Shown here piece after piece: positions 1 through 64,000 of a stretch of 64,000 nucleotides of DNA. The notes under the pieces were generated by a model. It ran no database searches, was not told the origin of the DNA, and was given only the letters and a program-made list of their open reading frames with translations. Every line of letters starts with the position of its first letter. The first letter of the stretch is position 1. The position numbers and the translations under genes are program-made. The DNA comes from Citricoccus zhacaiensis (GTDB lineage: Bacteria; Actinomycetota; Actinomycetes; Actinomycetales; Micrococcaceae): assembly GCF_014645315.1 (NCBI RefSeq), contig NZ_BMLQ01000008.1:124001-188000 (forward strand). Direction: 5' to 3'.

Positions 1-1016
1 GTCTGGAGACGTCCAACCCCGCGGTCCAGACCCTCGGCACCGACCTGGCCATCCTGCAGGACCTGGCCGGCACGGACCTGATCCACACCCACACGTGGTA
101 CGCGAACCTGGCCGGCCACCTCGGCGGCCTCCTCCACGATGTCCCGCATATCCTCTCCGCCCACTCCCTGGAACCCTTGCGGCCCTGGAAGGCCGAGCAG
201 CTCGGCGGCGGCTACCGCGTGTCCTCCTGGGCCGAGGCGACCGCCTATGCCTCGGCGGCGGCCGTCATCGCGGTCTCGGAGGGCATGCGGAAGGACATCA
301 TGGCGGCCTACCCGGATGTGGACCCAGCCAAGGTCCGCGTCGTCCACAACGGCATCGACACCGAACTGTGGACCCCCCAGCACGACGCCGGCGCCCTCGA
401 GCACCATGGCATCGATCCGGGGCGTCCGATGGTCGCCTTCGTCGGCCGGGTGACCCGGCAGAAGGGCGTGCCCTATCTCCTGCGGGCCGCGGCCCGGCTC
501 GCCCCCGAGGTCCAGGTCGTCCTCTGCGCCGGAGCGGCCGACACCCCTGAGCTGGCCGCCGAGGTGGCTGGCCTGGTGGCCGAGTTGAAGGCCGCTCGGG
601 ACGGGGTCACGGTCATCGAGGGCATGCTTCCCCGGGCGGACATCATGCAGATCCTGTCCCACGCCACCGTGTTCGCCTGCCCCTCCGTCTACGAGCCGCT
701 CGGCATCGTCAACCTCGAGGCCATGGCGTGCGGTACGGCCGTGGTCGCCTCCGCCGTGGGCGGGATCCCCGAGGTCGTCCAGCACGGCGAGACCGGCCTT
801 CTGGTGGAACTCGACCAGAGCGCCGACGGCTCCGGGACGCCGCTCGACGAGGAACGCTTCATCACCGACTTCGCCGCCGCCCTCACAACTGTGCTCGAGG
901 ATCCCGCCGAGGCAGCGCGGATGGGCAGGGCCGGCCGGCAGCGGGCGATCGACCACTTCTCCTGGATGGCCATCGCCGATCGGACCCTGGACGTCTACGA
1001 GTCTGTCCTCCGGTGA
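1..1016 (+). CDS. glgA: Glycogen synthase / maltose-1-phosphate synthase, GT4 (5' truncated)
   Basis: The gene enters from outside the window; the reading frame is open from base 3 and about 337 residues are visible of a family that is usually about 400. It resembles the actinobacterial GlgA/GlgM branch of GT4 glycosyltransferases, which use ADP-glucose (or UDP-glucose) to extend alpha-glucan or make maltose-1-phosphate. Visible hallmarks are THTWYANLAGHL near the truncated end, SAHSLEPLRPWKAEQLGGGY, the mid-protein GRVTRQKGV loop, and the C-terminal EPLGIVNLEAMACGTAVV nucleotide-sugar site with its two glutamates. The stop TGA overlaps the GTG of the next gene, so it may be co-transcribed with the glycan cluster. 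Whether it works in glycogen metabolism or in that cluster cannot be decided here. Confidence 0.9.
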   Translation, partial: LETSNPAVQTLGTDLAILQDLAGTDLIHTHTWYANLAGHLGGLLHDVPHILSAHSLEPLRPWKAEQLGGGYRVSSWAEATAYASAAAVIAVSEGMRKDIMAAYPDVDPAKVRVVHNGIDTELWTPQHDAGALEHHGIDPGRPMVAFVGRVTRQKGVPYLLRAAARLAPEVQVVLCAGAADTPELAAEVAGLVAELKAARDGVTVIEGMLPRADIMQILSHATVFACPSVYEPLGIVNLEAMACGTAVVASAVGGIPEVVQHGETGLLVELDQSADGSGTPLDEERFITDFAAALTTVLEDPAEAARMGRAGRQRAIDHFSWMAIADRTLDVYESVLR

Positions 1017-1945
1017 CCGGCCCGCGGGCCCTCGTGGTCGGTTGGCCGTCAGTCCTGCACGGGGAGGCCACGGCCGGCGACGTGCTGGCCATGCGGACGG
1101 TGGAGCACGCCCTGTCCGGGGCCGGGATCCGGCACGACACGGCCTGGAGCCCCGTCATGTGTCCGCCGGGCGGCCTTCTCCTGGATGATGCGGAACCCAG
1201 CCACTACTCGTACCTGATCTTCGCCTGCGGCCCAGCCACGGGGACGCCGCTGGTGGAACTGCATGAACGCTTCTCCCACTGCACCCGGATCGCCATCGGT
1301 GTCAGCGTCGTCGATCCCGCCGACCCCGCCGTGACCGGGTTCCACCGGGTCTTCGCGCGAGACCGCCCGGGATCACCTCCACAGCCGGACCTGGCCACAG
1401 CGGCACCGATGGCACCCGAGGCGCGCCTCCCGCCGGTGCTGGGTGTCTTCCTGACGGCCGGCCAGCGGGAGTACGGGGCTAGGCGCCGTCATGACGCGGT
1501 GAAGGACACGCTGGCGACGTGGCTGTCCCGGATCGATGCCGCCCGGCTCGACCTGGACACCCGGCTCGACCCGCGGGACTGGCGCCTGCCTGCGTCCCCG
1601 GAGCAGCTGCAGTCGGTGATCCAGCGACTGGATGCTGTGGTGACCATGCGCATGCACGGCCTGGTCCTGGCGCTGCGGGCCGGGGTACCGGCCCTTGCCC
1701 TGGACCCGGTGGAGGGTGGCGGGAAGGTGACGGCACAGGCACGGGCCCTGGACTGGCCGGCCGTCCTGTCCGCCGCCGCGGTCTCGGAGTCCGCCCTGGA
1801 CCACCAGCTGGCGTGGTGCCTGTCCGAGGGACGGGCCGTCGCACGGCACAGGGCGTCCTGGATGGGATCCGGACGTGGAGAGGGGAATGATGGCCTAGTC
1901 AATGCAGGGTTGAGCAAGCTCATCCACCAACTGCGTAGCGATTGA
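1013..1945 (+). CDS. Polysaccharide pyruvyl transferase family protein
   Basis: A 310-residue protein starting at a GTG that overlaps the upstream stop by 4 bp. It resembles the polysaccharide pyruvyltransferase (CsaB/WcaK) family, which moves pyruvate from PEP to a sugar as a ketal. The best evidence is the C-terminal RMHGLVLALRAGVPALALD block, the family's conserved R-x-H-x-x-x-x-A-x-x-x-G-x-P-x-x-A signature, at about residues 205-225. The N-terminal half (ALVVGWPSVLHGEATAGDVLAM) fits the gly-rich first Rossmann-like domain. No signal peptide or membrane segment is seen. Sitting at the head of a run of glycosyltransferases and a carbamoyltransferase, it probably decorates the same glycan. 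The acceptor is unknown. Confidence 0.72.
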   Translation: MTGPRALVVGWPSVLHGEATAGDVLAMRTVEHALSGAGIRHDTAWSPVMCPPGGLLLDDAEPSHYSYLIFACGPATGTPLVELHERFSHCTRIAIGVSVVDPADPAVTGFHRVFARDRPGSPPQPDLATAAPMAPEARLPPVLGVFLTAGQREYGARRRHDAVKDTLATWLSRIDAARLDLDTRLDPRDWRLPASPEQLQSVIQRLDAVVTMRMHGLVLALRAGVPALALDPVEGGGKVTAQARALDWPAVLSAAAVSESALDHQLAWCLSEGRAVARHRASWMGSGRGEGNDGLVNAGLSKLIHQLRSD

Positions 1946-2001
1946 CACGGGCCCTCCAAACCGTGTCCTCCGTTACAGGTTTCTTATGCAAGACTGACGG
2001 C

Positions 2002-3639
2002 GTGCGCTACTTGGGAATCAATGCAACGTTCCATGATCCGGCTGCCGCTGTGGTGGTCAACGGCGAAGTCGTGGCAGCCGCGGAGGAGGAGAGGTTCTCC
2101 CGCCGCAAGCACGGAAAGCGGCCGGTGCCGTTCTCCGCGTGGGAGCTGCCAGAGCAGTCCATGCGCTGGGTGCTGGCCGAGGCCGGGATCACCGCCGAGG
2201 ACCTGGACGGGGTGGCGTACTCCTTCGACCCGGAGATCGCCGTGGACATCCCCGACGACCCCTATGACCACGTCCGGCTGGACTATGTGCGCCGGGCCCC
2301 GGGATTCATCGCCGAAGCCCTGCCCGGCCTGGACCCGTCCAAGGTCACGTACGTCCAGCACCACGTGGCCCACGCCGCCTCCTCCGGGCTCGCCGGCCCC
2401 TACCGTACCGGTGCGGTGCTCGTCTCGGACGGCCGGGGAGAGGGCCACTCCCACCTGGCCGGCGAGTACGTCGACGGTGAGCTGTCCATCCTGGCCCGTC
2501 AGGAGCTGCCCGATTCCCTGGGCCTGGTCTACGAATCCCTGACCGACCACCTCGGCTTCCTGCGCTCGTCCGACGAGTTCAAGGTCATGGCCTTGGCCTC
2601 CTACGGGACTCCGCGCTTCCTGGACGAACTCCGCGACTACGTCCACGCCACCGGGGACGGCGGTTTCACCGCCCGTGCCCCGGAGTGGGAGCAGTTCGCC
2701 CCCCGGCGGATCGATGACGGCACCTGGGGCGGCGCCCACGCCGACCTCGCGGCCTCCGTCCAGTGCGTGGTCGAGGAGACCCTGGTGGAACTGGCCCGGT
2801 GGCTGCGGGAGCAGACCGGCCAGCGCGTGCTGACCATGGCCGGGGGTACCGCCCTCAACTGCGTGGCCAATTCCCGGATCTGGCGCGAGGCCGGCTTCGA
2901 CGACGTCTGGGTCCAGCCGGCGTCGGGGGACTCCGGAACGGCGCTGGGCGCGGCCCTGACCCTGGCCCAGCGGGCCGGTGACCTCGCCGCGCCGGAGCCG
3001 ACGGCGGCCCTGGGGCGCAGCTGGGATGATGACGAGCTGGCCCAGTGGCTCACCACCGCGCAGGTGCCCTTCACCACGCCCGGGTCCCGCGAGGCCTTGG
3101 CCGCAGAGGTGGCCGGCATCCTCGAACAGAACGGCGTCATCGCCTGGTTCGACGGCCGCAGCGAGTTCGGGCCCCGGGCGCTCGGGTTCCGGTCGCTGCT
3201 GGCGAACCCGATGCATGCCGAGAACCTGGAGCGGCTCAACGATGTGAAGGGCCGGGAGCAGTTCCGCCCGGTGGCCCCCATGGTGCTGGAGGACCGCGCC
3301 GCCGAGATCTTCAGCGGCGGTCCCATCCCCAGTCCCTACATGCTCTTCACCCACGACGTCGCCCCGGAGTGGCGCGACCGCATCCCCACCGTCACCCACG
3401 TGGACGGCTCCGCCCGCATCCAGACGGTCAATGACCGGGACAACCCCGGCATCGCCGCCCTGTTGCGTGCCTTCAACGAACGCACGGGCGTCCCGGTGGT
3501 GGTCAACACCAGTCTGAACACGGCTGGACGCCCGATGGTGGACGACCCCCGAGACGCCCTCGAGTTGTTCGGTTCGGCGCCCGTGGCCGCGCTGGTCCTG
3601 GGTCCGCACCTGATCCGCCGGGCGGGGTTCTTCGCATGA
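2002..3639 (+). CDS. Carbamoyltransferase, NodU/CmcH family
   Basis: A 545-residue O-carbamoyltransferase with the two-domain layout of NodU, CmcH and TobZ. The N-terminal Kae1-like ASKHA domain opens with YLGINATFHDPAAAVV and carries the metal-binding HHVAHAASS at about residue 119. The C-terminal YrdC-like domain carries RSEFGPRALGFRSLLANP at about 383-400 and VVVNTSLNTAGRPMV. Family members make carbamoyl-adenylate from carbamoyl phosphate and ATP, then transfer the carbamoyl group to a sugar or antibiotic hydroxyl. I chose GTG 2002 because homology begins there. An in-frame TTG at 1942 would add 20 unconvincing residues. The 3' end overlaps the next gene by 4 bp. It likely carbamoylates a sugar in the cluster's glycan. 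Confidence 0.9.
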   Translation: MRYLGINATFHDPAAAVVVNGEVVAAAEEERFSRRKHGKRPVPFSAWELPEQSMRWVLAEAGITAEDLDGVAYSFDPEIAVDIPDDPYDHVRLDYVRRAPGFIAEALPGLDPSKVTYVQHHVAHAASSGLAGPYRTGAVLVSDGRGEGHSHLAGEYVDGELSILARQELPDSLGLVYESLTDHLGFLRSSDEFKVMALASYGTPRFLDELRDYVHATGDGGFTARAPEWEQFAPRRIDDGTWGGAHADLAASVQCVVEETLVELARWLREQTGQRVLTMAGGTALNCVANSRIWREAGFDDVWVQPASGDSGTALGAALTLAQRAGDLAAPEPTAALGRSWDDDELAQWLTTAQVPFTTPGSREALAAEVAGILEQNGVIAWFDGRSEFGPRALGFRSLLANPMHAENLERLNDVKGREQFRPVAPMVLEDRAAEIFSGGPIPSPYMLFTHDVAPEWRDRIPTVTHVDGSARIQTVNDRDNPGIAALLRAFNERTGVPVVVNTSLNTAGRPMVDDPRDALELFGSAPVAALVLGPHLIRRAGFFA

Positions 3640-5285
3640 GCGGCCTGAGAGCGCAGGGTCCTTACGCCCTCGTCATCCCCTCGGTCGGCCGCCCCTCCCT
3701 GGACCGGCTCCTGGAGACCGTGGCCGCCCTGGACACCGACGCATCCCACCCCGGCCCGGTGGAGATCGTCGTGGTGGACGACCGCCGCGAACCGGCGGAG
3801 ACTGGCACCCGGCTCGCCCCCCTGATGCCCACGGTGGATGGGGAACCCGTGCGCGTGGTGCGCGGCTACGGCCGCGGCCCCGCAGCGGCGCGCAACCGCG
3901 GCTGGCGGGCCGTCGACGATTCCGTGGAATGGATCGCGTTCCTGGACGATGACGTCGAGCTGCCGACCACCTGGGCCCGCGATCTGGCCACCGACCTGGC
4001 CGCCTGTCCACCCGAGGTGGCCGCCAGTCAGGGCCGGATCACAGTGCCGTTGCCGACGGACCGGGCACCCACCGACTGGGCGCGCAACACCGCCTCACTG
4101 CAGGAGGCCGATTGGGCGACGGCCGACATGGCCTACCGCCGGCGTGTGCTCGAGGAGGTCGGGGGACTGGACGAGCGCTTCCCGCGGGCCTACCGCGAGG
4201 ACGCCGACCTGGCCCTGCGGGTCCGTCTCGCCGGCTACCGGTTGGTGCGCGGCCACCGCAACATCCTCCACCCCGTCCGCCCGGCGGACGACTGGGTCAG
4301 CCAGCGCGTGCAGGCAGGAAACGCCGACAACGCCTTGATGCGCCGGCTGCACGGCCCGCACTGGCGTGAACAAGCCCAGGCACCCGCCGGGGCCTTCGGC
4401 TGGCACGTGGCCACGACGACGGCCGCGGCCCTTGCGGCGATCGGCACCGTGGGCTGGATGGCGGGCTCGCGCGGCGCCGGCCGGATCGCCGGAGCCGGCA
4501 TCGTGGCCTGGTCCGCCCTGTACGGGCGTTTCCTCGGCAGGAGGCTAGCCCCCGGACCGCGACCGGGAGACCCTGAGTTCCCGGCGGAGTTGCGCCGGAT
4601 GGCCTTGACCAGTGCGACCATCCCGCCGAGCGCGGTCCGGCACCGAGTCCGCGGCTGGATGCAGCACCGGTCCACCGGCCCCTGGCCCGTCCGCCCCCGC
4701 GCCGTGCTCTTCGACCGGGACGGCACCCTCGTCCACGATGTGCCCTACAACGGAGACCCGGACCAGGTCGATCCCGTCGATGGCGCCCGGGGCCTCCTCA
4801 AGCGCGTCCGCGCTGCTGGGCTGGGCACAGCCGTCGTCACCAACCAGTCGGGAGTGGCCCGCGGACTGGTCTCCCGGGACCAGGTGGATGCCGTCAACGA
4901 ACGGATCGACCGGCTGCTCGGCCCCTTCGACTCCTGGCAGGTCTGTCCCCACGGACCGGCGGAGAACTGCCCCTGCCGCAAGCCGCGGCCGGGCATGGTC
5001 CTCGCCGCCGCGAAGGCCCTGGGCGTACGCCCCGAGGAATGCGTGCTCATCGGCGACATCGGTGCGGACATCGAGGCCGCCCAGTCCGCCGGAGCCCGAT
5101 CGGTGCTGGTGCCGACCCACGTGACCCGGCCCGAGGAGGTTTCCGATGCCCCGGTCACCGCGCCGGACCTGGCCACCGCCGTCGAACTCGTGCTCGACTG
5201 GTCCTCCGGCCGGCAGCAGGCCCCGGCCGCCACCCTGACTTCGACCCTGACCTCGACCCAGGACGGTGAACAATCCACCACATGA
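3636..5285 (+). CDS. Fusion: GT2 glycosyltransferase + GmhB-like HAD heptose bisphosphate phosphatase
   Basis: A 549-residue natural fusion. Residues about 10-230 are a GT-A family 2 glycosyltransferase: VIPSVGRPSLDRLLETV, the nucleotide-binding VVVDDRR, the metal-binding FLDDDVELP and a second-half REDADLALRVRLAGY. A hydrophobic stretch at about 255-300 may be a membrane anchor. From about residue 357 an HAD phosphatase of the GmhB/HisB-N type follows: motif I FDRDGTLVHD, motif II VVTNQSGVARG, the zinc-loop cysteines in CPHGPAENCPCRKPRPGM, and motif IV LIGDIGADIEAA. GmhB removes the 7-phosphate of D-glycero-D-manno-heptose 1,7-bisphosphate. With HldE and a SIS domain downstream, a heptose role is more likely than histidinol-phosphate phosphatase. 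It overlaps both neighbours by 4 bp. Confidence 0.88.
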   Translation: MSGLRAQGPYALVIPSVGRPSLDRLLETVAALDTDASHPGPVEIVVVDDRREPAETGTRLAPLMPTVDGEPVRVVRGYGRGPAAARNRGWRAVDDSVEWIAFLDDDVELPTTWARDLATDLAACPPEVAASQGRITVPLPTDRAPTDWARNTASLQEADWATADMAYRRRVLEEVGGLDERFPRAYREDADLALRVRLAGYRLVRGHRNILHPVRPADDWVSQRVQAGNADNALMRRLHGPHWREQAQAPAGAFGWHVATTTAAALAAIGTVGWMAGSRGAGRIAGAGIVAWSALYGRFLGRRLAPGPRPGDPEFPAELRRMALTSATIPPSAVRHRVRGWMQHRSTGPWPVRPRAVLFDRDGTLVHDVPYNGDPDQVDPVDGARGLLKRVRAAGLGTAVVTNQSGVARGLVSRDQVDAVNERIDRLLGPFDSWQVCPHGPAENCPCRKPRPGMVLAAAKALGVRPEECVLIGDIGADIEAAQSAGARSVLVPTHVTRPEEVSDAPVTAPDLATAVELVLDWSSGRQQAPAATLTSTLTSTQDGEQSTT

Positions 5286-6394
5286 CGCGCATCCTCGCGG
5301 TACGACTCGATTCGGACGGCGACGTCCTGCTGACCGGGCCCGCGATCCGGGTCCTGGCCAAGATCGGCACGGTGGACCTGCTCGCCTCCCCGTCCGGAGC
5401 CGCCGCGGCGCGGTTGCTGCCCGGCGTCCACACGGTCCTGGAATTCGACGCCCCGTGGTCCGGCTTCCGGCCGCCGGCGGTCGACACGCGGGCCACGCTG
5501 GAGCTGGTCGAGCGGTTGCGCGTCACGGGGTACGACCGGGCGGTCATCTTCACCTCCTTCCACCAGAGCCCCCTGCCGATGGCCCTGCTGGCCCGGATGG
5601 CCGGGATCGAACACATCGTGGGCACGAGTACGGACTACCCCGGGTCGTTGTTGGACGTGCGATTGAAGCGCGCCGACCCGCCGGGTGGCGGCCACGAGGT
5701 CGAGGCCGCCCTGGAGGTCGCGGTCGCCGCCGGTGCCCCTCGGCCGGAGCACCCGATCTTGGGCGTGCGCCGCCCCCTGCCACCACCACCCACTCAACTG
5801 CCCGCTGCCCTGCGCTCGGGCGGCTACGTGGTCCTGCACCCGGGCGCGTCCGTGCCGGCACGCGGACTGCGGGCGGACCACGCCGGGGCCATCGCGGCGG
5901 CCCTGGCCGCTGCCGGCCACGCCGTCGTCGTCACCGGGGGACCCGCCGAACGCGAACTGGTGGCCGAGACGGTGGCCCTGGCGCGCGGACGCCACCCGGA
6001 TGCCACGGTGCTGGACCTGGCCGGGGCCACAGACCTGGCCGGCCTGGCCTCGGTGCTCGAGTCCGCGGACTGCACGGTGGTCGGCAACACCGGCCCGGCC
6101 CACCTCTCGGCCGCCGTCGGCACACCGGTCGTCTCCCTGTTCTCTCCGGTGGTCCCCGCCGAGCGATGGCGGCCCTACGGGGTCCCGGTCCGTCTGCTCG
6201 GCGACCAGCACGCCCCGTGCCGGGACAGCCGAGCCCGTGACTGCCCCGTCCCCGGACACCCGTGCCTGAGTGGAGTCTCCGGCGCCGACGTGGTCGCCGC
6301 CGTGGCCGAGCTCACCCAGCCCACCGACCAACCGGTCCGGGCCGCCCACGAGGCCGGCTGCGGACCCCTGAGCACCTCCCGAGGAGACCGATGA
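5282..6394 (+). CDS. GT9 heptosyltransferase-like glycosyltransferase
   Basis: A 370-residue GT-B enzyme of family 9 (ADP-heptose:LPS heptosyltransferase, WaaF/WaaC-like). It opens with ILAVRLDSDGDVLLTGPAI, the GT9 start motif that includes the catalytic aspartate. Further on come VVLHPGASVPARGL (phosphate/nucleotide loop, about 180-195), VVVTGGPAERELV and VVGNTGPAHLSAAVGTPVVSLFSP, the ADP-heptose site of the C-terminal domain. The tail has a cysteine-bearing segment (APCRDSRARDCPVPGHPC) like the CxxxxC tail of many GT9 proteins. The ATG overlaps the previous stop. With an ADP-heptose pathway in the same operon, ADP-heptose is the likely donor. The acceptor is unknown, since Gram-positives have no LPS core. 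Confidence 0.88.
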   Translation: MTRILAVRLDSDGDVLLTGPAIRVLAKIGTVDLLASPSGAAAARLLPGVHTVLEFDAPWSGFRPPAVDTRATLELVERLRVTGYDRAVIFTSFHQSPLPMALLARMAGIEHIVGTSTDYPGSLLDVRLKRADPPGGGHEVEAALEVAVAAGAPRPEHPILGVRRPLPPPPTQLPAALRSGGYVVLHPGASVPARGLRADHAGAIAAALAAAGHAVVVTGGPAERELVAETVALARGRHPDATVLDLAGATDLAGLASVLESADCTVVGNTGPAHLSAAVGTPVVSLFSPVVPAERWRPYGVPVRLLGDQHAPCRDSRARDCPVPGHPCLSGVSGADVVAAVAELTQPTDQPVRAAHEAGCGPLSTSRGDR

Positions 6395-7350
6395 GAATCC
6401 TGATCTGGCATGTGCACGGCTCCTGGATGACCGCGTTCGTCCAGGGCCAGCACGACTACCTGCTGCCGGTGGACGACGACCGGGGACCTGACGGCCGCGG
6501 CCGGGCCCAGACCTGGGACTGGCCGGCCTCTGCGCGGGAGATGACCGCTGCACATCTGGCCGGTGAACAACCGGACCTGGTGGTGCTGCAACGGCCGCAC
6601 GAGGCGGAGCTGCTGGAGAGCTGGACCGGACTGCGGGCTGGGATCGACGTCCCGGCCGTCTACCTGGAGCACAACGCGCCAACCGGGACCGCGATGGCCT
6701 CCGGCCACCCCTATGCCGACCAGGACGCCATCCCGGTCGTGCACGTCACCCACTTCAACCGCATCATGTGGGACACCGGCACGGCCCGCACCGAGGTGAT
6801 CGAGCACGGCGTTCCCGATCCCGGCCACCTGTACACCGGGGAGCAGGCCTCCCTGGCCGTCGTGGTGAACGAACCGGTGCGCCGCACCCGCGTGGCGGGC
6901 ACGGACCTGGTCCTGCAGTTGTCCCGGGACCTGCCCGTGGAGGTCTACGGCATGGGCATGGACCACCTGGCCGAGGTCGCACCTTGGCTCGCGGGCGGCC
7001 TGCACGAGAATTACCGGCAGTCCGAGTTGCACCGGGCCCTGGCCGCACACCGCGTGTACTTCCACCCGTACCGGTGGACCAGCCTGGGGCTGGCCCTGCT
7101 CGAGGCCATGACGCTCGGCATGCCCGTCTTGGCCCTGTCCACCACCGAGGCGCCTCGGGCCGTGCCGCCCTCCGCCGGCCTGCTCAGCAACGACCCGGCC
7201 GAACTGGCGCACCGTGGCCGGCAGTGGCTTCAGGACCCCGGACTCGCGGCCCAGGCCGGGGCCGCGGCCCGTGCCCACGCGCTGGACCGGTACGGTCTTC
7301 AGAGGTTCCTGGCCGACTGGGATGCGTTGATCGGGCGGGTGGTCGCATGA
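6391..7350 (+). CDS. GT4-like glycosyltransferase
   Basis: A 319-residue protein whose ATG overlaps the previous stop. It has a GT-B fold: MRILIWHVHGSWMTAFVQG at the start, a VYLEHNAPTG acceptor-side loop near residue 90, and a donor site HPYRWTSLGLALLEAMTLGMPVLA at about 225-248. The spacing of that block matches GT4, although the usual E-x7-E is shortened. It lacks a signal peptide and membrane segments. The N-terminal third, with HDYLLPVDDDRGPDGRGR, is unusual for GT4. I recall similar proteins beside hldE in other actinobacteria, but I cannot confirm that here. Its substrate is unknown. Confidence 0.75.
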   Translation: MRILIWHVHGSWMTAFVQGQHDYLLPVDDDRGPDGRGRAQTWDWPASAREMTAAHLAGEQPDLVVLQRPHEAELLESWTGLRAGIDVPAVYLEHNAPTGTAMASGHPYADQDAIPVVHVTHFNRIMWDTGTARTEVIEHGVPDPGHLYTGEQASLAVVVNEPVRRTRVAGTDLVLQLSRDLPVEVYGMGMDHLAEVAPWLAGGLHENYRQSELHRALAAHRVYFHPYRWTSLGLALLEAMTLGMPVLALSTTEAPRAVPPSAGLLSNDPAELAHRGRQWLQDPGLAAQAGAAARAHALDRYGLQRFLADWDALIGRVVA

Positions 7351-9254
7351 GCGCCGACCGGAGGGACAGCAAGCCGATGGACACCGGGCCCCTGGATATA
7401 GCGCTCGTGTCCGAGCACGCCTCCCCGCTGGCCGCCCTCGGCGGCGTGGACGCCGGTGGCCAGAACGTCTTCGTGGCAGCCCTGGCCGCCCAGCTGGGTC
7501 GCCGCGGTCACCGGATCCGTGTCTACACCCGGCTCGACGATGCGGCCCTGCCCGAGCAGGTGGAAGCCGCGCCCGGCGTGACCGTCGTGCACGTGCCCGC
7601 CGGTCCGGCCGAACAGCTACCCAAGGACGAGCTCGCGCCCTACATGGACGAGTTCGCCCGCTGGATGTCCGCGCAGTGGCGTCGGGAGGGGGTGCCGGAC
7701 CTCGTCCACGCGCACTTCTGGATGTCCGGGATGGCCGCGACGGCGGCCGCGGAGGCCGCCCGCATCCCGGCCGTCCAGACCTTCCATGCCCTGGGCTCGG
7801 TCAAGCGCCGGCACCAGGGATTGGCGGACACCAGCCCGTCCGGCCGGCTCGGGATCGAGGCCCGCCTCGTGGAGCAGAACGAGCTGGTCCTGGCCACCTG
7901 CCGCGACGAGGTGGACGAGCTCATGGGCCTCGGCGCCGACCCGGACCGGGTCCGCATCGTGCCCTGTGGCGTGGACGCCGGGGCCTTCGCCCCGCCCGTG
8001 GACGCCGGTCCCGGACGCGCAGCCGGCGAGCCGGTGCATCTCGTGGCGTTGGGCCGGATGGTCGAGCGCAAGGGCGTGGACGTCGTCGTGCGTGCCCTCG
8101 CCCAGGTTCCCGAGGCTCACCTGACCGTGGCCGGCGGACCGGACCGCGCCGTGCTCGGCGAGGACCCCGAGGCCCGGCGCCTGCTGGCGCTGGCGGAGGA
8201 GTACGGGGTCGCAAACCGGCTCACCCTGACCGGCCGGGTCGGCCGCGACGAGGCCGCCGGGCTGCTGGCCTCGGCCGACATCGTCACCTGCACCCCGTGG
8301 TACGAACCCTTCGGCATCGTGCCGCTGGAGGCCATGGCCTGTGGCCGTCCGGTGGTCGGCTCAGCCGTGGGGGGTCTGCTGGACAGCATCGACGACGGCA
8401 CCACCGGCCTGCTGGTCCCACCCCGGGACGTGGACGCCACGGCCACGGCCATCCGCCGTCTCACCGAGGACCCGGAGCTTGCCGCCTGCATGGGCCGGGC
8501 CGGCCGGGAACGGGTGCAGCGACTGTTCAGTTGGGAGCGGGTGGCCGAGCTCACCGAGGAGGCCTACCGCGAGGCTCAGAGCGGGTACGCACAGTCGCAT
8601 CCAAGCCGGCCTGGAGCCACCCGCCGGCTGCTGGCCGAGCACCGGGAAGACCTGGACCAGGCGCTGACCGCCCTCGAGGACGACGCCGACGTGCTGGACC
8701 GGTGGGGCCGCCGCCTGTCCGAGTTGCTGGGTGGCGGTGGACGCGTGCTGGCCGCCGGCAACGGCGGCAGCGCGGCCGAGGCCCAGCACTTCACCGCCGA
8801 GCTGGTCGGCCGCTTCCAGGGCGAGCGGCGCCCCCTGGCGGCCGTGTGCCTCTCGGCGGAGACCTCGTCCCTCACGGCGATCGTCAACGACTACGGCGCC
8901 GACGAGGTGTTCGCCCGCCAGGTCCAGGCCCACGGGCGGGCGGGCGACGTGCTCGTGCTGCTCTCCACCAGTGGGACCAGTCCCAACGTGCTGGAGGCGG
9001 CGCGCCGCGCCCGGCAGATCGGGATGCGCGTCTGGGCGCTGACCGGTCCGGGACCCAACCCGCTGGCCGAGCTGGCCGACGAGGCCGTGTGCGTGCCGGG
9101 GCCGTCCACCTCGGTGGTCCAGGAGGCTCACCTGGTCCTGTTGCACGCACTCTGTGCTGTGATGGACGAAGGATTCAACCGTTGCCAACCGGGCCCGGAT
9201 ACCGTTCCAGGCACGCACAGGACCAACAGGACCAACAGGGAGGACACGCCATGA
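7347..9254 (+). CDS. Fusion: GT4 glycosyltransferase + GmhA-like SIS phosphoheptose isomerase
   Basis: A 635-residue fusion. Residues about 15-410 are a GT4 enzyme of the sucrose-phosphate-synthase/MshA type: GGVDAGGQNVFVAALA, HAHFWMSGMAATAA, LGRMVERKGVDVVV and EPFGIVPLEAMACGRPVV. From about residue 427 a SIS domain of the GmhA type follows, with GNGGSAAEAQHFTAELVGRF (about 471) and the phosphate-binding LLSTSGTSPNVLEAARRA. GmhA converts sedoheptulose-7-phosphate to D-glycero-D-manno-heptose-7-phosphate. The ATG overlaps the upstream stop and the 3' end overlaps hldE, so this heptose step is translated next to the next enzyme of the path. The GT half may act on the same sugar, which is inference. 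DnaA initiator-associating protein DiaA is a SIS relative, but the neighbours favour GmhA. Confidence 0.88.
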   Translation: MSADRRDSKPMDTGPLDIALVSEHASPLAALGGVDAGGQNVFVAALAAQLGRRGHRIRVYTRLDDAALPEQVEAAPGVTVVHVPAGPAEQLPKDELAPYMDEFARWMSAQWRREGVPDLVHAHFWMSGMAATAAAEAARIPAVQTFHALGSVKRRHQGLADTSPSGRLGIEARLVEQNELVLATCRDEVDELMGLGADPDRVRIVPCGVDAGAFAPPVDAGPGRAAGEPVHLVALGRMVERKGVDVVVRALAQVPEAHLTVAGGPDRAVLGEDPEARRLLALAEEYGVANRLTLTGRVGRDEAAGLLASADIVTCTPWYEPFGIVPLEAMACGRPVVGSAVGGLLDSIDDGTTGLLVPPRDVDATATAIRRLTEDPELAACMGRAGRERVQRLFSWERVAELTEEAYREAQSGYAQSHPSRPGATRRLLAEHREDLDQALTALEDDADVLDRWGRRLSELLGGGGRVLAAGNGGSAAEAQHFTAELVGRFQGERRPLAAVCLSAETSSLTAIVNDYGADEVFARQVQAHGRAGDVLVLLSTSGTSPNVLEAARRARQIGMRVWALTGPGPNPLAELADEAVCVPGPSTSVVQEAHLVLLHALCAVMDEGFNRCQPGPDTVPGTHRTNRTNREDTP

Positions 9255-10714
9255 GTGCGCGGATCGTCGTGGTGGGGGATGTGTTGCTGGACCGAGACAT
9301 CACGGGCAGCTCCGAACGGCTGAGCCCGGACGCCCCGGTCCCCGTGGTGGACGTGCAGCACCTTCACGCCAGTCCGGGTGGTGCAGGCCTGGCCGCACTG
9401 TTGTGCGCCGGACGGGCCGGCGGCCTGCCCGGCGAGCCGCCCACCGTGGTCCTGGTGGCCCCGCTGGCCGAGGACGACGCCGCGGCCGAATTGCGCGCGG
9501 AACTGGCCGGTATCGACATCCACGCCCTGGGACATGACGGTGGCACCCGGACCAAGACCCGGGTCCGTAGTGCCGGTCAGACCCTGGTGCGCATCGACGA
9601 CGGCGGGCCGGGCACGCCGCTGGACGTCGACGCCGGTGCTCTCGCCGCCGTGCTGGGCGACGCCGACGTCATCCTGGTCTCCGACTACGGCGGTGGCATC
9701 ACCCGGGACGAGTCCATACGCCGGGCTCTCACCGAGACGGCCGCCCGCGTGCCGATGGTCTGGGACCCGCATCCTCGCGGCGGTGACCCGGTGCCGGGAT
9801 GCACGGTGGTGACCCCCAACCTGGCCGAGGCCCGCGCGGCGTTGGGCCGGCTGGGCACGGGGCCGGCCGAGCCGCACGAGCCGGGGGCCGAGGTCCCGGA
9901 CGACAGCCTGGCGGAGGCCCTGCGCGTGGGCTGGGGCGCCCGGTCCGTGGCGGTGACCGCCGGCGCCTGCGGGGCGTTCCTCGCCACCTCCGGCACCGCC
10001 GAGCTCCTGCCGACCGTGCCGGTTGATTCCTCCGATCCCTGTGGAGCCGGGGACCGGTTCGCGGCCGCCGTCGCCGTCCAGCTGGCCGCCGGCGGATCGG
10101 TGCTCCGCTCGGTCGAGGCCGCCGTCGCGGCCGCCGCCCAATGGGTGGAGGCCGGCGGTGCCGCCGCCTTCCGCGACGGACGCATCGGTCCGGACGGTCC
10201 CGCGGCCACCCGGCGTTCCCCGCACCGCCCGCTCGCCCTGGACCCGCAGGAAGCGGCCATCCACGCGGTAGCCGCGACCCGGGCCCGCGGTGGCACCGTG
10301 GTCGCCACGGGGGGATGCTTCGACGTGCTGCACCCCGGCCACCTCGAGACGCTGCGCCGGGCCCGCGACCTGGGAGACGTGCTGGTGGTCCTGCTCAACT
10401 CTGACGACTCGGTCAGCCGCCTCAAGGGCCCGAGCCGGCCAGTGGTGGGTCAGCAGGACCGGGCGACCCTGCTCATGGGGCTGCGCGATGTCGACGGAGT
10501 GCTCATCTTCGACGAGGACAACCCGTGCGCCGCCCTGGACCGGCTGCGCCCGGACATCTGGGTCAAGGGCGGGGACTACACCCCGGACCTGTTGCCTGAG
10601 GCGCCACTGGTCCGCAGCTGGGGCGGACGCGTGGAGGTGCTGCCCTACGTGCCCGGTCATTCCACCACCGGCATCGTGGATCGCATCACCGCAGGGAACG
10701 TGGATGCCCACTGA
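9251..10714 (+). CDS. hldE: HldE: heptose-7-phosphate kinase / heptose-1-phosphate adenylyltransferase
   Basis: A 487-residue bifunctional enzyme of usual length. The N-terminal PfkB/ribokinase domain starts with VVVGDVLLDRDITG, has the sugar-side SPGGAGLAALL and the kinase signature DPCGAGDRFAAAVA at about residue 260, including the catalytic aspartate. The C-terminal nucleotidyltransferase begins near residue 350 with GGCFDVLHPGHLETLRRAR (HxGH motif at about 360) and continues with LNSDDSVSRLKGPSRP. The enzyme phosphorylates D-glycero-beta-D-manno-heptose-7-phosphate at C1 and, after dephosphorylation by GmhB, forms ADP-D-glycero-D-manno-heptose. It overlaps its neighbours by 4 and 11 bp. 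It anchors the interpretation of the cluster as heptose-based. Confidence 0.95.
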   Translation: MSARIVVVGDVLLDRDITGSSERLSPDAPVPVVDVQHLHASPGGAGLAALLCAGRAGGLPGEPPTVVLVAPLAEDDAAAELRAELAGIDIHALGHDGGTRTKTRVRSAGQTLVRIDDGGPGTPLDVDAGALAAVLGDADVILVSDYGGGITRDESIRRALTETAARVPMVWDPHPRGGDPVPGCTVVTPNLAEARAALGRLGTGPAEPHEPGAEVPDDSLAEALRVGWGARSVAVTAGACGAFLATSGTAELLPTVPVDSSDPCGAGDRFAAAVAVQLAAGGSVLRSVEAAVAAAAQWVEAGGAAAFRDGRIGPDGPAATRRSPHRPLALDPQEAAIHAVAATRARGGTVVATGGCFDVLHPGHLETLRRARDLGDVLVVLLNSDDSVSRLKGPSRPVVGQQDRATLLMGLRDVDGVLIFDEDNPCAALDRLRPDIWVKGGDYTPDLLPEAPLVRSWGGRVEVLPYVPGHSTTGIVDRITAGNVDAH

Positions 10715-11834
10715 CATCCCGGAACCCTATACCGCCGCCTGGCTCGCCGCCAGCAGGCAGGGCGGGGTTCCCAGCCTCGCCGCCAGCAGGCAGGGCGGGG
10801 TTCCCAGCGCACCGGGGGAGCCGGCTGTACCGGCCGGCGGCACACCGGTGACCCCGGGCCCGGAGGATGTCCTCGTACTCCGTGCCCTGGGCCTGGGCGA
10901 CGCGCTGACCGGCGTCGCCGCCCTCCGCGGGATACGGCGACGGTACCCGGACCGAAGGCTCGTGCTGGCGGGTCCCGCTGTGACCGGTCAGTTACTCCGG
11001 GACCTGGGCTTCGTGGACGAGGTGCTCCCGCTCCCCGGACTGGTTCCGCTGCCGGAGTGCAGGCCCGGATCGGTGGCCGTGAACCTGCACGGACGGGGCC
11101 CCGCCAGCCACCGACTGCTGCAGCAGGCACGGCCAGCGCGGCTCATCGCCTACGCCGCCCCAGAGGCCGGGCACGCCGGGCCGGACTGGCGTGCCGACGA
11201 ACACGAGGTGGACCGCTGGTGCCGCGTGGTGCGGCAGGCCGGAGGCGAGTGCTCCCGCGAGGACCTGCGGCTGCGCCCCCGGGCCGCCGCCGACGCCGAA
11301 CGGCGACACCGGGACGGTACCGGACCGATCCTGGTGCACCCGGGGGCGGCCTCGGCCTCTCGACACTGGCCGGTGGAGCGTTGGCGCCAGGTGACCGCCG
11401 CCCTGGCGGCGGACGGTCACCGGGTTCTTGTCACCGGATCAGCAGCCGAGGCCGGTCTGGGCCACGCCGTGTCCACGGGACTGGCCGGCGTCGAGGACCA
11501 CACCGGTGGCCAGGGGCTGAGTGAGCTCTCCGCGATGGTGCGTGATGCCGCACTCGTCGTGAGCGCGGACACCGGAGTCGCCCACCTGGCCACCGGCTGG
11601 TGCGTTCCCTCCGTGGTGCTGTTCGGCCCGGTGCCCCCGGCACGGTGGGGGCCGGCGATCGATCCGGACCTGCACACCGTCCTCTGGCACGGCGACCCTG
11701 ACGCCGGCGCGTGGGGCGACCCGCACGGCGACACCCTCGACGCGCTGCTGGAGAAGGTGTCCGTCACCGAGGTGCTGGAGGCCGCGCGCACCCACCTCCA
11801 CACCGACCCTGTCCAACGAGAGGATCCATCGTGA
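10704..11834 (+). CDS. GT9 heptosyltransferase-like glycosyltransferase (second copy)
   Basis: A 376-residue GT9-type protein beginning at an ATG 11 bp inside hldE. The catalytic core starts late, at [21 protein letters not shown] (about residue 53). It also has [38 protein letters not shown] and [25 protein letters not shown], the donor-site block with its conserved D-T-G. The extra N-terminus of about 50 residues holds an exact 11-residue tandem repeat ([11 protein letters not shown] twice) encoded by a 33-bp duplication. A downstream start would remove it, but no good ribosome site is evident there. The likely donor is ADP-heptose, by neighbourhood. It overlaps the SDR gene by 4 bp. Confidence 0.86.
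10743..10808 (+). repeat. Perfect 33-bp in-frame tandem duplication in the second GT9 gene
   Basis: Positions 10743-10775 and 10776-10808 are identical, each beginning CTCGCCGCCAGCAGG. The unit is 11 codons, so the duplication keeps the frame and gives [11 protein letters not shown] twice in the poorly conserved N-terminus. Perfect identity, including third positions, suggests a recent slippage event. Confidence 0.95.
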
Positions 11835-12850
11835 ACCCTGAGAACCGCCAGAACGATACGGGAGCCGGACCACAGCGCCCGATCCGCCGCGCCGTCGTCA
11901 CCGGAGGTGCGGGCTTCCTCGGCAGCCACCTGTGCACCGAGTTGCGTCGGCGCGAGGTGGAGGTGGTCTGCTTGGACAACTTCCTCACGGGCAATGCCGT
12001 CAACATCGAGCACCTGATCGGCGATCCCGGCTTCCGGCTGGTCCAGTGCGATGTCACGGACTACATCCATGTCCCCGGCGAGGTGGACCTCGTGCTGCAC
12101 TTCGCCTCACCGGCCTCCCCGATCGACTACCTGAAGCTGCCCATCCACACCCTCAAGGTCGGCTCGATCGGTACCCTGCACGCCCTGGGCCTGGCCAAGG
12201 ACAAGGGGGCCCGATTCATCCTCGCCTCCACCTCGGAGGTCTACGGGGATCCGCAGGTGCATCCCCAGTCCGAGGACTACTGGGGACACGTCAACCCGGT
12301 GGGGCCACGCGGCGTGTACGACGAGGCCAAGCGCTTCGCCGAGGCCATGACGGTGGCCTACCGGGGGCAGCACGCGGTGGACACGGGCATCGTCCGGATC
12401 TTCAACACCTTCGGCCCGCGGATGCGCCCCTACGACGGCCGGGCGATCCCCACCTTCATCCGGCAGGCGCTGGCCGGCGAGCCGTTGACCGTCACGGGTG
12501 ACGGCGAACAGACGCGCTCGGTCTGCTACGTCTCCGATCTGGTGCGCGGGATCCTGGCCCTGGCATGGAGTGACCATTCCGGGCCGATGAACATCGGCAA
12601 CCCCCACGAGCTCTCCGTGCTGCAGATCGCCCGGGACGTCGTGGCCGCCACCGGATCCGACTCGCCGATCGAGTTCATCGACCGCCCGGTGGACGATCCC
12701 ATGGTCCGCCGCCCGGACACGACCCTGGCCTCCCACGAGCTGGACTGGACCCCGGAGGTGCCCTGGACCGAGGGGCTCGCGCGCACCGTGGAGTGGTTCC
12801 GCACGGCTGTCAACGAGGACAGCCTTGAGGCGGCCACCCGCCAGGACTGA
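11831..12850 (+). CDS. UDP-glucuronate decarboxylase (UDP-xylose synthase)-like SDR
   Basis: A 339-residue extended SDR. The NAD-binding [11 protein letters not shown] is at about residue 26 and the catalytic tyrosine-lysine is in [11 protein letters not shown] at about 162. The segments [28 protein letters not shown] and [19 protein letters not shown] are typical of UDP-glucuronate decarboxylase (UXS) and set it apart from HldD-type ADP-heptose epimerases. The reaction would be UDP-glucuronate to UDP-xylose and CO2. It is the last gene of the plus-strand cluster, starting at a GTG after GAGAGGAT. A related NDP-sugar 4,6-dehydratase or epimerase is the main alternative. A terminator-like hairpin follows. 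Confidence 0.82.
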
Positions 12851-12866
12851 CCGTGGGTCGAGGGGA

Positions 12867-12894
12867 GCCGTCGTCCCGCAGCCGGAACGACGGC
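12867..12894. terminator. Hairpin between converging glycan genes
   Basis: GCCGTCGT at 12867-12874 pairs perfectly with ACGACGGC at 12887-12894. It lies in the 51-bp gap between two convergent genes and could stop transcription both ways. There is no T-run, as is usual in high-GC actinobacteria. Confidence 0.5.
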
Positions 12895-12901
12895 GGCCGG
12901 C

Positions 12902-14716
12902 TCAGCTGACGTACTGGCGTGCCTTGCTGTGGCGCTGGGAGTCCTCCAGCGCGAGGAAGCGCTGCTCGACGCGCGGGGGCAGCACCCGGCGTTCGCGCAG
13001 CACCCAGCCGGCGCCGGCCAGTGCGTCGGCGATGCCGGCGGCGGTGGTGCGGTCCCGCGGCGCCGTGCTGAGCACGTCACGAGTTCGACGTACTGCGGCG
13101 CCCACAGGTCGGCGCAACCAGATGAACCAGAGGGTGTTGCGCAGGCCGTGGCGCCGGCGCAGGTGCGGATCGCGGACCGTGGACGCCTGGTGGTGCACCA
13201 GCATCTCCGGCAGGTGGCACAGCTCCCAGCCCGCCGTGGCGAGGTCCGCCGCCATCAGCTCCTCCTCGCCGCCGAGCCAGAGCCGTGGACTGAACCCGCC
13301 GACGTCGCGGAAGGCCGCCGTGCGCATCACCGAGGCCCCGGCCAGGAAGCTGCCCAGTGCCGGACCCGGGAGCCACTCCGGGCCGGCCACGGGCGAATGC
13401 AACAGCTCGGCGTTGATGGGATCCTCCCGGCCACCGGGCTCCACCAGTATCCGGCCGGTGACCACGCCCAGGAGGGGATGGGCAGACAGCGCCGCCACGG
13501 CCAGGTCCAGGGCGCCCGGCTCCCACCACGTGTCGTCGTCGCAGAACGCCACGAACTCGGTGGTGACCTGCTCCATGGCCAGGTTGCGTCCCACGGCCCC
13601 CAGGTTGTCCGGGCTGGCGACCAGCACGATGCGCGGATCGCCCGAGTACCGCTCGCGGATGGCCTCGGCCGTGCCGTCCGTGGACCCGTTGTCCACGACG
13701 ACCACGCGGGGCCGCTCCGGCAGGGCCGCCAGCCGCTCCAGCGACTGCAGTGCTTCCGCCCGGCGGTTGTAGGTGATCATCACCACGGACAGCCGTGCGT
13801 GAAGGGCCCCCGGTCCGCCGGGCGGCGGTGCCGGCGTGGCGGTCACCGTCGCGCGCGGTCGCAACCGGGCCAGGTCGGCCTCGACGGAGGCGGGGACCGG
13901 CTGGCGCCGGCGCACCGCAGCCGGGATCCTCGGGAGGGCGGAGGCCAGCGCGCGTCGCCCCCTGGACCCGGCTGTCGCCGCCGAGCGGACCTCGTGCCCC
14001 ACGGCAGCCCAGGGCCGGCGCATCACCGTGGTCAGCAGCCGGCTGCGGAGCAGTTCCCGCTGGCGGGTCTCGTTCGGTTCCCTCAGGCTCGAGGGATGGT
14101 GGTGCACCCACAGCTCGGGGGCATGAGCGAGCTCCCAGCCGGCGGCGGCCAAGTCCAGGGCCACCCGCTCCTCCTCGCCGGGGAAGCGGACCACGGGGTC
14201 GAACCCGCCCACCTCCAAGAATGCTGATCGTCGCACCATGGCGGCACAGGCCACGAAGCCCAGGAGCCGGGGGCCCGCTCCGGTCGACGCCGGCCCCAGG
14301 GGCGAATCGGCGAGCACCGCATTGATGGGGTCCGGCACCTCGTCCGGCCCCACCGCGATGGACGCGGCCAGCAACCCCAGCCGCGGGTGGTCCGCGAAGA
14401 GTTCCTCGCCGCGCCGCAGGGCGCCGGGCGACCACCAGGAATCGTCATCTGCGAAGGCGACGAATTCCGTCTCCGCCAGCCGGACGCCCACGGTACGGGC
14501 CTCCGCGCCGCGGTTCTGCGGGAGCCGTACCACCCGCACACTCGGGAAGGCGGCCTCGATGGCCTCCGGCGAACCGTCCGTGGAGGCGTTGTCCACCACG
14601 ATCACCGGCGCCTCGTGGAGACCGAGGTAGGCCAGGAGCTCTTCACGGCGGTTGCGGGTGGCCACCACCACGGTGGTGCGTTCAGGTCTCCGGGATGCGG
14701 CCCCTGGTCCGGTCAC
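12902..14716 (-). CDS. Double-domain GT2 glycosyltransferase
   Basis: A 604-residue protein with two tandem GT-A family 2 catalytic domains. The first (about 10-240) has TVVVATRNRREELLAYL, VDNASTDGSPEAIE and the metal-binding AFADDDSWWSPGALRRG. The second (about 305-530) has LSVVMITYNRRAEALQSLE, VDNGSTDGTAEAI and AFCDDDTWWEPGALDLA. The halves match in order and wording, including EDPINA/PDPINA, GEEE and WELxHxPE-x-VHH, so they arose by internal duplication. No membrane segment is clear. The start is GTG, preceded by AAGGGAGA. A -10-like TAGGCT sits about 30 nt upstream. It converges on the heptose cluster and may add two sugars to the same glycan, which is inference. Confidence 0.87.
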   Translation of the reverse strand: MTGPGAASRRPERTTVVVATRNRREELLAYLGLHEAPVIVVDNASTDGSPEAIEAAFPSVRVVRLPQNRGAEARTVGVRLAETEFVAFADDDSWWSPGALRRGEELFADHPRLGLLAASIAVGPDEVPDPINAVLADSPLGPASTGAGPRLLGFVACAAMVRRSAFLEVGGFDPVVRFPGEEERVALDLAAAGWELAHAPELWVHHHPSSLREPNETRQRELLRSRLLTTVMRRPWAAVGHEVRSAATAGSRGRRALASALPRIPAAVRRRQPVPASVEADLARLRPRATVTATPAPPPGGPGALHARLSVVMITYNRRAEALQSLERLAALPERPRVVVVDNGSTDGTAEAIRERYSGDPRIVLVASPDNLGAVGRNLAMEQVTTEFVAFCDDDTWWEPGALDLAVAALSAHPLLGVVTGRILVEPGGREDPINAELLHSPVAGPEWLPGPALGSFLAGASVMRTAAFRDVGGFSPRLWLGGEEELMAADLATAGWELCHLPEMLVHHQASTVRDPHLRRRHGLRNTLWFIWLRRPVGAAVRRTRDVLSTAPRDRTTAAGIADALAGAGWVLRERRVLPPRVEQRFLALEDSQRHSKARQYVS

Positions 14717-14833
14717 GACTGTCTCCCTTGGCTTGCCCTGCAGATGACTCCGAGCCTAGGGGGTACTCCGTGTACCGGGCCACCGAGGGGCCGGCCGGAC
14801 GACCTTCCGCGCTGGCCTCCCTGCTGCTCTGGC

Positions 14834-17005
14834 CTATTTCCTGTCCTGATTTCTGCCGCTTCTGCTCTTGGCCGCGTTCTTCTCCCGCTGGTGCAGGACC
14901 TTCTCGTGGATGGGGGCATCTGCCGAGGCACGCAGCTTGCGATAGTACTCAGCGGCCTCGTCCTGGCGCCGCGCCTCGTCCCCGGTGGCGATGTCCATCC
15001 GCAGATGCTCCTGCTCGTAGCCGAAGGCATCGACCAGGGTCTGCGCGTACGGACGCAGGCGGGCCGCCAGGCGGTTGATGTAGGTGCGCAGGGTGCGTGC
15101 ACGCTGCGGGGAGATCCGCCCGGTCTCGAGGAACCAGCCCAGGTCGTCCTCGATCACTCGCAAGGCGAAGAGGTTGCGCATCCAGGTCATGACCTGGCGG
15201 GTGTGATCGTCCTCGATCTGCTCGACCGCGCGCGTGAACGCCTCCCATTCGAGCAACTCGCCGTGATTGCGGGCGGCGTCGATCAAGTCTGCCTGGTGCA
15301 GGTTGAAGGTGGCGGCCTGTTCGGCCTGGGACTTCCGGGCCACCGGCATCAGGGCCTGGGCGACGGCCCCGGTCTTGGTCCGCACCCGGTCCTCGAGCAG
15401 GGCCCTCTGGACCTCGGCATCCTTGAACCAACTGGCACTCTTGCGCTCCGAGCCCGCATCCTGCACGGACTGCACGACGCGGCGCAGGCCGGACCGGTTC
15501 ACGACGGCCTCGGTGGCCTGGCCGCGGACATAGCGGGACAGGGCTCCGATGGAGAGGTTGGTCAGGTCCTTGGAGTAGTCGGACAGCAGCCGCTTGCCGA
15601 CCAGTTGGAGCAACACGTTGTTGTCTCCCTCGAAGGTCACGAAGATGTCCAGGTCGTGGCGCAGCGAGGCGAAGCGGTTCTTCGCCATGTATCCCGCGCC
15701 ACCACAGGCCTCGCGGGCCTCCTGCAGCGTGTCCAGTGCGTTCCAGGTCGCCAGTGGCTTGATGGCTGCGGCCAGGGTCTCGAGTTCCTGCCGGTCCTCG
15801 TCCGTGTCCGACTCCCCGGAGAACACGGCGTCGAACTTCTCCAGCAACTCGTTGGCGGCGAAGGTGTCGGCATAGGTCCGGGCGAGGCGATCGATCAGGC
15901 GGCGCTGGTGCAGCTGGTAGTCCATCAGCACCTCCTCGTGTGTGTCCGAGGTCGCGTTGAACTGACGGCGCTGATTGCCGTAGGTGATGGCACCGGTCAG
16001 TGCCAGGGCGGAGGCGGAGGCACCGGACAGGGCGAGGGAGACCCTGCCCTGGACCAGGGTGCCGATCATGGTGAAGAAACGGCGGCCGGGGGAGGCGATG
16101 TCCGAGGAGTAGCCGCCCTTCTCGTCCACGGAGCCGTAGCGGTTCAGCAGGTTGGTGCGGGGGATGCGCACGTGGTCGAAGTGCAGCCGGCCATTGTCGA
16201 TGCCGTTGAGCCCGCCCTTGTACCCGTCGTCCTCGCCGCCGATGCCCGGGAGGAAGTCGCCGGATTCATCACGGAGCGGGACGTAGAAGGCGTGCACCCC
16301 GTGGTTGACGCCGCGGGTGATCAGCTGGGCGAAGACCACCGCGGCCTTGCCGTGGAGTGCGGCGTTGCCCAGGAACTCCTTCCAGGCCGCCTTGAAGGGC
16401 GTGTGGATCTCGAATTCATCGGTCTCCGGGACGTACGTCGCCGTGGTCGCCAGCGAGGAGACGTCCGAACCGTGGCCGATCTCCGTCATGGCGAAGGCAC
16501 CCGGCACCTCCAGGCTCATGACGGCGGGCAGAAGGCGCTCGTGGTGCTCCTCCGTGCCCAGGTGCAGGATGGCGGAGCCGAACAGGCCCCACTGCACCCC
16601 GGCTTTGATCTGGAGCGACGGGTCGGCACTGACCAGCTCCGCGAACGTGGCGATGTTCCCGCCGTGGTTGTCACTGCCACCGAGGCGCCGCGGGAACGCC
16701 TTGTTGACCTGACCGCGGTCCACAAGGATGCGCAACTGACCCAGCACCCGCTCACGGTGGTCCTCCATGGTGAGGTTCTCGATCTTGTGCAGGTCCGGGT
16801 CCTTGACGTTCTCCCGCCCCTCCAGCCGGTCCGCGGCCCACCGACCGAGCAGCAGCTGGTGGACGGCGTCCAGGTCCAGTCCGCCGGGCTCTGCCGCCGA
16901 GATGGCGCTGAAGGCACCCTGTTGTCCGGTGTCCGCATCCGCCTGGGTGGGCGGCACCGCGCCAGCCGGTACCGCGGTGGTGCTGGAATCAGAGGTGGTG
17001 GTCAT
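14834..17005 (-). CDS. Acyl-CoA dehydrogenase / oxidase family protein, FadE5-like
   Basis: A 723-residue flavoprotein of the large acyl-CoA dehydrogenase/oxidase branch. Visible blocks are FAMTEIGHGSDVSSLATTATY (FAD/substrate loop), GLNGIDNGRLHFDHVRIPR, GRVSLALSGASASALALTGAITY, EACGGAGYMAKNRFASLRHDLDIFVTFEGDN (C-terminal FAD site with catalytic-region glutamate) and VLLQLVGK. A basic tail ends the protein. At 723 residues it is longer than Mycobacterium FadE5 (about 610 residues from memory). Together with the divergent thiolase, FabG4-like and MaoC genes it mirrors the mycobacterial fadE5-fadA2-fabG4-htdX group. A good AGGAG precedes the ATG. The tetR stop overlaps this ATG, so the two are one transcript. 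It performs the first oxidation of acyl-CoA beta-oxidation. Confidence 0.88.
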   Translation of the reverse strand: MTTTSDSSTTAVPAGAVPPTQADADTGQQGAFSAISAAEPGGLDLDAVHQLLLGRWAADRLEGRENVKDPDLHKIENLTMEDHRERVLGQLRILVDRGQVNKAFPRRLGGSDNHGGNIATFAELVSADPSLQIKAGVQWGLFGSAILHLGTEEHHERLLPAVMSLEVPGAFAMTEIGHGSDVSSLATTATYVPETDEFEIHTPFKAAWKEFLGNAALHGKAAVVFAQLITRGVNHGVHAFYVPLRDESGDFLPGIGGEDDGYKGGLNGIDNGRLHFDHVRIPRTNLLNRYGSVDEKGGYSSDIASPGRRFFTMIGTLVQGRVSLALSGASASALALTGAITYGNQRRQFNATSDTHEEVLMDYQLHQRRLIDRLARTYADTFAANELLEKFDAVFSGESDTDEDRQELETLAAAIKPLATWNALDTLQEAREACGGAGYMAKNRFASLRHDLDIFVTFEGDNNVLLQLVGKRLLSDYSKDLTNLSIGALSRYVRGQATEAVVNRSGLRRVVQSVQDAGSERKSASWFKDAEVQRALLEDRVRTKTGAVAQALMPVARKSQAEQAATFNLHQADLIDAARNHGELLEWEAFTRAVEQIEDDHTRQVMTWMRNLFALRVIEDDLGWFLETGRISPQRARTLRTYINRLAARLRPYAQTLVDAFGYEQEHLRMDIATGDEARRQDEAAEYYRKLRASADAPIHEKVLHQREKNAAKSRSGRNQDRK

Positions 17006-17811
17006 GACTGCTCCTGTTCGGGAGTGGACGGTTCGGTGGATGGGGGGCGTACGGGGTGTACATGGTGATCAGGCTGGTCAGGCAGATCGACAGCGGCATA
17101 GGTGCCGGACAGGCCGACCGTGAGCCACGCGGTGATCTTGCGGGCCAGTCTGGCTGCATCCGGCCGGTCGGCGCCGGGAGGGGTGGACAGCCATGACTCA
17201 CCGGCCGAGCGGACCATGCCGATGGCGGCCCGCGGCCAGTACCAGGTGGCGGAGTCGGCTGAGGGCCGGCGGCCCTGCTGCCGCAGGTAGTCGCGGAAGT
17301 GGACATCCATCACGGTGGCGATCCGCTCGAAGAAGTCGGCCATGGCGGCCGGCTGCCCACCAGAGGAGCTGGGGCCGCTGGCGCTACCGGACGGGCCGGA
17401 AGAGGTGGACCCCTCGGTGGCTTCGGAGGTCTCCGGCGGCAGTCGCGTCGAGAAGGCATAGACATGGGGCGAGGACTCGGCCAGCCTGAGGTACACGGAG
17501 ACCATCGCGTACAACCCCTCCAGGGCGTTGTCCGAGGTCTCCGCGGCGGCCAGCAGCTCACGTTCCATGAAATCGATGGCGCGTTCGCCCACGGCGGCCT
17601 GCAAACCGTTCTTGTCCCCGAAGTACCGGTAGAAGACGCTCTTGGAGGTTCCGGCATGCGTGGCGATGTCGCCCATGGACGCCTGGGGTCCGAGATCGTG
17701 GACGGCGTGGCGGGCGGCCCGGATCAATTCTGCGCGCCGCTGCAGGCGGTGCTCGTCCCAACGGGTGGCGCGGCCATCCGGCGTATCGGCGTCCTTGACT
17801 GCGGTATTCAC
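17002..17811 (-). CDS. TetR family transcriptional regulator
   Basis: A 269-residue regulator. The N-terminal helix-turn-helix at about residues 25-72 reads RAELIRAARHAVHDLGPQ, then MGDIATHAGTSKSVFYRYF, the canonical TetR recognition helix with its FYRYF ending. The C-terminal ligand domain is interrupted near residues 130-155 by a Ser/Gly/Pro-rich linker, and the tail is Pro/Glu rich. The start is GTG. It is divergent from the thiolase operon and upstream of, and overlapping with, the acyl-CoA dehydrogenase gene. It therefore probably controls both, binding the paired palindromes just upstream of its own start and sensing an acyl-CoA, by analogy with FadR-type TetR proteins. Confidence 0.9.
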   Translation of the reverse strand: MNTAVKDADTPDGRATRWDEHRLQRRAELIRAARHAVHDLGPQASMGDIATHAGTSKSVFYRYFGDKNGLQAAVGERAIDFMERELLAAAETSDNALEGLYAMVSVYLRLAESSPHVYAFSTRLPPETSEATEGSTSSGPSGSASGPSSSGGQPAAMADFFERIATVMDVHFRDYLRQQGRRPSADSATWYWPRAAIGMVRSAGESWLSTPPGADRPDAARLARKITAWLTVGLSGTYAAVDLPDQPDHHVHPVRPPSTEPSTPEQEQS

Positions 17812-17842
17812 GATACCGAGCGTATCAGGTACTCTGGGTATC
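17803..17842. promoter_or_regulatory. Cluster of GATAC/GTATC palindromes: candidate TetR operators
   Basis: Between tetR and the thiolase gene there are two abutting inverted repeats with 5-nt spacers. One is GATAC-N5-GTATC at 17812-17826, the other GGTAC-N5-GTATC at 17828-17842, set 16 bp apart. A third overlapping one, GGTAT-N5-ATACC, is at 17803-17817 and covers the tetR start. Size, spacing and position suit a self-regulating TetR repressor acting on both divergent promoters. Confidence 0.6.
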
Positions 17843-17897
17843 AGTAAGCCCCGTCACGTTGTATCCACGGCCCGCCGTGAAACCCGAAGGGATCACC

Positions 17898-19277
17898 ATG
17901 ACCGAGAAGACCTCCCCGACCTCCGCGAACATCTCAGCTGCTCCGCAGGACTCACCGCGGATCGCGGCCGGCCAGCCCGCCATCGCCGGTGGCGAGGTGC
18001 GGCAGGCCGTCATCATCGGTGGAAACCGCACCCCGTTCGCGCGGTCGCATGGTGCCTATGCCCAGGCGACCAACAAGGACCTGCTGACCTCCGCCCTGAA
18101 CGGCCTCATTGCCCGGTTCGGGCTGCAGGGGGAGCGGATCGGGGAGGTCGCGGCCGGCGCGGTCATCAAGCACAGCAAGGACTTCAACCTGACCCGGGAA
18201 TCCGTCCTCGGCACCTCGCTGGACCCGGCCACCCCGGCCCACGAGGTCCAGATCGCCTGCGCCACGGGCATGGAGGCCATCGGGGGACTCGCCAACAAGA
18301 TCCGATTGGGGCAACTCGACTCGGCCATCGGCGGTGGCGTGGACAGCATCTCGGACGCCCCCATCGTCTTCAATGACGCCGCGCGCGCCGTGCTGATGGA
18401 GCTCAACCGCGCCCGCACCACGCAGGACCGGATCAAGGCCGTCCTGAAGTTCCGTCCCGGCCACCTGGCACCGGAGGCCCCGGGCACCGAGGAGCCCCGC
18501 ACGGGGCTGTCCATGGGGGAACACCAGGCCCGGACCACACACCAGTGGGGGATCACCCGGCAGGCTCAGGACGAGCTGGCCCTGGCCAGCCACCACCACC
18601 TCGCGGCCGCCTATGACCGTGGCTTCTTCGACGATCTCGTGACGCCCTTCGGCAAGTTGACCCGGGACAACAACCTGCGTGCGGACACCACGCTTGAGAA
18701 GCTCGGCAAGCTCAAGCCCGCCTTCGGCCGCTTCCTCGGTGACGAGGCCACCATGACCGCCGGAAACTCCACCCCGCTGACGGACGGGGCCTCGACGGTC
18801 CTGCTCGGTTCCGAGGAATGGGCCGCAGAGAGGGGCCTGCCCGTGCTCGCCGACTTCGTGGACTTCGAGACCGGCGCGGTGGACTTCGTGGACGGCAAGG
18901 AGGGCCTGCTCATGGCGCCGGCCTACGCCCTGTCCCGGCTCCTGCAGCGCCAGGGACTGTCCTTGCAGGACTTCGACTACTACGAGATCCATGAGGCCTT
19001 CGCCGGAACAGTCCTGTCCACCCTGAAGGCCTGGGAGGATGAGGACTTCTGCCGAGACCAGCTGGGTCTGGACGCGCCACTGGGCGCCATCGACCGGTCC
19101 AAACTCAACGTCAACGGCTCCTCGCTGGCCGCAGGTCACCCGTTTGCCGCCACCGGCGGGCGGATCACCGCCACCCTGGCCACGATGCTCCACGAGAAGG
19201 GACCGGGCTCCCTCGGCCTGATCTCGGTCTGCGCAGCCGGCGGCCAGGGCATCGTCGCGATCGTCCGGGGGCGCTGA
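17898..19277 (+). CDS. Acetyl-CoA acyltransferase (thiolase), FadA2/FadI-like
   Basis: A 459-residue thiolase that cleaves 3-ketoacyl-CoA with CoA (or condenses acetyl-CoA). The nucleophile cysteine is in QIACATGMEAI at about residue 119. The other active-site residues are in NGSSLAAGHPFAATGGR (histidine), DYYEIHEAFAG and the second cysteine of SVCAAGGQG near the C-terminus. The ATG at 17898 is preceded by GAAGGGA at 5-nt spacing and preferred over an upstream in-frame start at 17859. It is followed after 4 bp by the ketoreductase gene. The neighbours give a complete set for fatty-acid chain turnover. Confidence 0.93.
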   Translation: MTEKTSPTSANISAAPQDSPRIAAGQPAIAGGEVRQAVIIGGNRTPFARSHGAYAQATNKDLLTSALNGLIARFGLQGERIGEVAAGAVIKHSKDFNLTRESVLGTSLDPATPAHEVQIACATGMEAIGGLANKIRLGQLDSAIGGGVDSISDAPIVFNDAARAVLMELNRARTTQDRIKAVLKFRPGHLAPEAPGTEEPRTGLSMGEHQARTTHQWGITRQAQDELALASHHHLAAAYDRGFFDDLVTPFGKLTRDNNLRADTTLEKLGKLKPAFGRFLGDEATMTAGNSTPLTDGASTVLLGSEEWAAERGLPVLADFVDFETGAVDFVDGKEGLLMAPAYALSRLLQRQGLSLQDFDYYEIHEAFAGTVLSTLKAWEDEDFCRDQLGLDAPLGAIDRSKLNVNGSSLAAGHPFAATGGRITATLATMLHEKGPGSLGLISVCAAGGQGIVAIVRGR

Positions 19278-19281
19278 GCAC

Positions 19282-20658
19282 ATGGCCAAGGCACCGCAGA
19301 CCGATACCTACACCGCCCTCGTCAACCAGCCGCTCGGCCAGAAGATCGCCGGGGCCCTCGGGCTGCCCCGGCCGGCGGTCCTCCGGCGCTACGAGCCCGG
19401 CCAGACCCTCGTGGAGGGCTCCGTGCTCGTCCTCGGCGGCGGCCATGCCGCCGACGAGGCCGCAGCCGTCCTGCTGGACTGGGGACTGGACGTCCGCCGG
19501 CAGTCGGCTCCGGCCGACCGCTATGGCGCCGTCGTCGCCTGTTATGACGACGCCGGCACGCCGGCCGACCTGTCCGCCACCACCCTGCAGCTCGGGGCCG
19601 TGCAGCGGAAGATGGGCCCGTCAGCCCGAGTGGTCACCATCTTCCGTGATCCGCTCGGTTCGGACCGGCCCGCCGTGCGGGCCGCCCGCCGGGGCGTCGA
19701 AGGCCTGACCCGTTCGCTCGCCCACGAGATGCGCCGCGGGGCCACCGCCAACGGAATCGTGCTGGGCGAGGACACGGCGCTGTCCGCCCCGGGGGCCACC
19801 GGGGCCCTGCGCTTCCTGCTCTCGGCCAAGAGTGCCTTCGTCTCCGGCCAGTTCATCCCCGTCTCCTCCGATGCCGGCGCCCTGCCCCGGGACTGGGAGA
19901 AGCCCCTGGCCGGCAAGGTGGCCGTGGTGACCGGTGCCGCCCGCGGCATCGGTGCCGCGATCGCCGCGACCCTGCACCGCGATGGGGCGACCATCGTGGG
20001 GGTCGACGTGCCGGCCGCCGGGGAGGCGCTGGCCGGCGTCGTGAACTCGCTCGCCGGAACCGCACTGCAACTGGACATCACCGCGGCGGATGCCGGGGAG
20101 CGGATCCTCGCGCACTGTGCCGAACGCCATGGGCGGCTGGACATCGTGGTGCACAACGCCGGGATCACCCGGGACAAGAAGCTCGCCAACATGGACGCCG
20201 CCCGGTGGGACTCCGTGCTCGCCGTGAACATCGAGTCCCAGCTGGCGATGAACCGGGTCTTCCTGGCCGCGACCGGCCAAGGCGTCGTGGCGGACGAGCT
20301 GCGGATCGCCTCGCTCGCCTCGACGTCCGGGATCGCGGGCAATGCCGGCCAGACGAACTACGCCGCGTCCAAGGCGGGCGTCATGGGCATGGTCTCCGCC
20401 ACGGCGGAGCTGATGAGCCCCACCGGGACGGCCGGCGGAGGCACCATCAACGCGGTGGCCCCCGGCTTCATCGAGACCGAGATGACCGCCCGGATGCCGA
20501 TGGCCACCCGTGAGGTCGCGCGCCGGTTGAACTCCCTCCAGCAGGGGGGCCGGCCCGTCGACGTGGCGGAGGCCATCGCCTACCTGGTCTCCGATGCGGC
20601 CGGGGGGACGTCCGGCGCCACGCTGCGCGTCTGTGGCCAGGGCATGATGGGGGCCTGA
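19282..20658 (+). CDS. fabG4: 3-oxoacyl-(ACP/CoA) reductase, FabG4-like two-domain SDR
   Basis: A 458-residue high-molecular-weight FabG. The N-terminal 200 residues are a degenerate flavodoxin-like/Rossmann domain (SVLVLGGGHAADEAA). The C-terminal half is the active SDR: VTGAARGIGAAIAATL at about residue 215, HNAGITRDKKLANMD, the catalytic serine in SLASTSGIAGNAGQ, and YAASKAGVMGMV at about 359. The tail GGTSGATLRVCGQGMMGA closes the substrate site, as in mycobacterial FabG4. FabG4 reduces 3-oxoacyl-CoA with NADH, in contrast to the usual ACP-linked, NADPH-using FabG. It is likely co-transcribed with the flanking thiolase and dehydratase. Confidence 0.9.
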   Translation: MAKAPQTDTYTALVNQPLGQKIAGALGLPRPAVLRRYEPGQTLVEGSVLVLGGGHAADEAAAVLLDWGLDVRRQSAPADRYGAVVACYDDAGTPADLSATTLQLGAVQRKMGPSARVVTIFRDPLGSDRPAVRAARRGVEGLTRSLAHEMRRGATANGIVLGEDTALSAPGATGALRFLLSAKSAFVSGQFIPVSSDAGALPRDWEKPLAGKVAVVTGAARGIGAAIAATLHRDGATIVGVDVPAAGEALAGVVNSLAGTALQLDITAADAGERILAHCAERHGRLDIVVHNAGITRDKKLANMDAARWDSVLAVNIESQLAMNRVFLAATGQGVVADELRIASLASTSGIAGNAGQTNYAASKAGVMGMVSATAELMSPTGTAGGGTINAVAPGFIETEMTARMPMATREVARRLNSLQQGGRPVDVAEAIAYLVSDAAGGTSGATLRVCGQGMMGA

Positions 20659-20674
20659 GGTGGAACGTGAGACC

Positions 20675-21643
20675 ATGACCCCCCTGAGCTCGAGCTACCG
20701 GGCCGCCCTGTCCATGGCAGCCAAGGACGCGCTGGTCAGACGGCGCCGCCCACAGCAGCTGCCGGGACGCACCGTGGTGGTCCACGACCACGAGATCAGT
20801 GCCGAGCTCGCCGCCCGGTACGCCCGGATGTTCCACCGGAACGGTCCGGTGCTGGACCCCACCGACCTACCCTCGGTGCTCGTGCACGTCGCCTCCTTCC
20901 CGGCGGCCATGGAACTCATGGCCGATCCGGACTTCCCCCTGCCACTGCTCGGCATGGTCCACCTCCGCAACCACGTGGTGCACCATGCCCCGGTACCGGC
21001 CGGCACCCCGGTGGAGGTGGCCGCCTCGGCCACCCGCCTGAGCCCCCATCCATCGGGCACCACCGTGGACCTGGTCGTCACCGTCCACGGGCCGGCACGC
21101 GTCAACCGCCGAGTCGACGACTCCGTCAACGGTCCCACCGGTGGCACCGGGGAGCTGCAGCTATTGTGGGAGGGCACGTCCACGTACCTGGCCGCCGGAG
21201 TCCACCTGCCGGCCCACGAGCGCCCGGCCACGGCCGGCCACCCGCCGTTCACGGCACCACAGCTGACCGCACAGTGGCGTCTCCCCGCGTCCACCGGACG
21301 GGAGTATGCCGCCGTGTCCGGGGACTTCAATCCGATCCACCTGAACCCGGTGACCGCCAAGCTCCTGGGGCAGAAGGGCATGATCGCCCACGGGATGTAC
21401 CTGGCCGGTCGGATGCTCGCGGGCCGGGAACCGGCGGGTGCGGGCCACGAGTGGGAGATCTCCTTCGCCACCCCGGTGCTGCTCCCGGGGACGGTGTCCC
21501 TGGGCGTCGTCCACGCGGATCACTGCAACGCTGAGGTCACCACGGAGGTCACGGCGTGGAACGGCCGCACCGGAAGGCCGCACTTCACCGGCTCGATCAC
21601 GGTCCCGGGCTCAGGTCCGGGACAGAGATCGGGTCCGGGGTAG
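20675..21643 (+). CDS. MaoC-like (R)-hydroxyacyl dehydratase, HtdX-like
   Basis: A 322-residue double hot-dog protein. The catalytic hydratase 2 motif is in the C-terminal hot dog: GDFNPIHLNPVTAKLLGQKG, then AHGMYLAGRML, giving the Asp-His pair. The N-terminal hot dog is degenerate. I prefer ATG 20675, with GGTGGAA 9 bp upstream; an in-frame GTG at 20660 would add five residues. The enzyme dehydrates (R)-3-hydroxyacyl thioesters or hydrates enoyl thioesters, which fits after the FabG4-like reductase. The order thiolase-FabG4-MaoC resembles mycobacterial fadA2/fabG4/htdX. The C-terminal end is Gly/Pro rich and probably disordered. Confidence 0.85.
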   Translation: MTPLSSSYRAALSMAAKDALVRRRRPQQLPGRTVVVHDHEISAELAARYARMFHRNGPVLDPTDLPSVLVHVASFPAAMELMADPDFPLPLLGMVHLRNHVVHHAPVPAGTPVEVAASATRLSPHPSGTTVDLVVTVHGPARVNRRVDDSVNGPTGGTGELQLLWEGTSTYLAAGVHLPAHERPATAGHPPFTAPQLTAQWRLPASTGREYAAVSGDFNPIHLNPVTAKLLGQKGMIAHGMYLAGRMLAGREPAGAGHEWEISFATPVLLPGTVSLGVVHADHCNAEVTTEVTAWNGRTGRPHFTGSITVPGSGPGQRSGPG

Positions 21644-21678
21644 GGGTTGGCGGTAGGAGTCGGGGCCGGTTGGCGGCC

Positions 21679-22923
21679 CTACCGTTCGGCGGAGAGCACC
21701 TCGTACGCCTCGGACATGTGGGTCGCCATCGCCTCCCAGCCGAACGTCCGGGCCCGGCGTGCCGCCGCCGGGCCCATCCGCCGCCACGCGGGCAGGTCTG
21801 CCACGATGCGTTCCAGCTCCTGCGCCCAGGTCTCCGGGTCCAGGCCGTCCACCAGCCGGCCGGTCTCACCGTCCGCCACGGCGTAGGCCAGCCCGCCCAC
21901 CCGGTGTGCCAGCACCGGGGTCCCGCAGGCCTGTGCCTCGAGGGCGACCAGGCCGAAGGACTCCGAGAAGCTCGGCACGACCACCACGTCCGCAGCCCGG
22001 TAGACCTCCGCCAACTCCTGGGCGGACACGGGGCCGGAGTCCGTGCACTGGTCCTCCAATCCTGCGGCCGAGACCAGGGCGGCGAGGTCGAGTTCATCCG
22101 CGCCTGAGTGGGCGCCGGTGAGGTGCAGCTGCACCGGCGGGGCACCGGAAGCCCGCCGATTCACCAGGCCTGCCGCACGGATGGCCACCTGCGGGCCCTT
22201 GTGCCCCTGGATACGTCCGGCGAACAGGACCTTGAGCCCGTCCGGCCGACCGGGCCAGCGAGCGCCGCCGTCGGGATGGAAGACGGAGGTGTCCACGCCC
22301 GGCGGGACCACCCTGATCCGGGCTGGATCGGCTCCGTAGTGGCCTTTCAGCTCGTCGCGCTCAGCCGGCGTGTTGGCCACCAGCAGGTCGGCCGCGGCGG
22401 CGATCTGCTGCTCGGCGGCCTCCCGTTCCTCCGATTCGCTGGACCGCGCATCCCGGGCATTCTTGACGGCGGCCATGGTGTGCATGGTGTGCACGATCGG
22501 GGCGTTCAGGTCTCCGGCCACGGCCAATCCCGCCAGTCCGGAGAGCCAGTAGTGGGAATGCACCACCCAGCGGCAGTCGTCCCCGTGGCATCCGCCCGCG
22601 GCGGTCAGGGCACCGGGGGCCGCTGCGGCGAAGTCGTCCACCCACCGGGGCAGCTCCTCCTTGGGAACGTCTGCGGCCGGGCCGGCGGGGACCGGAACCA
22701 CCCGGGCCCGGACTGCCCCCGGCACGGTGGGGACCGGCAGGTCCTGGACGCGCTGACCGGCCCGGTCGCGGCGCGTGAGGACCCAGGCCGGGTGTCCCGC
22801 CGCGGCCAGGGTGATGGCCAGCTGGCGGACATAGACGTTCATGCCACCGGCATCGCCCTGGCCCGGCTGTGCCAACGGCGAGGTGTGCAGGGACACCATC
22901 ACCACGCCGAAGGGCCGCGTCAC
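21679..22923 (-). CDS. mshA: D-inositol-3-phosphate glycosyltransferase MshA
   Basis: A 414-residue GT4 enzyme. It joins UDP-GlcNAc to 1L-inositol-1-phosphate, the first step of mycothiol synthesis in the cytoplasm. Diagnostic segments are SLHTSPLAQPGQGDAGGMNV at the start, VVHSHYWLSGLAG, HTMHTMAAVKN, the VPPGVDTSVFHP loop, FAGRIQGHKGPQ and the donor site SFSESFGLVALEAQACGTPV, with its E-x7-E. Length and motif order match MshA closely. It starts at a GTG overlapping the malQ stop by 4 bp, so it is translated from a malQ-mshA message. mshC lies about 9 kb away in the same window. Confidence 0.95.
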   Translation of the reverse strand: MTRPFGVVMVSLHTSPLAQPGQGDAGGMNVYVRQLAITLAAAGHPAWVLTRRDRAGQRVQDLPVPTVPGAVRARVVPVPAGPAADVPKEELPRWVDDFAAAAPGALTAAGGCHGDDCRWVVHSHYWLSGLAGLAVAGDLNAPIVHTMHTMAAVKNARDARSSESEEREAAEQQIAAAADLLVANTPAERDELKGHYGADPARIRVVPPGVDTSVFHPDGGARWPGRPDGLKVLFAGRIQGHKGPQVAIRAAGLVNRRASGAPPVQLHLTGAHSGADELDLAALVSAAGLEDQCTDSGPVSAQELAEVYRAADVVVVPSFSESFGLVALEAQACGTPVLAHRVGGLAYAVADGETGRLVDGLDPETWAQELERIVADLPAWRRMGPAAARRARTFGWEAMATHMSEAYEVLSAER

Positions 22924-25145
22924 GGTGTGGGCATCCCGTGATCGGGCTGGCGGTCCGAGGCCGCGCCGGAGTTCAGCTCGTGGTGCACCGCGTCCAGCAG
23001 GCGGGCGAAACCGGGGACCGCATCCAGGTTGTCGATGAGAACGGCCCGGCCGGCTGCGTCCGCGAGTGGGATCTCCCAGTTCGGGTACTCGTGCTGCTGG
23101 GTGCCCGGTTGGTTCTGGATGCGCCGTTCGCCCACGGCGTCCACCAGCGCGATGCCGTGCAGCAGGGAGGGTGCCTGGGCCAGGTACCGGTGCAGGGCCA
23201 CCACGATGTCAGCCACCACGGCCGGGTCGGCTGGGTCAGCCGGGGTGGCCGAGGTGAGGGTTGCGGCGGTATCGGCGGACAGGAATCCCGCCTCCACGAC
23301 GGCCTGGAGGAACGCCCGGCGCTCGGCACCCGCCCGGTCTCGCTCGGTGTCGGGATCGCCGGCCACCAGGTCGAGGCGTTCGCGCAGGTCCAGGTGTGTG
23401 CCGGCCAGGTACCCGGCGGTCGGGGGCAGGTCATGGGTGTTGACGGAGGACAGGCACTGGACCCGGTAGTCCTGGGGCGGCCGGGGCCGGCCGTCCTCCT
23501 GCTCGAACCACAGGATCGAGGTGCCCAACAGCCCGCGGCGCGCCAGGTAGTCCTGGACCCACGGTTCGAAGGTGCCCAGGTCCTCGCCCACGACGACGGC
23601 CCCCGCGCGTTCCGCTTCGAGGGCCAGGATGCCGATCATCGCCTCGTGATCGTAGGTGACGTATGCACCCTCGGTGGGGGACTGGCCCACCGGGATCCAC
23701 CACAGGCGGAACAGCCCCAGGATGTGGTCCACTCGGATGCCGCCCGCGTGGCGCAACACCGAGCGGAGCATGTCGCGGTACGCGCGGTAACCGGTCTCGG
23801 CCAGCCGCTCGGGGTGCCACGGTGACTGGGACCAGTCCTGACCGCGTTGGTTGTACATGTCCGGTGGGGCGCCGACGGACATGGACGGGACAAGCTGGTC
23901 CTGCAGCATCCAGGCGTCCGCGTTGTTGCGGTCCGCCCCGACGGCCAGGTCCTGCATCAGTCCCAGGCGCATGCCCGCCTCCCGGGCGGCCTGCTGCGCC
24001 GTGGCCAACTGCGTGTCACACAACCACTGCATCCAGCGGTGGAAGTCGACGTCCTCGGCCAGCTCCCGGCGATACCGCTCGGCCAGCCGGCCCCCCGGCG
24101 TGAACTCGGGATCCTGCCAGACCGGATCGGTGGGGTCGAAGGCGCTGCGCAGGGCACACCACAGCGCGAAGTCCTCCAGGCCCTGGCCCTCCTGCTCCCG
24201 GTAATCGCGGTAGGCCCGCGCCCGTTCCGGGGCCGGAGTGACCTGATGGAGCCGGCGCAGCGCCGTCAGCTTGGCCGCCGTGGTGGCGTTGCGGTCCAGG
24301 GAGCCGGCGGTCGCGTTGTCCGCCTGGCGGGCGGCGGCCAGGCCGTCCACCTCTCGGCGGGCACGCGGGTCAAGGGCGGCGTACTCGGCGAGGTCCTCGA
24401 TGCGCAGGTACATCGGGTTGGTGAAGCGGCGGGTCGAGGGGGAGTAGGGCGAGGAGATCACCGGCGGTTCCGGCGCGGTGGCATGGAGGGGGTTGGACAG
24501 GACGTAGTCGCCGCCGTGCGCGGCCGTCTGGACCGCCAGTGCCGCCAGGTCCCCGAAGTCGCCCAGGCCCCAGGAGGCTGAGGATCGTGCCGAGTACAGC
24601 TGGACGGACAGCCCCCAGCCGCGCTGATGGCGGTAGGGGTCCGCGGTCGTGAGACGTTCCGGCGTCACGACGAGGGTGGCCTCGACCTCATTGCCGTCTT
24701 CGAGCAGGGCGCTCAGCCGGTGCCATCCCACGGGCAGGTCCCGGGGGAGGCGGAAGGTGGCCTGCCCGATCAGCTCGCCGTCGATGTCCTGTGGCTCCGT
24801 GAAGTCCTCGAGCTGCTCGAGGGGACGGGTCTCTCCGGTCTCCAGCAGCACCTCGATCGTGACGGCGCTCCCGTGGGGGACGTGGACTTGGACCGAGGAC
24901 CCCGACCCCGCGTGGGAGACCGTGGTGTGCGGCAGGACGCGGAGCCAGGGGGCCAACCGCCGTCGCGCCAGGGCCGCCTCGAGCCCGGCCGTGCCGTCCG
25001 GTTCGACGGAGCAGCCCAGGGCAGCGAGGACCGTGGTCAGCGTGTGATCGGAGACCCGGTGTTCGTGACCGTCGTGACCCCGGTAGGAGGTCTGGATGCC
25101 ATAGGCGTGGGCCAGCCGCTGGAGCAGGTCGCGGGCTTCGGTCAT
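22920..25145 (-). CDS. malQ: 4-alpha-glucanotransferase (amylomaltase)
   Basis: A 741-residue GH77 enzyme with the long N-terminal domain usual in actinobacteria. The catalytic barrel shows GWGLSVQLYSARSSASWGLG, the loop GADRNNADAWMLQDQ, the nucleophile aspartate in GGIRVDHILGLFRLWW, the acid/base glutamate in VVVGEDLGTFEPWV and the transition-state aspartate in SSVNTHDLPP. It transfers alpha-1,4-glucan segments between malto-oligosaccharides in glycogen and maltodextrin metabolism. An AAAGAGG lies upstream of its ATG. It is followed by mshA with a 4-bp overlap, an unusual partner with no obvious metabolic link. Confidence 0.95.
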   Translation of the reverse strand: MTEARDLLQRLAHAYGIQTSYRGHDGHEHRVSDHTLTTVLAALGCSVEPDGTAGLEAALARRRLAPWLRVLPHTTVSHAGSGSSVQVHVPHGSAVTIEVLLETGETRPLEQLEDFTEPQDIDGELIGQATFRLPRDLPVGWHRLSALLEDGNEVEATLVVTPERLTTADPYRHQRGWGLSVQLYSARSSASWGLGDFGDLAALAVQTAAHGGDYVLSNPLHATAPEPPVISSPYSPSTRRFTNPMYLRIEDLAEYAALDPRARREVDGLAAARQADNATAGSLDRNATTAAKLTALRRLHQVTPAPERARAYRDYREQEGQGLEDFALWCALRSAFDPTDPVWQDPEFTPGGRLAERYRRELAEDVDFHRWMQWLCDTQLATAQQAAREAGMRLGLMQDLAVGADRNNADAWMLQDQLVPSMSVGAPPDMYNQRGQDWSQSPWHPERLAETGYRAYRDMLRSVLRHAGGIRVDHILGLFRLWWIPVGQSPTEGAYVTYDHEAMIGILALEAERAGAVVVGEDLGTFEPWVQDYLARRGLLGTSILWFEQEDGRPRPPQDYRVQCLSSVNTHDLPPTAGYLAGTHLDLRERLDLVAGDPDTERDRAGAERRAFLQAVVEAGFLSADTAATLTSATPADPADPAVVADIVVALHRYLAQAPSLLHGIALVDAVGERRIQNQPGTQQHEYPNWEIPLADAAGRAVLIDNLDAVPGFARLLDAVHHELNSGAASDRQPDHGMPTP

Positions 25146-25235
25146 GGCTGGTGGGCCTCTTTCACGTGCGGGTGCGGCCGGGTCACCGGTTCCGGTGCCC
25201 CGGTCCGATTATGGCAGGCCACCGCCAGGGCCGGT

Positions 25236-26141
25236 TCAGCCGCAGACCAGGGCGGGAGGCAGACAGGCCCGCTGGCGTGCGGACAGTCCCGACCGGATGC
25301 GCCGCGACTGGTCCGGTGTGTAGTCCGGGGCCTCCTCAGTCTTCATCGGTGTGCGCGAGGACCAGGTGAAGGTCACTGAGAAGCGGTCCCGGGCGATCGG
25401 CGGAGTGGCGCGGTGCAGCAGACGGCAGTTGTCCGCCACCACGGCCGTCCACTTCGGCCCGGTCGCCGCGGTCACGGCGCCCGCGGGGACCATGTCAGCC
25501 ACCCGGGCGTCATCCACGAATCCGGCCACGTAGTGCAGCCTCTCCACGGCGTACAGGGTCTCGGCCAGCGGAATGTAGGCGTACGGGCCGCCCTGGTCGT
25601 CGACGTCATTGAGCCACACCAAGATCTTCACCGTGCGCCGGTCCTCGGCATCACGGTGCCACCGGCGCACGCCCACCGTCTGGTTGTTGCCGACTTCGCG
25701 GCGCACGTCCGCCCCGTAGTAGCGGGCCGGCACACCCAGGTAGTTCTCGACGACGTCCAGCATGCGGTCCTGCAGGCCCCACTGCCAGATGGACAGGTCC
25801 GCCAACAACTCGTCCGTGGAGGGGCGCAGCGTGCTGGCACCACCCGTGGGCCGGTCCGCCAAGGGGGCCACGAGGCGTTCCAGTGCCGGCTTGAGCGCGT
25901 CCGTGGTGGGGACGGCGAGATCGTCCAGGGACCCAATGTGGACACCCTGCCGCTGCAGGGTGGAGACCAGCCCGGCCTGGGCCAGGTCGAGCGGAGGCAG
26001 GTGCGGCGCCCACTTGCGGCGGCGCTCCTCATGCATGCCGTCGGCGGCCCAGCGGACCGGCGTGACATTGGTCAGGATCTCCCGCTTGAGGCGGTTCGCG
26101 AATCGTCCCAAGGGACCCGCTACGGTCTCGGATGTGATCAT
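25236..26141 (-). CDS. Phytanoyl-CoA-dioxygenase-like Fe(II)/2-oxoglutarate oxygenase
   Basis: A 301-residue protein with a likely double-stranded beta-helix oxygenase fold. RRWHRDAED near residue 165 supplies the H-x-D iron ligands. The distal histidine and the 2-oxoglutarate arginine would be in NCRLLHRATPPIARDRFSV near residue 250. KILVWLNDVDDQGGPYAYIPL between them matches phytanoyl-CoA/proline hydroxylase-like proteins. I chose the ATG at 26141 because a -10-like TAACCT ends 7 nt before it, with no ribosome site, which suggests a leaderless message; an upstream extension is poorly coding. It stands alone between malQ and a GNAT gene, so the substrate is unknown. A sugar- or lipid-linked hydroxylase is possible. 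Confidence 0.65.
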   Translation of the reverse strand: MITSETVAGPLGRFANRLKREILTNVTPVRWAADGMHEERRRKWAPHLPPLDLAQAGLVSTLQRQGVHIGSLDDLAVPTTDALKPALERLVAPLADRPTGGASTLRPSTDELLADLSIWQWGLQDRMLDVVENYLGVPARYYGADVRREVGNNQTVGVRRWHRDAEDRRTVKILVWLNDVDDQGGPYAYIPLAETLYAVERLHYVAGFVDDARVADMVPAGAVTAATGPKWTAVVADNCRLLHRATPPIARDRFSVTFTWSSRTPMKTEEAPDYTPDQSRRIRSGLSARQRACLPPALVCG

Positions 26142-26148
26142 GGAACCG

Positions 26149-26154
26149 AGGTTA
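26149..26154 (-). promoter_or_regulatory. Leaderless -10 box for the oxygenase gene
   Basis: On the minus strand TAACCT is followed by 7 nt and then the ATG at 26141. No Shine-Dalgarno sequence and no clear -35 box are seen. Confidence 0.45.
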
Positions 26155-26300
26155 CAAGTGCGGATCAGCGGTGGCGACGACCACGGTGGCCGACGAGTAG
26201 TGGTGGGGTACCAGAGCATCCGGTGGAATCCCGTATCACGTAGGGACAGCAGGTGCCCAGACCCGTGGACCCCGAAGGCCTCAGAGAGTCGCTGTAACCG

Positions 26301-26837
26301 TCAGAGCCGGCCGAAGGGCTCCGCATACTGGAAGGGGCCGGTCTGGCCGTCATATGCGGTGAGGGTCCTGACCTGGAAATAGTCGCCCCACGAGGGATCC
26401 GGGCTGATCACTCCGCTCGACACCGCCGGGGCGAAACCGAAGCGGGAGTAGTAGGCGGGTTCACCCAGGAGTCCCACGAGAGGCTCGCCCCTCGCCTCGG
26501 CCGCACCGAGAACCGCATGCATCAAGGCAGAACCGATGCCGGAGCCCTGCCGGTCTGGATGAACACTCAGCGGCCCGAGTCCGAGCGCGGGCCGGCCACC
26601 CACAGAGGCACGCGTCGCGACGACGTGGCCCACCACCAGACCATCCTCGACGGCGACGAGGGACAAGCCCGGGATCCACCCGACGTCATCGCGCAGCCAA
26701 CCGACCAGTACGGCCTCACCGGGGTCTCCACCGGGCTCCAGCGATGGTGCATGTCGCTCGGCGCCACGGAAGGCGGCTGCCGTGACGGAACGGATCGCCT
26801 CGCGGTCTGGGGCGCGCTCCGCTCGAATGATCACCAT
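26301..26837 (-). CDS. GNAT family N-acetyltransferase
   Basis: A 178-residue acetyltransferase. Motif A is LGPLSVHPDRQGSGIGSALM at about residues 88-107, with the acetyl-CoA pyrophosphate loop R/Q-x-x-G-x-G/A. LLGEPAYYSRFGFAPA is the C-terminal block typical of the YhbS-like predicted N-acetyltransferases. The ATG at 26837 is preceded by AGGGAGG, ruling out the longer reading upstream. The substrate is unknown. It is single, in the same orientation as the oxygenase gene but 159 bp before it. Confidence 0.88.
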   Translation of the reverse strand: MVIIRAERAPDREAIRSVTAAAFRGAERHAPSLEPGGDPGEAVLVGWLRDDVGWIPGLSLVAVEDGLVVGHVVATRASVGGRPALGLGPLSVHPDRQGSGIGSALMHAVLGAAEARGEPLVGLLGEPAYYSRFGFAPAVSSGVISPDPSWGDYFQVRTLTAYDGQTGPFQYAEPFGRL

Positions 26838-26961
26838 GGACGCCTCCCTGGGTCCGCTGTAGGCCGCTGTGGGCCCGACGCGGATGACCTGATGAACGAC
26901 AGGATTCGTCTGCGGACGTGCACGGCAGGGGAATGTTCTGGCAAAAACTCGTCCCACGATG

Positions 26962-26999
26962 ACAGAAACGGGGCTGGTTGTCACCAGCCCCGTTTCTGT
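26962..26999 (-). terminator. Strong hairpin terminator after tRNA-Leu
   Basis: A perfect 16-bp stem (26962-26977 with 26984-26999) closes a 6-nt loop; each arm reads ACAGAAACGGGG outside-in on its strand. It begins 25 bp beyond the tRNA 3' end. No T-tract follows on the minus strand, so it may also act on plus-strand transcription. Confidence 0.75.
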
Positions 27000-27023
27000 T
27001 CGCCCTGAGGTGGGCGTTCGATG

Positions 27024-27107
27024 TGCGCGGAGGGGGACTTGAACCCCCACGCCCTTGCGGGCACAGCGACCTCAACGCTGCGCGTCTGCCAATTCCGCCA
27101 CCCGCGC
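27024..27107 (-). tRNA. tRNA-Leu (anticodon GAG)
   Basis: An 84-nt class II tRNA. The acceptor stem is GCGCGGG paired with TCCGCGC (one G-T pair) and discriminator A. D-loop consensus AATTGGCAGACGC, anticodon stem AGCG/CGCT with loop TTGAGGT (anticodon GAG), a long variable arm TGCCCGCAAGGGCG, and T-arm GGGGGTTCAAGTCCCCC all fit tRNA-Leu. CCA is not encoded. It reads CUC and CUU codons. A hairpin terminator follows and a structured leader precedes it. Confidence 0.96.
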
Positions 27108-27153
27108 GCACAATCCGGTTCGCACCGGATTTCCGCTGCCTCGAAAGGCAGCG
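27108..27153 (-). ncRNA. Structured 5' leader of tRNA-Leu: two tandem tetraloop hairpins
   Basis: Reading the minus strand, a perfect 8-bp stem with a TTCG loop (27153-27134) is followed by 3 nt and a perfect 7-bp stem with a GCGA (GNRA-type) loop (27130-27113). Five bases then lead to the tRNA. A TAGGAT -10 box at 27165-27160 puts transcription start at about 27153, so the leader would be almost wholly these two hairpins. Confidence 0.55.
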
Positions 27154-27159
27154 CTGACT

Positions 27160-27165
27160 ATCCTA
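27160..27165 (-). promoter_or_regulatory. -10 box of the tRNA-Leu promoter
   Basis: TAGGAT on the minus strand lies 6 nt before the first leader hairpin. No strong -35 match is visible at 16-18 bp. Confidence 0.45.
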
Positions 27166-27220
27166 ACACCCTTTTCGCGTGCCTCCGTACACAGGCCGGA
27201 CACGGGCCGTTCCACCTCGC

Positions 27221-27226
27221 TAGGGT
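27221..27226 (+). promoter_or_regulatory. Leaderless -10 box for the M20 peptidase gene
   Basis: TAGGGT is followed by GGCACC and then ATG 27233. There is no Shine-Dalgarno sequence, so transcription probably starts at or next to the A of the start codon. Confidence 0.5.
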
Positions 27227-27232
27227 GGCACC

Positions 27233-28546
27233 ATGAGCGCCATCTCCAGCCACGACTTCACGGACGACGTCGTCCGCATCTGCCGAGACCTGATCCGGAT
27301 CGACACCTCGAACTACGGGGGCAACGACTCCCGGGGAGAACGCGAGGCCGCCGAGTACTGTGCGGCCCTGATGCGGGACGCCGGCATGGAGCCGACGGTC
27401 TACGAGTCGTCTCCCGGCCGGGCCAGCGTGGTTGGTCGCATCGCGGGCTGGGATCCCCAGGCTCCCGCCCTGGTCCTGCACGGCCACCTCGACGTGGTCC
27501 CCGCGGACGCCAGTGAGTGGTCGGTGGACCCGTTCTCGGCCGAGTTGAGGGAGGGCATGATCTGGGGCCGGGGGGCCGTGGACATGAAGGGTATGGATGC
27601 CATGATCCTCGCGGTCCTGGGCTACCTGCACCGCACCGGGCAGCAACCGCGCCGGGACCTCATCGTCGCCTTCTTCGCGGATGAGGAGGCCGGCGGGGTC
27701 TACGGTGCCCGCTGGATGGTGGACCACCATCCCGAGGTCTTCGCCGGGGCGACGGAGGCCATCAGCGAGGTCGGCGGTTTCTCCACCGACATCCGCGGGC
27801 AACGCGCCTACCTGCTGCAGACCGCCGAGAAGGGCCTGGCCTGGCTCAACCTGACCGCCACGGGAGCACCGGGCCACGGATCGTCCGTGCATCGCGACAA
27901 TGCGGTGACCCGGCTGTCCGGGGCCATCGAACGGATCGGCAACCATGCCTGGCCCCTCGACTACACGAAGACCACGCGCGCTCTGCTGGAGCAGGTCGCC
28001 GAGATCTGCGGGGTGGAGTTCGACGAGGCGGATCCCGCTCCCCAGCTCGAGGCCCTCGGCACGGCCTCCCGGTTCGTCGGCTCCACGCTGCGCAACAGCA
28101 CCAACCCCACAGGGCTGACCGCCGGCTACAAGCACAACGTGATCCCGGGAAAGGCGCAGGCCACCGTGGACGTCCGCTTCCTGCCGGGGCAGGAGGAGGA
28201 GGTCATGACCACCCTGCGTGAACTCGCCGGCGAGGGGGTGGACTTCAGTCATGAGCACCGGGACATCTCCCTGGAGGTCCCCTTCTCCGGCGACCTCGTG
28301 GATCTCATGGTCGACTCCATCCAGGCCGAGGATCCCGGCGCACCGGTGCTGCCGTTCATGATGTCCGGCGGCACGGACAACAAGTCCCTGTCCCGGCTCG
28401 GGATCGCCGGCTACGGCTTCGCCCCCCTGCAGCTCCCCGCCGACCTCGACTTCACCGGACTGTTCCACGGCATCGACGAGCGCGTCCCCGTCGAGGCCCT
28501 CGACTTCGGCTGCCGCGTGCTGCACCGGATGCTCGAGCCCCGCTGA
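27233..28546 (+). CDS. M20 family metallopeptidase / deacylase
   Basis: A 437-residue cytoplasmic di-zinc hydrolase of the M20 (ArgE/DapE/CPG2) family. The first metal and catalytic block is LVLHGHLDVVPA at about residue 81. GRGAVDMKGMDAMI (about 117) supplies the bridging aspartate, and AFFADEEAGGVYG (about 146) the glutamate pair. A lid domain follows (GAPGHGSS), and the distal histidine is probably in GLFHGIDERVPVE. Family members remove N-acyl groups or cleave dipeptides; the exact substrate cannot be told. It stands alone with its own promoter and is followed by an acyl-CoA dehydrogenase gene in the same direction after 100 bp. Confidence 0.92.
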   Translation: MSAISSHDFTDDVVRICRDLIRIDTSNYGGNDSRGEREAAEYCAALMRDAGMEPTVYESSPGRASVVGRIAGWDPQAPALVLHGHLDVVPADASEWSVDPFSAELREGMIWGRGAVDMKGMDAMILAVLGYLHRTGQQPRRDLIVAFFADEEAGGVYGARWMVDHHPEVFAGATEAISEVGGFSTDIRGQRAYLLQTAEKGLAWLNLTATGAPGHGSSVHRDNAVTRLSGAIERIGNHAWPLDYTKTTRALLEQVAEICGVEFDEADPAPQLEALGTASRFVGSTLRNSTNPTGLTAGYKHNVIPGKAQATVDVRFLPGQEEEVMTTLRELAGEGVDFSHEHRDISLEVPFSGDLVDLMVDSIQAEDPGAPVLPFMMSGGTDNKSLSRLGIAGYGFAPLQLPADLDFTGLFHGIDERVPVEALDFGCRVLHRMLEPR

Positions 28547-28572
28547 CCCCCGCTGACATCCCCGCTGACATC
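28539..28572 (+). repeat. Short 12-bp tandem repeat after the M20 gene
   Basis: CCCGCTGACATC occurs twice head-to-tail at 28549-28560 and 28561-28572, preceded by a partial copy CCCGCTGAC at 28539 that covers the stop codon. It looks like local slippage in an otherwise featureless gap. Confidence 0.8.
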
Positions 28573-28646
28573 CGGCGGACATCCCGCTGCGGCGGAACCG
28601 TCCCCACCGAGCCGACCGGCCGCCCGAATCCCAGGAGGATCCCCCC

Positions 28647-29831
28647 ATGCCCACCCCGCAGAATTCCCAGCAGGCCGCCGTCGAGTCCATCCTGACGGAT
28701 GACCTCCTCGCCGGGATCCGCGACCGTGCCCCCGGTTTCGACGAGGCGAACGCCTTCCCGCAGCAGGACCTGGATCTCCTACGGGAGGCGGGTTATCTCG
28801 GGGCCTTCGCCCCCACAGCGGCCGGCGGACTGGGCTGGGACGTCTCGACCGTCGTCGCCGCCCAGAGGGTGCTGGCCATGCATGCACCGGCGACCGCGCT
28901 GGCCGTGAACATGCACCAGATCTGGAACGCCGTGGCCTTCATCCTGGGACGGCAGGGGGATGACTCCCTCGATTTCATCCACCGCGAGTCGGCAGCGGGG
29001 GAGGTCTTCGCCTTCGGCATCTCCGAGGCGGGCAATGACGCGGTGCTGTTCGACTCGGACACCGTGGCCGAGCCCGTGGGTGACGGCTCCTACCGGTTCA
29101 CCGGGACCAAGATCTTCACCACCCTGTCCCCGGTGTGGACCCGGCTCGGGATCTTCGGCAAGACGCCCGACGGCGGCCAGCTGGTCTTCGGCTTCCTCGA
29201 CCGGTCCGCGGACGGCTGGGAAGCCGACGCCTCCTCCTGGGACATGTTGGGCATGCGAGCCACCCACTCCCACACCACGCGGCTGCAGGGCGCCCTCGTT
29301 CCCGCCGACCGGATCGTGCGGCACATCCCCACCGGGCCGAATGCCGACCCGCTCACGTTCGGGATCTTCGCGTCCTTCCTGACACTGGTCGCGGCCGTCT
29401 ACACGGGGGTGGGGGACCGGGCCGTGGAACTGGCCACGCAGAGCCTGGCCCGGAGGTCGTCCAAAGTAACCGGGCAGGCACTGTCCCAGGATCCAGTGCT
29501 GCGGTACAAGACCGGAGAGGCCGCCCTGCGGCAACTGGCCGTGGACACGCAATTGCGAGCGGTGGCCGCAGACATCGACGCCGGCGCGGACCTGGGTGCC
29601 GAGTGGTTCCCCCGGTTGGTGGCGAACAAGACCACGGCCATCCGCACGGCCAAGGCCCAGGCGGACTTCGCACTGGAGGCCTCCGGGGGCGCCTCCTACC
29701 ACCGCGGCAACGAGCTGTCCCGCATCTACCGCGATGTCATGGCCGGGGTGTTCCACCCCTCGGATGACGAGTCGGCGCACCAGACCCTGGCGAACCACCT
29801 GCTGGGGCCGGTCCAGGGTCCAGCGGCGTAG
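28647..29831 (+). CDS. Acyl-CoA dehydrogenase
   Basis: A 394-residue flavoenzyme of normal acyl-CoA dehydrogenase length. The N-terminal helical domain begins with ILTDDLLAGIRDRAPGFDEA. FAFGISEAGNDAVLFDSDTV and FTGTKIFTTLSPVWTRLGIF form the FAD/substrate sheet. The C-terminal part has GEAALRQLAVDTQLRAVAAD and LEASGGASYHRGNELSRIYRDVMAG, with the flavin-contacting Gly-Gly. The usual catalytic glutamate of medium-chain enzymes is not obvious. AGGAGG stands 8 bp before the ATG. It is not in an obvious beta-oxidation operon. A flavin monooxygenase/desulfurization-type relative is possible. Confidence 0.87.
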   Translation: MPTPQNSQQAAVESILTDDLLAGIRDRAPGFDEANAFPQQDLDLLREAGYLGAFAPTAAGGLGWDVSTVVAAQRVLAMHAPATALAVNMHQIWNAVAFILGRQGDDSLDFIHRESAAGEVFAFGISEAGNDAVLFDSDTVAEPVGDGSYRFTGTKIFTTLSPVWTRLGIFGKTPDGGQLVFGFLDRSADGWEADASSWDMLGMRATHSHTTRLQGALVPADRIVRHIPTGPNADPLTFGIFASFLTLVAAVYTGVGDRAVELATQSLARRSSKVTGQALSQDPVLRYKTGEAALRQLAVDTQLRAVAADIDAGADLGAEWFPRLVANKTTAIRTAKAQADFALEASGGASYHRGNELSRIYRDVMAGVFHPSDDESAHQTLANHLLGPVQGPAA

Positions 29832-29833
29832 GC

Positions 29834-30076
29834 TCAGGCCTGCACGGCCAGGGTCGACCGGACGCGGATGATCCGGCGGCGCAGCCAGTAGCGCCGGGCA
29901 CCTCCGCGATAGAGGACCGTGCGCTGCAGCTCCCATTTGCCGTACTCCGCATGCTCCACCACCCGACGCCGGGCCTCGGCCACCGAGTCCCGTGGGGCGA
30001 CGGTCATCACCAGGTACTCCCAGTGGTCCCGCTGCTCCAGTGACTCCAGACCGCTGGTCATCTCCTGTTCGCGCAT
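29834..30076 (-). CDS. DUF5703-like small basic protein
   Basis: An 80-residue protein: MREQEMTSGLESLEQRDHWE at the start, then a central SVAEARRRVVEHAEYGKWEL and a basic RRYWLRRRIIRVRSTL end. It matches my memory of a small protein family conserved in Arthrobacter relatives (DUF5703), whose function is unknown. The ATG at 30076 has AAGGAGAAGG immediately upstream, which excludes a longer reading from 30154. It converges on the acyl-CoA dehydrogenase with a 2-bp gap. Confidence 0.72.
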   Translation of the reverse strand: MREQEMTSGLESLEQRDHWEYLVMTVAPRDSVAEARRRVVEHAEYGKWELQRTVLYRGGARRYWLRRRIIRVRSTLAVQA

Positions 30077-30203
30077 CCTTCTCCTTGGGGCACTGGCGGG
30101 ACAACGGACCCGGTCTCCGTGGATCGTGGCCGGTCTTCGACCAGTATCCGGCACGAGCGAGCCCGCTTCCGTGAAACCCTATGCCAGGCCGGGAAAAAAC
30201 GGC

Positions 30204-30209
30204 TACCGT
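30204..30209 (+). promoter_or_regulatory. Leaderless -10 box for the small acidic protein gene
   Basis: TACCGT is followed by GGTGCC and then ATG 30216, with no ribosome site. Confidence 0.4.
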
Positions 30210-30215
30210 GGTGCC

Positions 30216-30464
30216 ATGAGCATCGACCCGCGTGTGGCCCTGGAGGCCCTGGTTTCCGCATTCGAAGAACATCTGGCGGCCGCCACCGGCAAGCGTGACG
30301 ATGACGATCCCGCAGTCGAGTCGGCCTTCTTCAACGTGGCCGACTCCTTCGAGGCCTACGAGGACGCCCTGTACGCCGCCACGGGTGAGTTCACCCCGCT
30401 GGACGTCTACGACGACGAAGACGACGACGAGGATGACGAGGACGATCAAGACTCCGGCAACTGA
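30216..30464 (+). CDS. Small acidic protein of unknown function
   Basis: An 82-residue protein beginning MSIDPRVALEALVSAFEEHL and ending in a strongly acidic tail (YDDEDDDEDDEDDQDSGN). The N-terminal 60 residues look helical and end in EAYEDALYAATGEFTPLDVY. I do not recognise a domain with confidence. The ATG lies 6 nt after a TANNNT box without a ribosome site. It sits just upstream of uppP in the same direction. The frame stays open for 38 codons past its TGA, to 30581, which is noted as a finding. Confidence 0.7.
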   Translation: MSIDPRVALEALVSAFEEHLAAATGKRDDDDPAVESAFFNVADSFEAYEDALYAATGEFTPLDVYDDEDDDEDDEDDQDSGN

Positions 30465-30597
30465 CCGGGCTTCCAGCCGGACGACGAGCGGATCCACCAG
30501 CGGATCTACGACCACGGGATGATCTTCGTCCCGATCTTGAGGCCCGGGTGCGTCGCGGGGACGGGGTCCACAAGCCTGTGACGTAGGGTTCTCTGAT

Positions 30598-31431
30598 GTG
30601 AACTGGTTAGAAGCGATCATCCTGGGCCTGGTCCAGGGCTTGACGGAATTCCTTCCCATCTCGTCCTCGGCGCACCTGCGCATCGTCGGCGAGTTCCTGC
30701 CCGGAGCCGCCGATCCGGGGGCGGCGTTCACCGCCATCACCCAGATCGGCACGGAGCTCGCGGTCCTGATCTTCTTCTGGAAGGACATCGTCCGGATCAT
30801 CTCGCGCTGGTTCGGTTCCCTGTTCGGCAAGGTCGAGCGCAATGACCCGGACGCTCGCATGGGCTGGCTGATCATCATCGGCTCGCTCCCCATCGCCGTG
30901 GCGGGGCTGCTCTTCGAGGACTACATCGACACCTCGTTCCGGTCCCTGTGGATCGTCGCCACCATGCTGATCGTCTTCGGCCTGCTCCTGGCGGTCGCCG
31001 ACGCACTCGGACGGCAGACCAAGCCCCTGGAGAAGCTCACCCTCAAGGACGGCATCCTGTTCGGGCTGGCCCAGATGATGGCCCTGATCCCCGGTGTCTC
31101 CCGCTCGGGCGGCACCATCACCATGGGCCTCGCCCTGGGCTTCACCCGCGAGGCCGCCGCCCGGTACGCCTTCCTGCTGGCCGTTCCGGCCGTCTTCGCG
31201 TCCGGATTCTACAAGCTCTTCCAGGCCCTGGGGGAGCCCGGCGCCTCGGCCGCCTATGGCATGGGCGAGACGCTGGTCGCCACCCTCGTGGCGTTCGCGG
31301 TCGGCTACGTCGTCATCGGCTGGCTCATGAAGTTCATCTCAACCCACTCGTTCAGGCCCTTCGTCTGGTACCGCATCGGACTCGGCCTGCTTCTCTACAT
31401 CCTGCTCGGCTTCGGAGTGATCAACGCCTGA
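30598..31431 (+). CDS. uppP: Undecaprenyl-diphosphatase UppP (BacA)
   Basis: A 277-residue integral membrane protein with about eight hydrophobic segments. It dephosphorylates undecaprenyl pyrophosphate to recycle the lipid carrier for peptidoglycan and other wall glycans, and confers bacitracin tolerance. Both signature blocks are present: [20 protein letters not shown] at residues 10-30 (with the E-x3-P-x-S-S-S-A-H motif) and [20 protein letters not shown] at about residues 165-185. The start is GTG 30598, 8 nt after TAGGGT, so the leader would be at most a few bases. The stop overlaps the mshC start by one base (TGATG), implying coupled translation. Confidence 0.96.
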
Positions 31432-32717
31432 TGGAATCCTGGAACACCCCCCTCCCGGCTCGCCTGCCCGTCCAACCGGACCGGCTCAAGATCCACGACA
31501 CCTCCTCCCAGGCGGAACGCCATCCGGGCAACCTGGCCGAGGCGTCCCTGTACGTCTGCGGGATCACGCCCTACGACGCGACCCACCTCGGCCACGCGAA
31601 CACGTACGTGACCTTCGATCTGCTCAACCGCTACTGGCGTGCCTGTGGCCTGCCGGTCACCTACGTGCAGAACGTCACCGACGTGGACGACCCGCTGCTG
31701 GAACGGGCCACCGCCACCGGCGTGGACTGGCGAGACCTGGCGGCGGACCAGACCGAGCTGTTCCGCTCGGACATGGAGGCCCTCAACGTCCTGGCGCCGG
31801 ACCACTACGTCGGTGCCACCGAGACCGTGGACTGGGTGGTCCAGTCCGTCCAGGCCCTCGTGGACAACGGCACCGCCTATTCCGTGCCGGGCATGGACGG
31901 AGGGCCCGACGGCGACGTCTACTTCTCGATCGACGCCGCCGAGGAGGCCACGGACTGGACCCTCGGCAGCATCGGCCGCCTCAGCTCCGAGGAGATGTCC
32001 GCGGTCTTCCCGGACCGTGGCGGCGACCCGGACCGTCCAGGCAAACGCCACCCGCTGGATCCCTTGCTGTGGCGGGTGGCCCGCCCCGGCGAGCCGACGT
32101 GGGACGGCCACTCCCTGGGCACCGGCCGGCCGGGCTGGCACATCGAGTGCTCCGCCATTGCCCGGCGTCTGCTGCCGGCACCCTTCACCGTCCAGGGTGG
32201 GGGCTCGGACCTCCGCTTCCCGCACCACGAGTTCAGCGCGGCCCACGCCACGGCCGCCGACGGGCAGCCCCTGGCCGGTACCTTCGTCCATGCCGGGATG
32301 GTCGGCTACGAGGGGGAGAAGATGTCCAAGTCCCTGGGCAACCTCGTCCTGGTCTCCCGGCTGCGCCAGCAGGGCGTGGAGGCGGTGGCCATCCGCGCGG
32401 CGCTGCTCTCCCACCACTACCGTGCCGATTGGGAGTGGACGCCCGAGCTGTTGCGGCAGTCGATGGACCGAGTGGCCCGGTGGCGCCAGGCCCTCGGCCT
32501 CGAGACGGCCGAGGACGGTTCCGCCGTGCTGGCCGCCGCCCACCGCGCGCTGTCCCACGACCTGGACGCTCCGGCCGCACTGGCCGAGCTGGACCGCTGG
32601 GCGGACCAGGCCCTGGCCAGGGACGCAGTGGACCCCGACGACGCGGCGCACTCCTCGGATCTCTCGGCCCCGGACGTCCGGACAGTGGCCAACGGTCTCC
32701 TCGGCCTGATGCTCTGA
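31431..32717 (+). CDS. mshC: Mycothiol synthesis cysteine ligase MshC
   Basis: A 428-residue cysteinyl-tRNA-synthetase-like enzyme that joins cysteine to GlcN-inositol using ATP, the third step of mycothiol synthesis. [20 protein letters not shown] (about residue 40) contains the zinc-binding cysteine and the HIGH-like motif. WHIECSAIA carries a second zinc cysteine, [17 protein letters not shown] the metal-binding histidines, and KMSKSLGNL at about 297 the KMSKS loop. It lacks the tRNA-anticodon domain of CysS, and MshC length is as expected. Coupling to uppP is typical of actinobacteria. Confidence 0.95.
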
Positions 32718-32737
32718 GTCGACCTGATGGGGTACGG

Positions 32738-33625
32738 CTAGTCCCGGCCGCGCCGGCGCAGGTACCGCTCGAACTCCTGGGCGATGGCCTCACCCGAGGC
32801 CTCGGGTAGTTCCTCGGTGTCCCGCGCGCGCTCCAGCTGTTCCACGTAGGCGGCCACGTCGGGGTCCTCTCCGGCGAGTTCGTTCACGCCGCGTTCCCAG
32901 GCCTCGGCGTCCTCGACCAGCGGGGTGAGGTCCAGGCTCACCTGGACGAGGTCCTCGATCCGGCGCAGCAGGGCCAATTCCGCCTTGGGGGAGGGAGCCT
33001 GGGAGACATAGTGGGGGACCGTGGCCCACACGGACACCGTCGGCAACCCGGCCCGTGCGGCCGTATCCGTCACCACGCCCACGATCCCGGTCGGCCCCTC
33101 GTACGTCGGCCGTTGGGCGCTCAGGGCCTCCCGGAGCTCGGGATCGGCGCTGGTGGGCCTGGCCGGCAGTGGCCGGGTATGCGGGACGTCGGCCAGCAGC
33201 GCCCCCAGCATGATCACGGCGTCCACGTTCTGCTCAGCGGCATGCGTCAGCAGTTCGGCCGTGAAGGCCTGCCATCGATAGCTGGGCTCGGCCCCGGACA
33301 CCAGGATGACGTCGAGGCCCTCCACGTCGGTCGCCCGGAACATGCGGGTCTGCGGCCAGGACAACGTGCCGAGCCCATCGGCGTCGCGCACTACCGTGGG
33401 ACGGGTGAACTGGTAGTCGTAGTAGTCGCCGTCCGTCAGGGAGCCGGCGGCGGCCGCACCCCATTGACGGCGCAGCAGCTCGATCGCGCTGGTAGCCGCC
33501 TCGCCGGCGTCGTTCCAGCCCTCGAAGGCCGCGACCATGACCACTGGCCGGCGTCCGGAGACCATTCCGGCCAGATGGCCGCGCAGTCCCGACTGCCGGG
33601 CTGGTGTTCCGTCCATCTCTGCCAT
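32738..33625 (-). CDS. PAC2 family protein
   Basis: A 295-residue protein of the PAC2 (proteasome-assembly-chaperone-2-like) family. The family block VVMVAAFEGWNDAGEAATSA is at about residue 29, and DVILVSGAEPSYRWQAFTAEL and AVIMLGALLADVPHTRPLP follow. The C-terminal third is rich in Arg/Glu helix. In bacteria its function is unknown, and this genome region has no proteasome core for it to help assemble. The minus-strand start ATG follows TAGGGT by 7 nt without a ribosome site. It is divergent from the HAD gene. Confidence 0.88.
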   Translation of the reverse strand: MAEMDGTPARQSGLRGHLAGMVSGRRPVVMVAAFEGWNDAGEAATSAIELLRRQWGAAAAGSLTDGDYYDYQFTRPTVVRDADGLGTLSWPQTRMFRATDVEGLDVILVSGAEPSYRWQAFTAELLTHAAEQNVDAVIMLGALLADVPHTRPLPARPTSADPELREALSAQRPTYEGPTGIVGVVTDTAARAGLPTVSVWATVPHYVSQAPSPKAELALLRRIEDLVQVSLDLTPLVEDAEAWERGVNELAGEDPDVAAYVEQLERARDTEELPEASGEAIAQEFERYLRRRGRD

Positions 33626-33632
33626 GATGGCC

Positions 33633-33638
33633 ACCCTA
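33633..33638 (-). promoter_or_regulatory. Leaderless -10 box for the PAC2 gene
   Basis: TAGGGT on the minus strand, then GGCCATC and the ATG at 33625. Confidence 0.5.
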
Positions 33639-33745
33639 GACCCGTGTGAACGTGGGGTGCCACACGTGTGCCGGACACGAGCCTGACCGGAACCGGACCT
33701 GAACTCCCCGGCTCGGCCCTCGTCGGGAGCCCGTCCGTCCGCCAC

Positions 33746-33751
33746 TAGACT
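33746..33751 (+). promoter_or_regulatory. Leaderless -10 box for the HAD gene
   Basis: TAGACT, then GGCAGTC and ATG 33759; there is no ribosome site. Confidence 0.5.
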
Positions 33752-33758
33752 GGCAGTC

Positions 33759-34520
33759 ATGCCCATCCGATCCTCCGCAGGCGCTCCGCGCCCCCGGGAC
33801 CGCCCGACGACTCCGATACCCGAGCACGGTCCTGCCGCGGAGGCGGTCCCCGGAGCCGTCCTCTGGGACATGGACGGAACTCTCGTGGACACCGAACCGC
33901 TGTGGAATGAGAGCCAGCGTGCCCTCGTGGAGGCCGCCGGTGGACGGTGGACCACCGAGTTGGCGCACGGGCTGGTGGGCCAGGCGCTGGACCACGGCGC
34001 CCGCCTGCTCCAGGAGGCCGGGGTCACGCTCAGCGTGGGGGAGATCATCGAGCACACCATGACGGACGTGGTCAACGGCGTGCGCCGATCGGTGCCGTGG
34101 CGGCCCGGTGCCCGGGAACTGCTCACCTCATTGCGGGATGCCGCCGTGCCCTGTGCCCTCGTCACCATGTCCCATGCCCCGCTGGCCGCCGTGGTCGCCG
34201 AGTCCGTCCCCACCGGTTCACTCGAGTTCCTCGTCACGGGGGACATGGTCCTGCGGGGGAAGCCGGACCCTGAGCCCTATGTGACGGCACTGGACGTCAT
34301 GGCGCGTCGCCACGAGAGCCTGGACCGGAGCGCCTGCGTCGCGGTCGAGGACTCGATGCCCGGATTGCTGTCCGCGGCTGGCGCGGGCCTGGCCGTCGTG
34401 GCGGTCCCGCACGTCCTCGCCCTGCCCGATGACCCACGGTGGGAGAAGTGGACCACCCTTGCCGGCCGCACCCCCCGCGACCTCGCCACGGTGGCGGCGC
34501 GGATGTCGGCGGCCTCGTGA
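33759..34520 (+). CDS. HAD family hydrolase, beta-phosphoglucomutase-like
   Basis: A 253-residue HAD phosphatase. Motif I LWDMDGTLVDTEPLW is at about residue 35, motif II is VTMSHAPLAAV, the motif III lysine is in LRGKPDPEPYV, and motif IV is VAVEDSMPGLLSAAGAGLAVV. The helical cap after motif I is of the beta-phosphoglucomutase type. The first 30 residues are Pro/Arg rich and probably disordered. The substrate is an unknown phosphomonoester. It overlaps the M50 protease GTG by 4 bp. Confidence 0.9.
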   Translation: MPIRSSAGAPRPRDRPTTPIPEHGPAAEAVPGAVLWDMDGTLVDTEPLWNESQRALVEAAGGRWTTELAHGLVGQALDHGARLLQEAGVTLSVGEIIEHTMTDVVNGVRRSVPWRPGARELLTSLRDAAVPCALVTMSHAPLAAVVAESVPTGSLEFLVTGDMVLRGKPDPEPYVTALDVMARRHESLDRSACVAVEDSMPGLLSAAGAGLAVVAVPHVLALPDDPRWEKWTTLAGRTPRDLATVAARMSAAS

Positions 34521-35656
34521 GCAGCGGCGCCCTCGAGCCCGTCTCCGACCGCCGCGGGAAGCTGCGACTCGGCTCACTGATCGGGGTTCCGGTCTACCTG
34601 TCCTGGAGCTGGTCCCTCATCGCCCTGTTCGTGGTGGTGCTGTTCGGGCCTCAGGTCCAACGGCTGTTCCCCGAACTGGGGATCGGTGCCTATGGGATCG
34701 CCTTCCTCTACGCCGTGCTCCTGTTGCTCTCGGTCCTGGTCCACGAACTGGCCCATGCCGCCAGCGCGAAGGCGTTCGGCTGGCCCACCACGGAGATCGT
34801 CCTCAACCTCTGGGGCGGACACACCCAGTTCGGCAGTTTCCAGGCCACGCCGGGCCGCTCCCTCGTCACGGCGCTGGCGGGACCCGCCGCCAACGTGCTG
34901 CTGGCCCTCGGCGGCCAACTGCTCATGGCCACGTGGGCCCCCGACGGCGTCGGGAGCCTGCTGCTCGGCATCTTCACCTACGCGAACTGGCTAGTGGCGG
35001 TCTTCAACGCCCTCCCGGGCCTTCCCCTGGACGGTGGCCGGATCGTCGAATCAGCCGTGTGGGCGGCCACGGGGGACCAGGACAAGGGGACCATCGCCGC
35101 GGGCTGGGCGGGACGCCTCATCGTGCTGGCCCTGGTGGTCGGGGTGGTGGTGGTGCCCCTGGTGCAAGGGCGGCCGGCCGATATCCCGCTGATCGTCATC
35201 CTGGTGATGGTCGGCTATTTCCTCTGGACCGGTGCCACCGAGTCCATCCGCGGTGCCCAGCTCCGGCTGCGGGTCCCCGGCCTGACCGCCGCCCAGCTCA
35301 TGCTTCCGGCCATCGGCCTGCTCAACACCGCCACCGTGGCGGACGTCCGTGGCCGGCCCTCGGGCACGCTCGCGGTGCTGGTGGCCCCCACCGGCCAGCC
35401 GGAGGCCATCGTGGACGAGAACGCTCTGGCCCGCGTCCAGGACCGGGATGCCTCGTCTGTCCTGGCTGCGGCCACCGCCCGGGCCCTGTCCCACGGCGCC
35501 GTGGTCCGCGCCACCGATGCCGGCCGCCCCTTGGTGGACCGGCTCGCCGCAGTGGACGGCGCGGAATACGCTGTACTGGCGCCGGACGGCACCGTCTGCG
35601 GCGTGCTCCGCCAACCCGATGTGGTCCAGTGGCTCACCACGGGCCGCCGTCGCTGA
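34517..35656 (+). CDS. Site-2 protease family (M50) membrane metalloprotease, Rip3-like
   Basis: A 379-residue membrane protein with about six hydrophobic helices in its first 240 residues. The zinc ligands are in LVHELAHAASAKAFG at about residue 76 (HExxH) and the third ligand aspartate in NALPGLPLDGGR at about residue 170. The C-terminal 120 residues look like a degenerate CBS pair, as in the Rv2625c/Rip3 group. Such proteases cleave membrane-embedded anti-sigma factors or other peptides. It starts at a GTG overlapping the HAD gene and precedes trmI. Confidence 0.9.
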   Translation: MSSGALEPVSDRRGKLRLGSLIGVPVYLSWSWSLIALFVVVLFGPQVQRLFPELGIGAYGIAFLYAVLLLLSVLVHELAHAASAKAFGWPTTEIVLNLWGGHTQFGSFQATPGRSLVTALAGPAANVLLALGGQLLMATWAPDGVGSLLLGIFTYANWLVAVFNALPGLPLDGGRIVESAVWAATGDQDKGTIAAGWAGRLIVLALVVGVVVVPLVQGRPADIPLIVILVMVGYFLWTGATESIRGAQLRLRVPGLTAAQLMLPAIGLLNTATVADVRGRPSGTLAVLVAPTGQPEAIVDENALARVQDRDASSVLAAATARALSHGAVVRATDAGRPLVDRLAAVDGAEYAVLAPDGTVCGVLRQPDVVQWLTTGRRR

Positions 35657-35688
35657 CCCTCACCACCCACCAGAAGGACCACCACCGC

Positions 35689-36798
35689 ATGACCGATACC
35701 CCCAGCCCCACCGGCGTCGACGAACGCCGTGGCCCCCTGCGCCCCGGCCAGCGGGTCCAGCTCAAGGACGCCAAGGGACGCCTCAACACCATCACCCTCA
35801 CCGAGGGCGGGCAGTTCCACAGCTACCAGGGCGTCCTGCACCATGACGACCTGATCGGCGGTCCGGACGGCGTGGTGGCGAGGAACTCGGCGGGCCACGA
35901 GTACCAGGTCCTGCGCCCGCTGATCAGCGACTTCGTCCTGTCCATGCCGCGCGGGGCCACCGTCGTCTACCCCAAGGACTCCGGTCAGATCGTGCAGATG
36001 GCGGACATCTTCCCCGGTGCGCGGGTGGTGGAGGCCGGAGTCGGCTCCGGTGGCCTGTCCATCTCCCTGCTGCGCGCGGTGGGGGACGCGGGGGAACTGC
36101 ACTCTTACGAACGCCGCGAGGAGTTCGCGGACGTGGCCCGCGCCAACGTCCAGACCTTCTTCGGCGGGGAGCACCCGGCCTGGCAGATCCACCTCGGCGA
36201 CGCGCAGGAGGAGATGACCACGGTCCATGAACCCGGTTCCATCGACCGTGTGGTGCTGGACATGCTGGCCCCCTGGGAGTGCCTGGACGCGGTCGCGACG
36301 GTGCTGGCGCCGGGCGGCGTGTGGATCAACTACGTCGCCACCGCCACCCAGCTCTCCCGCGTGGCGGAGGCGATCCGTGAGGACGGACGGTTCACCCAGA
36401 CCGAGGCCTCGGAGACCATGGTCCGCGGCTGGCACCTTGACGGTCTGGCCGTGCGGCCCGACCACCGCATGGTCGCCCACACCGGTTTCCTGCTGGTCTG
36501 CCGCCGCCTGGCGACCGGCCAGGAGGCCCTGGCGCTGAAGAAGCGCTCCAAGGTGTCCGAATTCAAGGCCGTGGACGTGGAGGCCTGGCAGCCGGCCGAC
36601 GAGTCACGCTGGACCCCGCAGGCCCTGGGCGAACGCCCCGTGACGGACAAGAAGGCGCGCAAGGCGGCTCGCGAGGCGGCATCCATGGAGCAGAAGGGCG
36701 CGCGACGCCACCTCGCGGACGTGGATCCCGGTGAGGACCCGGCCGCCGCTGCGGATCCGATAGTCCCGGTGGAACCGGTCGACCCAGCAGACCTCTGA
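35689..36798 (+). CDS. trmI: tRNA (adenine-N1)-methyltransferase TrmI
   Basis: A 369-residue SAM-dependent enzyme that makes m1A58 in the tRNA T-loop. The N-terminal domain has [18 protein letters not shown] and [20 protein letters not shown]. The SAM site is [20 protein letters not shown] with the acidic [31 protein letters not shown] carries the catalytic aspartate region. The Lys/Glu/Pro-rich C-terminal 80 residues go beyond the core. It is homologous to mycobacterial Rv2118c, which also lies beside the pupylation genes. AAGGA is about 10 bp before the ATG. Confidence 0.94.
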
Positions 36799-36879
36799 CC
36801 TCTGAAGGACGGACCGTCCACCGGCCGGAGCCATCGTTACGCCACCAGCCAAGCGCACCACAGCCTTCGCGGACAGGCC

Positions 36880-36885
36880 TAGGAT
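36880..36885 (+). promoter_or_regulatory. -10 box of the arc promoter
   Basis: TAGGAT ends 56 bp before the arc GTG and 2 bp before the iron box, placing the start of transcription at about 36892, inside that box. There is no clear -35. Confidence 0.45.
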
Positions 36886-36887
36886 GG

Positions 36888-36906
36888 ATAGGTAAGGCTG
36901 ACCTCA
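36888..36906 (+). promoter_or_regulatory. DtxR/IdeR-like iron box upstream of arc
   Basis: ATAGGTAAGGCTGACCTCA matches the 19-bp DtxR/IdeR consensus TTAGGTTAGSCTAACCTAA at 15 positions, and each 9-nt half-site at 7 of 9. It lies 36 bp before the arc start and directly after a -10 box, the usual place for iron-dependent repression. Binding is not shown. Confidence 0.6.
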
Positions 36907-36941
36907 GGCATTCCCCGATCCGGTTGGCCGGAAAGGTATCC

Positions 36942-38651
36942 GTGAGCGATCCCACCACCGCCGGAACCACACCGATGGAGTCCGGCCTGACGCACCAGCT
37001 GGAGGCGGCGAAGCGTCGCGCCGCCACCCTCGTGGAGAAGAACCGGACGCTCGAGTACCAATTGCAGACCGCCGCCCGGAACAACCGCCGCATGGTCGAC
37101 CTGTTGGAGGAGACCCGGGACGAGATCACCACGCTCAAGGCCGCCCTGGAGCTGGATGGGGAGGCGCCCTTCGCCTTCGCCACGGTCCTGGAGGTCCACC
37201 CGGCCCGCGAGCCCGTCGAGGGCGTCGAGATCGCGGCGACCGTGCAGGGTGGCGTGGACGTCATCCACAACGGCCGCCGGATGCGGGTGACCGCATCCCC
37301 CCTGTTGGAGGCCGCCCGGATCACCCCCGGCTCCGATGTACTGCTGAACGAGTCCCTGACCATCGTGTCCGTACTCGAGGCCGAACGGGCCGGGGAGCTG
37401 GTCCGGGTGAAGGAGACCTTGGACGACGGGCTGCTGGTCGTCGTCGGGCGCGGGGACGAGGAACGCGTCGTGCGCCGGTCGCACCGCCTCTCGGGTCAGC
37501 GCATCCGGGTGGGGGACGCCGTCACCTACGACTCGCGCACCGGCCAGGCCCTGGACGTCGTCCCGCTGAACGAGGTCCAGGACGTGGTCCTCGAGGAACT
37601 TCCCGATGTCAGCTACGAGGACATCGGGGGCCTGCGGGACCAGATCGAACAGATCCGTGACTCCATCGAGATGCCGTTCCTACATCCGGGCCTGTACCGC
37701 GAGCACGGGCTCAAGGCCCCCAAGGGCATCCTGCTCTACGGGCCTCCCGGCACCGGCAAGACCCTGATCGCCAAGGCCGTGGCCTCCTCCCTGGCCGCCC
37801 GCTCCACGGAGGAGCGCCGCTCCTACTTCCTCAACATCAAGGGCCCCGAACTGCTGAACAAGTACGTGGGGGAGACGGAACGGCACATCCGCACCATCTT
37901 CGCCCGCGCCCGGGAGAAGGCCTCCGACGGGTATCCGGTCGTGGTGTTCTTCGACGAGATGGAATCGTTGTTCCGCACCCGCGGCTCCGGCGTCTCCTCG
38001 GACGTGGAGACCACGATCGTTCCCCAGCTGCTGGCCGAGATCGACGGCGTGGAACGGCTGGACAACGTCATCGTCATCGGCGCCTCGAACCGCGAGGACA
38101 TGATCGACCCGGCGATCCTCCGCCCCGGCCGCCTGGACGTGAAGATCCGCGTCTCCCGGCCGGACGCCGAGGGCGCCGCGGACATCTTCGGCAAGTACCT
38201 CACCACCGCCCTGCCCCTGCACTCCGCCGAGCTGGAGCGTCACGGCAGCCGGGCGGACACCGTCGCGGCGATGATCGCCGCCGTCACCGACCACCTGTTC
38301 GCCCGCGGCCCGGAGACCGAGTACCTCGAGGTCACCTACCTGGACGGCACCACCCGGACGCTGTACTTCGCCGACTTCACCTCCGGTGCCGTCATCGCGA
38401 ACATCGTGGACCGGGCGAAGAAGCAGGCCATCAAGGACTACCTGTCCGCGGATTCCGCCGAGGAGGCCAAGGGGCTGCGCACCGAGCACCTGCTGCAGGC
38501 TGTCCGGGAGGAGTTCACCGAGCAGGAGGACCTCCCGAACAACACCTCACCCGAGGAGTGGGCCCGGGTCTCCGGCCACCGCGGCGGGCGCGTCGCCGGG
38601 ATCCGCATGCTGGTCCGCCACGGCTCCGCCGACCAGCAGGTGTCACGGTGA
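36942..38651 (+). CDS. arc: AAA+ ATPase ARC (Mpa) of the pupylation pathway
   Basis: A 569-residue hexameric unfoldase that recognises Pup-tagged proteins. The N-terminal coiled coil (about residues 10-75, [19 protein letters not shown] onward) binds Pup; two OB domains follow to about 220. The AAA+ module has [18 protein letters not shown] at about 266, [17 protein letters not shown] at about 333 and the arginine-finger region [15 protein letters not shown]. The protein ends ...[15 protein letters not shown]. The Gly-Gln-Tyr-Leu tail that docks mycobacterial Mpa onto the 20S proteasome is absent. GTG 36942 is chosen because GGAAAGG lies 5 bp upstream. The candidate iron box upstream suggests iron control. 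Confidence 0.96.
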
Positions 38652-38675
38652 CGCACGTGCCCCCATCCCCGGACT

Positions 38676-38734
38676 CTTTCAGTCGACTTGGGGTGGGCGC
38701 TGGGGCGGAAGACCCACCCCAAGTCGACGGAAAG
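38676..38734 (+). repeat. 22-bp inverted repeat between arc and dop
   Basis: Arms at 38676-38697 and 38713-38734 pair over 22 bp with a single A/G mismatch, around a 15-nt loop. The core is GTCGACTTGGGGTGGG in arm 1. It lies 24 bp after the arc stop and about 110 bp before the likely dop start. It may be an attenuator/terminator or an RNA-processing hairpin within the operon, and it argues that this stretch is not coding. Confidence 0.8.
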
Positions 38735-38845
38735 CGGGACGGATCGGCCGGCGTCGGGCCCGTGGTGGCGGACCGGCACGGTCTGGTCCCGGCCGATGCC
38801 GTGCTTTCGGCCGGACGTGACACCGCCGGATGGGGAGTCCACCGG

Positions 38846-40441
38846 GTGATGGGGCTGGAGACCGAGTACGGCGTCCATGCCCCCGCCAACCCCGGTGCGG
38901 GGCATTCAGTGCTCTCCGTGGAGGTGGTCAACGCCTATGCGGACCTCGTGACGTCCCGGGGCGGGACCGTGGCGGGCACGGAGTGGGACTACGGGGAGGA
39001 GTCCCCGCTCGTGGACGCCCGCGGCTGGCAGCTGCCGCGGTCGGCGGCCCATCCCACGCAGTTGACTGATCAGCCACTGATGGGCGAGGACGGCAGTCCC
39101 GTGCACCTGCTGACGAACCTGGTGCTGCCCAACGGGGCCCGCCTCTACGTGGACCATGCCCATCCCGAGTACTCCTCACCCGAGACCACGAACCCGTTGG
39201 ACGCCATGGTGTGGGACCAGGCGGGGGACCTGGTGGCGTTGGCCGCCTCGCAGCGGATCGCCGCGGCACCGGGGGAGCCCCAGGTGCTGCTGTACAAGAA
39301 CAACACGGACAACAAGTCAGTGTCCTACGGCGCCCACGAGAACTACCTGGTGACCCGCAGCCTGGACTTCGAGGAGCTGGCACAGCGCCTGTTGCCGTTC
39401 TTCACGGCCCGGCAGGTGATCTGCGGGGCCGGTCGAGTCGGGCTTGGCGTCACCGGGTCGAGCCCCGGGTTCCAGATCAGCCAGCGGGCGGACTTTTTCG
39501 AGGAGCAGGTCGGCCTGGAGACCACAGTGCGGCGGCCCATCGTGAACACGAGGGACGAGCCGCATGCCGACGCCGACCGGTACCGCCGCCTGCACGTGAT
39601 CATCGGGGACGCCAATCTCTCCCAGTACGCGACCTGGCTGCGCTGCGGCATGACCGCCCTCGTGCTCTCCATGATCGAGCTCGGCACCGCGCCGGAGGTG
39701 GAACTCATGGACCCCGTGACGGCCCTGCAGCGGATCAGCCACGATCCCACCCTGCAGGCCACCGTCCCCCTGGTGCGTCCCCTGGACGGTGCCGGCCCGG
39801 GCGGTCGCCGTGAGGCCACGGGGCTGGAGATCCTGCGGGTCTATCTCGAAGCCGCCGAGCGGCATGTCCACCGCTTCGGCATGGAGGACGGGGCCACGCT
39901 GGACGTGCTGCACGCCTGGCGGGAGTCCGTCGAGACCCTCGGAACCGAGCCGGCCGCCATGTCCGACCGGCTGGACTGGGTGGCCAAGTACCAGCTGCTG
40001 TCCGGGTACCGGAAGCGCCACGGCCTGGACTGGGACGATCCCCGCCTCGGCATGATGGACCTGCAGTATGCGGACCTGCGCCCGGACAAGGGGCTCTACC
40101 AGGCGATGCTGCGCCGTGGCTCGCTCCGCCGGCTGGTGCCGGACGAGAGGATCCGGGACGCCGTCGGCACGCCGCCGCCGGACACCCGGGCCTGGGCGCG
40201 CGGCCGGACGGTGGACGTGTTCGGGCGTCACGTGGTCGGAGCCAGTTGGGACACCCTCCTGGTGCGTGAGGAAGGCGAGGGCCCCCTCCACCGGTTCCAT
40301 CAGCGTGAGCCGTTGGCCGGCTCCGCCGAACAGCTGCCCGGGGTGTTCGACGAGCCGGCGGCGGAGGGTTCCTACGGGCGGCTGCTCGAGGCCCTGTCCC
40401 GTGTCCAGGCCGGTCCGCCACGGCATCACGGACACCACTGA
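38846..40441 (+). CDS. dop: Pup deamidase/depupylase Dop
   Basis: A 531-residue glutamine-synthetase-like enzyme that deamidates Pup's C-terminal Gln to Glu and removes Pup from proteins. The first ATP/metal motif is VMGLETEYGVHAP at the start. RLYVDHAHPEYSSPETTNPLD follows at about residue 97, then LLYKNNTDNKSVSYGAHENYL, RPIVNTRDEPHADADRYRRLHVI and a C-terminal domain shared with PafA. It is told from PafA by AHPEYSSPET with the Dop-type loop. I take GTG 38846 (GGGGAG 8 bp upstream) as start because homology begins here. Longer in-frame readings from 38648 or 38801 add low-complexity sequence and cross the hairpin. Dop is needed because Pup ends in GGQ. Confidence 0.92.
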   Translation: MMGLETEYGVHAPANPGAGHSVLSVEVVNAYADLVTSRGGTVAGTEWDYGEESPLVDARGWQLPRSAAHPTQLTDQPLMGEDGSPVHLLTNLVLPNGARLYVDHAHPEYSSPETTNPLDAMVWDQAGDLVALAASQRIAAAPGEPQVLLYKNNTDNKSVSYGAHENYLVTRSLDFEELAQRLLPFFTARQVICGAGRVGLGVTGSSPGFQISQRADFFEEQVGLETTVRRPIVNTRDEPHADADRYRRLHVIIGDANLSQYATWLRCGMTALVLSMIELGTAPEVELMDPVTALQRISHDPTLQATVPLVRPLDGAGPGGRREATGLEILRVYLEAAERHVHRFGMEDGATLDVLHAWRESVETLGTEPAAMSDRLDWVAKYQLLSGYRKRHGLDWDDPRLGMMDLQYADLRPDKGLYQAMLRRGSLRRLVPDERIRDAVGTPPPDTRAWARGRTVDVFGRHVVGASWDTLLVREEGEGPLHRFHQREPLAGSAEQLPGVFDEPAAEGSYGRLLEALSRVQAGPPRHHGHH

Positions 40442-40486
40442 CTCCCTCACCACCAGACACGACCATCACCACCATCAGGAGCGACC

Positions 40487-40690
40487 ATGTCACAGCAGTA
40501 CGGCTCATCCTTCGAACGCGAGGAAGACTCCTCCAACGGTCCTGACGCGGATCCCACGCCGGCACCCACCGGCGCCGCGGGCCAGACCAGCACCGCTGAC
40601 CTGGACAGCCTGCTCGACGAGATCGACTCGGTGCTCGAGACGAACGCCGAGGAGTTCGTCCAGGGTTTCGTCCAGAAGGGCGGCCAGTAG
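40487..40690 (+). CDS. pup: Prokaryotic ubiquitin-like protein Pup
   Basis: A 67-residue intrinsically disordered modifier: [20 protein letters not shown], then a Pro/Thr-rich linker and the conserved C-terminal helix [20 protein letters not shown], ending FVQKGGQ. The C-terminal Gln must be deamidated by Dop before PafA joins it to substrate lysines. The helix is the part bound by ARC's coiled coil. AGGAG precedes the ATG by 7 bp. It lies 45 bp after dop and only 5 bp before pafA, so there is no room for the proteasome genes prcB and prcA that often lie here. Confidence 0.97.
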
Positions 40691-40695
40691 CCCGC

Positions 40696-42168
40696 ATGGA
40701 CCGCAGGATCATGGGCGTCGAGACCGAATTCGGCGTGCACTACTCCCATCCGGGATCACGGCCGCTCACGCCCGAGGAGGTCGCCCGGTACCTGTTCCGG
40801 CCCGTGGTCGAGTGGGGGCGCTCCTCCAACGTGTTCGTCACCAACGGTTCCCGCCTGTATCTGGACGTGGGCTCCCACCCGGAGTACGCCACGGCGGAGT
40901 GTTCCACCCTGGATGAGCTTGTGGCAGTGGACAAGGCCGGAGAACGGGTTATGCAGGAGTTGATCGACGGGGCCACCGGGCACATGAGGGCGGACGGCTT
41001 CACGGGGACCATCTACCTGTACAAGAACAACGCCGACTCCGCGGGCAACTCCTACGGTTCCCACGAGAACTACCTGCTGAACCGCCGGACCGAGTTCCGC
41101 CGGCTGTCCGAGGCACTGATTCCCTTCCTGATCACCCGACAACTCGTCTCCGGGGCGGGCAAGGCCATCGGAGTCCGCACCGGGGCCGGCGACGGCGGGC
41201 TGCACGGGGCCGGTGCGACGGAAGCGCCCATCCCCGGCCCTCCGGAACCCCACTTCGCCTTCTCCCAACGGGCCGACCACGTGATGGAGGGCATCTCCTC
41301 CGCCACCACTCGTTCCCGGCCCATCATCAACACCCGGGACGAGCCCCACGCGGACGCCGCCGAGTACCGCCGCCTCCACGTGATCGTGGGGGACTCGAAC
41401 ATGTCCGAGACGACCCAGCTGGTCCGGTTCGGGGCCACCGACCTGCTGCTGCGCATGATCGAGGCCGGGCGGCCCCTGGGCGACCACCAGCTCGCCAACC
41501 CCATCCGGGCCATCCGGCAGGTGTCCCACGACCTCACCGGTACCGAGAAACTCGAACTGCGCAACGGTGGACACCGATCGGCTCTGCAGCTGCAGTGGCA
41601 CTACCTGGAGCAGGCCACCGCCTTCGTGCGGGAGAACGGTCCCCACCATGACCGGGTCCCGGCCGTGCTCGATCTGTGGGAGCGCACTCTGGATGCCGTG
41701 GAGAGTGGGGACTACTCCCGGATCGACACCGAGATCGACTGGGCCATCAAGCACCGCTTCCTGTCCCGGTACGCCGCGAAGAACTCCCTGGACTGGAATG
41801 CGCCACGGATCGCCCAACTCGACCTCTCCTACCACGACATCACGCCCCAGCGGGGCCTGTTCTCGCTGTTGCAGTCGCGCGGGGCCGCCGCCCGGTTCCT
41901 GGACGATGCCGCCATCGAGGACGCAGTGGACAACCCGCCGCCGTCCACCCGCGCCACCCTGCGGGGCCGGTTCATCCGGGCTGCACGGGAGGCGGACCAG
42001 ACCTATTCGGTCGACTGGACCCACCTGAAGCTCAACGACCGTCCGCTTCAGGCCATCAGCATCAAGGATCCGTTCCAAACCGAGTCCGATCGGCTCGATG
42101 CGCTCATCGGTCACCTGCGCCACGCCACTGGCGGGGAGTCCGCCTCATCCAGCGTCCATCCAGTCTGA
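40696..42168 (+). CDS. pafA: Pup ligase PafA
   Basis: A 490-residue glutamine-synthetase-fold ligase that activates Pup's C-terminal glutamate as an acyl-phosphate and joins it to lysines of target proteins. It starts MDRRIMGVETEFGVHYSHPG with the catalytic/metal glutamate, then has VFVTNGSRLYLDVGSHPEYA, TIYLYKNNADSAGNSYGSHE, PIINTRDEPHADAAEYRRLH and the ATP-site arginines further on. A 20-residue Gly/Ala/Pro-rich insertion (about residues 165-185) is unusual. The start follows pup by 5 bp, so expression is coupled. A double hairpin covers and follows the stop. Confidence 0.97.
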   Translation: MDRRIMGVETEFGVHYSHPGSRPLTPEEVARYLFRPVVEWGRSSNVFVTNGSRLYLDVGSHPEYATAECSTLDELVAVDKAGERVMQELIDGATGHMRADGFTGTIYLYKNNADSAGNSYGSHENYLLNRRTEFRRLSEALIPFLITRQLVSGAGKAIGVRTGAGDGGLHGAGATEAPIPGPPEPHFAFSQRADHVMEGISSATTRSRPIINTRDEPHADAAEYRRLHVIVGDSNMSETTQLVRFGATDLLLRMIEAGRPLGDHQLANPIRAIRQVSHDLTGTEKLELRNGGHRSALQLQWHYLEQATAFVRENGPHHDRVPAVLDLWERTLDAVESGDYSRIDTEIDWAIKHRFLSRYAAKNSLDWNAPRIAQLDLSYHDITPQRGLFSLLQSRGAAARFLDDAAIEDAVDNPPPSTRATLRGRFIRAAREADQTYSVDWTHLKLNDRPLQAISIKDPFQTESDRLDALIGHLRHATGGESASSSVHPV

Positions 42169-42202
42169 CGTGACAGACTGAAAAGGCCGGGTGATGGCCC
42201 GG
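42161..42202 (+). terminator. Tandem small hairpins after pafA
   Basis: CAGTCTG (42161-42167) pairs with CAGACTG (42174-42180) across the pafA stop codon. CCGGG/CCCGG at 42187-42191 and 42198-42202 forms a second stem after an AAAA run. Together they could end the pupylation transcript. Confidence 0.45.
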
Positions 42203-42269
42203 TCTGGGTGTCACCCCGCCGCCCTCCTCGGCCGGGAGCTGGCCCCGTCCCGTACTACCGAAGGATCCC

Positions 42270-43331
42270 ATGTCCCGCTCTGTGCCCCGTCAGCAGTCTC
42301 GATCGCGCCGGTCCCGCGCCGCCGCGCCCCTGTCCCTGTCCCTGGTCGGCGCCCTGCTGCTGGCCGGTTGCGCCGCTCCGGAGCCGCGTGGCGCCGGCGA
42401 CATCGAGGCCTTGGAGCCGGTGTCCATGGAGGTCAACGAGGAGGGCGTCCCGGAGGTCACCGTGGACGGGGAGATCCAAGCCGAGGAGATCTCCTCCCGC
42501 GTCCTGAAGGACGGCGACGGCGCGGACGTCAACGACGGCGACATCGCCTTGGTGCAGACCGCCATCGTGGACCCGGCCTCTGGCGAAGTCACCGCCGAGA
42601 ACTTCACCCAGGGCTCCGAGGCCGTGTTCCTCAACGACACGTTGAAGGAGGGCAATGACGTCCTCTACAACATGCTCGACCAGAACAAGGTCGGTGCACA
42701 GATCTCCTTCTTCATGCCCGGATCCCAGATGGGCCAGGGAGCCCCAGATCAGCTGATGGTCTTCCAGATCTCCGACGTCCGCCCGGCACGTGCCGAGGGA
42801 GAGCCCGTGGACGTCACCGACGACTCCCTGCCGGCTGTCACCCTCAACGAGGACTCCGGCGAGCCCACCATCGCCGCGCCCGAGGGCGATGCCCCGACCG
42901 ATCTCGTCGTACAACCGCTCATCGAGGGCGACGGTGAGGAGGTCGGTGAGGGTGACCACGTCACCGTCCAGTACAAGGGCGTGAAGTGGTCCGACGGCGA
43001 GGAGTTCGACTCCTCGTGGTCGCGCGGCGAACCGTCAGGGTTCCCGCTCAGTGGCGTCGTCGCCGGCTGGTCTGAGGGACTGCAGGGCCAGAAGGTCGGC
43101 TCCCAGGTGCTCATCGTCGTGCCGCCGGAGAAGGGTTACGGGGATACCGAGGGCCATGAGCTCCAGGAGGAGACCCTCGTCTTCGTGGTGGACATCCTGC
43201 ACACCATGCCACCGGCCCAGCCGGCCGAAGCACCGGAGTCGACCGAGCCGGCACCCTCGGAATCGGCACCGGCCGAGTCAGCACCGGCCGAGTCAACCCC
43301 CGCGGCATCAGCGTCCCCCGAGTCTGAGTAG
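42270..43331 (+). CDS. FKBP-type peptidyl-prolyl isomerase lipoprotein
   Basis: A 353-residue exported lipoprotein. A positively charged start, hydrophobic APLSLSLVGALLLAGC and lipobox LAGC (cysteine at about residue 32) mark it for lipid attachment on the outer face of the membrane. The FKBP fold is at about residues 220-315: DHVTVQYKGVKWSDGEEFD, SGVVAGWSEGLQGQKVGSQV and VPPEKGYG. The middle (about 50-200) looks like a degenerate second FKBP-like domain. The tail is an Ala/Pro/Ser/Glu repeat (APAES). Members of this family aid folding of secreted proteins. It is the usual neighbour after pafA in actinobacteria. Confidence 0.92.
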   Translation: MSRSVPRQQSRSRRSRAAAPLSLSLVGALLLAGCAAPEPRGAGDIEALEPVSMEVNEEGVPEVTVDGEIQAEEISSRVLKDGDGADVNDGDIALVQTAIVDPASGEVTAENFTQGSEAVFLNDTLKEGNDVLYNMLDQNKVGAQISFFMPGSQMGQGAPDQLMVFQISDVRPARAEGEPVDVTDDSLPAVTLNEDSGEPTIAAPEGDAPTDLVVQPLIEGDGEEVGEGDHVTVQYKGVKWSDGEEFDSSWSRGEPSGFPLSGVVAGWSEGLQGQKVGSQVLIVVPPEKGYGDTEGHELQEETLVFVVDILHTMPPAQPAEAPESTEPAPSESAPAESAPAESTPAASASPESE

Positions 43332-43396
43332 GCTGGAACGGACCGCAGAACTGACCTGAATTGGTCTGAACCCGACCTTCTGGAAGGAAGAAACCC

Positions 43397-43792
43397 ATGT
43401 CCTTCGGACAGCGCAATTACGACCGCACCCGCCCGGAGATCGAGTTCCCCGGTGAGAACCCGCCGGCAGAGCTGGTCATCGAGGACATCGCCGAGGGCTC
43501 CGGAAAGGCCGTCGAGGCCGGCGACCGGGTCTCCTGCCACTACCTCGGGGTGGCCTGGTCCACCGGAGCCGAGTTCGACGCCTCGTGGAACCGCGGCCAG
43601 CCGCTGGACTTCCAGGTCGGCGTCGGCCAGGTCATCAAGGGCTGGGACGACGGCCTGCTGGGCATGAAGCTCGGCGGCCGGCGGCGCCTCGAGATCCCGC
43701 CGCACCTGGCCTACGGGGACGCCGGTGCCGGCGGCGAGATCGGCCCGGGCGAGACCCTGATCTTCGTGGTGGACCTCGTCGGGATCAACTGA
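43397..43792 (+). CDS. fkpA: Cytoplasmic FKBP-type peptidyl-prolyl isomerase
   Basis: A 131-residue single-domain FKBP isomerase without signal peptide. The binding pocket is formed by DRVSCHYLGVAWSTGAEFD, SWNRGQPLDFQVGVGQVIKG, WDDGLLGMKLGGRRRLEIP and HLAYGDAGAGGEIGPGETLI, the classic order. GGAAGGAAG precedes the ATG. It accelerates prolyl isomerisation in the cytosol and lies between the lipoprotein FKBP and pafBC. Confidence 0.95.
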   Translation: MSFGQRNYDRTRPEIEFPGENPPAELVIEDIAEGSGKAVEAGDRVSCHYLGVAWSTGAEFDASWNRGQPLDFQVGVGQVIKGWDDGLLGMKLGGRRRLEIPPHLAYGDAGAGGEIGPGETLIFVVDLVGIN

Positions 43793-43799
43793 ACCCACC

Positions 43800-45884
43800 G
43801 TGTCCGCCGCATCGCCAGCGCGCTCCACAGAGCGCATCGTCTCGCTGCTGTGGGTGCTCTTGGCCAGCGGCCGCCGCGGGGTCACCCGCGAGTACCTGGT
43901 CACCTCCGTGGACGCCTACTCGCTGTCCCCGTCCGCAGCGGCGTTCGAGAAGATGTTCACCCGTGACAAGGAGGTCCTGAAGGGCATCGGCGTGCCGTTG
44001 GAGTCCTTCACGGTCCAGGACGAGTCCGGCTTCGAGTCCTCGGAGCCGGGCGGGGAGACCCGGTACCGGATCGACGAGGACCGGATGTACCTGCCGGCCG
44101 TCCCCTTCACCAACGGGGAGCGTCTGGCTCTGATGCGGGCAGAATCCGCCTGGGCCGGTTCGGAGATCGGCCATGCCGTGGTCCGGGCCCTCGGCCGGGT
44201 GGACGCGGGGGAGGACTGGCTCGAGGCCAGATCGGACTCTGACCACGAGGCCTTCGGAGTGCGCCTGGCGGGAGCGGACCGCTACCTGACAGAACTCGGG
44301 GACATGGTCCGCGACCAGTCGGTGGTGCGCTTCAGCTACCGGACCGTGAATGCCGGGCGTGCTGAGGACAGGACCGTCCGGGCCTGGGCGCTGACCAACC
44401 CGACGGGCGTCTGGTACCTCGTCGGATGGGACCTCGACCGGCAGCAACAACGCACCTTCCGGCTGACCCGCATCGAGTCCGAGCCCCGGGTGGTTGCGGC
44501 CGATCCCGGCCATGACCGCGCCCCACACCGGCCCGCCGACTTCGACGTCCAGGCGGTCCACGACGTGGTCTCCGGGCAGCGGCAGCCGGCGTCCACCGTG
44601 CTGCACCTGGCCACCGGCCGGGCCGTCCACCTGCGGATCGGTGCCGAGCCCACCGGGAACCCCACCATGGTGCCGAAGGGCTGGGACGAGGTCCGGGTGA
44701 CCTACACCCGGCCAGCGGAACTGGCCGGGAGCATCGCCGCGGCAGGACCCCTGGCCACGGTTCCGGACGTCGGGGACCCGCTGCGGGCCGCCGTCGTGAC
44801 GCTGCTCGAGGGCGCCCTGGCCTCCCATGCAGCCCCGCAGCCGGAATACACGCTCAGCACGCCGAAGCGGCGCCGCAACCGCAGGACCGACCGGGACAAG
44901 GTCGCCGCCGTGGTGGACGCCATCGGGCTGGCGAACCGGCGGGACGGGATCAGCCGCGCCGAACTGGCCGAGCGGCTCCACGTCGGCGACCGGGAACTCA
45001 CCGCCATCCTCGACGAACTCTGGTTCTGCGGCATGCCCGAGCGGCAGTTCGCCGGACAGCAGTTCGAGGTCCTGGAGCAGGACGGCCGGATTCGCATCAC
45101 CCAAGCCGAACGACTCTCCGGGCCTCTTCGCCTCAGTGTTCCAGAGGCCGCCGCCCTGGCCATCGGCCTCCGCGCGGCAGCGGGCATCCCGGGACTCACG
45201 GACACCGAACGGCAGGACACTGCGTCTGCGTTGGACAAGATCCTGGCCGCGTCCGGGCCCGAGGTGGGGCAGGCCGGCGCCGGGATCGTGGCCGGATTCG
45301 ACTTCGGTCCCTTCACCGAGCTGGCCGGCCGGCTGCACGCCGCCGTCCGCGAACAGACCCTGCTCTCGATCGACTACCACTCCGCGACCAGGGACGAGAC
45401 CTCCACCCGCACCGTGGAGCCGCTGCGCATCACCAGCGAGGGCGGCCACGGATACCTGCAGGCCTGGTGCCGCTCCAGCGATGGACGGCGGAACTTCCGC
45501 CTCGACCGGATCGCCGCCGTCCGCGAGACCGGTGAGACCTTCGAACCCCGTCACCTGCCCGTGGACGACCGCCTGTTCACCCAGCACGGTGACGAGCCCG
45601 CCGTGACGGTCCACTTCGCCCACCGCATCCGTGACCTGGCCGCCGGGTTCGATCCGGAGAGGACCGCCGTCCTGGAGGACGGCTCGGTGATCGCGGAGGT
45701 CAGGCTCGCCCACCCCGACTATGCCCACGCCCAGGCGGCCCGCTTCGGAGGCGAGTTCCGGGTGCTGGCCCCCCAGGACCTCGTCGAATCGACCGTCGAC
45801 TGGCTCCAGCGCGCCCGGACCGGATACGTCACCGGAAATTCACCGTCACCGGGTGTCTCCACGGGCCCCGGCCCCGCGGCGTGA
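43800..45884 (+). CDS. pafBC: Fused transcriptional activator PafBC (double WYL)
   Basis: A 694-residue fusion of PafB and PafC, which are separate proteins in mycobacteria but fused in Arthrobacter. Each half has an HTH, a WYL domain and a C-terminal WCX extension. The first HTH is in the first 80 residues ([18 protein letters not shown]) and WYL-1 at about 165-235 ([20 protein letters not shown]). The second HTH starts near 365 ([18 protein letters not shown]) and WYL-2 near 520 ([20 protein letters not shown]). PafBC activates LexA/RecA-independent DNA-damage genes. It begins at a GTG 7 bp after fkpA. It is part of the pupylation neighbourhood although it is not a degradation factor. Confidence 0.94.
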
Positions 45885-45921
45885 CGTAAACTCGACAACG
45901 TTCAATCGAAAGGACGCCCCC

Positions 45922-46218
45922 ATGGCTGGACTTCAGGGATGGCAGCTCGTCATCATCATCGCCATCGTGCTGTTGCTGTTCGCGGCCCCCAAGCTGCCCG
46001 CGATGGCCCGCAACCTCGGCCAGTCGATGCGGATCTTCAAGTCCGAGGTCAAGCAGATGAAGGACGACGGCCCCGAGGAGAAGTCCACCCGGGACGCCTC
46101 AGCCTCTGCGGGCGGCCAGGACCCCGAGGGCTCGGACGCCATCGAGGGCCGCATCGTCAACGGTGACGCCGACGGCACGCGGAACGGTCGGAAGACCGGC
46201 ACCAACGACCAGCAGTAG
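45922..46218 (+). CDS. tatA: Sec-independent protein translocase subunit TatA
   Basis: A 98-residue single-span protein. The N-terminal helix [20 protein letters not shown] is followed by the amphipathic hinge [20 protein letters not shown] and a charged, disordered tail. The FGxxK/L hinge reads APKLP, as is common for TatA. It forms the variable pore for folded proteins carrying twin-arginine signals. An AAAGGA precedes the ATG by 8 bp, and tatC follows after 18 bp. Confidence 0.94.
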
Positions 46219-46236
46219 CAGCAGGTCACCGCCTCC

Positions 46237-47103
46237 ATGACGTCTGCTCCCAAGGCGGCCCGCACGAAGCGCACCAAGGTCACCCGGGCCTCCCGCAAGA
46301 ACAACCCTGCGGGGGAGATGGCCCTCAAGGACCACCTCAAGGAACTGCGCAACCGCCTCATCGTCGCCGGCATCGGTCTGACCCTGGGCGCTGTCGTCGG
46401 GTTCATCGTCTACCAGCCCTTCTTCTCGGCCCTGATCGACCCGGTGCACCGGCTCTCCGACGAGGGCCGCATCGTCACGGTGTCCTTCAGCGCCGTGGGG
46501 CAGCCCTTCGACATCATGCTCCAGGTCGCCCTGTTCGTGGGGCTCGTCATCTCGAGCCCCATCTGGCTGTACCAGGTCTGGGCCTTCGTGGTGCCGGGGC
46601 TGAAGAAGAAGGAGAAGCGCTACGCCCTGGGGTTCATCGGCGCCGCCGTCCCGCTGTTCGTCCTGGGCGTAGCCCTGGGCTGGCTGGTCCTCCCGGAGGC
46701 GGTCCAATTCTTCGTAGGGCTGTCCCCGGAGGGCACCGCTAACGTGATCTCGGCGGACGTCTACATCCCCTTCGTGTTGCGATTGTTCCTGGCCTTCGGC
46801 TTCGCCCTCGTGCTGCCCGTGGTGCTGGTCGGCCTGAACATGATCGGGGTCCTTCCCGGACGGCAGATCATCAAGCACTGGCGGATCACCGTCTTCCTGA
46901 TCGCGCTCATCGCCGCCCTGGCCGCTCCGGGTTCGGATGCCATCACGATGTTCTACCTCGCGATGCCGCTGATCCTGCTCTTCGGCGTCGCCATCATCAT
47001 CTGCCTGGTCAACGACAAGCGGCGGGCCAAGCGTGCCGCGAAGGCCGAGCAGGACAACGAGGAGTACCTCACCACGGGTCCGAGGCCCCTCGACGAGCTG
47101 TAG
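46237..47103 (+). CDS. tatC: Sec-independent protein translocase subunit TatC
   Basis: A 288-residue six-helix membrane protein that receives twin-arginine signal peptides. MALKDHLKELRNRLIVAGIG is the conserved cytoplasmic start, with the E in HLKELR. PIWLYQVWAFVVPGLKKKEK and FVLRLFLAFGFALVLPVVLV are classical TatC blocks, and FLIALIAALAAPGSDAITMF lies near the end. A basic N-terminal extension of about 25 residues and an acidic tail flank the core. It is cotranscribed with tatA. A 13-bp hairpin follows. Confidence 0.96.
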   Translation: MTSAPKAARTKRTKVTRASRKNNPAGEMALKDHLKELRNRLIVAGIGLTLGAVVGFIVYQPFFSALIDPVHRLSDEGRIVTVSFSAVGQPFDIMLQVALFVGLVISSPIWLYQVWAFVVPGLKKKEKRYALGFIGAAVPLFVLGVALGWLVLPEAVQFFVGLSPEGTANVISADVYIPFVLRLFLAFGFALVLPVVLVGLNMIGVLPGRQIIKHWRITVFLIALIAALAAPGSDAITMFYLAMPLILLFGVAIIICLVNDKRRAKRAAKAEQDNEEYLTTGPRPLDEL

Positions 47104-47134
47104 GCCCCGGACGCCCATCAGCCACCGCCTATCA

Positions 47135-47170
47135 GCCGCCGGCCGGGTTCTGCCCCCCCCGGTCGGCGGC
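47135..47170 (+). terminator. Hairpin terminator after tatC
   Basis: GCCGCCGGCCGGG (47135-47147) pairs with CCCGGTCGGCGGC (47158-47170), 13 bp with one G-T pair. The loop contains most of an eight-C run. It lies 32 bp after tatC and ends before the helicase promoter. Confidence 0.6.
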
Positions 47171-47187
47171 GGGGTCCGGCCATGTCC

Positions 47188-47193
47188 TAGGCT
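47188..47193 (+). promoter_or_regulatory. Leaderless -10 box for the helicase gene
   Basis: TAGGCT, then GGCCCC and ATG 47200; no ribosome site is present. Confidence 0.5.
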
Positions 47194-47199
47194 GGCCCC

Positions 47200-50100
47200 A
47201 TGGCACCTTCCGCGGACAACACCATCGGCCAGCCGAGCCCCGCGGAGCGCTACGCGGCCGCCAAGCGCCGGGCCGCAGACGCCCGGACCGAACTGGGCCG
47301 GTTCACCACCACCCTGGGCTTCGAATTGGACCCGTTCCAGGCCGAGGCCTGCCGTGAACTCGAGGCTGGCAACGGCGTCCTGGTGGCCGCCCCGACCGGC
47401 GCCGGCAAGACGGTGGTCGGCGAGTTCGCCATCCACCTCGCCCTGACCCACGGCCAGAAGGCCTTCTACACCACCCCGATCAAGGCCCTGAGCAACCAGA
47501 AGTTCCAGGAGCTCGTGGCCACCTACGGGCCCGAGCGGGTCGGCCTGCTGACGGGGGACACCGCCATCAACTCCGAGGCCGAGGTGGTGGTGATGACCAC
47601 CGAGGTGCTGCGGAACATGCTCTACGCCGATTCCGACACGCTGACGAACCTGGCCTATGTGGTCATGGACGAGGTCCATTACCTGGCTGACCGGTTCCGC
47701 GGGGCCGTGTGGGAGGAGGTCATCATCCACCTCCCGGAGCATGTGCAGCTCGTGTCCCTGTCCGCGACCGTCTCCAATGCGGAGGAGTTCGGAGCCTGGC
47801 TGGACACGGTGCGCGGCTCCACCTCGGTGGTCGTCTCCGAGCACCGCCCCGTCCCGCTGTGGCAGTACGTCATGGCCGGCAACCAGCTCTACGACCTCTT
47901 CGCCACCGAGGTCGCCTTCGACGAGGTCGCCCCCGTCAGCGACGACCCGGCCTCGGAGGCGCAGCCCGCCCCAGAGCCCAAGGACACCTCCGGGGGCCGT
48001 CTGGTGCTCAATCCCGAGCTGGCGCGATTGGCCGAAGACCAGCGCCGCCGCGAGGAACGCAGTGACTGGGGACGTCCTGGCCGCAGCACCTACCGCGGCG
48101 GACGCGGCGGTCCCCGGGGTCGCGGCGGCGGCAAGACCGGCGGAGGCAGAAGCGGCGGCCGGGACGGCGGCGGTTCCGGCCGCCAGCCGCGGGACCGCCG
48201 GCGGTCCGGCCCGGCCCCCTATGGCCGGGACGAGCGCACCGCCACCACCCGGTACGACGGCGGCGCGGCCGGCTCCTCGCAGACCTCCTCGGGCGGTGGA
48301 CGGCAGGGGGAGCCCCAGCGTCACTCCGGGCAGCTGCGCATCTCCCGCCCCGGGATGGTCCGGGTGCTCGAACGGGAGGGACTGCTGCCCTGCATCACGT
48401 TCATCTTCTCCCGCGCGGGGTGTGACGGCGCGGTGGAGCAGTGCCTGGCCGTCGGGCTGGACCTGACGACGCCGGGGGAGAAGCAGCAGATCCAGGCGAT
48501 GGTGGACGAGGCCGGTCAGTCCCTCCCGGCCGAAGACCTGGACGTCCTGGGCTTCTGGGGCTGGCGTGACGGGTTGTCCCGGGGCTTCGCGGCCCACCAC
48601 GCCGGCATGCTCCCGCCCTTCAAGGAAGTGGTGGAGAAGCTCTTCGGCCTCGGGCTCGTCAAGGTCGTCTTCGCCACGGAGACCCTCGCGCTGGGGGTCA
48701 ACATGCCCGCCCGGACCGTGGTGCTGGAAAAGCTCGAGAAGTACAACGGCGAGGCGCACGTGAACATCACGGCGGGGGAGTACACCCAGCTGACCGGGCG
48801 TGCCGGGCGCCGCGGCATCGACGTGGAGGGCCATGGGGTGGTCCTCTGGCGTCCGGGACTGGACCCGGCGGCCGTGGCGGGGCTGGCCTCCCGCCGTACC
48901 TATCCGCTGAACTCCTCCTTCCGCCCCGCCTACAACATGTCCGTCAACCTCATCGCCCAGTTCGGCCTCGAGCGCTCCCGAGCGATCCTGGAGTCCTCCT
49001 TCGCCCAGTTCCAGGCGGACCGCTCGGTGGTCGGACTGGCCCGGGAGGTCCGGACCCGGGAACAGTCCCTGGCCGGCTATGAACAGTCCATGACCTGTCA
49101 CCTCGGCGACTTCACGGAGTACGCCCGGTTGCGCAAGGAGCTCTCGGAGGCGGAGAAGGACTCGTCGAAGGGCCGCAACCGGGCCCGCCAACGGGCCGTC
49201 AAGGATTCCCTGGCCAATCTGCTGCCCGGAGACATCATCGAGGTGCCGGGCCCGCGGCGGCTGGGTACCGCCGTCGTCGTGTTCCCCGCCGGGAACCCGG
49301 CCAACCCCCGGGTGGGCATCATCACGCAGGAGGCGCAATTGCGCCGGATCGGCACCGATGATGTGACGGAGCCCGTGGACCCGGTCGGTGGGGCTCGATT
49401 GCCGCAGAACATCCAGGTCAAGACCCCCACGCAGCGCAAGGACATCGCCGCCGCCATGCGCACGGCTCTGCGCGAGCACCGTCCGGCGCCGGGTCAGCGC
49501 ACCGCATCCGGGTTCAGGTTCCACGACGACGGCAGCACCGGCCGCGTCGAGGACCTGCGGCGCCAGCTCGAGCGCCACCCCTGCCACGGCTGCCAGGACC
49601 GCGAGGACCACGCCCGCTGGGCCGAACGCTGGTGGAAGCTGCGCCGCGAGATCGACCAGCTGTCCTCCCGGATCCAGGGCCGGACCAACACCATCGCCAA
49701 GGCGTTCGACCGGCTCGTGGGCCTGCTGACCACCTACGGCTACGTGGCCGTCGGGGACGGCACCCGGACCGTGCCCGGAACCGTGGCCGGCACCGAGGAC
49801 TCACCCGGCGTCACCGCCGCCGGGCAGACCCTGCGGCGCATCTATGGTGAACGGGACCTGCTGACCTCACTGGTGCTGGAGGACGGGCTGGCGGACGGGC
49901 TCGACCCGGAGGAGCTGGCCGGCCTCGCTGCCCTGCTGGTGTTCCAGGCCAAGGGGGCCGAGAACGTCGGGATCCCGCAGATGCCCACCCCCGCCCTCCA
50001 GCACGTGCTGGAGGGCACCGCCGAGCATTGGTATGAACTCCAACTGGCCGAACGCGGGGCCCAACTCGAGCCGACCGCGGAGCCGGATCCCGGACTGGTG

Positions 50101-50325
50101 TGGCCCATTCACCGGTGGGCCCGCGGCCGGAACCTGAGGGACACTCTCAAGGGCACCGACCTTGCGGCAGGCGACTTCGTCCGGTGGGCCCGCCAGGTGA
50201 TCGACCTGCTGGACCAACTGGCCAAGGTGCCCGGCCGCCCCGGGCTCTCTGCCCAGTGCCGACGTGCTACGGATCTCGTCCGTCGCGGCGTCGTGGCCTA
50301 CTCGGGAGTGGATAGTCTGGAGTGA
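47200..50325 (+). CDS. helY: Ski2-like DEAD/DEAH-box RNA helicase (HelY)
   Basis: A 1041-residue superfamily 2 helicase related to Mtr4/Ski2 and mycobacterial HelY. Motif I APTGAGKTVVGEF is at about residue 65, Ia is TTPIKALSNQKF, II DEVHY at about 157, III SLSATVSNAEEF and VI QLTGRAGRRGIDVEG at about 527. A winged-helix, ratchet and C-terminal DSHCT-like helical domain follow to the end. Between the RecA domains, at about residues 290-370, there is a Gly/Arg-rich insertion with many RGG and GRG units. Such insertions usually bind RNA. The ATG directly follows a -10 box, so the message seems leaderless. The stop overlaps the next start. Confidence 0.93.
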   Translation: MAPSADNTIGQPSPAERYAAAKRRAADARTELGRFTTTLGFELDPFQAEACRELEAGNGVLVAAPTGAGKTVVGEFAIHLALTHGQKAFYTTPIKALSNQKFQELVATYGPERVGLLTGDTAINSEAEVVVMTTEVLRNMLYADSDTLTNLAYVVMDEVHYLADRFRGAVWEEVIIHLPEHVQLVSLSATVSNAEEFGAWLDTVRGSTSVVVSEHRPVPLWQYVMAGNQLYDLFATEVAFDEVAPVSDDPASEAQPAPEPKDTSGGRLVLNPELARLAEDQRRREERSDWGRPGRSTYRGGRGGPRGRGGGKTGGGRSGGRDGGGSGRQPRDRRRSGPAPYGRDERTATTRYDGGAAGSSQTSSGGGRQGEPQRHSGQLRISRPGMVRVLEREGLLPCITFIFSRAGCDGAVEQCLAVGLDLTTPGEKQQIQAMVDEAGQSLPAEDLDVLGFWGWRDGLSRGFAAHHAGMLPPFKEVVEKLFGLGLVKVVFATETLALGVNMPARTVVLEKLEKYNGEAHVNITAGEYTQLTGRAGRRGIDVEGHGVVLWRPGLDPAAVAGLASRRTYPLNSSFRPAYNMSVNLIAQFGLERSRAILESSFAQFQADRSVVGLAREVRTREQSLAGYEQSMTCHLGDFTEYARLRKELSEAEKDSSKGRNRARQRAVKDSLANLLPGDIIEVPGPRRLGTAVVVFPAGNPANPRVGIITQEAQLRRIGTDDVTEPVDPVGGARLPQNIQVKTPTQRKDIAAAMRTALREHRPAPGQRTASGFRFHDDGSTGRVEDLRRQLERHPCHGCQDREDHARWAERWWKLRREIDQLSSRIQGRTNTIAKAFDRLVGLLTTYGYVAVGDGTRTVPGTVAGTEDSPGVTAAGQTLRRIYGERDLLTSLVLEDGLADGLDPEELAGLAALLVFQAKGAENVGIPQMPTPALQHVLEGTAEHWYELQLAERGAQLEPTAEPDPGLVWPIHRWARGRNLRDTLKGTDLAAGDFVRWARQVIDLLDQLAKVPGRPGLSAQCRRATDLVRRGVVAYSGVDSLE
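50313..50318 (+). promoter_or_regulatory. Leaderless -10 box for the amidohydrolase-like gene
   Basis: TAGTCT, inside the end of the helicase gene, is followed by GGAGTG and ATG 50325. The GGAG could instead serve as a close ribosome site for translation coupled to the helicase. Confidence 0.35.
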
Positions 50326-51446
50326 TGAGCACCCTCTTCGTCAACGGGACCCTCCACTCCACCGCCGATCCGTATGCCACTGCCATGCTGGTGGACTCCG
50401 GGTCCGTGACCTGGGTGGGAGCCGAGGACACGGCGGCCTCGATGCGTGCGCGTTCCGGAGCCGACTGGCAGGTCGTGGACCTGGACGGCGCCCTCGTGGT
50501 GCCCGCCTTCGTGGACTCCCTCGTCCTGCCTACGAGCCCCGTCCACCATCCCGCCCACGACGCCGGACCGATCACTACCGCTGACACCGCCGGTGCCGCC
50601 GGCGTCTTCCTGTCCGTCACCAGCGGAGCGAGCGGCGCCCGGGCCGTCCACTACCGCGCCGTCGACGCCGACGAGGCCACCGGTACGGCCGATGACCTGG
50701 CAGCGCTGGTCTCCGCCGACACGGTCGCCGGGCTGTCGGCCGTCGTCGGGCCCGGGGGACTGGACGCCGCGGCCGTAGTCCAGCTGACCTCCACCGCGAC
50801 CGCCGCCGGCATCCAGGTGTACCTACTGCCCCGGGATCCGGATGCCTTGGCCGCGGTGATCTCCGCCGTCAGGTCCACGGCGGAGGCCCAGGGCACCGCC
50901 GCCCTCGGCATGGTCCGCCACCGCCTGTCCTGGAACGGCCCCGTGGAGCAGGACGCCATCCAGACCTTGGCGGAGAACAGCCTGTCCTTCACGGCCGTCC
51001 CGGATGCCGACGGCGCGCTCACCGCCCCGATCGCCTCCCTGCTGTCCAACGCCGTCCCGGTGTCCTTCGGCAGCGGCACCCACGCTCCGGATCCGTGGTC
51101 CGCCATCCGCGCGAGCCTTGAACATGCCGATCCGGATCAGCGGATCTCCGCCCGCTCCGGGTTCACGGCCGCCACCAAGGCCGGACTGCGTGCCCTCCCG
51201 ATGTCCATCGGCGCCGGCTTCTCGATGGCCGGCCGGATCGCCCCCTCGTCCCCGGCCACGTTCGGCATCTGGGCCGCTGACGCCCTCAGCGTCCAGGCGC
51301 CGGACGGACGGGTCGCCGCGTGGAGCACCGACACCCGGGCGGGCACGCCCCTGCTGCCCGTCCTGGAGGAGGGCACCGCCGCACCGGAATGCCTGGCCAC
51401 CCTGGTGGACGGCACCGAGGTCTACCGCTCCCCGTCGTGGACCTGA
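50325..51446 (+). CDS. Amidohydrolase-like protein lacking the metal-binding HxH motif
   Basis: A 373-residue protein shaped like an amidohydrolase: the small N-terminal beta domain ([20 protein letters not shown], then [10 protein letters not shown] and [16 protein letters not shown]) leads into a TIM-barrel-like body. The C-terminal beta segment reads [19 protein letters not shown]. In active members the barrel starts with GF-x-D-x-H-x-H; here VVPAFVDS is followed by [10 protein letters not shown], so the first two zinc histidines are missing. The usual later histidines and the terminal aspartate are also not evident. It is probably catalytically inactive or altered. It overlaps helY and precedes the polyprenol-phosphate mannose synthase gene. 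Confidence 0.7.
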
Positions 51447-51531
51447 CCGGCGCCGCCCAGACCGTGCCCGGCTGACCGGCCTATACTTGACCCCCGATGC
51501 CCTCGGACACTTCCAAAGGATTTCTTCGCCT

Positions 51532-52263
51532 ATGCGCCTGCTGACGATCATTCCCACCTACAACGAGATCGAATCGCTGCCCCGCACGCTCGACCGACTG
51601 CGTGTCGCCGTGCCGGAATCCGACGTGCTCGTGGTGGACGATGCCTCACCGGACGGGACCGGTGACTGGGCCGACCGCGCCGCCGTGGCCGATCCGCAGA
51701 TCCACGTGCTGCACCGCACCCAGAAGAACGGTCTGGGCGGAGCCTACATCGCCGGCTTCCACTGGGGCCTGGACCAAAGCTACGACGTCCTGGTCGAGAT
51801 GGACGCGGACGGCTCGCATCAGCCCGAGCAGCTGCCCCGACTGATCGAGGCCATCGACGGCGCGGACCTGGTGATCGGCTCACGCCGTGTACCGGGGGGC
51901 AAGATGGTCAACTGGCCTGCCCACCGCAAGCTGATCTCGATCTGCGGGTCCCTGTACCCACGGATCATGCTGGGCCTGAACCTGACCGACGTCACCGCCG
52001 GCTACCGGGCCTACCGTGCGGACACCCTGCGGGCCATCGACCTGGACGACGTGCAGTCCAAGGGCTACGGCTTCCAGGTGGACATGACCTTCCGCACGGC
52101 CCTGCTGGGCAAGAAGATCGTCGAGGTGCCGATCACCTTCGTGGAGCGCGAGTACGGCGAGTCCAAGATGAGCGGCAACATCATCACCGAGGCCGTCACG
52201 TCCGTGACCCAATGGGGACTGGCGGCCCGCTGGAACGTCCTGAAGGGCAAGCTCGGCCTCTGA
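51532..52263 (+). CDS. ppm1: Polyprenol monophosphomannose synthase (DPM1-like GT2)
   Basis: A 243-residue GT2 enzyme that transfers mannose from GDP-mannose to polyprenol phosphate, giving the donor for lipoglycan and protein O-mannosylation on the outer face of the membrane. [18 protein letters not shown] begins the fold, with [15 protein letters not shown], the metal-binding [30 protein letters not shown], and [13 protein letters not shown] and [11 protein letters not shown] toward the end, as in DPM1. It lacks the membrane acyltransferase domain that mycobacterial Ppm1 carries. A TATACT -10 box at 51482-51487 and AAAGGA 12 bp before the ATG are visible. A 19-bp terminator hairpin follows. 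Confidence 0.92.
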
Positions 52264-52275
52264 CCGGCCGACACC

Positions 52276-52317
52276 AACGCAAGAACCCCCGACCATCCGG
52301 TCGGGGGTTCTTGCGTT
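52276..52317. terminator. Bidirectional 19-bp hairpin terminator
   Basis: A perfect 19-bp stem (52276-52294 with 52299-52317) with ATCC loop lies between the convergent ppm1 and rbpA genes. The outer part, AACGCAAGAA and its complement, gives a T-rich 3' side on both strands. Confidence 0.88.
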
Positions 52318-52337
52318 CACACGGGCTGGCGGGAGGG

Positions 52338-52682
52338 TCAGGAGACCTTCTCGCCGCGGCGTTCGCGCAACTTGTCCAGCTGTCCCTTGAGGGTGTCCTC
52401 CAGCTCATCGATGCTGCGGCGCTCGAGCAACATGTCCCAGTGGGTGCGCACGGGCTTGGCATCGGACTCGTCCGGCTTGTCGCCGTTGACGAGGAAGGCC
52501 ACCTTGCCGGTCTTGGAGGTCCAGGTCGGGGGAATCTCCGCGTCGGTGGCGAAGGTCACGAGGACCTTCTCCCCGTCCTCACAGCGGTACTCGACCCGCT
52601 GGCGCGGTGCGGGCTCAACTCCGGCCTCGGACTCCATGGACTGGGCACCAAGGCGCATGCCGCGCAGGCTACGGTCGCTCAT
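52338..52682 (-). CDS. rbpA: RNA polymerase-binding protein RbpA
   Basis: A 114-residue actinobacterial transcription factor that binds the group I sigma factor and RNA polymerase and helps open promoters. It begins with SLRGMRLGAQSMESEAGVEP, the conserved N-terminal tail, then the core VEYRCEDGEKVLVTFATDAE, PPTWTSKTGKVAFLV and the sigma-interacting helix THWDMLLERRSIDELEDTLK. One of the core-domain cysteines seen in zinc-binding relatives remains. AAGGAGAT lies just before the ATG, and TAGACT (minus strand, 52738-52733) is the probable -10 box. Confidence 0.95.
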   Translation of the reverse strand: MSDRSLRGMRLGAQSMESEAGVEPAPRQRVEYRCEDGEKVLVTFATDAEIPPTWTSKTGKVAFLVNGDKPDESDAKPVRTHWDMLLERRSIDELEDTLKGQLDKLRERRGEKVS

Positions 52683-52823
52683 TCGATCTCCTTCCGGCCC
52701 CGTCGGCGGGGCGGTACAACGTCGACCACCCAGTCTAGTGGGTGTGGGGATGCTCTCCGGGCCAACGCCCCGGCGGCAGGATTTGTTCCCGCCGCCGGAG
52801 CGCCATCCACGATGGCCAGAGAG

Positions 52824-54068
52824 TCAGGCCGGGTTACTGCCCTGGCCCGGCTCCGGATCCTGTCCGGTGTCCTGACCAGGCGTCCGTTCCGGCCGGGAGG
52901 GAAGGTCGGCAGGGTTGGACTTCGCCCGGAGCGCACGTTCCGCCGTCTCCGAGTGCTCATCCTCAAGGATGGCGGGCGGTGCCAGCGCCTCCTCCAGCGG
53001 GGTATCGACGATCTTGGCCACACTCTGGCTCGACTCGTTCAGCTCCGCGGCCGTGGTCGGGCGGGGTTCCCGACGCCGGCGCCGGGCACCGGCGGTCACC
53101 TCACCCGAGCGGTCCGCAACGTCTGCCTCGTCCGAGCCGTCGGCGGTGCCGGACCCGGAGGTCCGGGACAACAGATCGGAGACGCCCGCGCCGCTGGCGG
53201 CGCCGGAACCACCGAAGGCGTCACCCAGACGGCCGATGGCATCGGTGAGCTCAGCCGGAATGACCCACATCGTGTTGGCGTCGCCCTCGGCGATCTTCGG
53301 CAGGGTCTCCAGGTACTTGTAGGCCAGCAGGTCCGGGTCCGGACGGCCCTCATGGATGGCTTCGAAGACCACGTGGATCGCCTCGGCCTCCGCGTTGGCC
53401 CGTAGGATCCGTGACTGGGCGTCACCCTCCGCCTCGAGGATGGCGGACTGGCGCTGGCCCTCGGCGGTGAGGATCTCGGCCTGCTTGGTGCCCTCCGCGG
53501 TCAGGATGGCGGCACGGCGATCACGCTCGGCGCGCATCTGCTTCTCCATGGAGTCCTGGATGGACAGGGGCGGGTCGATCGCCTTGAGCTCCACGCGGGA
53601 GACGCGCAGCCCCCACTTGCCGGTGGCCTCGTCCAGCACCCCGCGCAGCTGGTTGTTGATCGAGTCACGGCTGGTGAGGGCCTGTTCCAGGTTCATGCCG
53701 CCCACCACGTTGCGCAACGTGGTGGTGGTCAGCTGCTCCACGGCATGGATGTAATTGTTGATCTCGTAGGTCGCGGCCTTGGCGTCGTTGACCTGGAAAT
53801 ACACCACGGTGTCGATGGACACCACGAGGTTGTCCTCCGTGATCACGGGCTGCGGCGGGAAGGACACCACCTGTTCACGCATGTCGATGAGGGGACGCAT
53901 GCGGTCGATGAAGGGAATCATCAGCGTCAGGCCGGCGCCCTTGGTGGCCTGGTACTTGCCCAGGCGTTCCACGATGCCGGTCCGCGCTTGGGGCACGATG
54001 CGCACCGCTCGGATCAGGATGATGGCCACGAGGACCGCGACGACTATGAGCACGATGAGGACTTCCAC
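52824..54068 (-). CDS. SPFH/stomatin-like membrane protease subunit (QmcA-like)
   Basis: A 414-residue membrane protein. The N-terminal helix VLIVLIVVAVLVAIILIRAV anchors it. The SPFH domain (about 25-190) has RTGIVERLGKYQATKGAGL, RMREQVVSFPPQPVI and NLEQALTSRDSINNQLRGVL. A coiled-coil region about 190-250 (ERDRRAAILTAEGTKQAEIL) supports oligomer formation, and the last 110 residues are disordered. The start is GTG with GGAGGGAGC upstream. It pairs with the NfeD protein encoded 84 bp upstream in the same direction; SPFH and NfeD proteins form membrane microdomain complexes. Confidence 0.92.
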   Translation of the reverse strand: MEVLIVLIVVAVLVAIILIRAVRIVPQARTGIVERLGKYQATKGAGLTLMIPFIDRMRPLIDMREQVVSFPPQPVITEDNLVVSIDTVVYFQVNDAKAATYEINNYIHAVEQLTTTTLRNVVGGMNLEQALTSRDSINNQLRGVLDEATGKWGLRVSRVELKAIDPPLSIQDSMEKQMRAERDRRAAILTAEGTKQAEILTAEGQRQSAILEAEGDAQSRILRANAEAEAIHVVFEAIHEGRPDPDLLAYKYLETLPKIAEGDANTMWVIPAELTDAIGRLGDAFGGSGAASGAGVSDLLSRTSGSGTADGSDEADVADRSGEVTAGARRRRREPRPTTAAELNESSQSVAKIVDTPLEEALAPPAILEDEHSETAERALRAKSNPADLPSRPERTPGQDTGQDPEPGQGSNPA

Positions 54069-54152
54069 GCCGTTGCTCCCTCCTGCGGCCCCGTTCGGAC
54101 CGCGTTGTGAGTCTGCTGGTGGTGCAGACGTTGTGCCGCGGCGGTCGCGGCG

Positions 54153-54647
54153 TCAGGTTCCTTCAGGGAGTCCAGCGGTGCCGGAATCCCAGTCAATGGC
54201 GGCCTTCGGGTGGATGATCAGCGTGGCGCCGTCCACCTCGTCGATCTCCGCTTCGTTGCCGGCAGGGATGGTCACGCCCGTGGCCGAGCGTGCCGTCCAG
54301 GTCTCACCGTCGATCTTCGCCAGTCCGGCGGTGGATCCGGTGTCCTCCAGGACCACCACGGTGCGGCCGGGCATCGAGTCCACATTGGTCAATTGGTCCG
54401 CTGTGCCCTTCTTCAGGTGCTTCAGCGCCGTGGGCCGGACGGCCGCGAGCATCAGCAGGGAGACGCCGGCGAACATCACGATCTGCAACCAGGCCTCGCC
54501 GCCCACGAGGGCGGTGGCCAGCGCGGCGGCGGAACCCGCGGCCAGCATGAGGAAGACCAGGTCCAGCACCATGGTCTCGACGACGGCGAACACGACGGCC
54601 AGGCTCAGCCACAGCACCCACAGGTTGTCACCCACCCATTCGAACAC
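54153..54647 (-). CDS. NfeD family membrane protein
   Basis: A 164-residue protein with two to three membrane helices in the first 85 residues (NLWVLWLSLAVVFAVVETMV, DLVFLMLAAGSAAALATALV and AWLQIVMFAGVSLLMLAAVR). A C-terminal OB-fold domain follows: SMPGRTVVVLEDTGSTAGLA, GETWTARSATGVTIPAGNEA and VDGATLIIHP. That is the short NfeD1b layout without the ClpP-like protease domain. AGGAGG precedes the GTG by 6 bp. The SPFH protein downstream is its usual partner. Confidence 0.9.
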   Translation of the reverse strand: MFEWVGDNLWVLWLSLAVVFAVVETMVLDLVFLMLAAGSAAALATALVGGEAWLQIVMFAGVSLLMLAAVRPTALKHLKKGTADQLTNVDSMPGRTVVVLEDTGSTAGLAKIDGETWTARSATGVTIPAGNEAEIDEVDGATLIIHPKAAIDWDSGTAGLPEGT

Positions 54648-54710
54648 TGCGGCCTCCTCGATTAGCCTTCTCCCCCCCCATCCTGCCTGCTCAACGGGCG
54701 GGGGACAACG

Positions 54711-54716
54711 TAGGTT
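54711..54716 (+). promoter_or_regulatory. Leaderless -10 box for the S9 peptidase gene
   Basis: TAGGTT, then ATGGAC and ATG 54723. Because transcription should start near 54723, this ATG is chosen over the ATG at 54717. Confidence 0.5.
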
Positions 54717-54722
54717 ATGGAC

Positions 54723-56897
54723 ATGCGACCTGATCAACTGGATCTCCTCACCACCATGGATGCGCCGACGCTGACCCCGGACGGCGGCCGACTGGTGGTC
54801 GGCACGTCCCGACCGGACTTCAGGACGGACGGCTACACCGGCCAGTTGTGGGTCATGCCCACGGACGGTTCGTCCCCGCCGCGGCGCCTCACCCAGGGCT
54901 ACCGGGACTCCGGGGCGCAGCTGTCCCCGGACGGCACCACCGTGGCGTTCCTACGCTCTCCGGCGCCCGGTACCGACTCCCGGACACCGTCCGCTCCACA
55001 ATTGGTCCTCATCCCGCTGGACGGCGGCGAGGGCCGGATCGTCACTGATCGTCGGCTGGGCGTCACGGGTTTCGCCTGGTCTCCGGACTCCCGCTGGATC
55101 ACGTTCTCCTCTCCGGAACCGGAACCGGGCCGCTATGGGACCGTGGCCGGCGTCGGGCCAGGGCAGGAGGATCCGCGTCTGGTGACGGGCCCGGATCACC
55201 GGCAGAACGGGGAGGGGTACACGGCGGACAAGCGTCCCCGACTGTTCGAGATCGAGGTGCCCGATCCGAATGGCGAGCCGGTCTTCGCGGCCGTGGGCCG
55301 GTTGGCGGAGTCTCAGGACTCGAAGGCCGGGCCGCCTGCGGTGCCCGCGGCGCGTCCCCTGACCGAGGGAGAGCGGGCCGCCTCTGATCCCGTCTATGCC
55401 GCGGACAGCCGACATGTCTTCTTCGCGACCACCCCGGAGATGGGATTCGGGCAGAGCCTGCGTACCGCCGTCGCCGTGGTGGAGGCGCGCCGCGGTACTG
55501 CCGAGATGCCGCGACCGGCGGGCTCTGGGGCTCCGGCAGAGCCCGACGCCGGCCCCGTGCGCCTCGTGGCCGGCGGCACCGAGGTGCGCGTCGGGTTCGG
55601 GTCCCCGTGCGTCTCCGGGAACGGGGAGTGGCTCTATCTGCTGGGCCAGGACCTGGGGGAGTCCGGACTGGAGTTCGTGGCATCCAACGGCGCCGTGTAT
55701 GCCCTCCCGGCGGCCGACGCCGTACGGGAGGCCACGCCCGGATGGGACCGTCCTGCGGCTGGCCTGCAACCGCGGCTGCTGACGGATCCGGCGGCCATGG
55801 GCTACGCCGGCCCCTTGCGGCCCTCCGGCCAGGACCAGGTGCTGGCGTTGGGGGCGAGCCGCGGCAGGACCGTGCTGGTGCAGGTGTCCCACCACGGCAA
55901 CCCCGAGGTGCTCGTGGACCAGCACGGTGAGGTGACCGGGGCCTGCGAGGCGGGCGGCACTGTCGCAGTCTCCTCCACGAGTGCGGTTTCTCCGGGCAGG
56001 GTGGGCATCCAGCACCGGGGCAGCGGTCTCCAGGAGCTCTTCGACCCGAACGCCGCCTGGCGTGCGGACCTCCCGCCCGTCGCCGGACTGGAGCGCGAGT
56101 ACGGCGGTCCGGGTGATCCGGGTGATCCTCGTCCGGACCAGCCCGCCGTCCACGGCTGGGTGTTCCTGCCAGAGGGCCCGGGGCCGCACCCTGTCATCCT
56201 CAACATCCACGGCGGACCGTACGCGCAGTACACCTGGTCCTGGTTCGACGAGACCCAGGTGCTCGTGGCCGCAGGATATGCCGTGGTGATGTGCAATCCC
56301 CGCGGAGCCGACGGCTACGGCGCGGATCATGGGGCCTCCATCCAGGGGCGCCTGGGGACGGTCGACCATCAGGACATCATTGCCTTCCTGGACGGGGCGC
56401 TCGAGGAGTTCGGGCCTGAGGGCAGCGGCCAGCTGGACGCCAGCCGGATCGGCATCCAGGGCGGGTCCTATGGCGGCTACATGACCGCGTGGATCACCGC
56501 CCATGACCACCGGTTCACCGCTGCCATCGTGGAACGTGGCTACCTGGACCCTGTCTCGGCGCTGGGTTCGAGCGACATCGGCTGGTTCTTCAGCGAGCAG
56601 TACATGGGCTCGGATCTGGAACAGATGCGGCAGCAGAGTCCGATGCACCACGTGGACCGGGTGCGCACCCCCACCCTGGTGATCCACTCGGAGGAGGACC
56701 TGCGCTGCCCGATCGAGCATGCGCAGCGCTATTACCAGGCCCTGTGGGCCCAGGGAGTGGAGGCGGAACTGCTCATCTTTCCGGGAGAGGACCACGAGTT
56801 GTCCCGCTCCGGCACCCCCTGGCATCGGCGGGCACGCTTCGACCACATCCTCCGGTGGTGGGACCGGCACCTCGCCAGACAAGTTACTGACCAGTAG
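54723..56897 (+). CDS. S9 family prolyl-oligopeptidase-type peptidase
   Basis: A 724-residue serine peptidase of the dipeptidyl-aminopeptidase/acylaminoacyl-peptidase group. The N-terminal 400 residues are a WD-like beta-propeller (TLTPDGGRLVVGTSRPDF and SPDGTTVAFLRSPAPG blades). The C-terminal alpha/beta hydrolase has VILNIHGGPYAQYTWSWFDE (oxyanion side), the nucleophile in GIQGGSYGGYMTAWIT at about residue 580, the acid in HSEEDLRCPIEHAQ and the histidine in GEDHELSRSG at about 690. It has no signal peptide and so acts on short peptides in the cytoplasm. The next gene starts 10 bp later but has its own -10 box. Confidence 0.93.
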   Translation: MRPDQLDLLTTMDAPTLTPDGGRLVVGTSRPDFRTDGYTGQLWVMPTDGSSPPRRLTQGYRDSGAQLSPDGTTVAFLRSPAPGTDSRTPSAPQLVLIPLDGGEGRIVTDRRLGVTGFAWSPDSRWITFSSPEPEPGRYGTVAGVGPGQEDPRLVTGPDHRQNGEGYTADKRPRLFEIEVPDPNGEPVFAAVGRLAESQDSKAGPPAVPAARPLTEGERAASDPVYAADSRHVFFATTPEMGFGQSLRTAVAVVEARRGTAEMPRPAGSGAPAEPDAGPVRLVAGGTEVRVGFGSPCVSGNGEWLYLLGQDLGESGLEFVASNGAVYALPAADAVREATPGWDRPAAGLQPRLLTDPAAMGYAGPLRPSGQDQVLALGASRGRTVLVQVSHHGNPEVLVDQHGEVTGACEAGGTVAVSSTSAVSPGRVGIQHRGSGLQELFDPNAAWRADLPPVAGLEREYGGPGDPGDPRPDQPAVHGWVFLPEGPGPHPVILNIHGGPYAQYTWSWFDETQVLVAAGYAVVMCNPRGADGYGADHGASIQGRLGTVDHQDIIAFLDGALEEFGPEGSGQLDASRIGIQGGSYGGYMTAWITAHDHRFTAAIVERGYLDPVSALGSSDIGWFFSEQYMGSDLEQMRQQSPMHHVDRVRTPTLVIHSEEDLRCPIEHAQRYYQALWAQGVEAELLIFPGEDHELSRSGTPWHRRARFDHILRWWDRHLARQVTDQ

Positions 56898-56900
56898 TAT
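56895..56900 (+). promoter_or_regulatory. Leaderless -10 box for the dienoyl-CoA reductase-like gene
   Basis: TAGTAT spans the upstream stop codon and is followed by CGACGC and ATG 56907. Confidence 0.5.
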
Positions 56901-56906
56901 CGACGC

Positions 56907-59159
56907 ATGACCCTCTCCGCCGAGACCTCCCCGGCCAGTCCTTCCTCGCCGTACCCGCACCTGTTCCGACCTCTCGAGGTCCGCGGGGGCACCTTGCCGA
57001 ACCGGATCATCATGGGCTCCATGCACCTGGGCCTCGAGGATCGGCGTGCCGACGCGGCCAAGCTGGCCGCGTTCTACGCCGAGCGGGCCCGCGGGGGAGT
57101 GGGCCTGATCGTCTCCGGGGGCTACGCACCCAACTTCACGGGGCGTCTGACGCCCTTCGCCGGGACCATGCGCTCAAGGCGGGATGCCACCACCCATCGG
57201 GTCATCACCGATGCGGTGCACGCCGAGGGCGGGCGGATCGTCCTCCAGATCCTGCACGCCGGCCGTTATGCCTACCACCCGTTCTCGGCCGCCCCCGGAG
57301 CGTCCCCGTCCCCCATCACCCCGTTCACGCCTCGAGCCCTCTCCACCCGGGCCGTGGAGCGTACCATCGAGGCCTTTGTCCGGTCTGCCGGCTACGCCCG
57401 CCAGGCCGGGTATGACGGCGTGGAGATCATGGGCTCCGAGGGGTACCTGATCAACCAGTTCCTCTCACCCCGGACCAACTCCCGCACCGATGCGTGGGGT
57501 GGCTCGGCTGCCCGGCGCCGCCGCTTCGCCACGGAGATCGTCCGCCGCATCCGCGACGCCGCCGGCGAGGACTTCATCATCACGTTCCGGATGTCCATGG
57601 TGGATCTGGTCCCGGACGGCCAGACCCTTCAGGAGACCCTGGACCTGGCGCGGGAACTCGAGCGGGCGGGCGTGAGCCTGCTGAACACCGGAATCGGCTG
57701 GCATGAGGCGCGGGTGCCCACCATCGTTACCTCGGTACCGCGCGCCGCGTTCGCGGACTTCACGGCCCGCATCCGGGAGGCGGTCTCGGTACCCGTCGCC
57801 ACCTCGAACCGCATCAACATGCCCCACACCGCGGAGCAGATCCTGGCCGAGGGCCGGGCCGACCTGATCACCATGGCCCGGCCGTTCCTCGCCGATCCGG
57901 ACTGGGTGGTGAAAGCGGATGCCGGAACGCCGGAACGGATCAACTCCTGCATCGGCTGCAACCAGGCCTGCCTGGACCACACGTTCCAGAACAAGCCCGC
58001 CTCCTGCCTGGTCAACCCGCGCGCCGGCCGGGAGACCGATCCCGCGTTCCCCCCGCTGCCGAAACGAGCCCTCCTGCCATTGGCCTCGGTGGCCACGGGT
58101 CATCCGGCCCCTGCCCCGCACCGTGACTCAGCCCCCGTAGGCGCCGTCCGCGCCCGGACAACGGCACTGCGCGTGGCCGTCGTCGGCGCTGGGCCGGCAG
58201 GGCTGGCCGCCTCCACCCAGGCCGCTGCCCGAGGCCACGAGGTGGACCTGTTCGAAGCCTCGGACACCATCGGCGGACAGTTCCGTCTCGCCCGGCGGAT
58301 CCCCGGCAAGGAGGAGTTCGCCGAGACCCTGCGCTACTTCGAACAGCAACTCCTCGAGACCGGGGTGAATCTGCGCCTGGCCCACCGAGTCACCGCCACC
58401 GAGCTGCTCGACGGCGGGTACGACCGCATCCTGTTGGCCACCGGGGTGGTGCCCCGCACCGTGGACCTTCCCGGGGCGGACCGGCCCAACGTGCATTCCT
58501 ATCCGGATGTGGTGGGTGGCCGGGTGCAGTGCGGTCCGCGCGTGGCGGTCATCGGCGCCGGCGGCATCGGCTTCGACGTGTCCGAACTGCTCACCGAGCC
58601 GCACCGGGAGGACCGGGACGGTCAAGGAGACCGGGACGGTCAGGAGGCCCGCGAAGGTCGGGAGCACGGGGCGCACCGAGGCCGGCCGGAGCCCGGCACG
58701 CCCTTCGGCGCCCAACCCCTTGAGGACTGGCAGCGGCAATGGGGTGTGGACCCGGAGTTCTCCGGACGCGGCGGCCTGGCAGCGGCGAGGCCAGAGGCAC
58801 CGGCGCGGGCCGTCCACCTCATCCAGCGCAAGACCACCAAGATGGGGGCGGGCCTCGGCAAGACCACGGGCTGGGTCCACCGCGCGGCCCTGAAGGCCCG
58901 CGGTGTCGACTTCATCACCGGTGCCAGCTACGTCAGAATCGACGACGACGGCCTCCACCTGGATATCGACGGCGCCCGCCGCGTCCTCGAGGTGGACGAC
59001 GTGGTGGTGTGTGCCGGTCAGGTCTCCCAGCGCGAACTGTATGGCGCGTTGGAGGCCGCCGGAGCCGACGTCGTGCTCCTCGGCGGAGCCGATGTGGCCG
59101 CGGAGTTGGACGCCAAGCGGGCCATCGAGCAGGCGACGCGGGTGGCGGCGGCGCTCTGA
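56907..59159 (+). CDS. NADPH-dependent 2,4-dienoyl-CoA reductase-like flavoprotein (FadH family)
   Basis: A 750-residue multidomain oxidoreductase. The N-terminal old-yellow-enzyme barrel binds FMN: TLPNRIIMGSMHLGLED, then YDGVEIMGSEGYLINQFLSP and TSNRINMPHTAEQILAEGRA, DLITMARPFLADPDW. The iron-sulfur cysteines are in CIGCNQACLDHTFQNKPASC at about 347. From about residue 420 come FAD/NADPH Rossmann domains (VAVVGAGPAGLAASTQAA and RVAVIGAGGIGFDVSELL). A charged, low-complexity insertion of about 40 residues follows the second GxGxxG. The family reduces 2,4-dienoyl-CoA in unsaturated fatty-acid breakdown; related enzymes act on other enones or trimethylamine. Confidence 0.9.
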   Translation: MTLSAETSPASPSSPYPHLFRPLEVRGGTLPNRIIMGSMHLGLEDRRADAAKLAAFYAERARGGVGLIVSGGYAPNFTGRLTPFAGTMRSRRDATTHRVITDAVHAEGGRIVLQILHAGRYAYHPFSAAPGASPSPITPFTPRALSTRAVERTIEAFVRSAGYARQAGYDGVEIMGSEGYLINQFLSPRTNSRTDAWGGSAARRRRFATEIVRRIRDAAGEDFIITFRMSMVDLVPDGQTLQETLDLARELERAGVSLLNTGIGWHEARVPTIVTSVPRAAFADFTARIREAVSVPVATSNRINMPHTAEQILAEGRADLITMARPFLADPDWVVKADAGTPERINSCIGCNQACLDHTFQNKPASCLVNPRAGRETDPAFPPLPKRALLPLASVATGHPAPAPHRDSAPVGAVRARTTALRVAVVGAGPAGLAASTQAAARGHEVDLFEASDTIGGQFRLARRIPGKEEFAETLRYFEQQLLETGVNLRLAHRVTATELLDGGYDRILLATGVVPRTVDLPGADRPNVHSYPDVVGGRVQCGPRVAVIGAGGIGFDVSELLTEPHREDRDGQGDRDGQEAREGREHGAHRGRPEPGTPFGAQPLEDWQRQWGVDPEFSGRGGLAAARPEAPARAVHLIQRKTTKMGAGLGKTTGWVHRAALKARGVDFITGASYVRIDDDGLHLDIDGARRVLEVDDVVVCAGQVSQRELYGALEAAGADVVLLGGADVAAELDAKRAIEQATRVAAAL

Positions 59160-59187
59160 CGGCCTGCGAGTCCTCCCGGCCTCCCCG

Positions 59188-59193
59188 TACACT
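59188..59193 (+). promoter_or_regulatory. Leaderless -10 box for the maltokinase-cap protein gene
   Basis: TACACT, then GGGGCCC and ATG 59201; there is no ribosome site. Confidence 0.5.
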
Positions 59194-59200
59194 GGGGCCC

Positions 59201-59791
59201 ATGGCTACCGTCTACCAAGCAACCCTGGTGCCCTCGAAGCAGGAGCTCCTGGAGTCCTGGCTGGCCCAGCAACCGTGGTCCGGTGAGGGGGAGCTGGTCA
59301 GGGTCGGCTCCTACCGCTATGACGATCCGGACGGCGAGGTGGGAGTCGAGGGACATCTGGTTCACCGGGAGGGCAGCGACCAGGTCCTGCACGTGCCTAT
59401 GTCCTACCGCGGAGCCCCGCTCGAGGGCGCGGAGCCCTACCTGATCGGCACCGTGGACCACTCCGTGCTTGGCCAGCGCTGGGTCTACGACGCCATGGCG
59501 GACCCGGTGGCCACCGCCTGCTTCCAGCGGGCCCTCGATGGACTGCAGCAGCAGGCCGAGGTGCATCTCTATGAGGAGGACGGCCAGTACATCGGCCACG
59601 AGGCCGACGAGGTCAGCGTGACCGTCCTGGGTCCCTTGCCCGACGAGCCGGGACGGGTCCAGGTCCACCGGGTGGTCTCCGACCCGGAGACCGCCGGCTC
59701 CGAACACCTCGCCGAGTCACGCCGGCTGTGGGCCACCTGGCCCGGCGGCAGCGGCATCATCTTCAGCCTCAACACGGACGAGCCCGCCTGA
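59201..59791 (+). CDS. Stand-alone maltokinase N-terminal cap-like protein
   Basis: A 196-residue protein: MATVYQATLVPSKQELLESW at the start, then VRVGSYRYDDPDGEVGVEGH, LHVPMSYRGAPLEGAEPYLI and DHSVLGQRWVYDAMADPVAT. That series resembles the N-terminal cap of actinobacterial maltokinase (Pep2/Mak), which senses or holds the sugar, but the kinase domain is absent. Such single caps are annotated in Micrococcaceae without a known role. The gene is monocistronic with its own promoter, so a link to glycogen or trehalose metabolism is only suggested. Confidence 0.75.
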   Translation: MATVYQATLVPSKQELLESWLAQQPWSGEGELVRVGSYRYDDPDGEVGVEGHLVHREGSDQVLHVPMSYRGAPLEGAEPYLIGTVDHSVLGQRWVYDAMADPVATACFQRALDGLQQQAEVHLYEEDGQYIGHEADEVSVTVLGPLPDEPGRVQVHRVVSDPETAGSEHLAESRRLWATWPGGSGIIFSLNTDEPA

Positions 59792-59822
59792 GCCGACGCC
59801 GGGCACGGTCGAGGAGCGCCGG

Positions 59823-60479
59823 TCAGAGGACGGTGAATCCGTCCGAGAGTGGCCCACGGCCCGTCAGAGCCTCCGCGACCACCACGCCCGCACCCCGGGC
59901 GACCGCGAGATCGGCGGCAAGCCGCACCACTCGCGGCACCACGGGATCCAATGCTGCGGGCATCGTCTGCCCGGTGGCGCGCGCCAGGTCCACGGTGTGC
60001 ACCGCCAGCTCGAAGATCCGCGTGGCCAGGTAGCCCGCCAGGGTCATGGTGCCCGCCGGCGTGCGCAGTTCAACGTCCGGTGCCGTGGATTCGAGGAGGG
60101 CCAGCACCTCGGCGCGGTCCCGTTCGATGACGGACAGCGGCTCCTGTCCGAGGGCCTCGCCTGCCTGCCGGCCACGCTCGGCGACCTCCTCGTCGTCACT
60201 GGCGTTCCGTCCCGGCTGGGGCGCCCAGAACGCGGCGAAGTATCCAACGGGCCCGTCGACGGGGACTGCACCGGGCTCCGGTCCAGCCGCGACGTAGCGG
60301 GTCACATTGGTGTGGGAGCGATTGGTGTGGCCAGCCAGGGACCGAACCGTCCACACGCCCAGTCCGGGCGCCTCCCAGTCGGTGATGCCGCGGCAGGTTT
60401 CCAGGAAGGCCGCCGAGGCCGCTCGGTAGTGCTCGATCGTCTCACGGTCCGGGCCGACTTGTTCCGGGGTGGTCGCCAT
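59823..60479 (-). CDS. Mycothiol-dependent maleylpyruvate isomerase-like (DinB-fold) protein
   Basis: A 218-residue protein with the maleylpyruvate isomerase N-terminal (MDMPI_N, DinB-like) four-helix bundle. Probable metal ligands are the histidine in VRSLAGHTNRSHTNVTRYVA (about residue 53) and those in ATRIFELAVHTVDLARATGQ (glutamate and histidine, about 160). Characterised members use mycothiol as cofactor, which fits the mshA and mshC genes in this window. The substrate is unknown. The ATG at 60479 follows a -10-like CACACT by 7 nt, again without a ribosome site. It is divergent from the AraC regulator. Confidence 0.82.
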   Translation of the reverse strand: MATTPEQVGPDRETIEHYRAASAAFLETCRGITDWEAPGLGVWTVRSLAGHTNRSHTNVTRYVAAGPEPGAVPVDGPVGYFAAFWAPQPGRNASDDEEVAERGRQAGEALGQEPLSVIERDRAEVLALLESTAPDVELRTPAGTMTLAGYLATRIFELAVHTVDLARATGQTMPAALDPVVPRVVRLAADLAVARGAGVVVAEALTGRGPLSDGFTVL

Positions 60480-60633
60480 GGCCCACAGTGTGGCATCGAC
60501 GCCCCCTACGTCACCAGAGCCGGGCACGGGGCTTTCAGATCGGTCATGCCGAAATCCGGGGGTCGCGCTGGATCTGCCGGGAGACACCCGGATAGTGCAT
60601 GCTGAACGCCGGGACGCTGGGCCAAGCGCCTGA

Positions 60634-60639
60634 CAGAAT
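60634..60639 (+). promoter_or_regulatory. Leaderless -10 box for the AraC regulator gene
   Basis: TGACAGAAT contains the -10-like CAGAAT, 7 nt before ATG 60647. This favours ATG 60647 over in-frame starts at 60599, 60638 and 60641. Confidence 0.4.
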
Positions 60640-60646
60640 GGTGACG

Positions 60647-61204
60647 ATGATCTCCCGCTCGGCGCCTACCACCGCGCCCAGTACCTCAGGCTCTGCCAGC
60701 CGCCGGATCCCGGTGGAGGACCTGGTGCGCCTCCGGAGGGTGCGGGATCGGATCGACCGGGAGTATCGCGAGCCGCTCGACGTGGAGGCTCTGGCCCGCG
60801 GTGAGGCCATGTCCGCAGGCCACCTGAGCCGGCTGTTCAAGAGGGCCTACGGCGAATCTCCCTACTCCTACCTGATGACTCGGCGGATCGAGCGGGCGAT
60901 GTCCTTGCTGCGCCGTGGGGGTTTGAGCGTCACGGAGGTCTGCTTCGAGGTGGGCAGCTCCTCCCTAGGCACCTTCAGCACCCGCTTCTCCGAGCTGGTG
61001 GGCATGCCACCGAGCGAGTACCGCGACCGTGCCTCCCGCGACCCGGACGGGCTGCCCACCTGCGTGGTGCGGCACGCCACCCGGCCGTTGCGGAAGGAGC
61101 CGGGGAACCTGGTGGGGAACCTGGTGGGGAACCTGGTGGGGGACTCGGCGGGAAATCCGGTCAGGAATGAAGAAGCGCCCGCATCCGGCCGAGTCCTACG
61201 CTGA
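60647..61204 (+). CDS. AraC family transcriptional regulator
   Basis: A 185-residue regulator consisting of little more than the double helix-turn-helix domain. HTH-1 is DVEALARGEAMSAGHLSRLF (about residues 45-65) and HTH-2 SVTEVCFEVGSSSLGTFSTR (about 93-112), followed by FSELVGMPPSEYR. No ligand-binding domain is present. The C-terminus carries a three-fold GNLV repeat and a disordered tail. The downstream VOC gene begins 4 bp after its stop; paired small AraC and VOC genes are common in actinobacteria. It probably regulates that gene. Confidence 0.88.
   Translation: MISRSAPTTAPSTSGSASRRIPVEDLVRLRRVRDRIDREYREPLDVEALARGEAMSAGHLSRLFKRAYGESPYSYLMTRRIERAMSLLRRGGLSVTEVCFEVGSSSLGTFSTRFSELVGMPPSEYRDRASRDPDGLPTCVVRHATRPLRKEPGNLVGNLVGNLVGDSAGNPVRNEEAPASGRVLR
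61102..61137 (+). repeat. Three 12-bp tandem repeats in the AraC gene
   Basis: GGGGAACCTGGT occurs three times without change, adding Gly-Asn-Leu-Val units to the C-terminal tail. The unit is a multiple of three, so copy-number changes would not shift the frame. Confidence 0.92.
61197..61202 (+). promoter_or_regulatory. Leaderless -10 box for the VOC gene
   Basis: TACGCT, overlapping the araC-type stop, is followed by GAACCC and ATG 61209. It suggests a second promoter inside the two-gene unit. Confidence 0.4.
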
Positions 61205-61208
61205 ACCC

Positions 61209-61619
61209 ATGACCATCACCATTCACTCCAGCTTCCTGCCCCACACTGACCCGGAGGCCTCCCTGGCCTTCTACCGTGACCTGCTCGGATTCGAGGTGCG
61301 CCTCGACGTCGGTCAGGGAACCATGCGGTGGATCACGGTCGGTCCGGCCGACCAACCGGATACGGCCATCGTGCTCACCCCGCCGGCAGTGGATCCGGGA
61401 CTCAGCGAGGCCGAGCGCCAGGCCATCACCGAGATGATGGCGAAGGGCACCTACGCCGGCATCAACCTCGCCACCGACGATCTGGACGGCTTCTTCGAGC
61501 GGGTCCAGGCCGGCGGTGCGGACGTGGTCCAGGAGCCCATCGAGCAGCCGTACGGCCTCCGTGATTGCGCCTTCCGTGATCCATCCGGGAATATGGTTCG
61601 CGTCCAGCAGTCCAGCTGA
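61209..61619 (+). CDS. VOC family (glyoxalase/bleomycin-resistance-like) protein
   Basis: A 136-residue protein of two beta-alpha-beta-beta-beta modules. It starts with ITIHSSFLPHTDPEASLAFY and RDLLGFEVRLDVGQGTMRWI and ends with PYGLRDCAFRDPSGNMVRVQ, where E/Q metal positions and the D-P-x-G-N signature are typical. It could be a metalloenzyme (glyoxalase, epimerase or extradiol-type) or a drug-binding protein; the ligand is unknown. It is adjacent to the AraC regulator and likely controlled by it. Confidence 0.88.
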   Translation: MTITIHSSFLPHTDPEASLAFYRDLLGFEVRLDVGQGTMRWITVGPADQPDTAIVLTPPAVDPGLSEAERQAITEMMAKGTYAGINLATDDLDGFFERVQAGGADVVQEPIEQPYGLRDCAFRDPSGNMVRVQQSS

Positions 61620-61705
61620 ACCCACCGCACCAGCGCGTCGGGCATCTCGTCCCAGCACTACGCTCACCATGTTCCTGTCCACCCACATCCCGCATCGGAG
61701 CCCAC

Positions 61706-64000
<2,295 letters not shown>

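What the first reader, a model, noticed from the sequence alone, without database searches (positions are those of the whole stretch)
3636..11834. Complete ADP-heptose pathway and two GT9 enzymes in a Gram-positive
GmhA-like SIS, GmhB-like HAD and bifunctional HldE, all with conserved active-site motifs, plus two heptosyltransferase-like GT9 proteins lie in one coupled operon. This is the precursor route of LPS inner core in Gram-negatives, but an actinobacterium has no LPS. The cluster predicts a heptose-bearing wall glycan, lipoglycan or exported glycolipid. Similar gene sets exist in some other actinobacteria, as far as I recall, but I know of no defined product.
Basis: partly seen in the sequence, partly recalled or inferred. 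Interest (0 to 1): 0.75.

Follow-up and report, generated by a model that had tools for sequence, protein, structure and literature searches.

The report
Actinobacterial carbamoyl-heptose glycan operon
A 14-kb gene block in a Gram-positive bacterium encodes a sugar-building line related to the one that makes the core of Gram-negative endotoxin; the same block recurs in much the same order in other actinobacteria, often beside a stress-response regulator, and its product is unknown.

Summary
Window ~1041-14822 is a 13.8-kb island, absent at the same site in 3 of 8 genomes of the genus. It holds a carbamoyltransferase, a GT2-GmhB fusion, GT9a, GT4, a GT4-GmhA fusion, HldE, GT9b, a UDP-glucuronate decarboxylase and a double GT2. 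In 62 HldE loci from Actinomycetota most of the set recurs (GmhA 56, GT9a 53, carbamoyltransferase 39). The genome has no LpxC and no HldD over cut-off.

"All active-site motifs conserved" is only partly right. The operon HldE belongs to a clade (53 of 67 tree rows) whose kinase lacks the Asn of canonical GGAAN; GT9a has Asn (54 of 54 rows) where WaaC has Asp261.

New link: a SigB/F/G-type sigma gene lies within 12 kb of HldE in 16 of 54 genomes (0.55 expected). The window's own genome has none at that score.

Best reading: an accessory, cytosolic line for a carbamoylated heptose-containing oligosaccharide, stress-linked in many hosts. No exporter or polymerase belongs to the conserved block, so a wall polymer is not established; a soluble glycoside is a close rival. 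Product and activities are untested.

The parts
1013..1945 (+). polysaccharide pyruvyl transferase-like protein; first gene of the island, found in only 8 of 62 loci
   Evidence: PF04230 2.5e-09, only residues 193-231 matched
1942..3639 (+). NodU/TobZ-type O-carbamoyltransferase (start codon uncertain)
   Evidence: PF16861 3e-63, PF02543 1.3e-48; PDB carbamoyltransferase 7xb6 7.3e-86, then TobZ and GdmN; 39 of 62 loci
3636..5285 (+). fusion: GT2 glycosyltransferase (about residues 1-340) + GmhB-type HAD phosphatase (about 341-549)
   Evidence: HAD Asp pair and Cys/His/Cys/Cys zinc site; fused in 33 loci
5282..6394 (+). GT9a, heptosyltransferase-fold enzyme with Asn269 at the WaaC Asp261 position
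   Evidence: PF01075 2.2e-22; model pLDDT 90.2, Z 30.9 to WaaF and 28.3 to WaaC
6391..7350 (+). GT4a glycosyltransferase, acceptor unknown
   Evidence: model pLDDT 91.3, generic GT4 matches; 54 of 62 loci
7347..9254 (+). fusion: GT4m (sucrose-phosphate-synthase/MshA-like, about residues 1-415) + GmhA-type phosphoheptose isomerase; fused in 12 loci, mostly neighbours elsewhere
   Evidence: GT4m: 6kih 254 bits, 3c48 196 bits; GmhA part 156 bits to 1tk9; His66, Glu70, Gln177, His185 in 52 of 52 rows
9251..10714 (+). HldE-like kinase/nucleotidyltransferase, type I clade (kinase motif GGAGL, not GGAAN)
   Evidence: PRK11316 271.3 bits against cut-off 521; rfaE_dom_II 173.1 against 181.5; tree; motifs
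10704..11834 (+). GT9b, heptosyltransferase-like, Asp66 and Asp289 kept (start uncertain; my gene caller put it at 10848)
   Evidence: PF01075 2.1e-19; 2gt1 WaaC 5.2e-09
11831..12850 (+). UDP-glucuronate decarboxylase (UDP-xylose synthase); not an HldD epimerase
   Evidence: 2b69 355 bits; TIGR02197 62.6 bits against cut-off 274.6
12902..14716 (-). tandem GT2 glycosyltransferase closing the island, convergent to the operon
   Evidence: PF00535 two stretches, 2.2e-43
1041..14822 (.). extent of the island: DNA on both sides matches an uninterrupted site in a same-genus genome (flanked by a glycogen synthase gene and an acyl-CoA oxidase gene)
   Evidence: flank genes

Best explanation
The island is an accessory, self-contained cytosolic line for a carbamoylated, heptose-containing oligosaccharide. 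GmhA turns sedoheptulose 7-phosphate into heptose 7-phosphate; the HldE kinase and GmhB make heptose 1-phosphate; the HldE nucleotidyltransferase makes NDP-heptose (probably ADP), left in the D,D form because no HldD was found. GT9b, and probably GT9a, transfer heptose to an acceptor; the GT4 and GT2 enzymes add other sugars, one possibly xylose from the UDP-glucuronate decarboxylase; the carbamoyltransferase caps one residue. In many actinobacteria the operon lies beside a SigB/F/G-type sigma gene, so the glycan is likely a stress-phase component. Its destination is unresolved; I lean slightly to the cell envelope by a housekeeping exporter. Shown: gene content, order, conservation, GT9a and GT4a folds, island boundaries, sigma-gene proximity. 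Inferred: every reaction, the product, its location and its role.
For: Domain assignments. Order kept where both genes occur: NodU>GT2n 38 of 38, GmhB>GT9a 46 of 50, GT4a>GT4m 50 of 54, GmhA>HldE 51 of 56. HldE at E<=1e-40 in 48 of 396 Actinomycetota genomes at least 90% complete. Catalytic residues of GmhA, GmhB and the HldE nucleotidyltransferase invariant or nearly so. GT9a fold match to WaaF and WaaC well above TibC and GT1-type enzymes. No HldD over cut-off, no LpxC. Sigma gene near HldE in 16 of 54 genomes against 0.55 expected, 7 of 24 families against 0.31. Streptomyces sp. CA-256286 operon flanked by STAS, PP2C, ANTAR, CBS and CsbD genes. Carbamoylated heptose has a precedent in Pseudomonas LPS core (PMC8005017, passages).
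Against: The HldE kinase lacks the GGAAN Asn, and GT9a the WaaC Asp261 equivalent, so canonical heptose chemistry is not assured. HldE, GmhA, GmhB and both GT9 proteins score below NCBIfam's equivalog cut-offs; the HAD part passes only broader subfamily models, one of them named histidinol-phosphate phosphatase domain. The order is looser in places: GT9a>GT4a 39 of 52, HldE>GT9b 13 of 50, sdr0>GT9b 25 of 41. The carbamoyltransferase is missing from 23 of 62 loci, some of them cut by contig ends. The window's genome has no SigB/F/G gene at 190 bits or more, so the stress link is not shown for this organism. A SigF-like promoter pattern was not clearly enriched upstream (7 of 58 operon leaders, 23 of 312 controls). 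Identity correlations between operon genes are only moderate (Spearman 0.08-0.79), so parts may have been exchanged.
Confidence: 0.55

Rival explanations
1. Soluble product: the operon makes an intracellular heptose glycoside or oligosaccharide on a small phosphorylated acceptor, started by the SPS/MshA-like GT4m, used as a stress protectant or cofactor; nothing is exported.
For: GT4m is closest to sucrose-phosphate synthase 6kih (254 bits) and 3c48 (196 bits; MshA as recalled) among solved chains, enzymes with soluble phosphorylated acceptors (recalled). None of the recurring operon families is an exporter or polymerase. Hydropathy flags only single borderline segments (1.62-1.72 against a threshold of 1.6) in GT9a, GT4a, GT9b and the double GT2 of the window; those of GT9a and GT4a fall inside helices and strands of the globular models. 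Sigma-gene proximity.
Against: LPS-core GT9 enzymes act on lipid acceptors and their exporter is coded elsewhere (recalled), so a missing exporter proves little. GT4m is below the MshA cut-off (254.8 against 462.5 bits), so the acceptor type is a guess.
Confidence: 0.33
2. Exported wall polymer, lipoglycan or glycolipid.
For: GT9 precedent in LPS core; in Rhodococcus ruber YYL a gmhD (GDP-heptose gene) deletion is cited as lacking the capsule (PMC12298843, passage). The island also carries UDP-xylose synthase and, here, a pyruvyl transferase-like gene.
Against: No polymerase, flippase or wall ligase among the recurring families; the island is absent from 3 of 8 same-genus genomes, so it is not a core wall component.
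Confidence: 0.42
3. A small-molecule natural product with a carbamoylated heptose-type sugar, in the manner of septacidin or the bleomycin disaccharide.
For: ADP-heptose feeds septacidin in Streptomyces (PMC11573728 and PMC11461863); bleomycin-type clusters pair a carbamoyltransferase with rfaE- and GT-like genes (recalled, not checked here).
Against: No scaffold enzyme (NRPS, PKS or the like) among the domains identified in the island or among the 25 commonest of 114 neighbour families; the operon recurs more widely and uniformly than product clusters usually do (the comparison is recalled).
Confidence: 0.1
4. The HldE-type enzyme and GT9a no longer handle D-glycero-D-manno-heptose but a related phosphorylated sugar; the 'heptose' label is carried over from homology. 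This cuts across the other rivals.
For: Kinase Asn replaced in all 53 type I tree rows and GT9a Asp to Asn in 54 of 54 rows; seven same-family genomes and G412 carry a second, GGAAN-type HldE in the same locus, as if the two had different jobs.
Against: GmhA keeps its four metal and catalytic residues, GmhB its zinc site, and the nucleotidyltransferase half is near its family cut-off (173.1 of 181.5 bits).
Confidence: 0.25

Closest known systems
ADP-heptose pathway and WaaC/WaaF/WaaQ heptosyltransferases of Gram-negative LPS inner core
   Same: GmhA, GmhB and HldE homologues with mostly conserved catalytic residues; GT9a fold close to WaaF and WaaC
   Different: no LpxC, no HldD over cut-off; type I HldE kinase motif; GT9a Asn for Asp261; fusions to GT2 and GT4; frequent carbamoyltransferase partner
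Carbamoylated heptose II of Pseudomonas LPS core (putative carbamoyltransferase WapO, PA5005)
   Same: a carbamoyltransferase coded with heptose and heptosyltransferase genes (PMC8005017, passages)
   Different: outer-membrane LPS; phosphorylated heptoses; WapO was not compared by sequence here
GDP-heptose gene gmhD of Rhodococcus ruber YYL
   Same: an actinobacterial heptose gene cited as needed for surface polysaccharide (PMC12298843 and PMC12786566, passages)
   Different: GDP-activated branch; its genes were not compared here
Septacidin pathway of Streptomyces fimbriatus
   Same: actinobacterial use of ADP-heptose (PMC11461863, passage; PMC11573728)
   Different: small-molecule antibiotic; its genes were not compared here
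MshA and cyanobacterial sucrose-phosphate synthase (GT4)
   Same: GT4m is nearest to 6kih and 3c48 among solved chains
   Different: below the MshA cut-off; acceptor unknown; often next to or fused with GmhA

Membership tests
ADP-beta-D-manno-heptose biosynthesis (GmhA, HldE, GmhB) | GmhA metal and catalytic residues (His, Glu, Gln, His; residue roles recalled) | tested here: met
   52 of 52 rows
ADP-beta-D-manno-heptose biosynthesis (GmhA, HldE, GmhB) | GmhB HAD Asp pair and zinc site (roles recalled) | tested here: met
   D20 and D22 in 49 of 51 rows (2 gaps), C97/H99/C105/C107 in 51 of 51
ADP-beta-D-manno-heptose biosynthesis (GmhA, HldE, GmhB) | HldE nucleotidyltransferase HxGH and Lys residues | tested here: met
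   H361, H364, K392, K439 in 59 of 59 rows
ADP-beta-D-manno-heptose biosynthesis (GmhA, HldE, GmhB) | HldE kinase GGAAN motif (sugar-contact role of the Asn recalled from PfkB kinases) | tested here: not met
   window GGAGL; Leu in 53, Asn in 5, Met in 1 of 59 rows at that column; aligned to GGAAN of 4e84
ADP-beta-D-manno-heptose biosynthesis (GmhA, HldE, GmhB) | NCBIfam equivalog cut-offs for HldE | tested here: not met
   271.3 against 521 (whole), 124.8 against 345 (kinase), 173.1 against 181.5 (nucleotidyltransferase)
ADP-beta-D-manno-heptose biosynthesis (GmhA, HldE, GmhB) | HldD 6-epimerase (needed only for the L,D form) | tested here: not met
   best 91.5 bits against cut-off 274.6 in the window's genome
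ADP-beta-D-manno-heptose biosynthesis (GmhA, HldE, GmhB) | in vitro formation of NDP-heptose | not testable with these tools
   needs enzyme assay
GT9 heptosyltransferases | GT9 domain and fold | tested here: met
   PF01075 in both; GT9a model Z 30.9 to WaaF; GT9b was not modelled
GT9 heptosyltransferases | Asp13 of WaaC (catalytic role recalled) | tested here: met
   GT9a D14 in 52 of 54 rows (2 gaps), GT9b D66 in 49 of 49
GT9 heptosyltransferases | WaaC Asp261 equivalent | tested here: inconclusive
   kept in GT9b (D289, 49 of 49); Asn in GT9a (N269, 54 of 54)
GT9 heptosyltransferases | donor is ADP-heptose | not testable with these tools
   needs enzyme assay
Lipopolysaccharide biosynthesis | lipid A pathway (LpxC) | tested here: not met
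   no match in the genome; found in 4 of 14 control genomes, E. coli included
Promiscuous heptose nucleotidyltransferases (STTR5 motif of Tang and colleagues) | (F/L)xxGRSTT | tested here: not met
   window YVPGHSTT; at the Arg position R in 49, H in 5, Y in 5 of 59 rows; first position Y in 44, L in 5, F in 3 (motif from PMC11573728)
NodU/TobZ O-carbamoyltransferases | N- and C-terminal carbamoyltransferase domains with conserved His residues | tested here: met
   H140, H141, H144 in 39 of 40 rows, 1 gap

The most novel reading that the evidence does not exclude
Actinobacteria own an old operon, gained and lost as an island, that makes a general-stress glycoside of a class not described so far: a carbamoylated heptose (or heptose-like) oligosaccharide built in the cytosol on a soluble phosphorylated acceptor, with a divergent HldE kinase that acts on an altered substrate, switched on by SigB/F/G-type sigma factors.
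Probability: 0.2. Interest if true: 0.82.

Novelty: new variant of a known kind. Interest (0 to 1): 0.62.

Why it matters
L-glycero-D-manno-heptose was described as confined to Gram-negative bacteria in a 2008 structure-database survey (PMC2543016, passages), and authors of the NDP-heptose work write that heptoses may play more roles in their producers than are known (PMC11573728). Here is one defined, widely recurring gene set in which that can be tested. ADP-heptose is also a potent agonist of the host receptor ALPK1 (PMC11573728), so a Gram-positive source would bear on how specific that alarm is. The sigma-gene proximity gives a concrete condition (general stress) under which to look for the product.

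Tried and rejected
Rejected: the SDR at 11831 as HldD; it is a UDP-glucuronate decarboxylase. Rejected: GT2n as a clear membrane enzyme; by Kyte-Doolittle 28 of 39 relatives have no segment over threshold and 11 have one. Not supported: a SigF-type promoter upstream of the operon, 7 of 58 leaders against 23 of 312 controls; looser pattern 8 of 58 against 27 of 312 (consensus recalled). Inconclusive: co-inheritance of the operon genes by identity correlation. Unreliable: tblastn of HldE against plasmids gave no match, yet the Streptomyces and Nonomuraea records found with GT9a hold HldE homologues; I treat as a false negative. The genome-contig scan with HldE alone found only 8 loci and is not a measure of distribution. 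Ten literature searches: nothing in the titles and abstract openings listed described this operon; two searches found no paper, several lists were cut (for example 25 of 137), and the library lacks most subscription journals. GT4a fold search gave only generic GT4 matches. In the GT9a fold list, chloroplast NDH-complex chains (Z 23-25) rank between WaaC and TibC; not followed up.
Full report
What is there. The window is part of contig 8 of a 3.69-Mb genome. The closest named records found with HldE are Micrococcus sp. Bu38 and Citricoccus sp. WCRC_4 (which may leave out the window's own record), so I take it for a relative of these. From 1013 to 12850 nine + strand genes follow each other with overlapping stops and starts (the starts of the second and eighth are uncertain), closed by a convergent gene on the - strand: pyruvyl transferase-like, NodU/TobZ-type carbamoyltransferase, GT2-GmhB fusion, GT9a, GT4a, GT4m-GmhA fusion, HldE, GT9b, UDP-glucuronate decarboxylase, and tandem GT2.

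It is an island. Five of eight genomes of the genus (own genome included) have this HldE; three (G001, G003, G004) do not, apart from one weak kinase match in G004. In those three the glycogen synthase gene and the acyl-CoA oxidase gene that flank the block (named) lie side by side, with 77, 107 and 125 bases between the matched parts. Flank comparison puts the edges near window 1041 and 14822 in the closest of them. The block is therefore accessory in this genus, not a core wall pathway.

It recurs widely. HldE of this kind was found at E<=1e-40 in 48 of 396 Actinomycetota genomes, drawn evenly and asked to be at least 90% complete. I read 63 regions: 20 from near relatives, 3 of the 8 loci, and 40 regions around matches; one (L094) gave no labelled HldE, leaving 62. 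Presence: GT4m and GmhA 56, GT4a 54, GT9a 53, GmhB 52, GT9b 49, a small SDR (sdr0) 47, carbamoyltransferase 39, GT2n 39, UDP-glucuronate decarboxylase 21. These include weak homologues (down to about 30% identity); some loci are cut by contig ends, two genomes give two loci each, and loci were chosen for having HldE, so the counts are not independent. Order, where both genes occur: NodU>GT2n 38 of 38, GT2n>GmhB 37 of 39 (33 loci carry them fused), GmhB>GT9a 46 of 50, GT9a>GT4a 39 of 52, GT4a>GT4m 50 of 54, GT4m>GmhA 46 of 54, GmhA>HldE 51 of 56, HldE>sdr0 38 of 48, sdr0>GT9b 25 of 41, HldE>GT9b 13 of 50. Named carriers of much of the set include Streptomyces sp. CA-256286 (on a plasmid), Nonomuraea gerenzanensis, Lentzea atacamensis and Marinitenerispora sediminis (short contig).

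Are the enzymes intact? GmhA (His66, Glu70, Gln177, His185), GmhB (Asp pair, zinc site) and the nucleotidyltransferase half of HldE are invariant or nearly so. Two positions depart from the canonical enzymes across the family. (a) The HldE kinase reads GGAGL, GGAAL or, once, GGAGM, where the solved Burkholderia kinase 4e84 (source organism recalled) and E. coli HldE read GGAAN. In a tree of 67 rows, 53 type I sequences, the window's among them, lie on one side of a fully supported branch and 14 GGAAN sequences, E. coli included, on the other (groups were named by the motif; midpoint root; E. coli on a long branch; fragments and GmhA-HldE fusions left out). Seven genomes of the window's family, and G412 of another family, carry one of each type a few kb apart. 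(b) GT9a has Asn269 in 54 of 54 rows at WaaC Asp261, while GT9b keeps Asp289 in 49 of 49; at WaaC Lys192 GT9a has Arg in 54 of 54, GT9b Arg in 43 and Lys in 4 of 49. GT9a still has the heptosyltransferase fold (Z 31.0 to 3tov, 30.9 to WaaF, 28.3 to WaaC, 23-25 to chloroplast NDH-complex chains, 18.3 to TibC, about 14-16 for GT1-type enzymes and epimerases). In the motif that marks heptose nucleotidyltransferases of broad NTP use ((F/L)xxGRSTT, PMC11573728, part 1 of 2 read), the window has His for the key Arg; 49 of 59 rows have the Arg, but Tyr is commonest at the first position (44 of 59). HldE, GmhA, GmhB and the GT9 proteins all score below NCBIfam's equivalog cut-offs, so names are by homology.

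What is absent. No HldD over cut-off, hence D,D-heptose if heptose at all; no LpxC; no GT9 matches other than these two. None of the recurring families is an exporter, polymerase or ligase. Of 304 neighbour genes I gave 117 to Pfam: taken from the 150 nearest the operon, 33 of which I left out without a set rule. The commonest families were sigma-70 regions (7 members) and topoisomerase IB (4); MFS transporters had 2. Only the top 25 of 114 families are shown, so a rarer exporter could have been missed.

A stress link. In 54 HldE-bearing genomes that I picked (not all of them), a SigB/F/G-type gene scoring 190 bits or more lies within 12 kb of HldE in 16, against 0.55 expected from gene number and genome size; by family, 7 of 24 against 0.31 expected, and none of 200,000 simulations reached 7. 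The cut-offs of 190 bits and 12 kb were chosen after seeing the matches, and genome sizes are rounded. On the Streptomyces plasmid the operon is flanked by STAS, PP2C, ANTAR, CBS and CsbD genes; their stress role is recalled. Against: the window's own genome has no such sigma gene at 190 bits or more, and a SigF-like promoter pattern is not clearly enriched. A Frankia gene annotated as ADP-heptose:LPS heptosyltransferase was reported up under salt stress (PMC5563000, passages); whether it belongs to this family is unknown.

How it most likely works. Sedoheptulose 7-phosphate is taken by GmhA, phosphorylated by HldE, trimmed by GmhB and activated by HldE; GT9b and probably GT9a transfer it; GT4 and GT2 enzymes and UDP-xylose complete an oligosaccharide; the carbamoyltransferase caps it. 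A carbamoyl group on heptose has a precedent in Pseudomonas LPS core (PMC8005017, passages). Destination is open. For the envelope: GT9 precedent, and the cited loss of capsule in Rhodococcus ruber on deleting the GDP-heptose gene gmhD (PMC12298843, passage). For a soluble product: no export genes in the block, and GT4m nearest to sucrose-phosphate synthase and MshA. I give about 0.42 to the envelope, 0.33 to a soluble product and 0.1 to a secreted natural product; the altered-substrate question cuts across these.

Novelty. Heptose-activating enzymes in actinobacteria are not new as such (septacidin; the cross-kingdom survey summarised in PMC11573728 and PMC11461863). In the listings of ten searches of the held library (named in Tried and rejected) I saw no description of this operon, its fusions, the type I HldE or the sigma-gene proximity. 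I call it a new variant of a known kind.

Noticed in passing
L043, L044, L046-L050 and L064 (relatives): Loci with two different full-length HldE genes a few kb apart, one type I and one GGAAN type II, separated by a small SDR, an aldehyde dehydrogenase and mostly a GT9 gene; suggests two heptose-type sugars in one pathway.
   Followed up: partly
L040:8820-11036 and L072 (gene 7): GmhA fused to HldE in one protein, the tridomain arrangement mentioned in PMC11573728.
   Followed up: no
flanks of HldE loci (tally): Bacterial topoisomerase IB genes are the second commonest neighbour family (4 of 117 scanned neighbours); not explained.
   Followed up: no
L059 (Candidatus Mycobacterium methanotrophicum): The operon looks fragmentary: carbamoyltransferase in two pieces and only partial GmhB, GmhA and HldE matches.
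   Followed up: no
window 36735-38651: Proteasomal ATPase domains, suggesting an actinobacterial proteasome region downstream; unrelated to the finding.
   Followed up: no
window 17859-21643: Thiolase, short-chain dehydrogenase and MaoC dehydratase in a row, near an acyl-CoA oxidase gene: a fatty-acid module next to the island.
   Followed up: no
G000:C5:307544-330287: Five of the eight weak epimerase/SDR matches of the HldD search cluster here; perhaps a surface-polysaccharide locus of this genome.
   Followed up: no
L102 (Streptomyces sp. CA-256286 plasmid): The operon lies on a large linear plasmid typed as mobilizable, with a transposase gene on either side of the region.
   Followed up: partly
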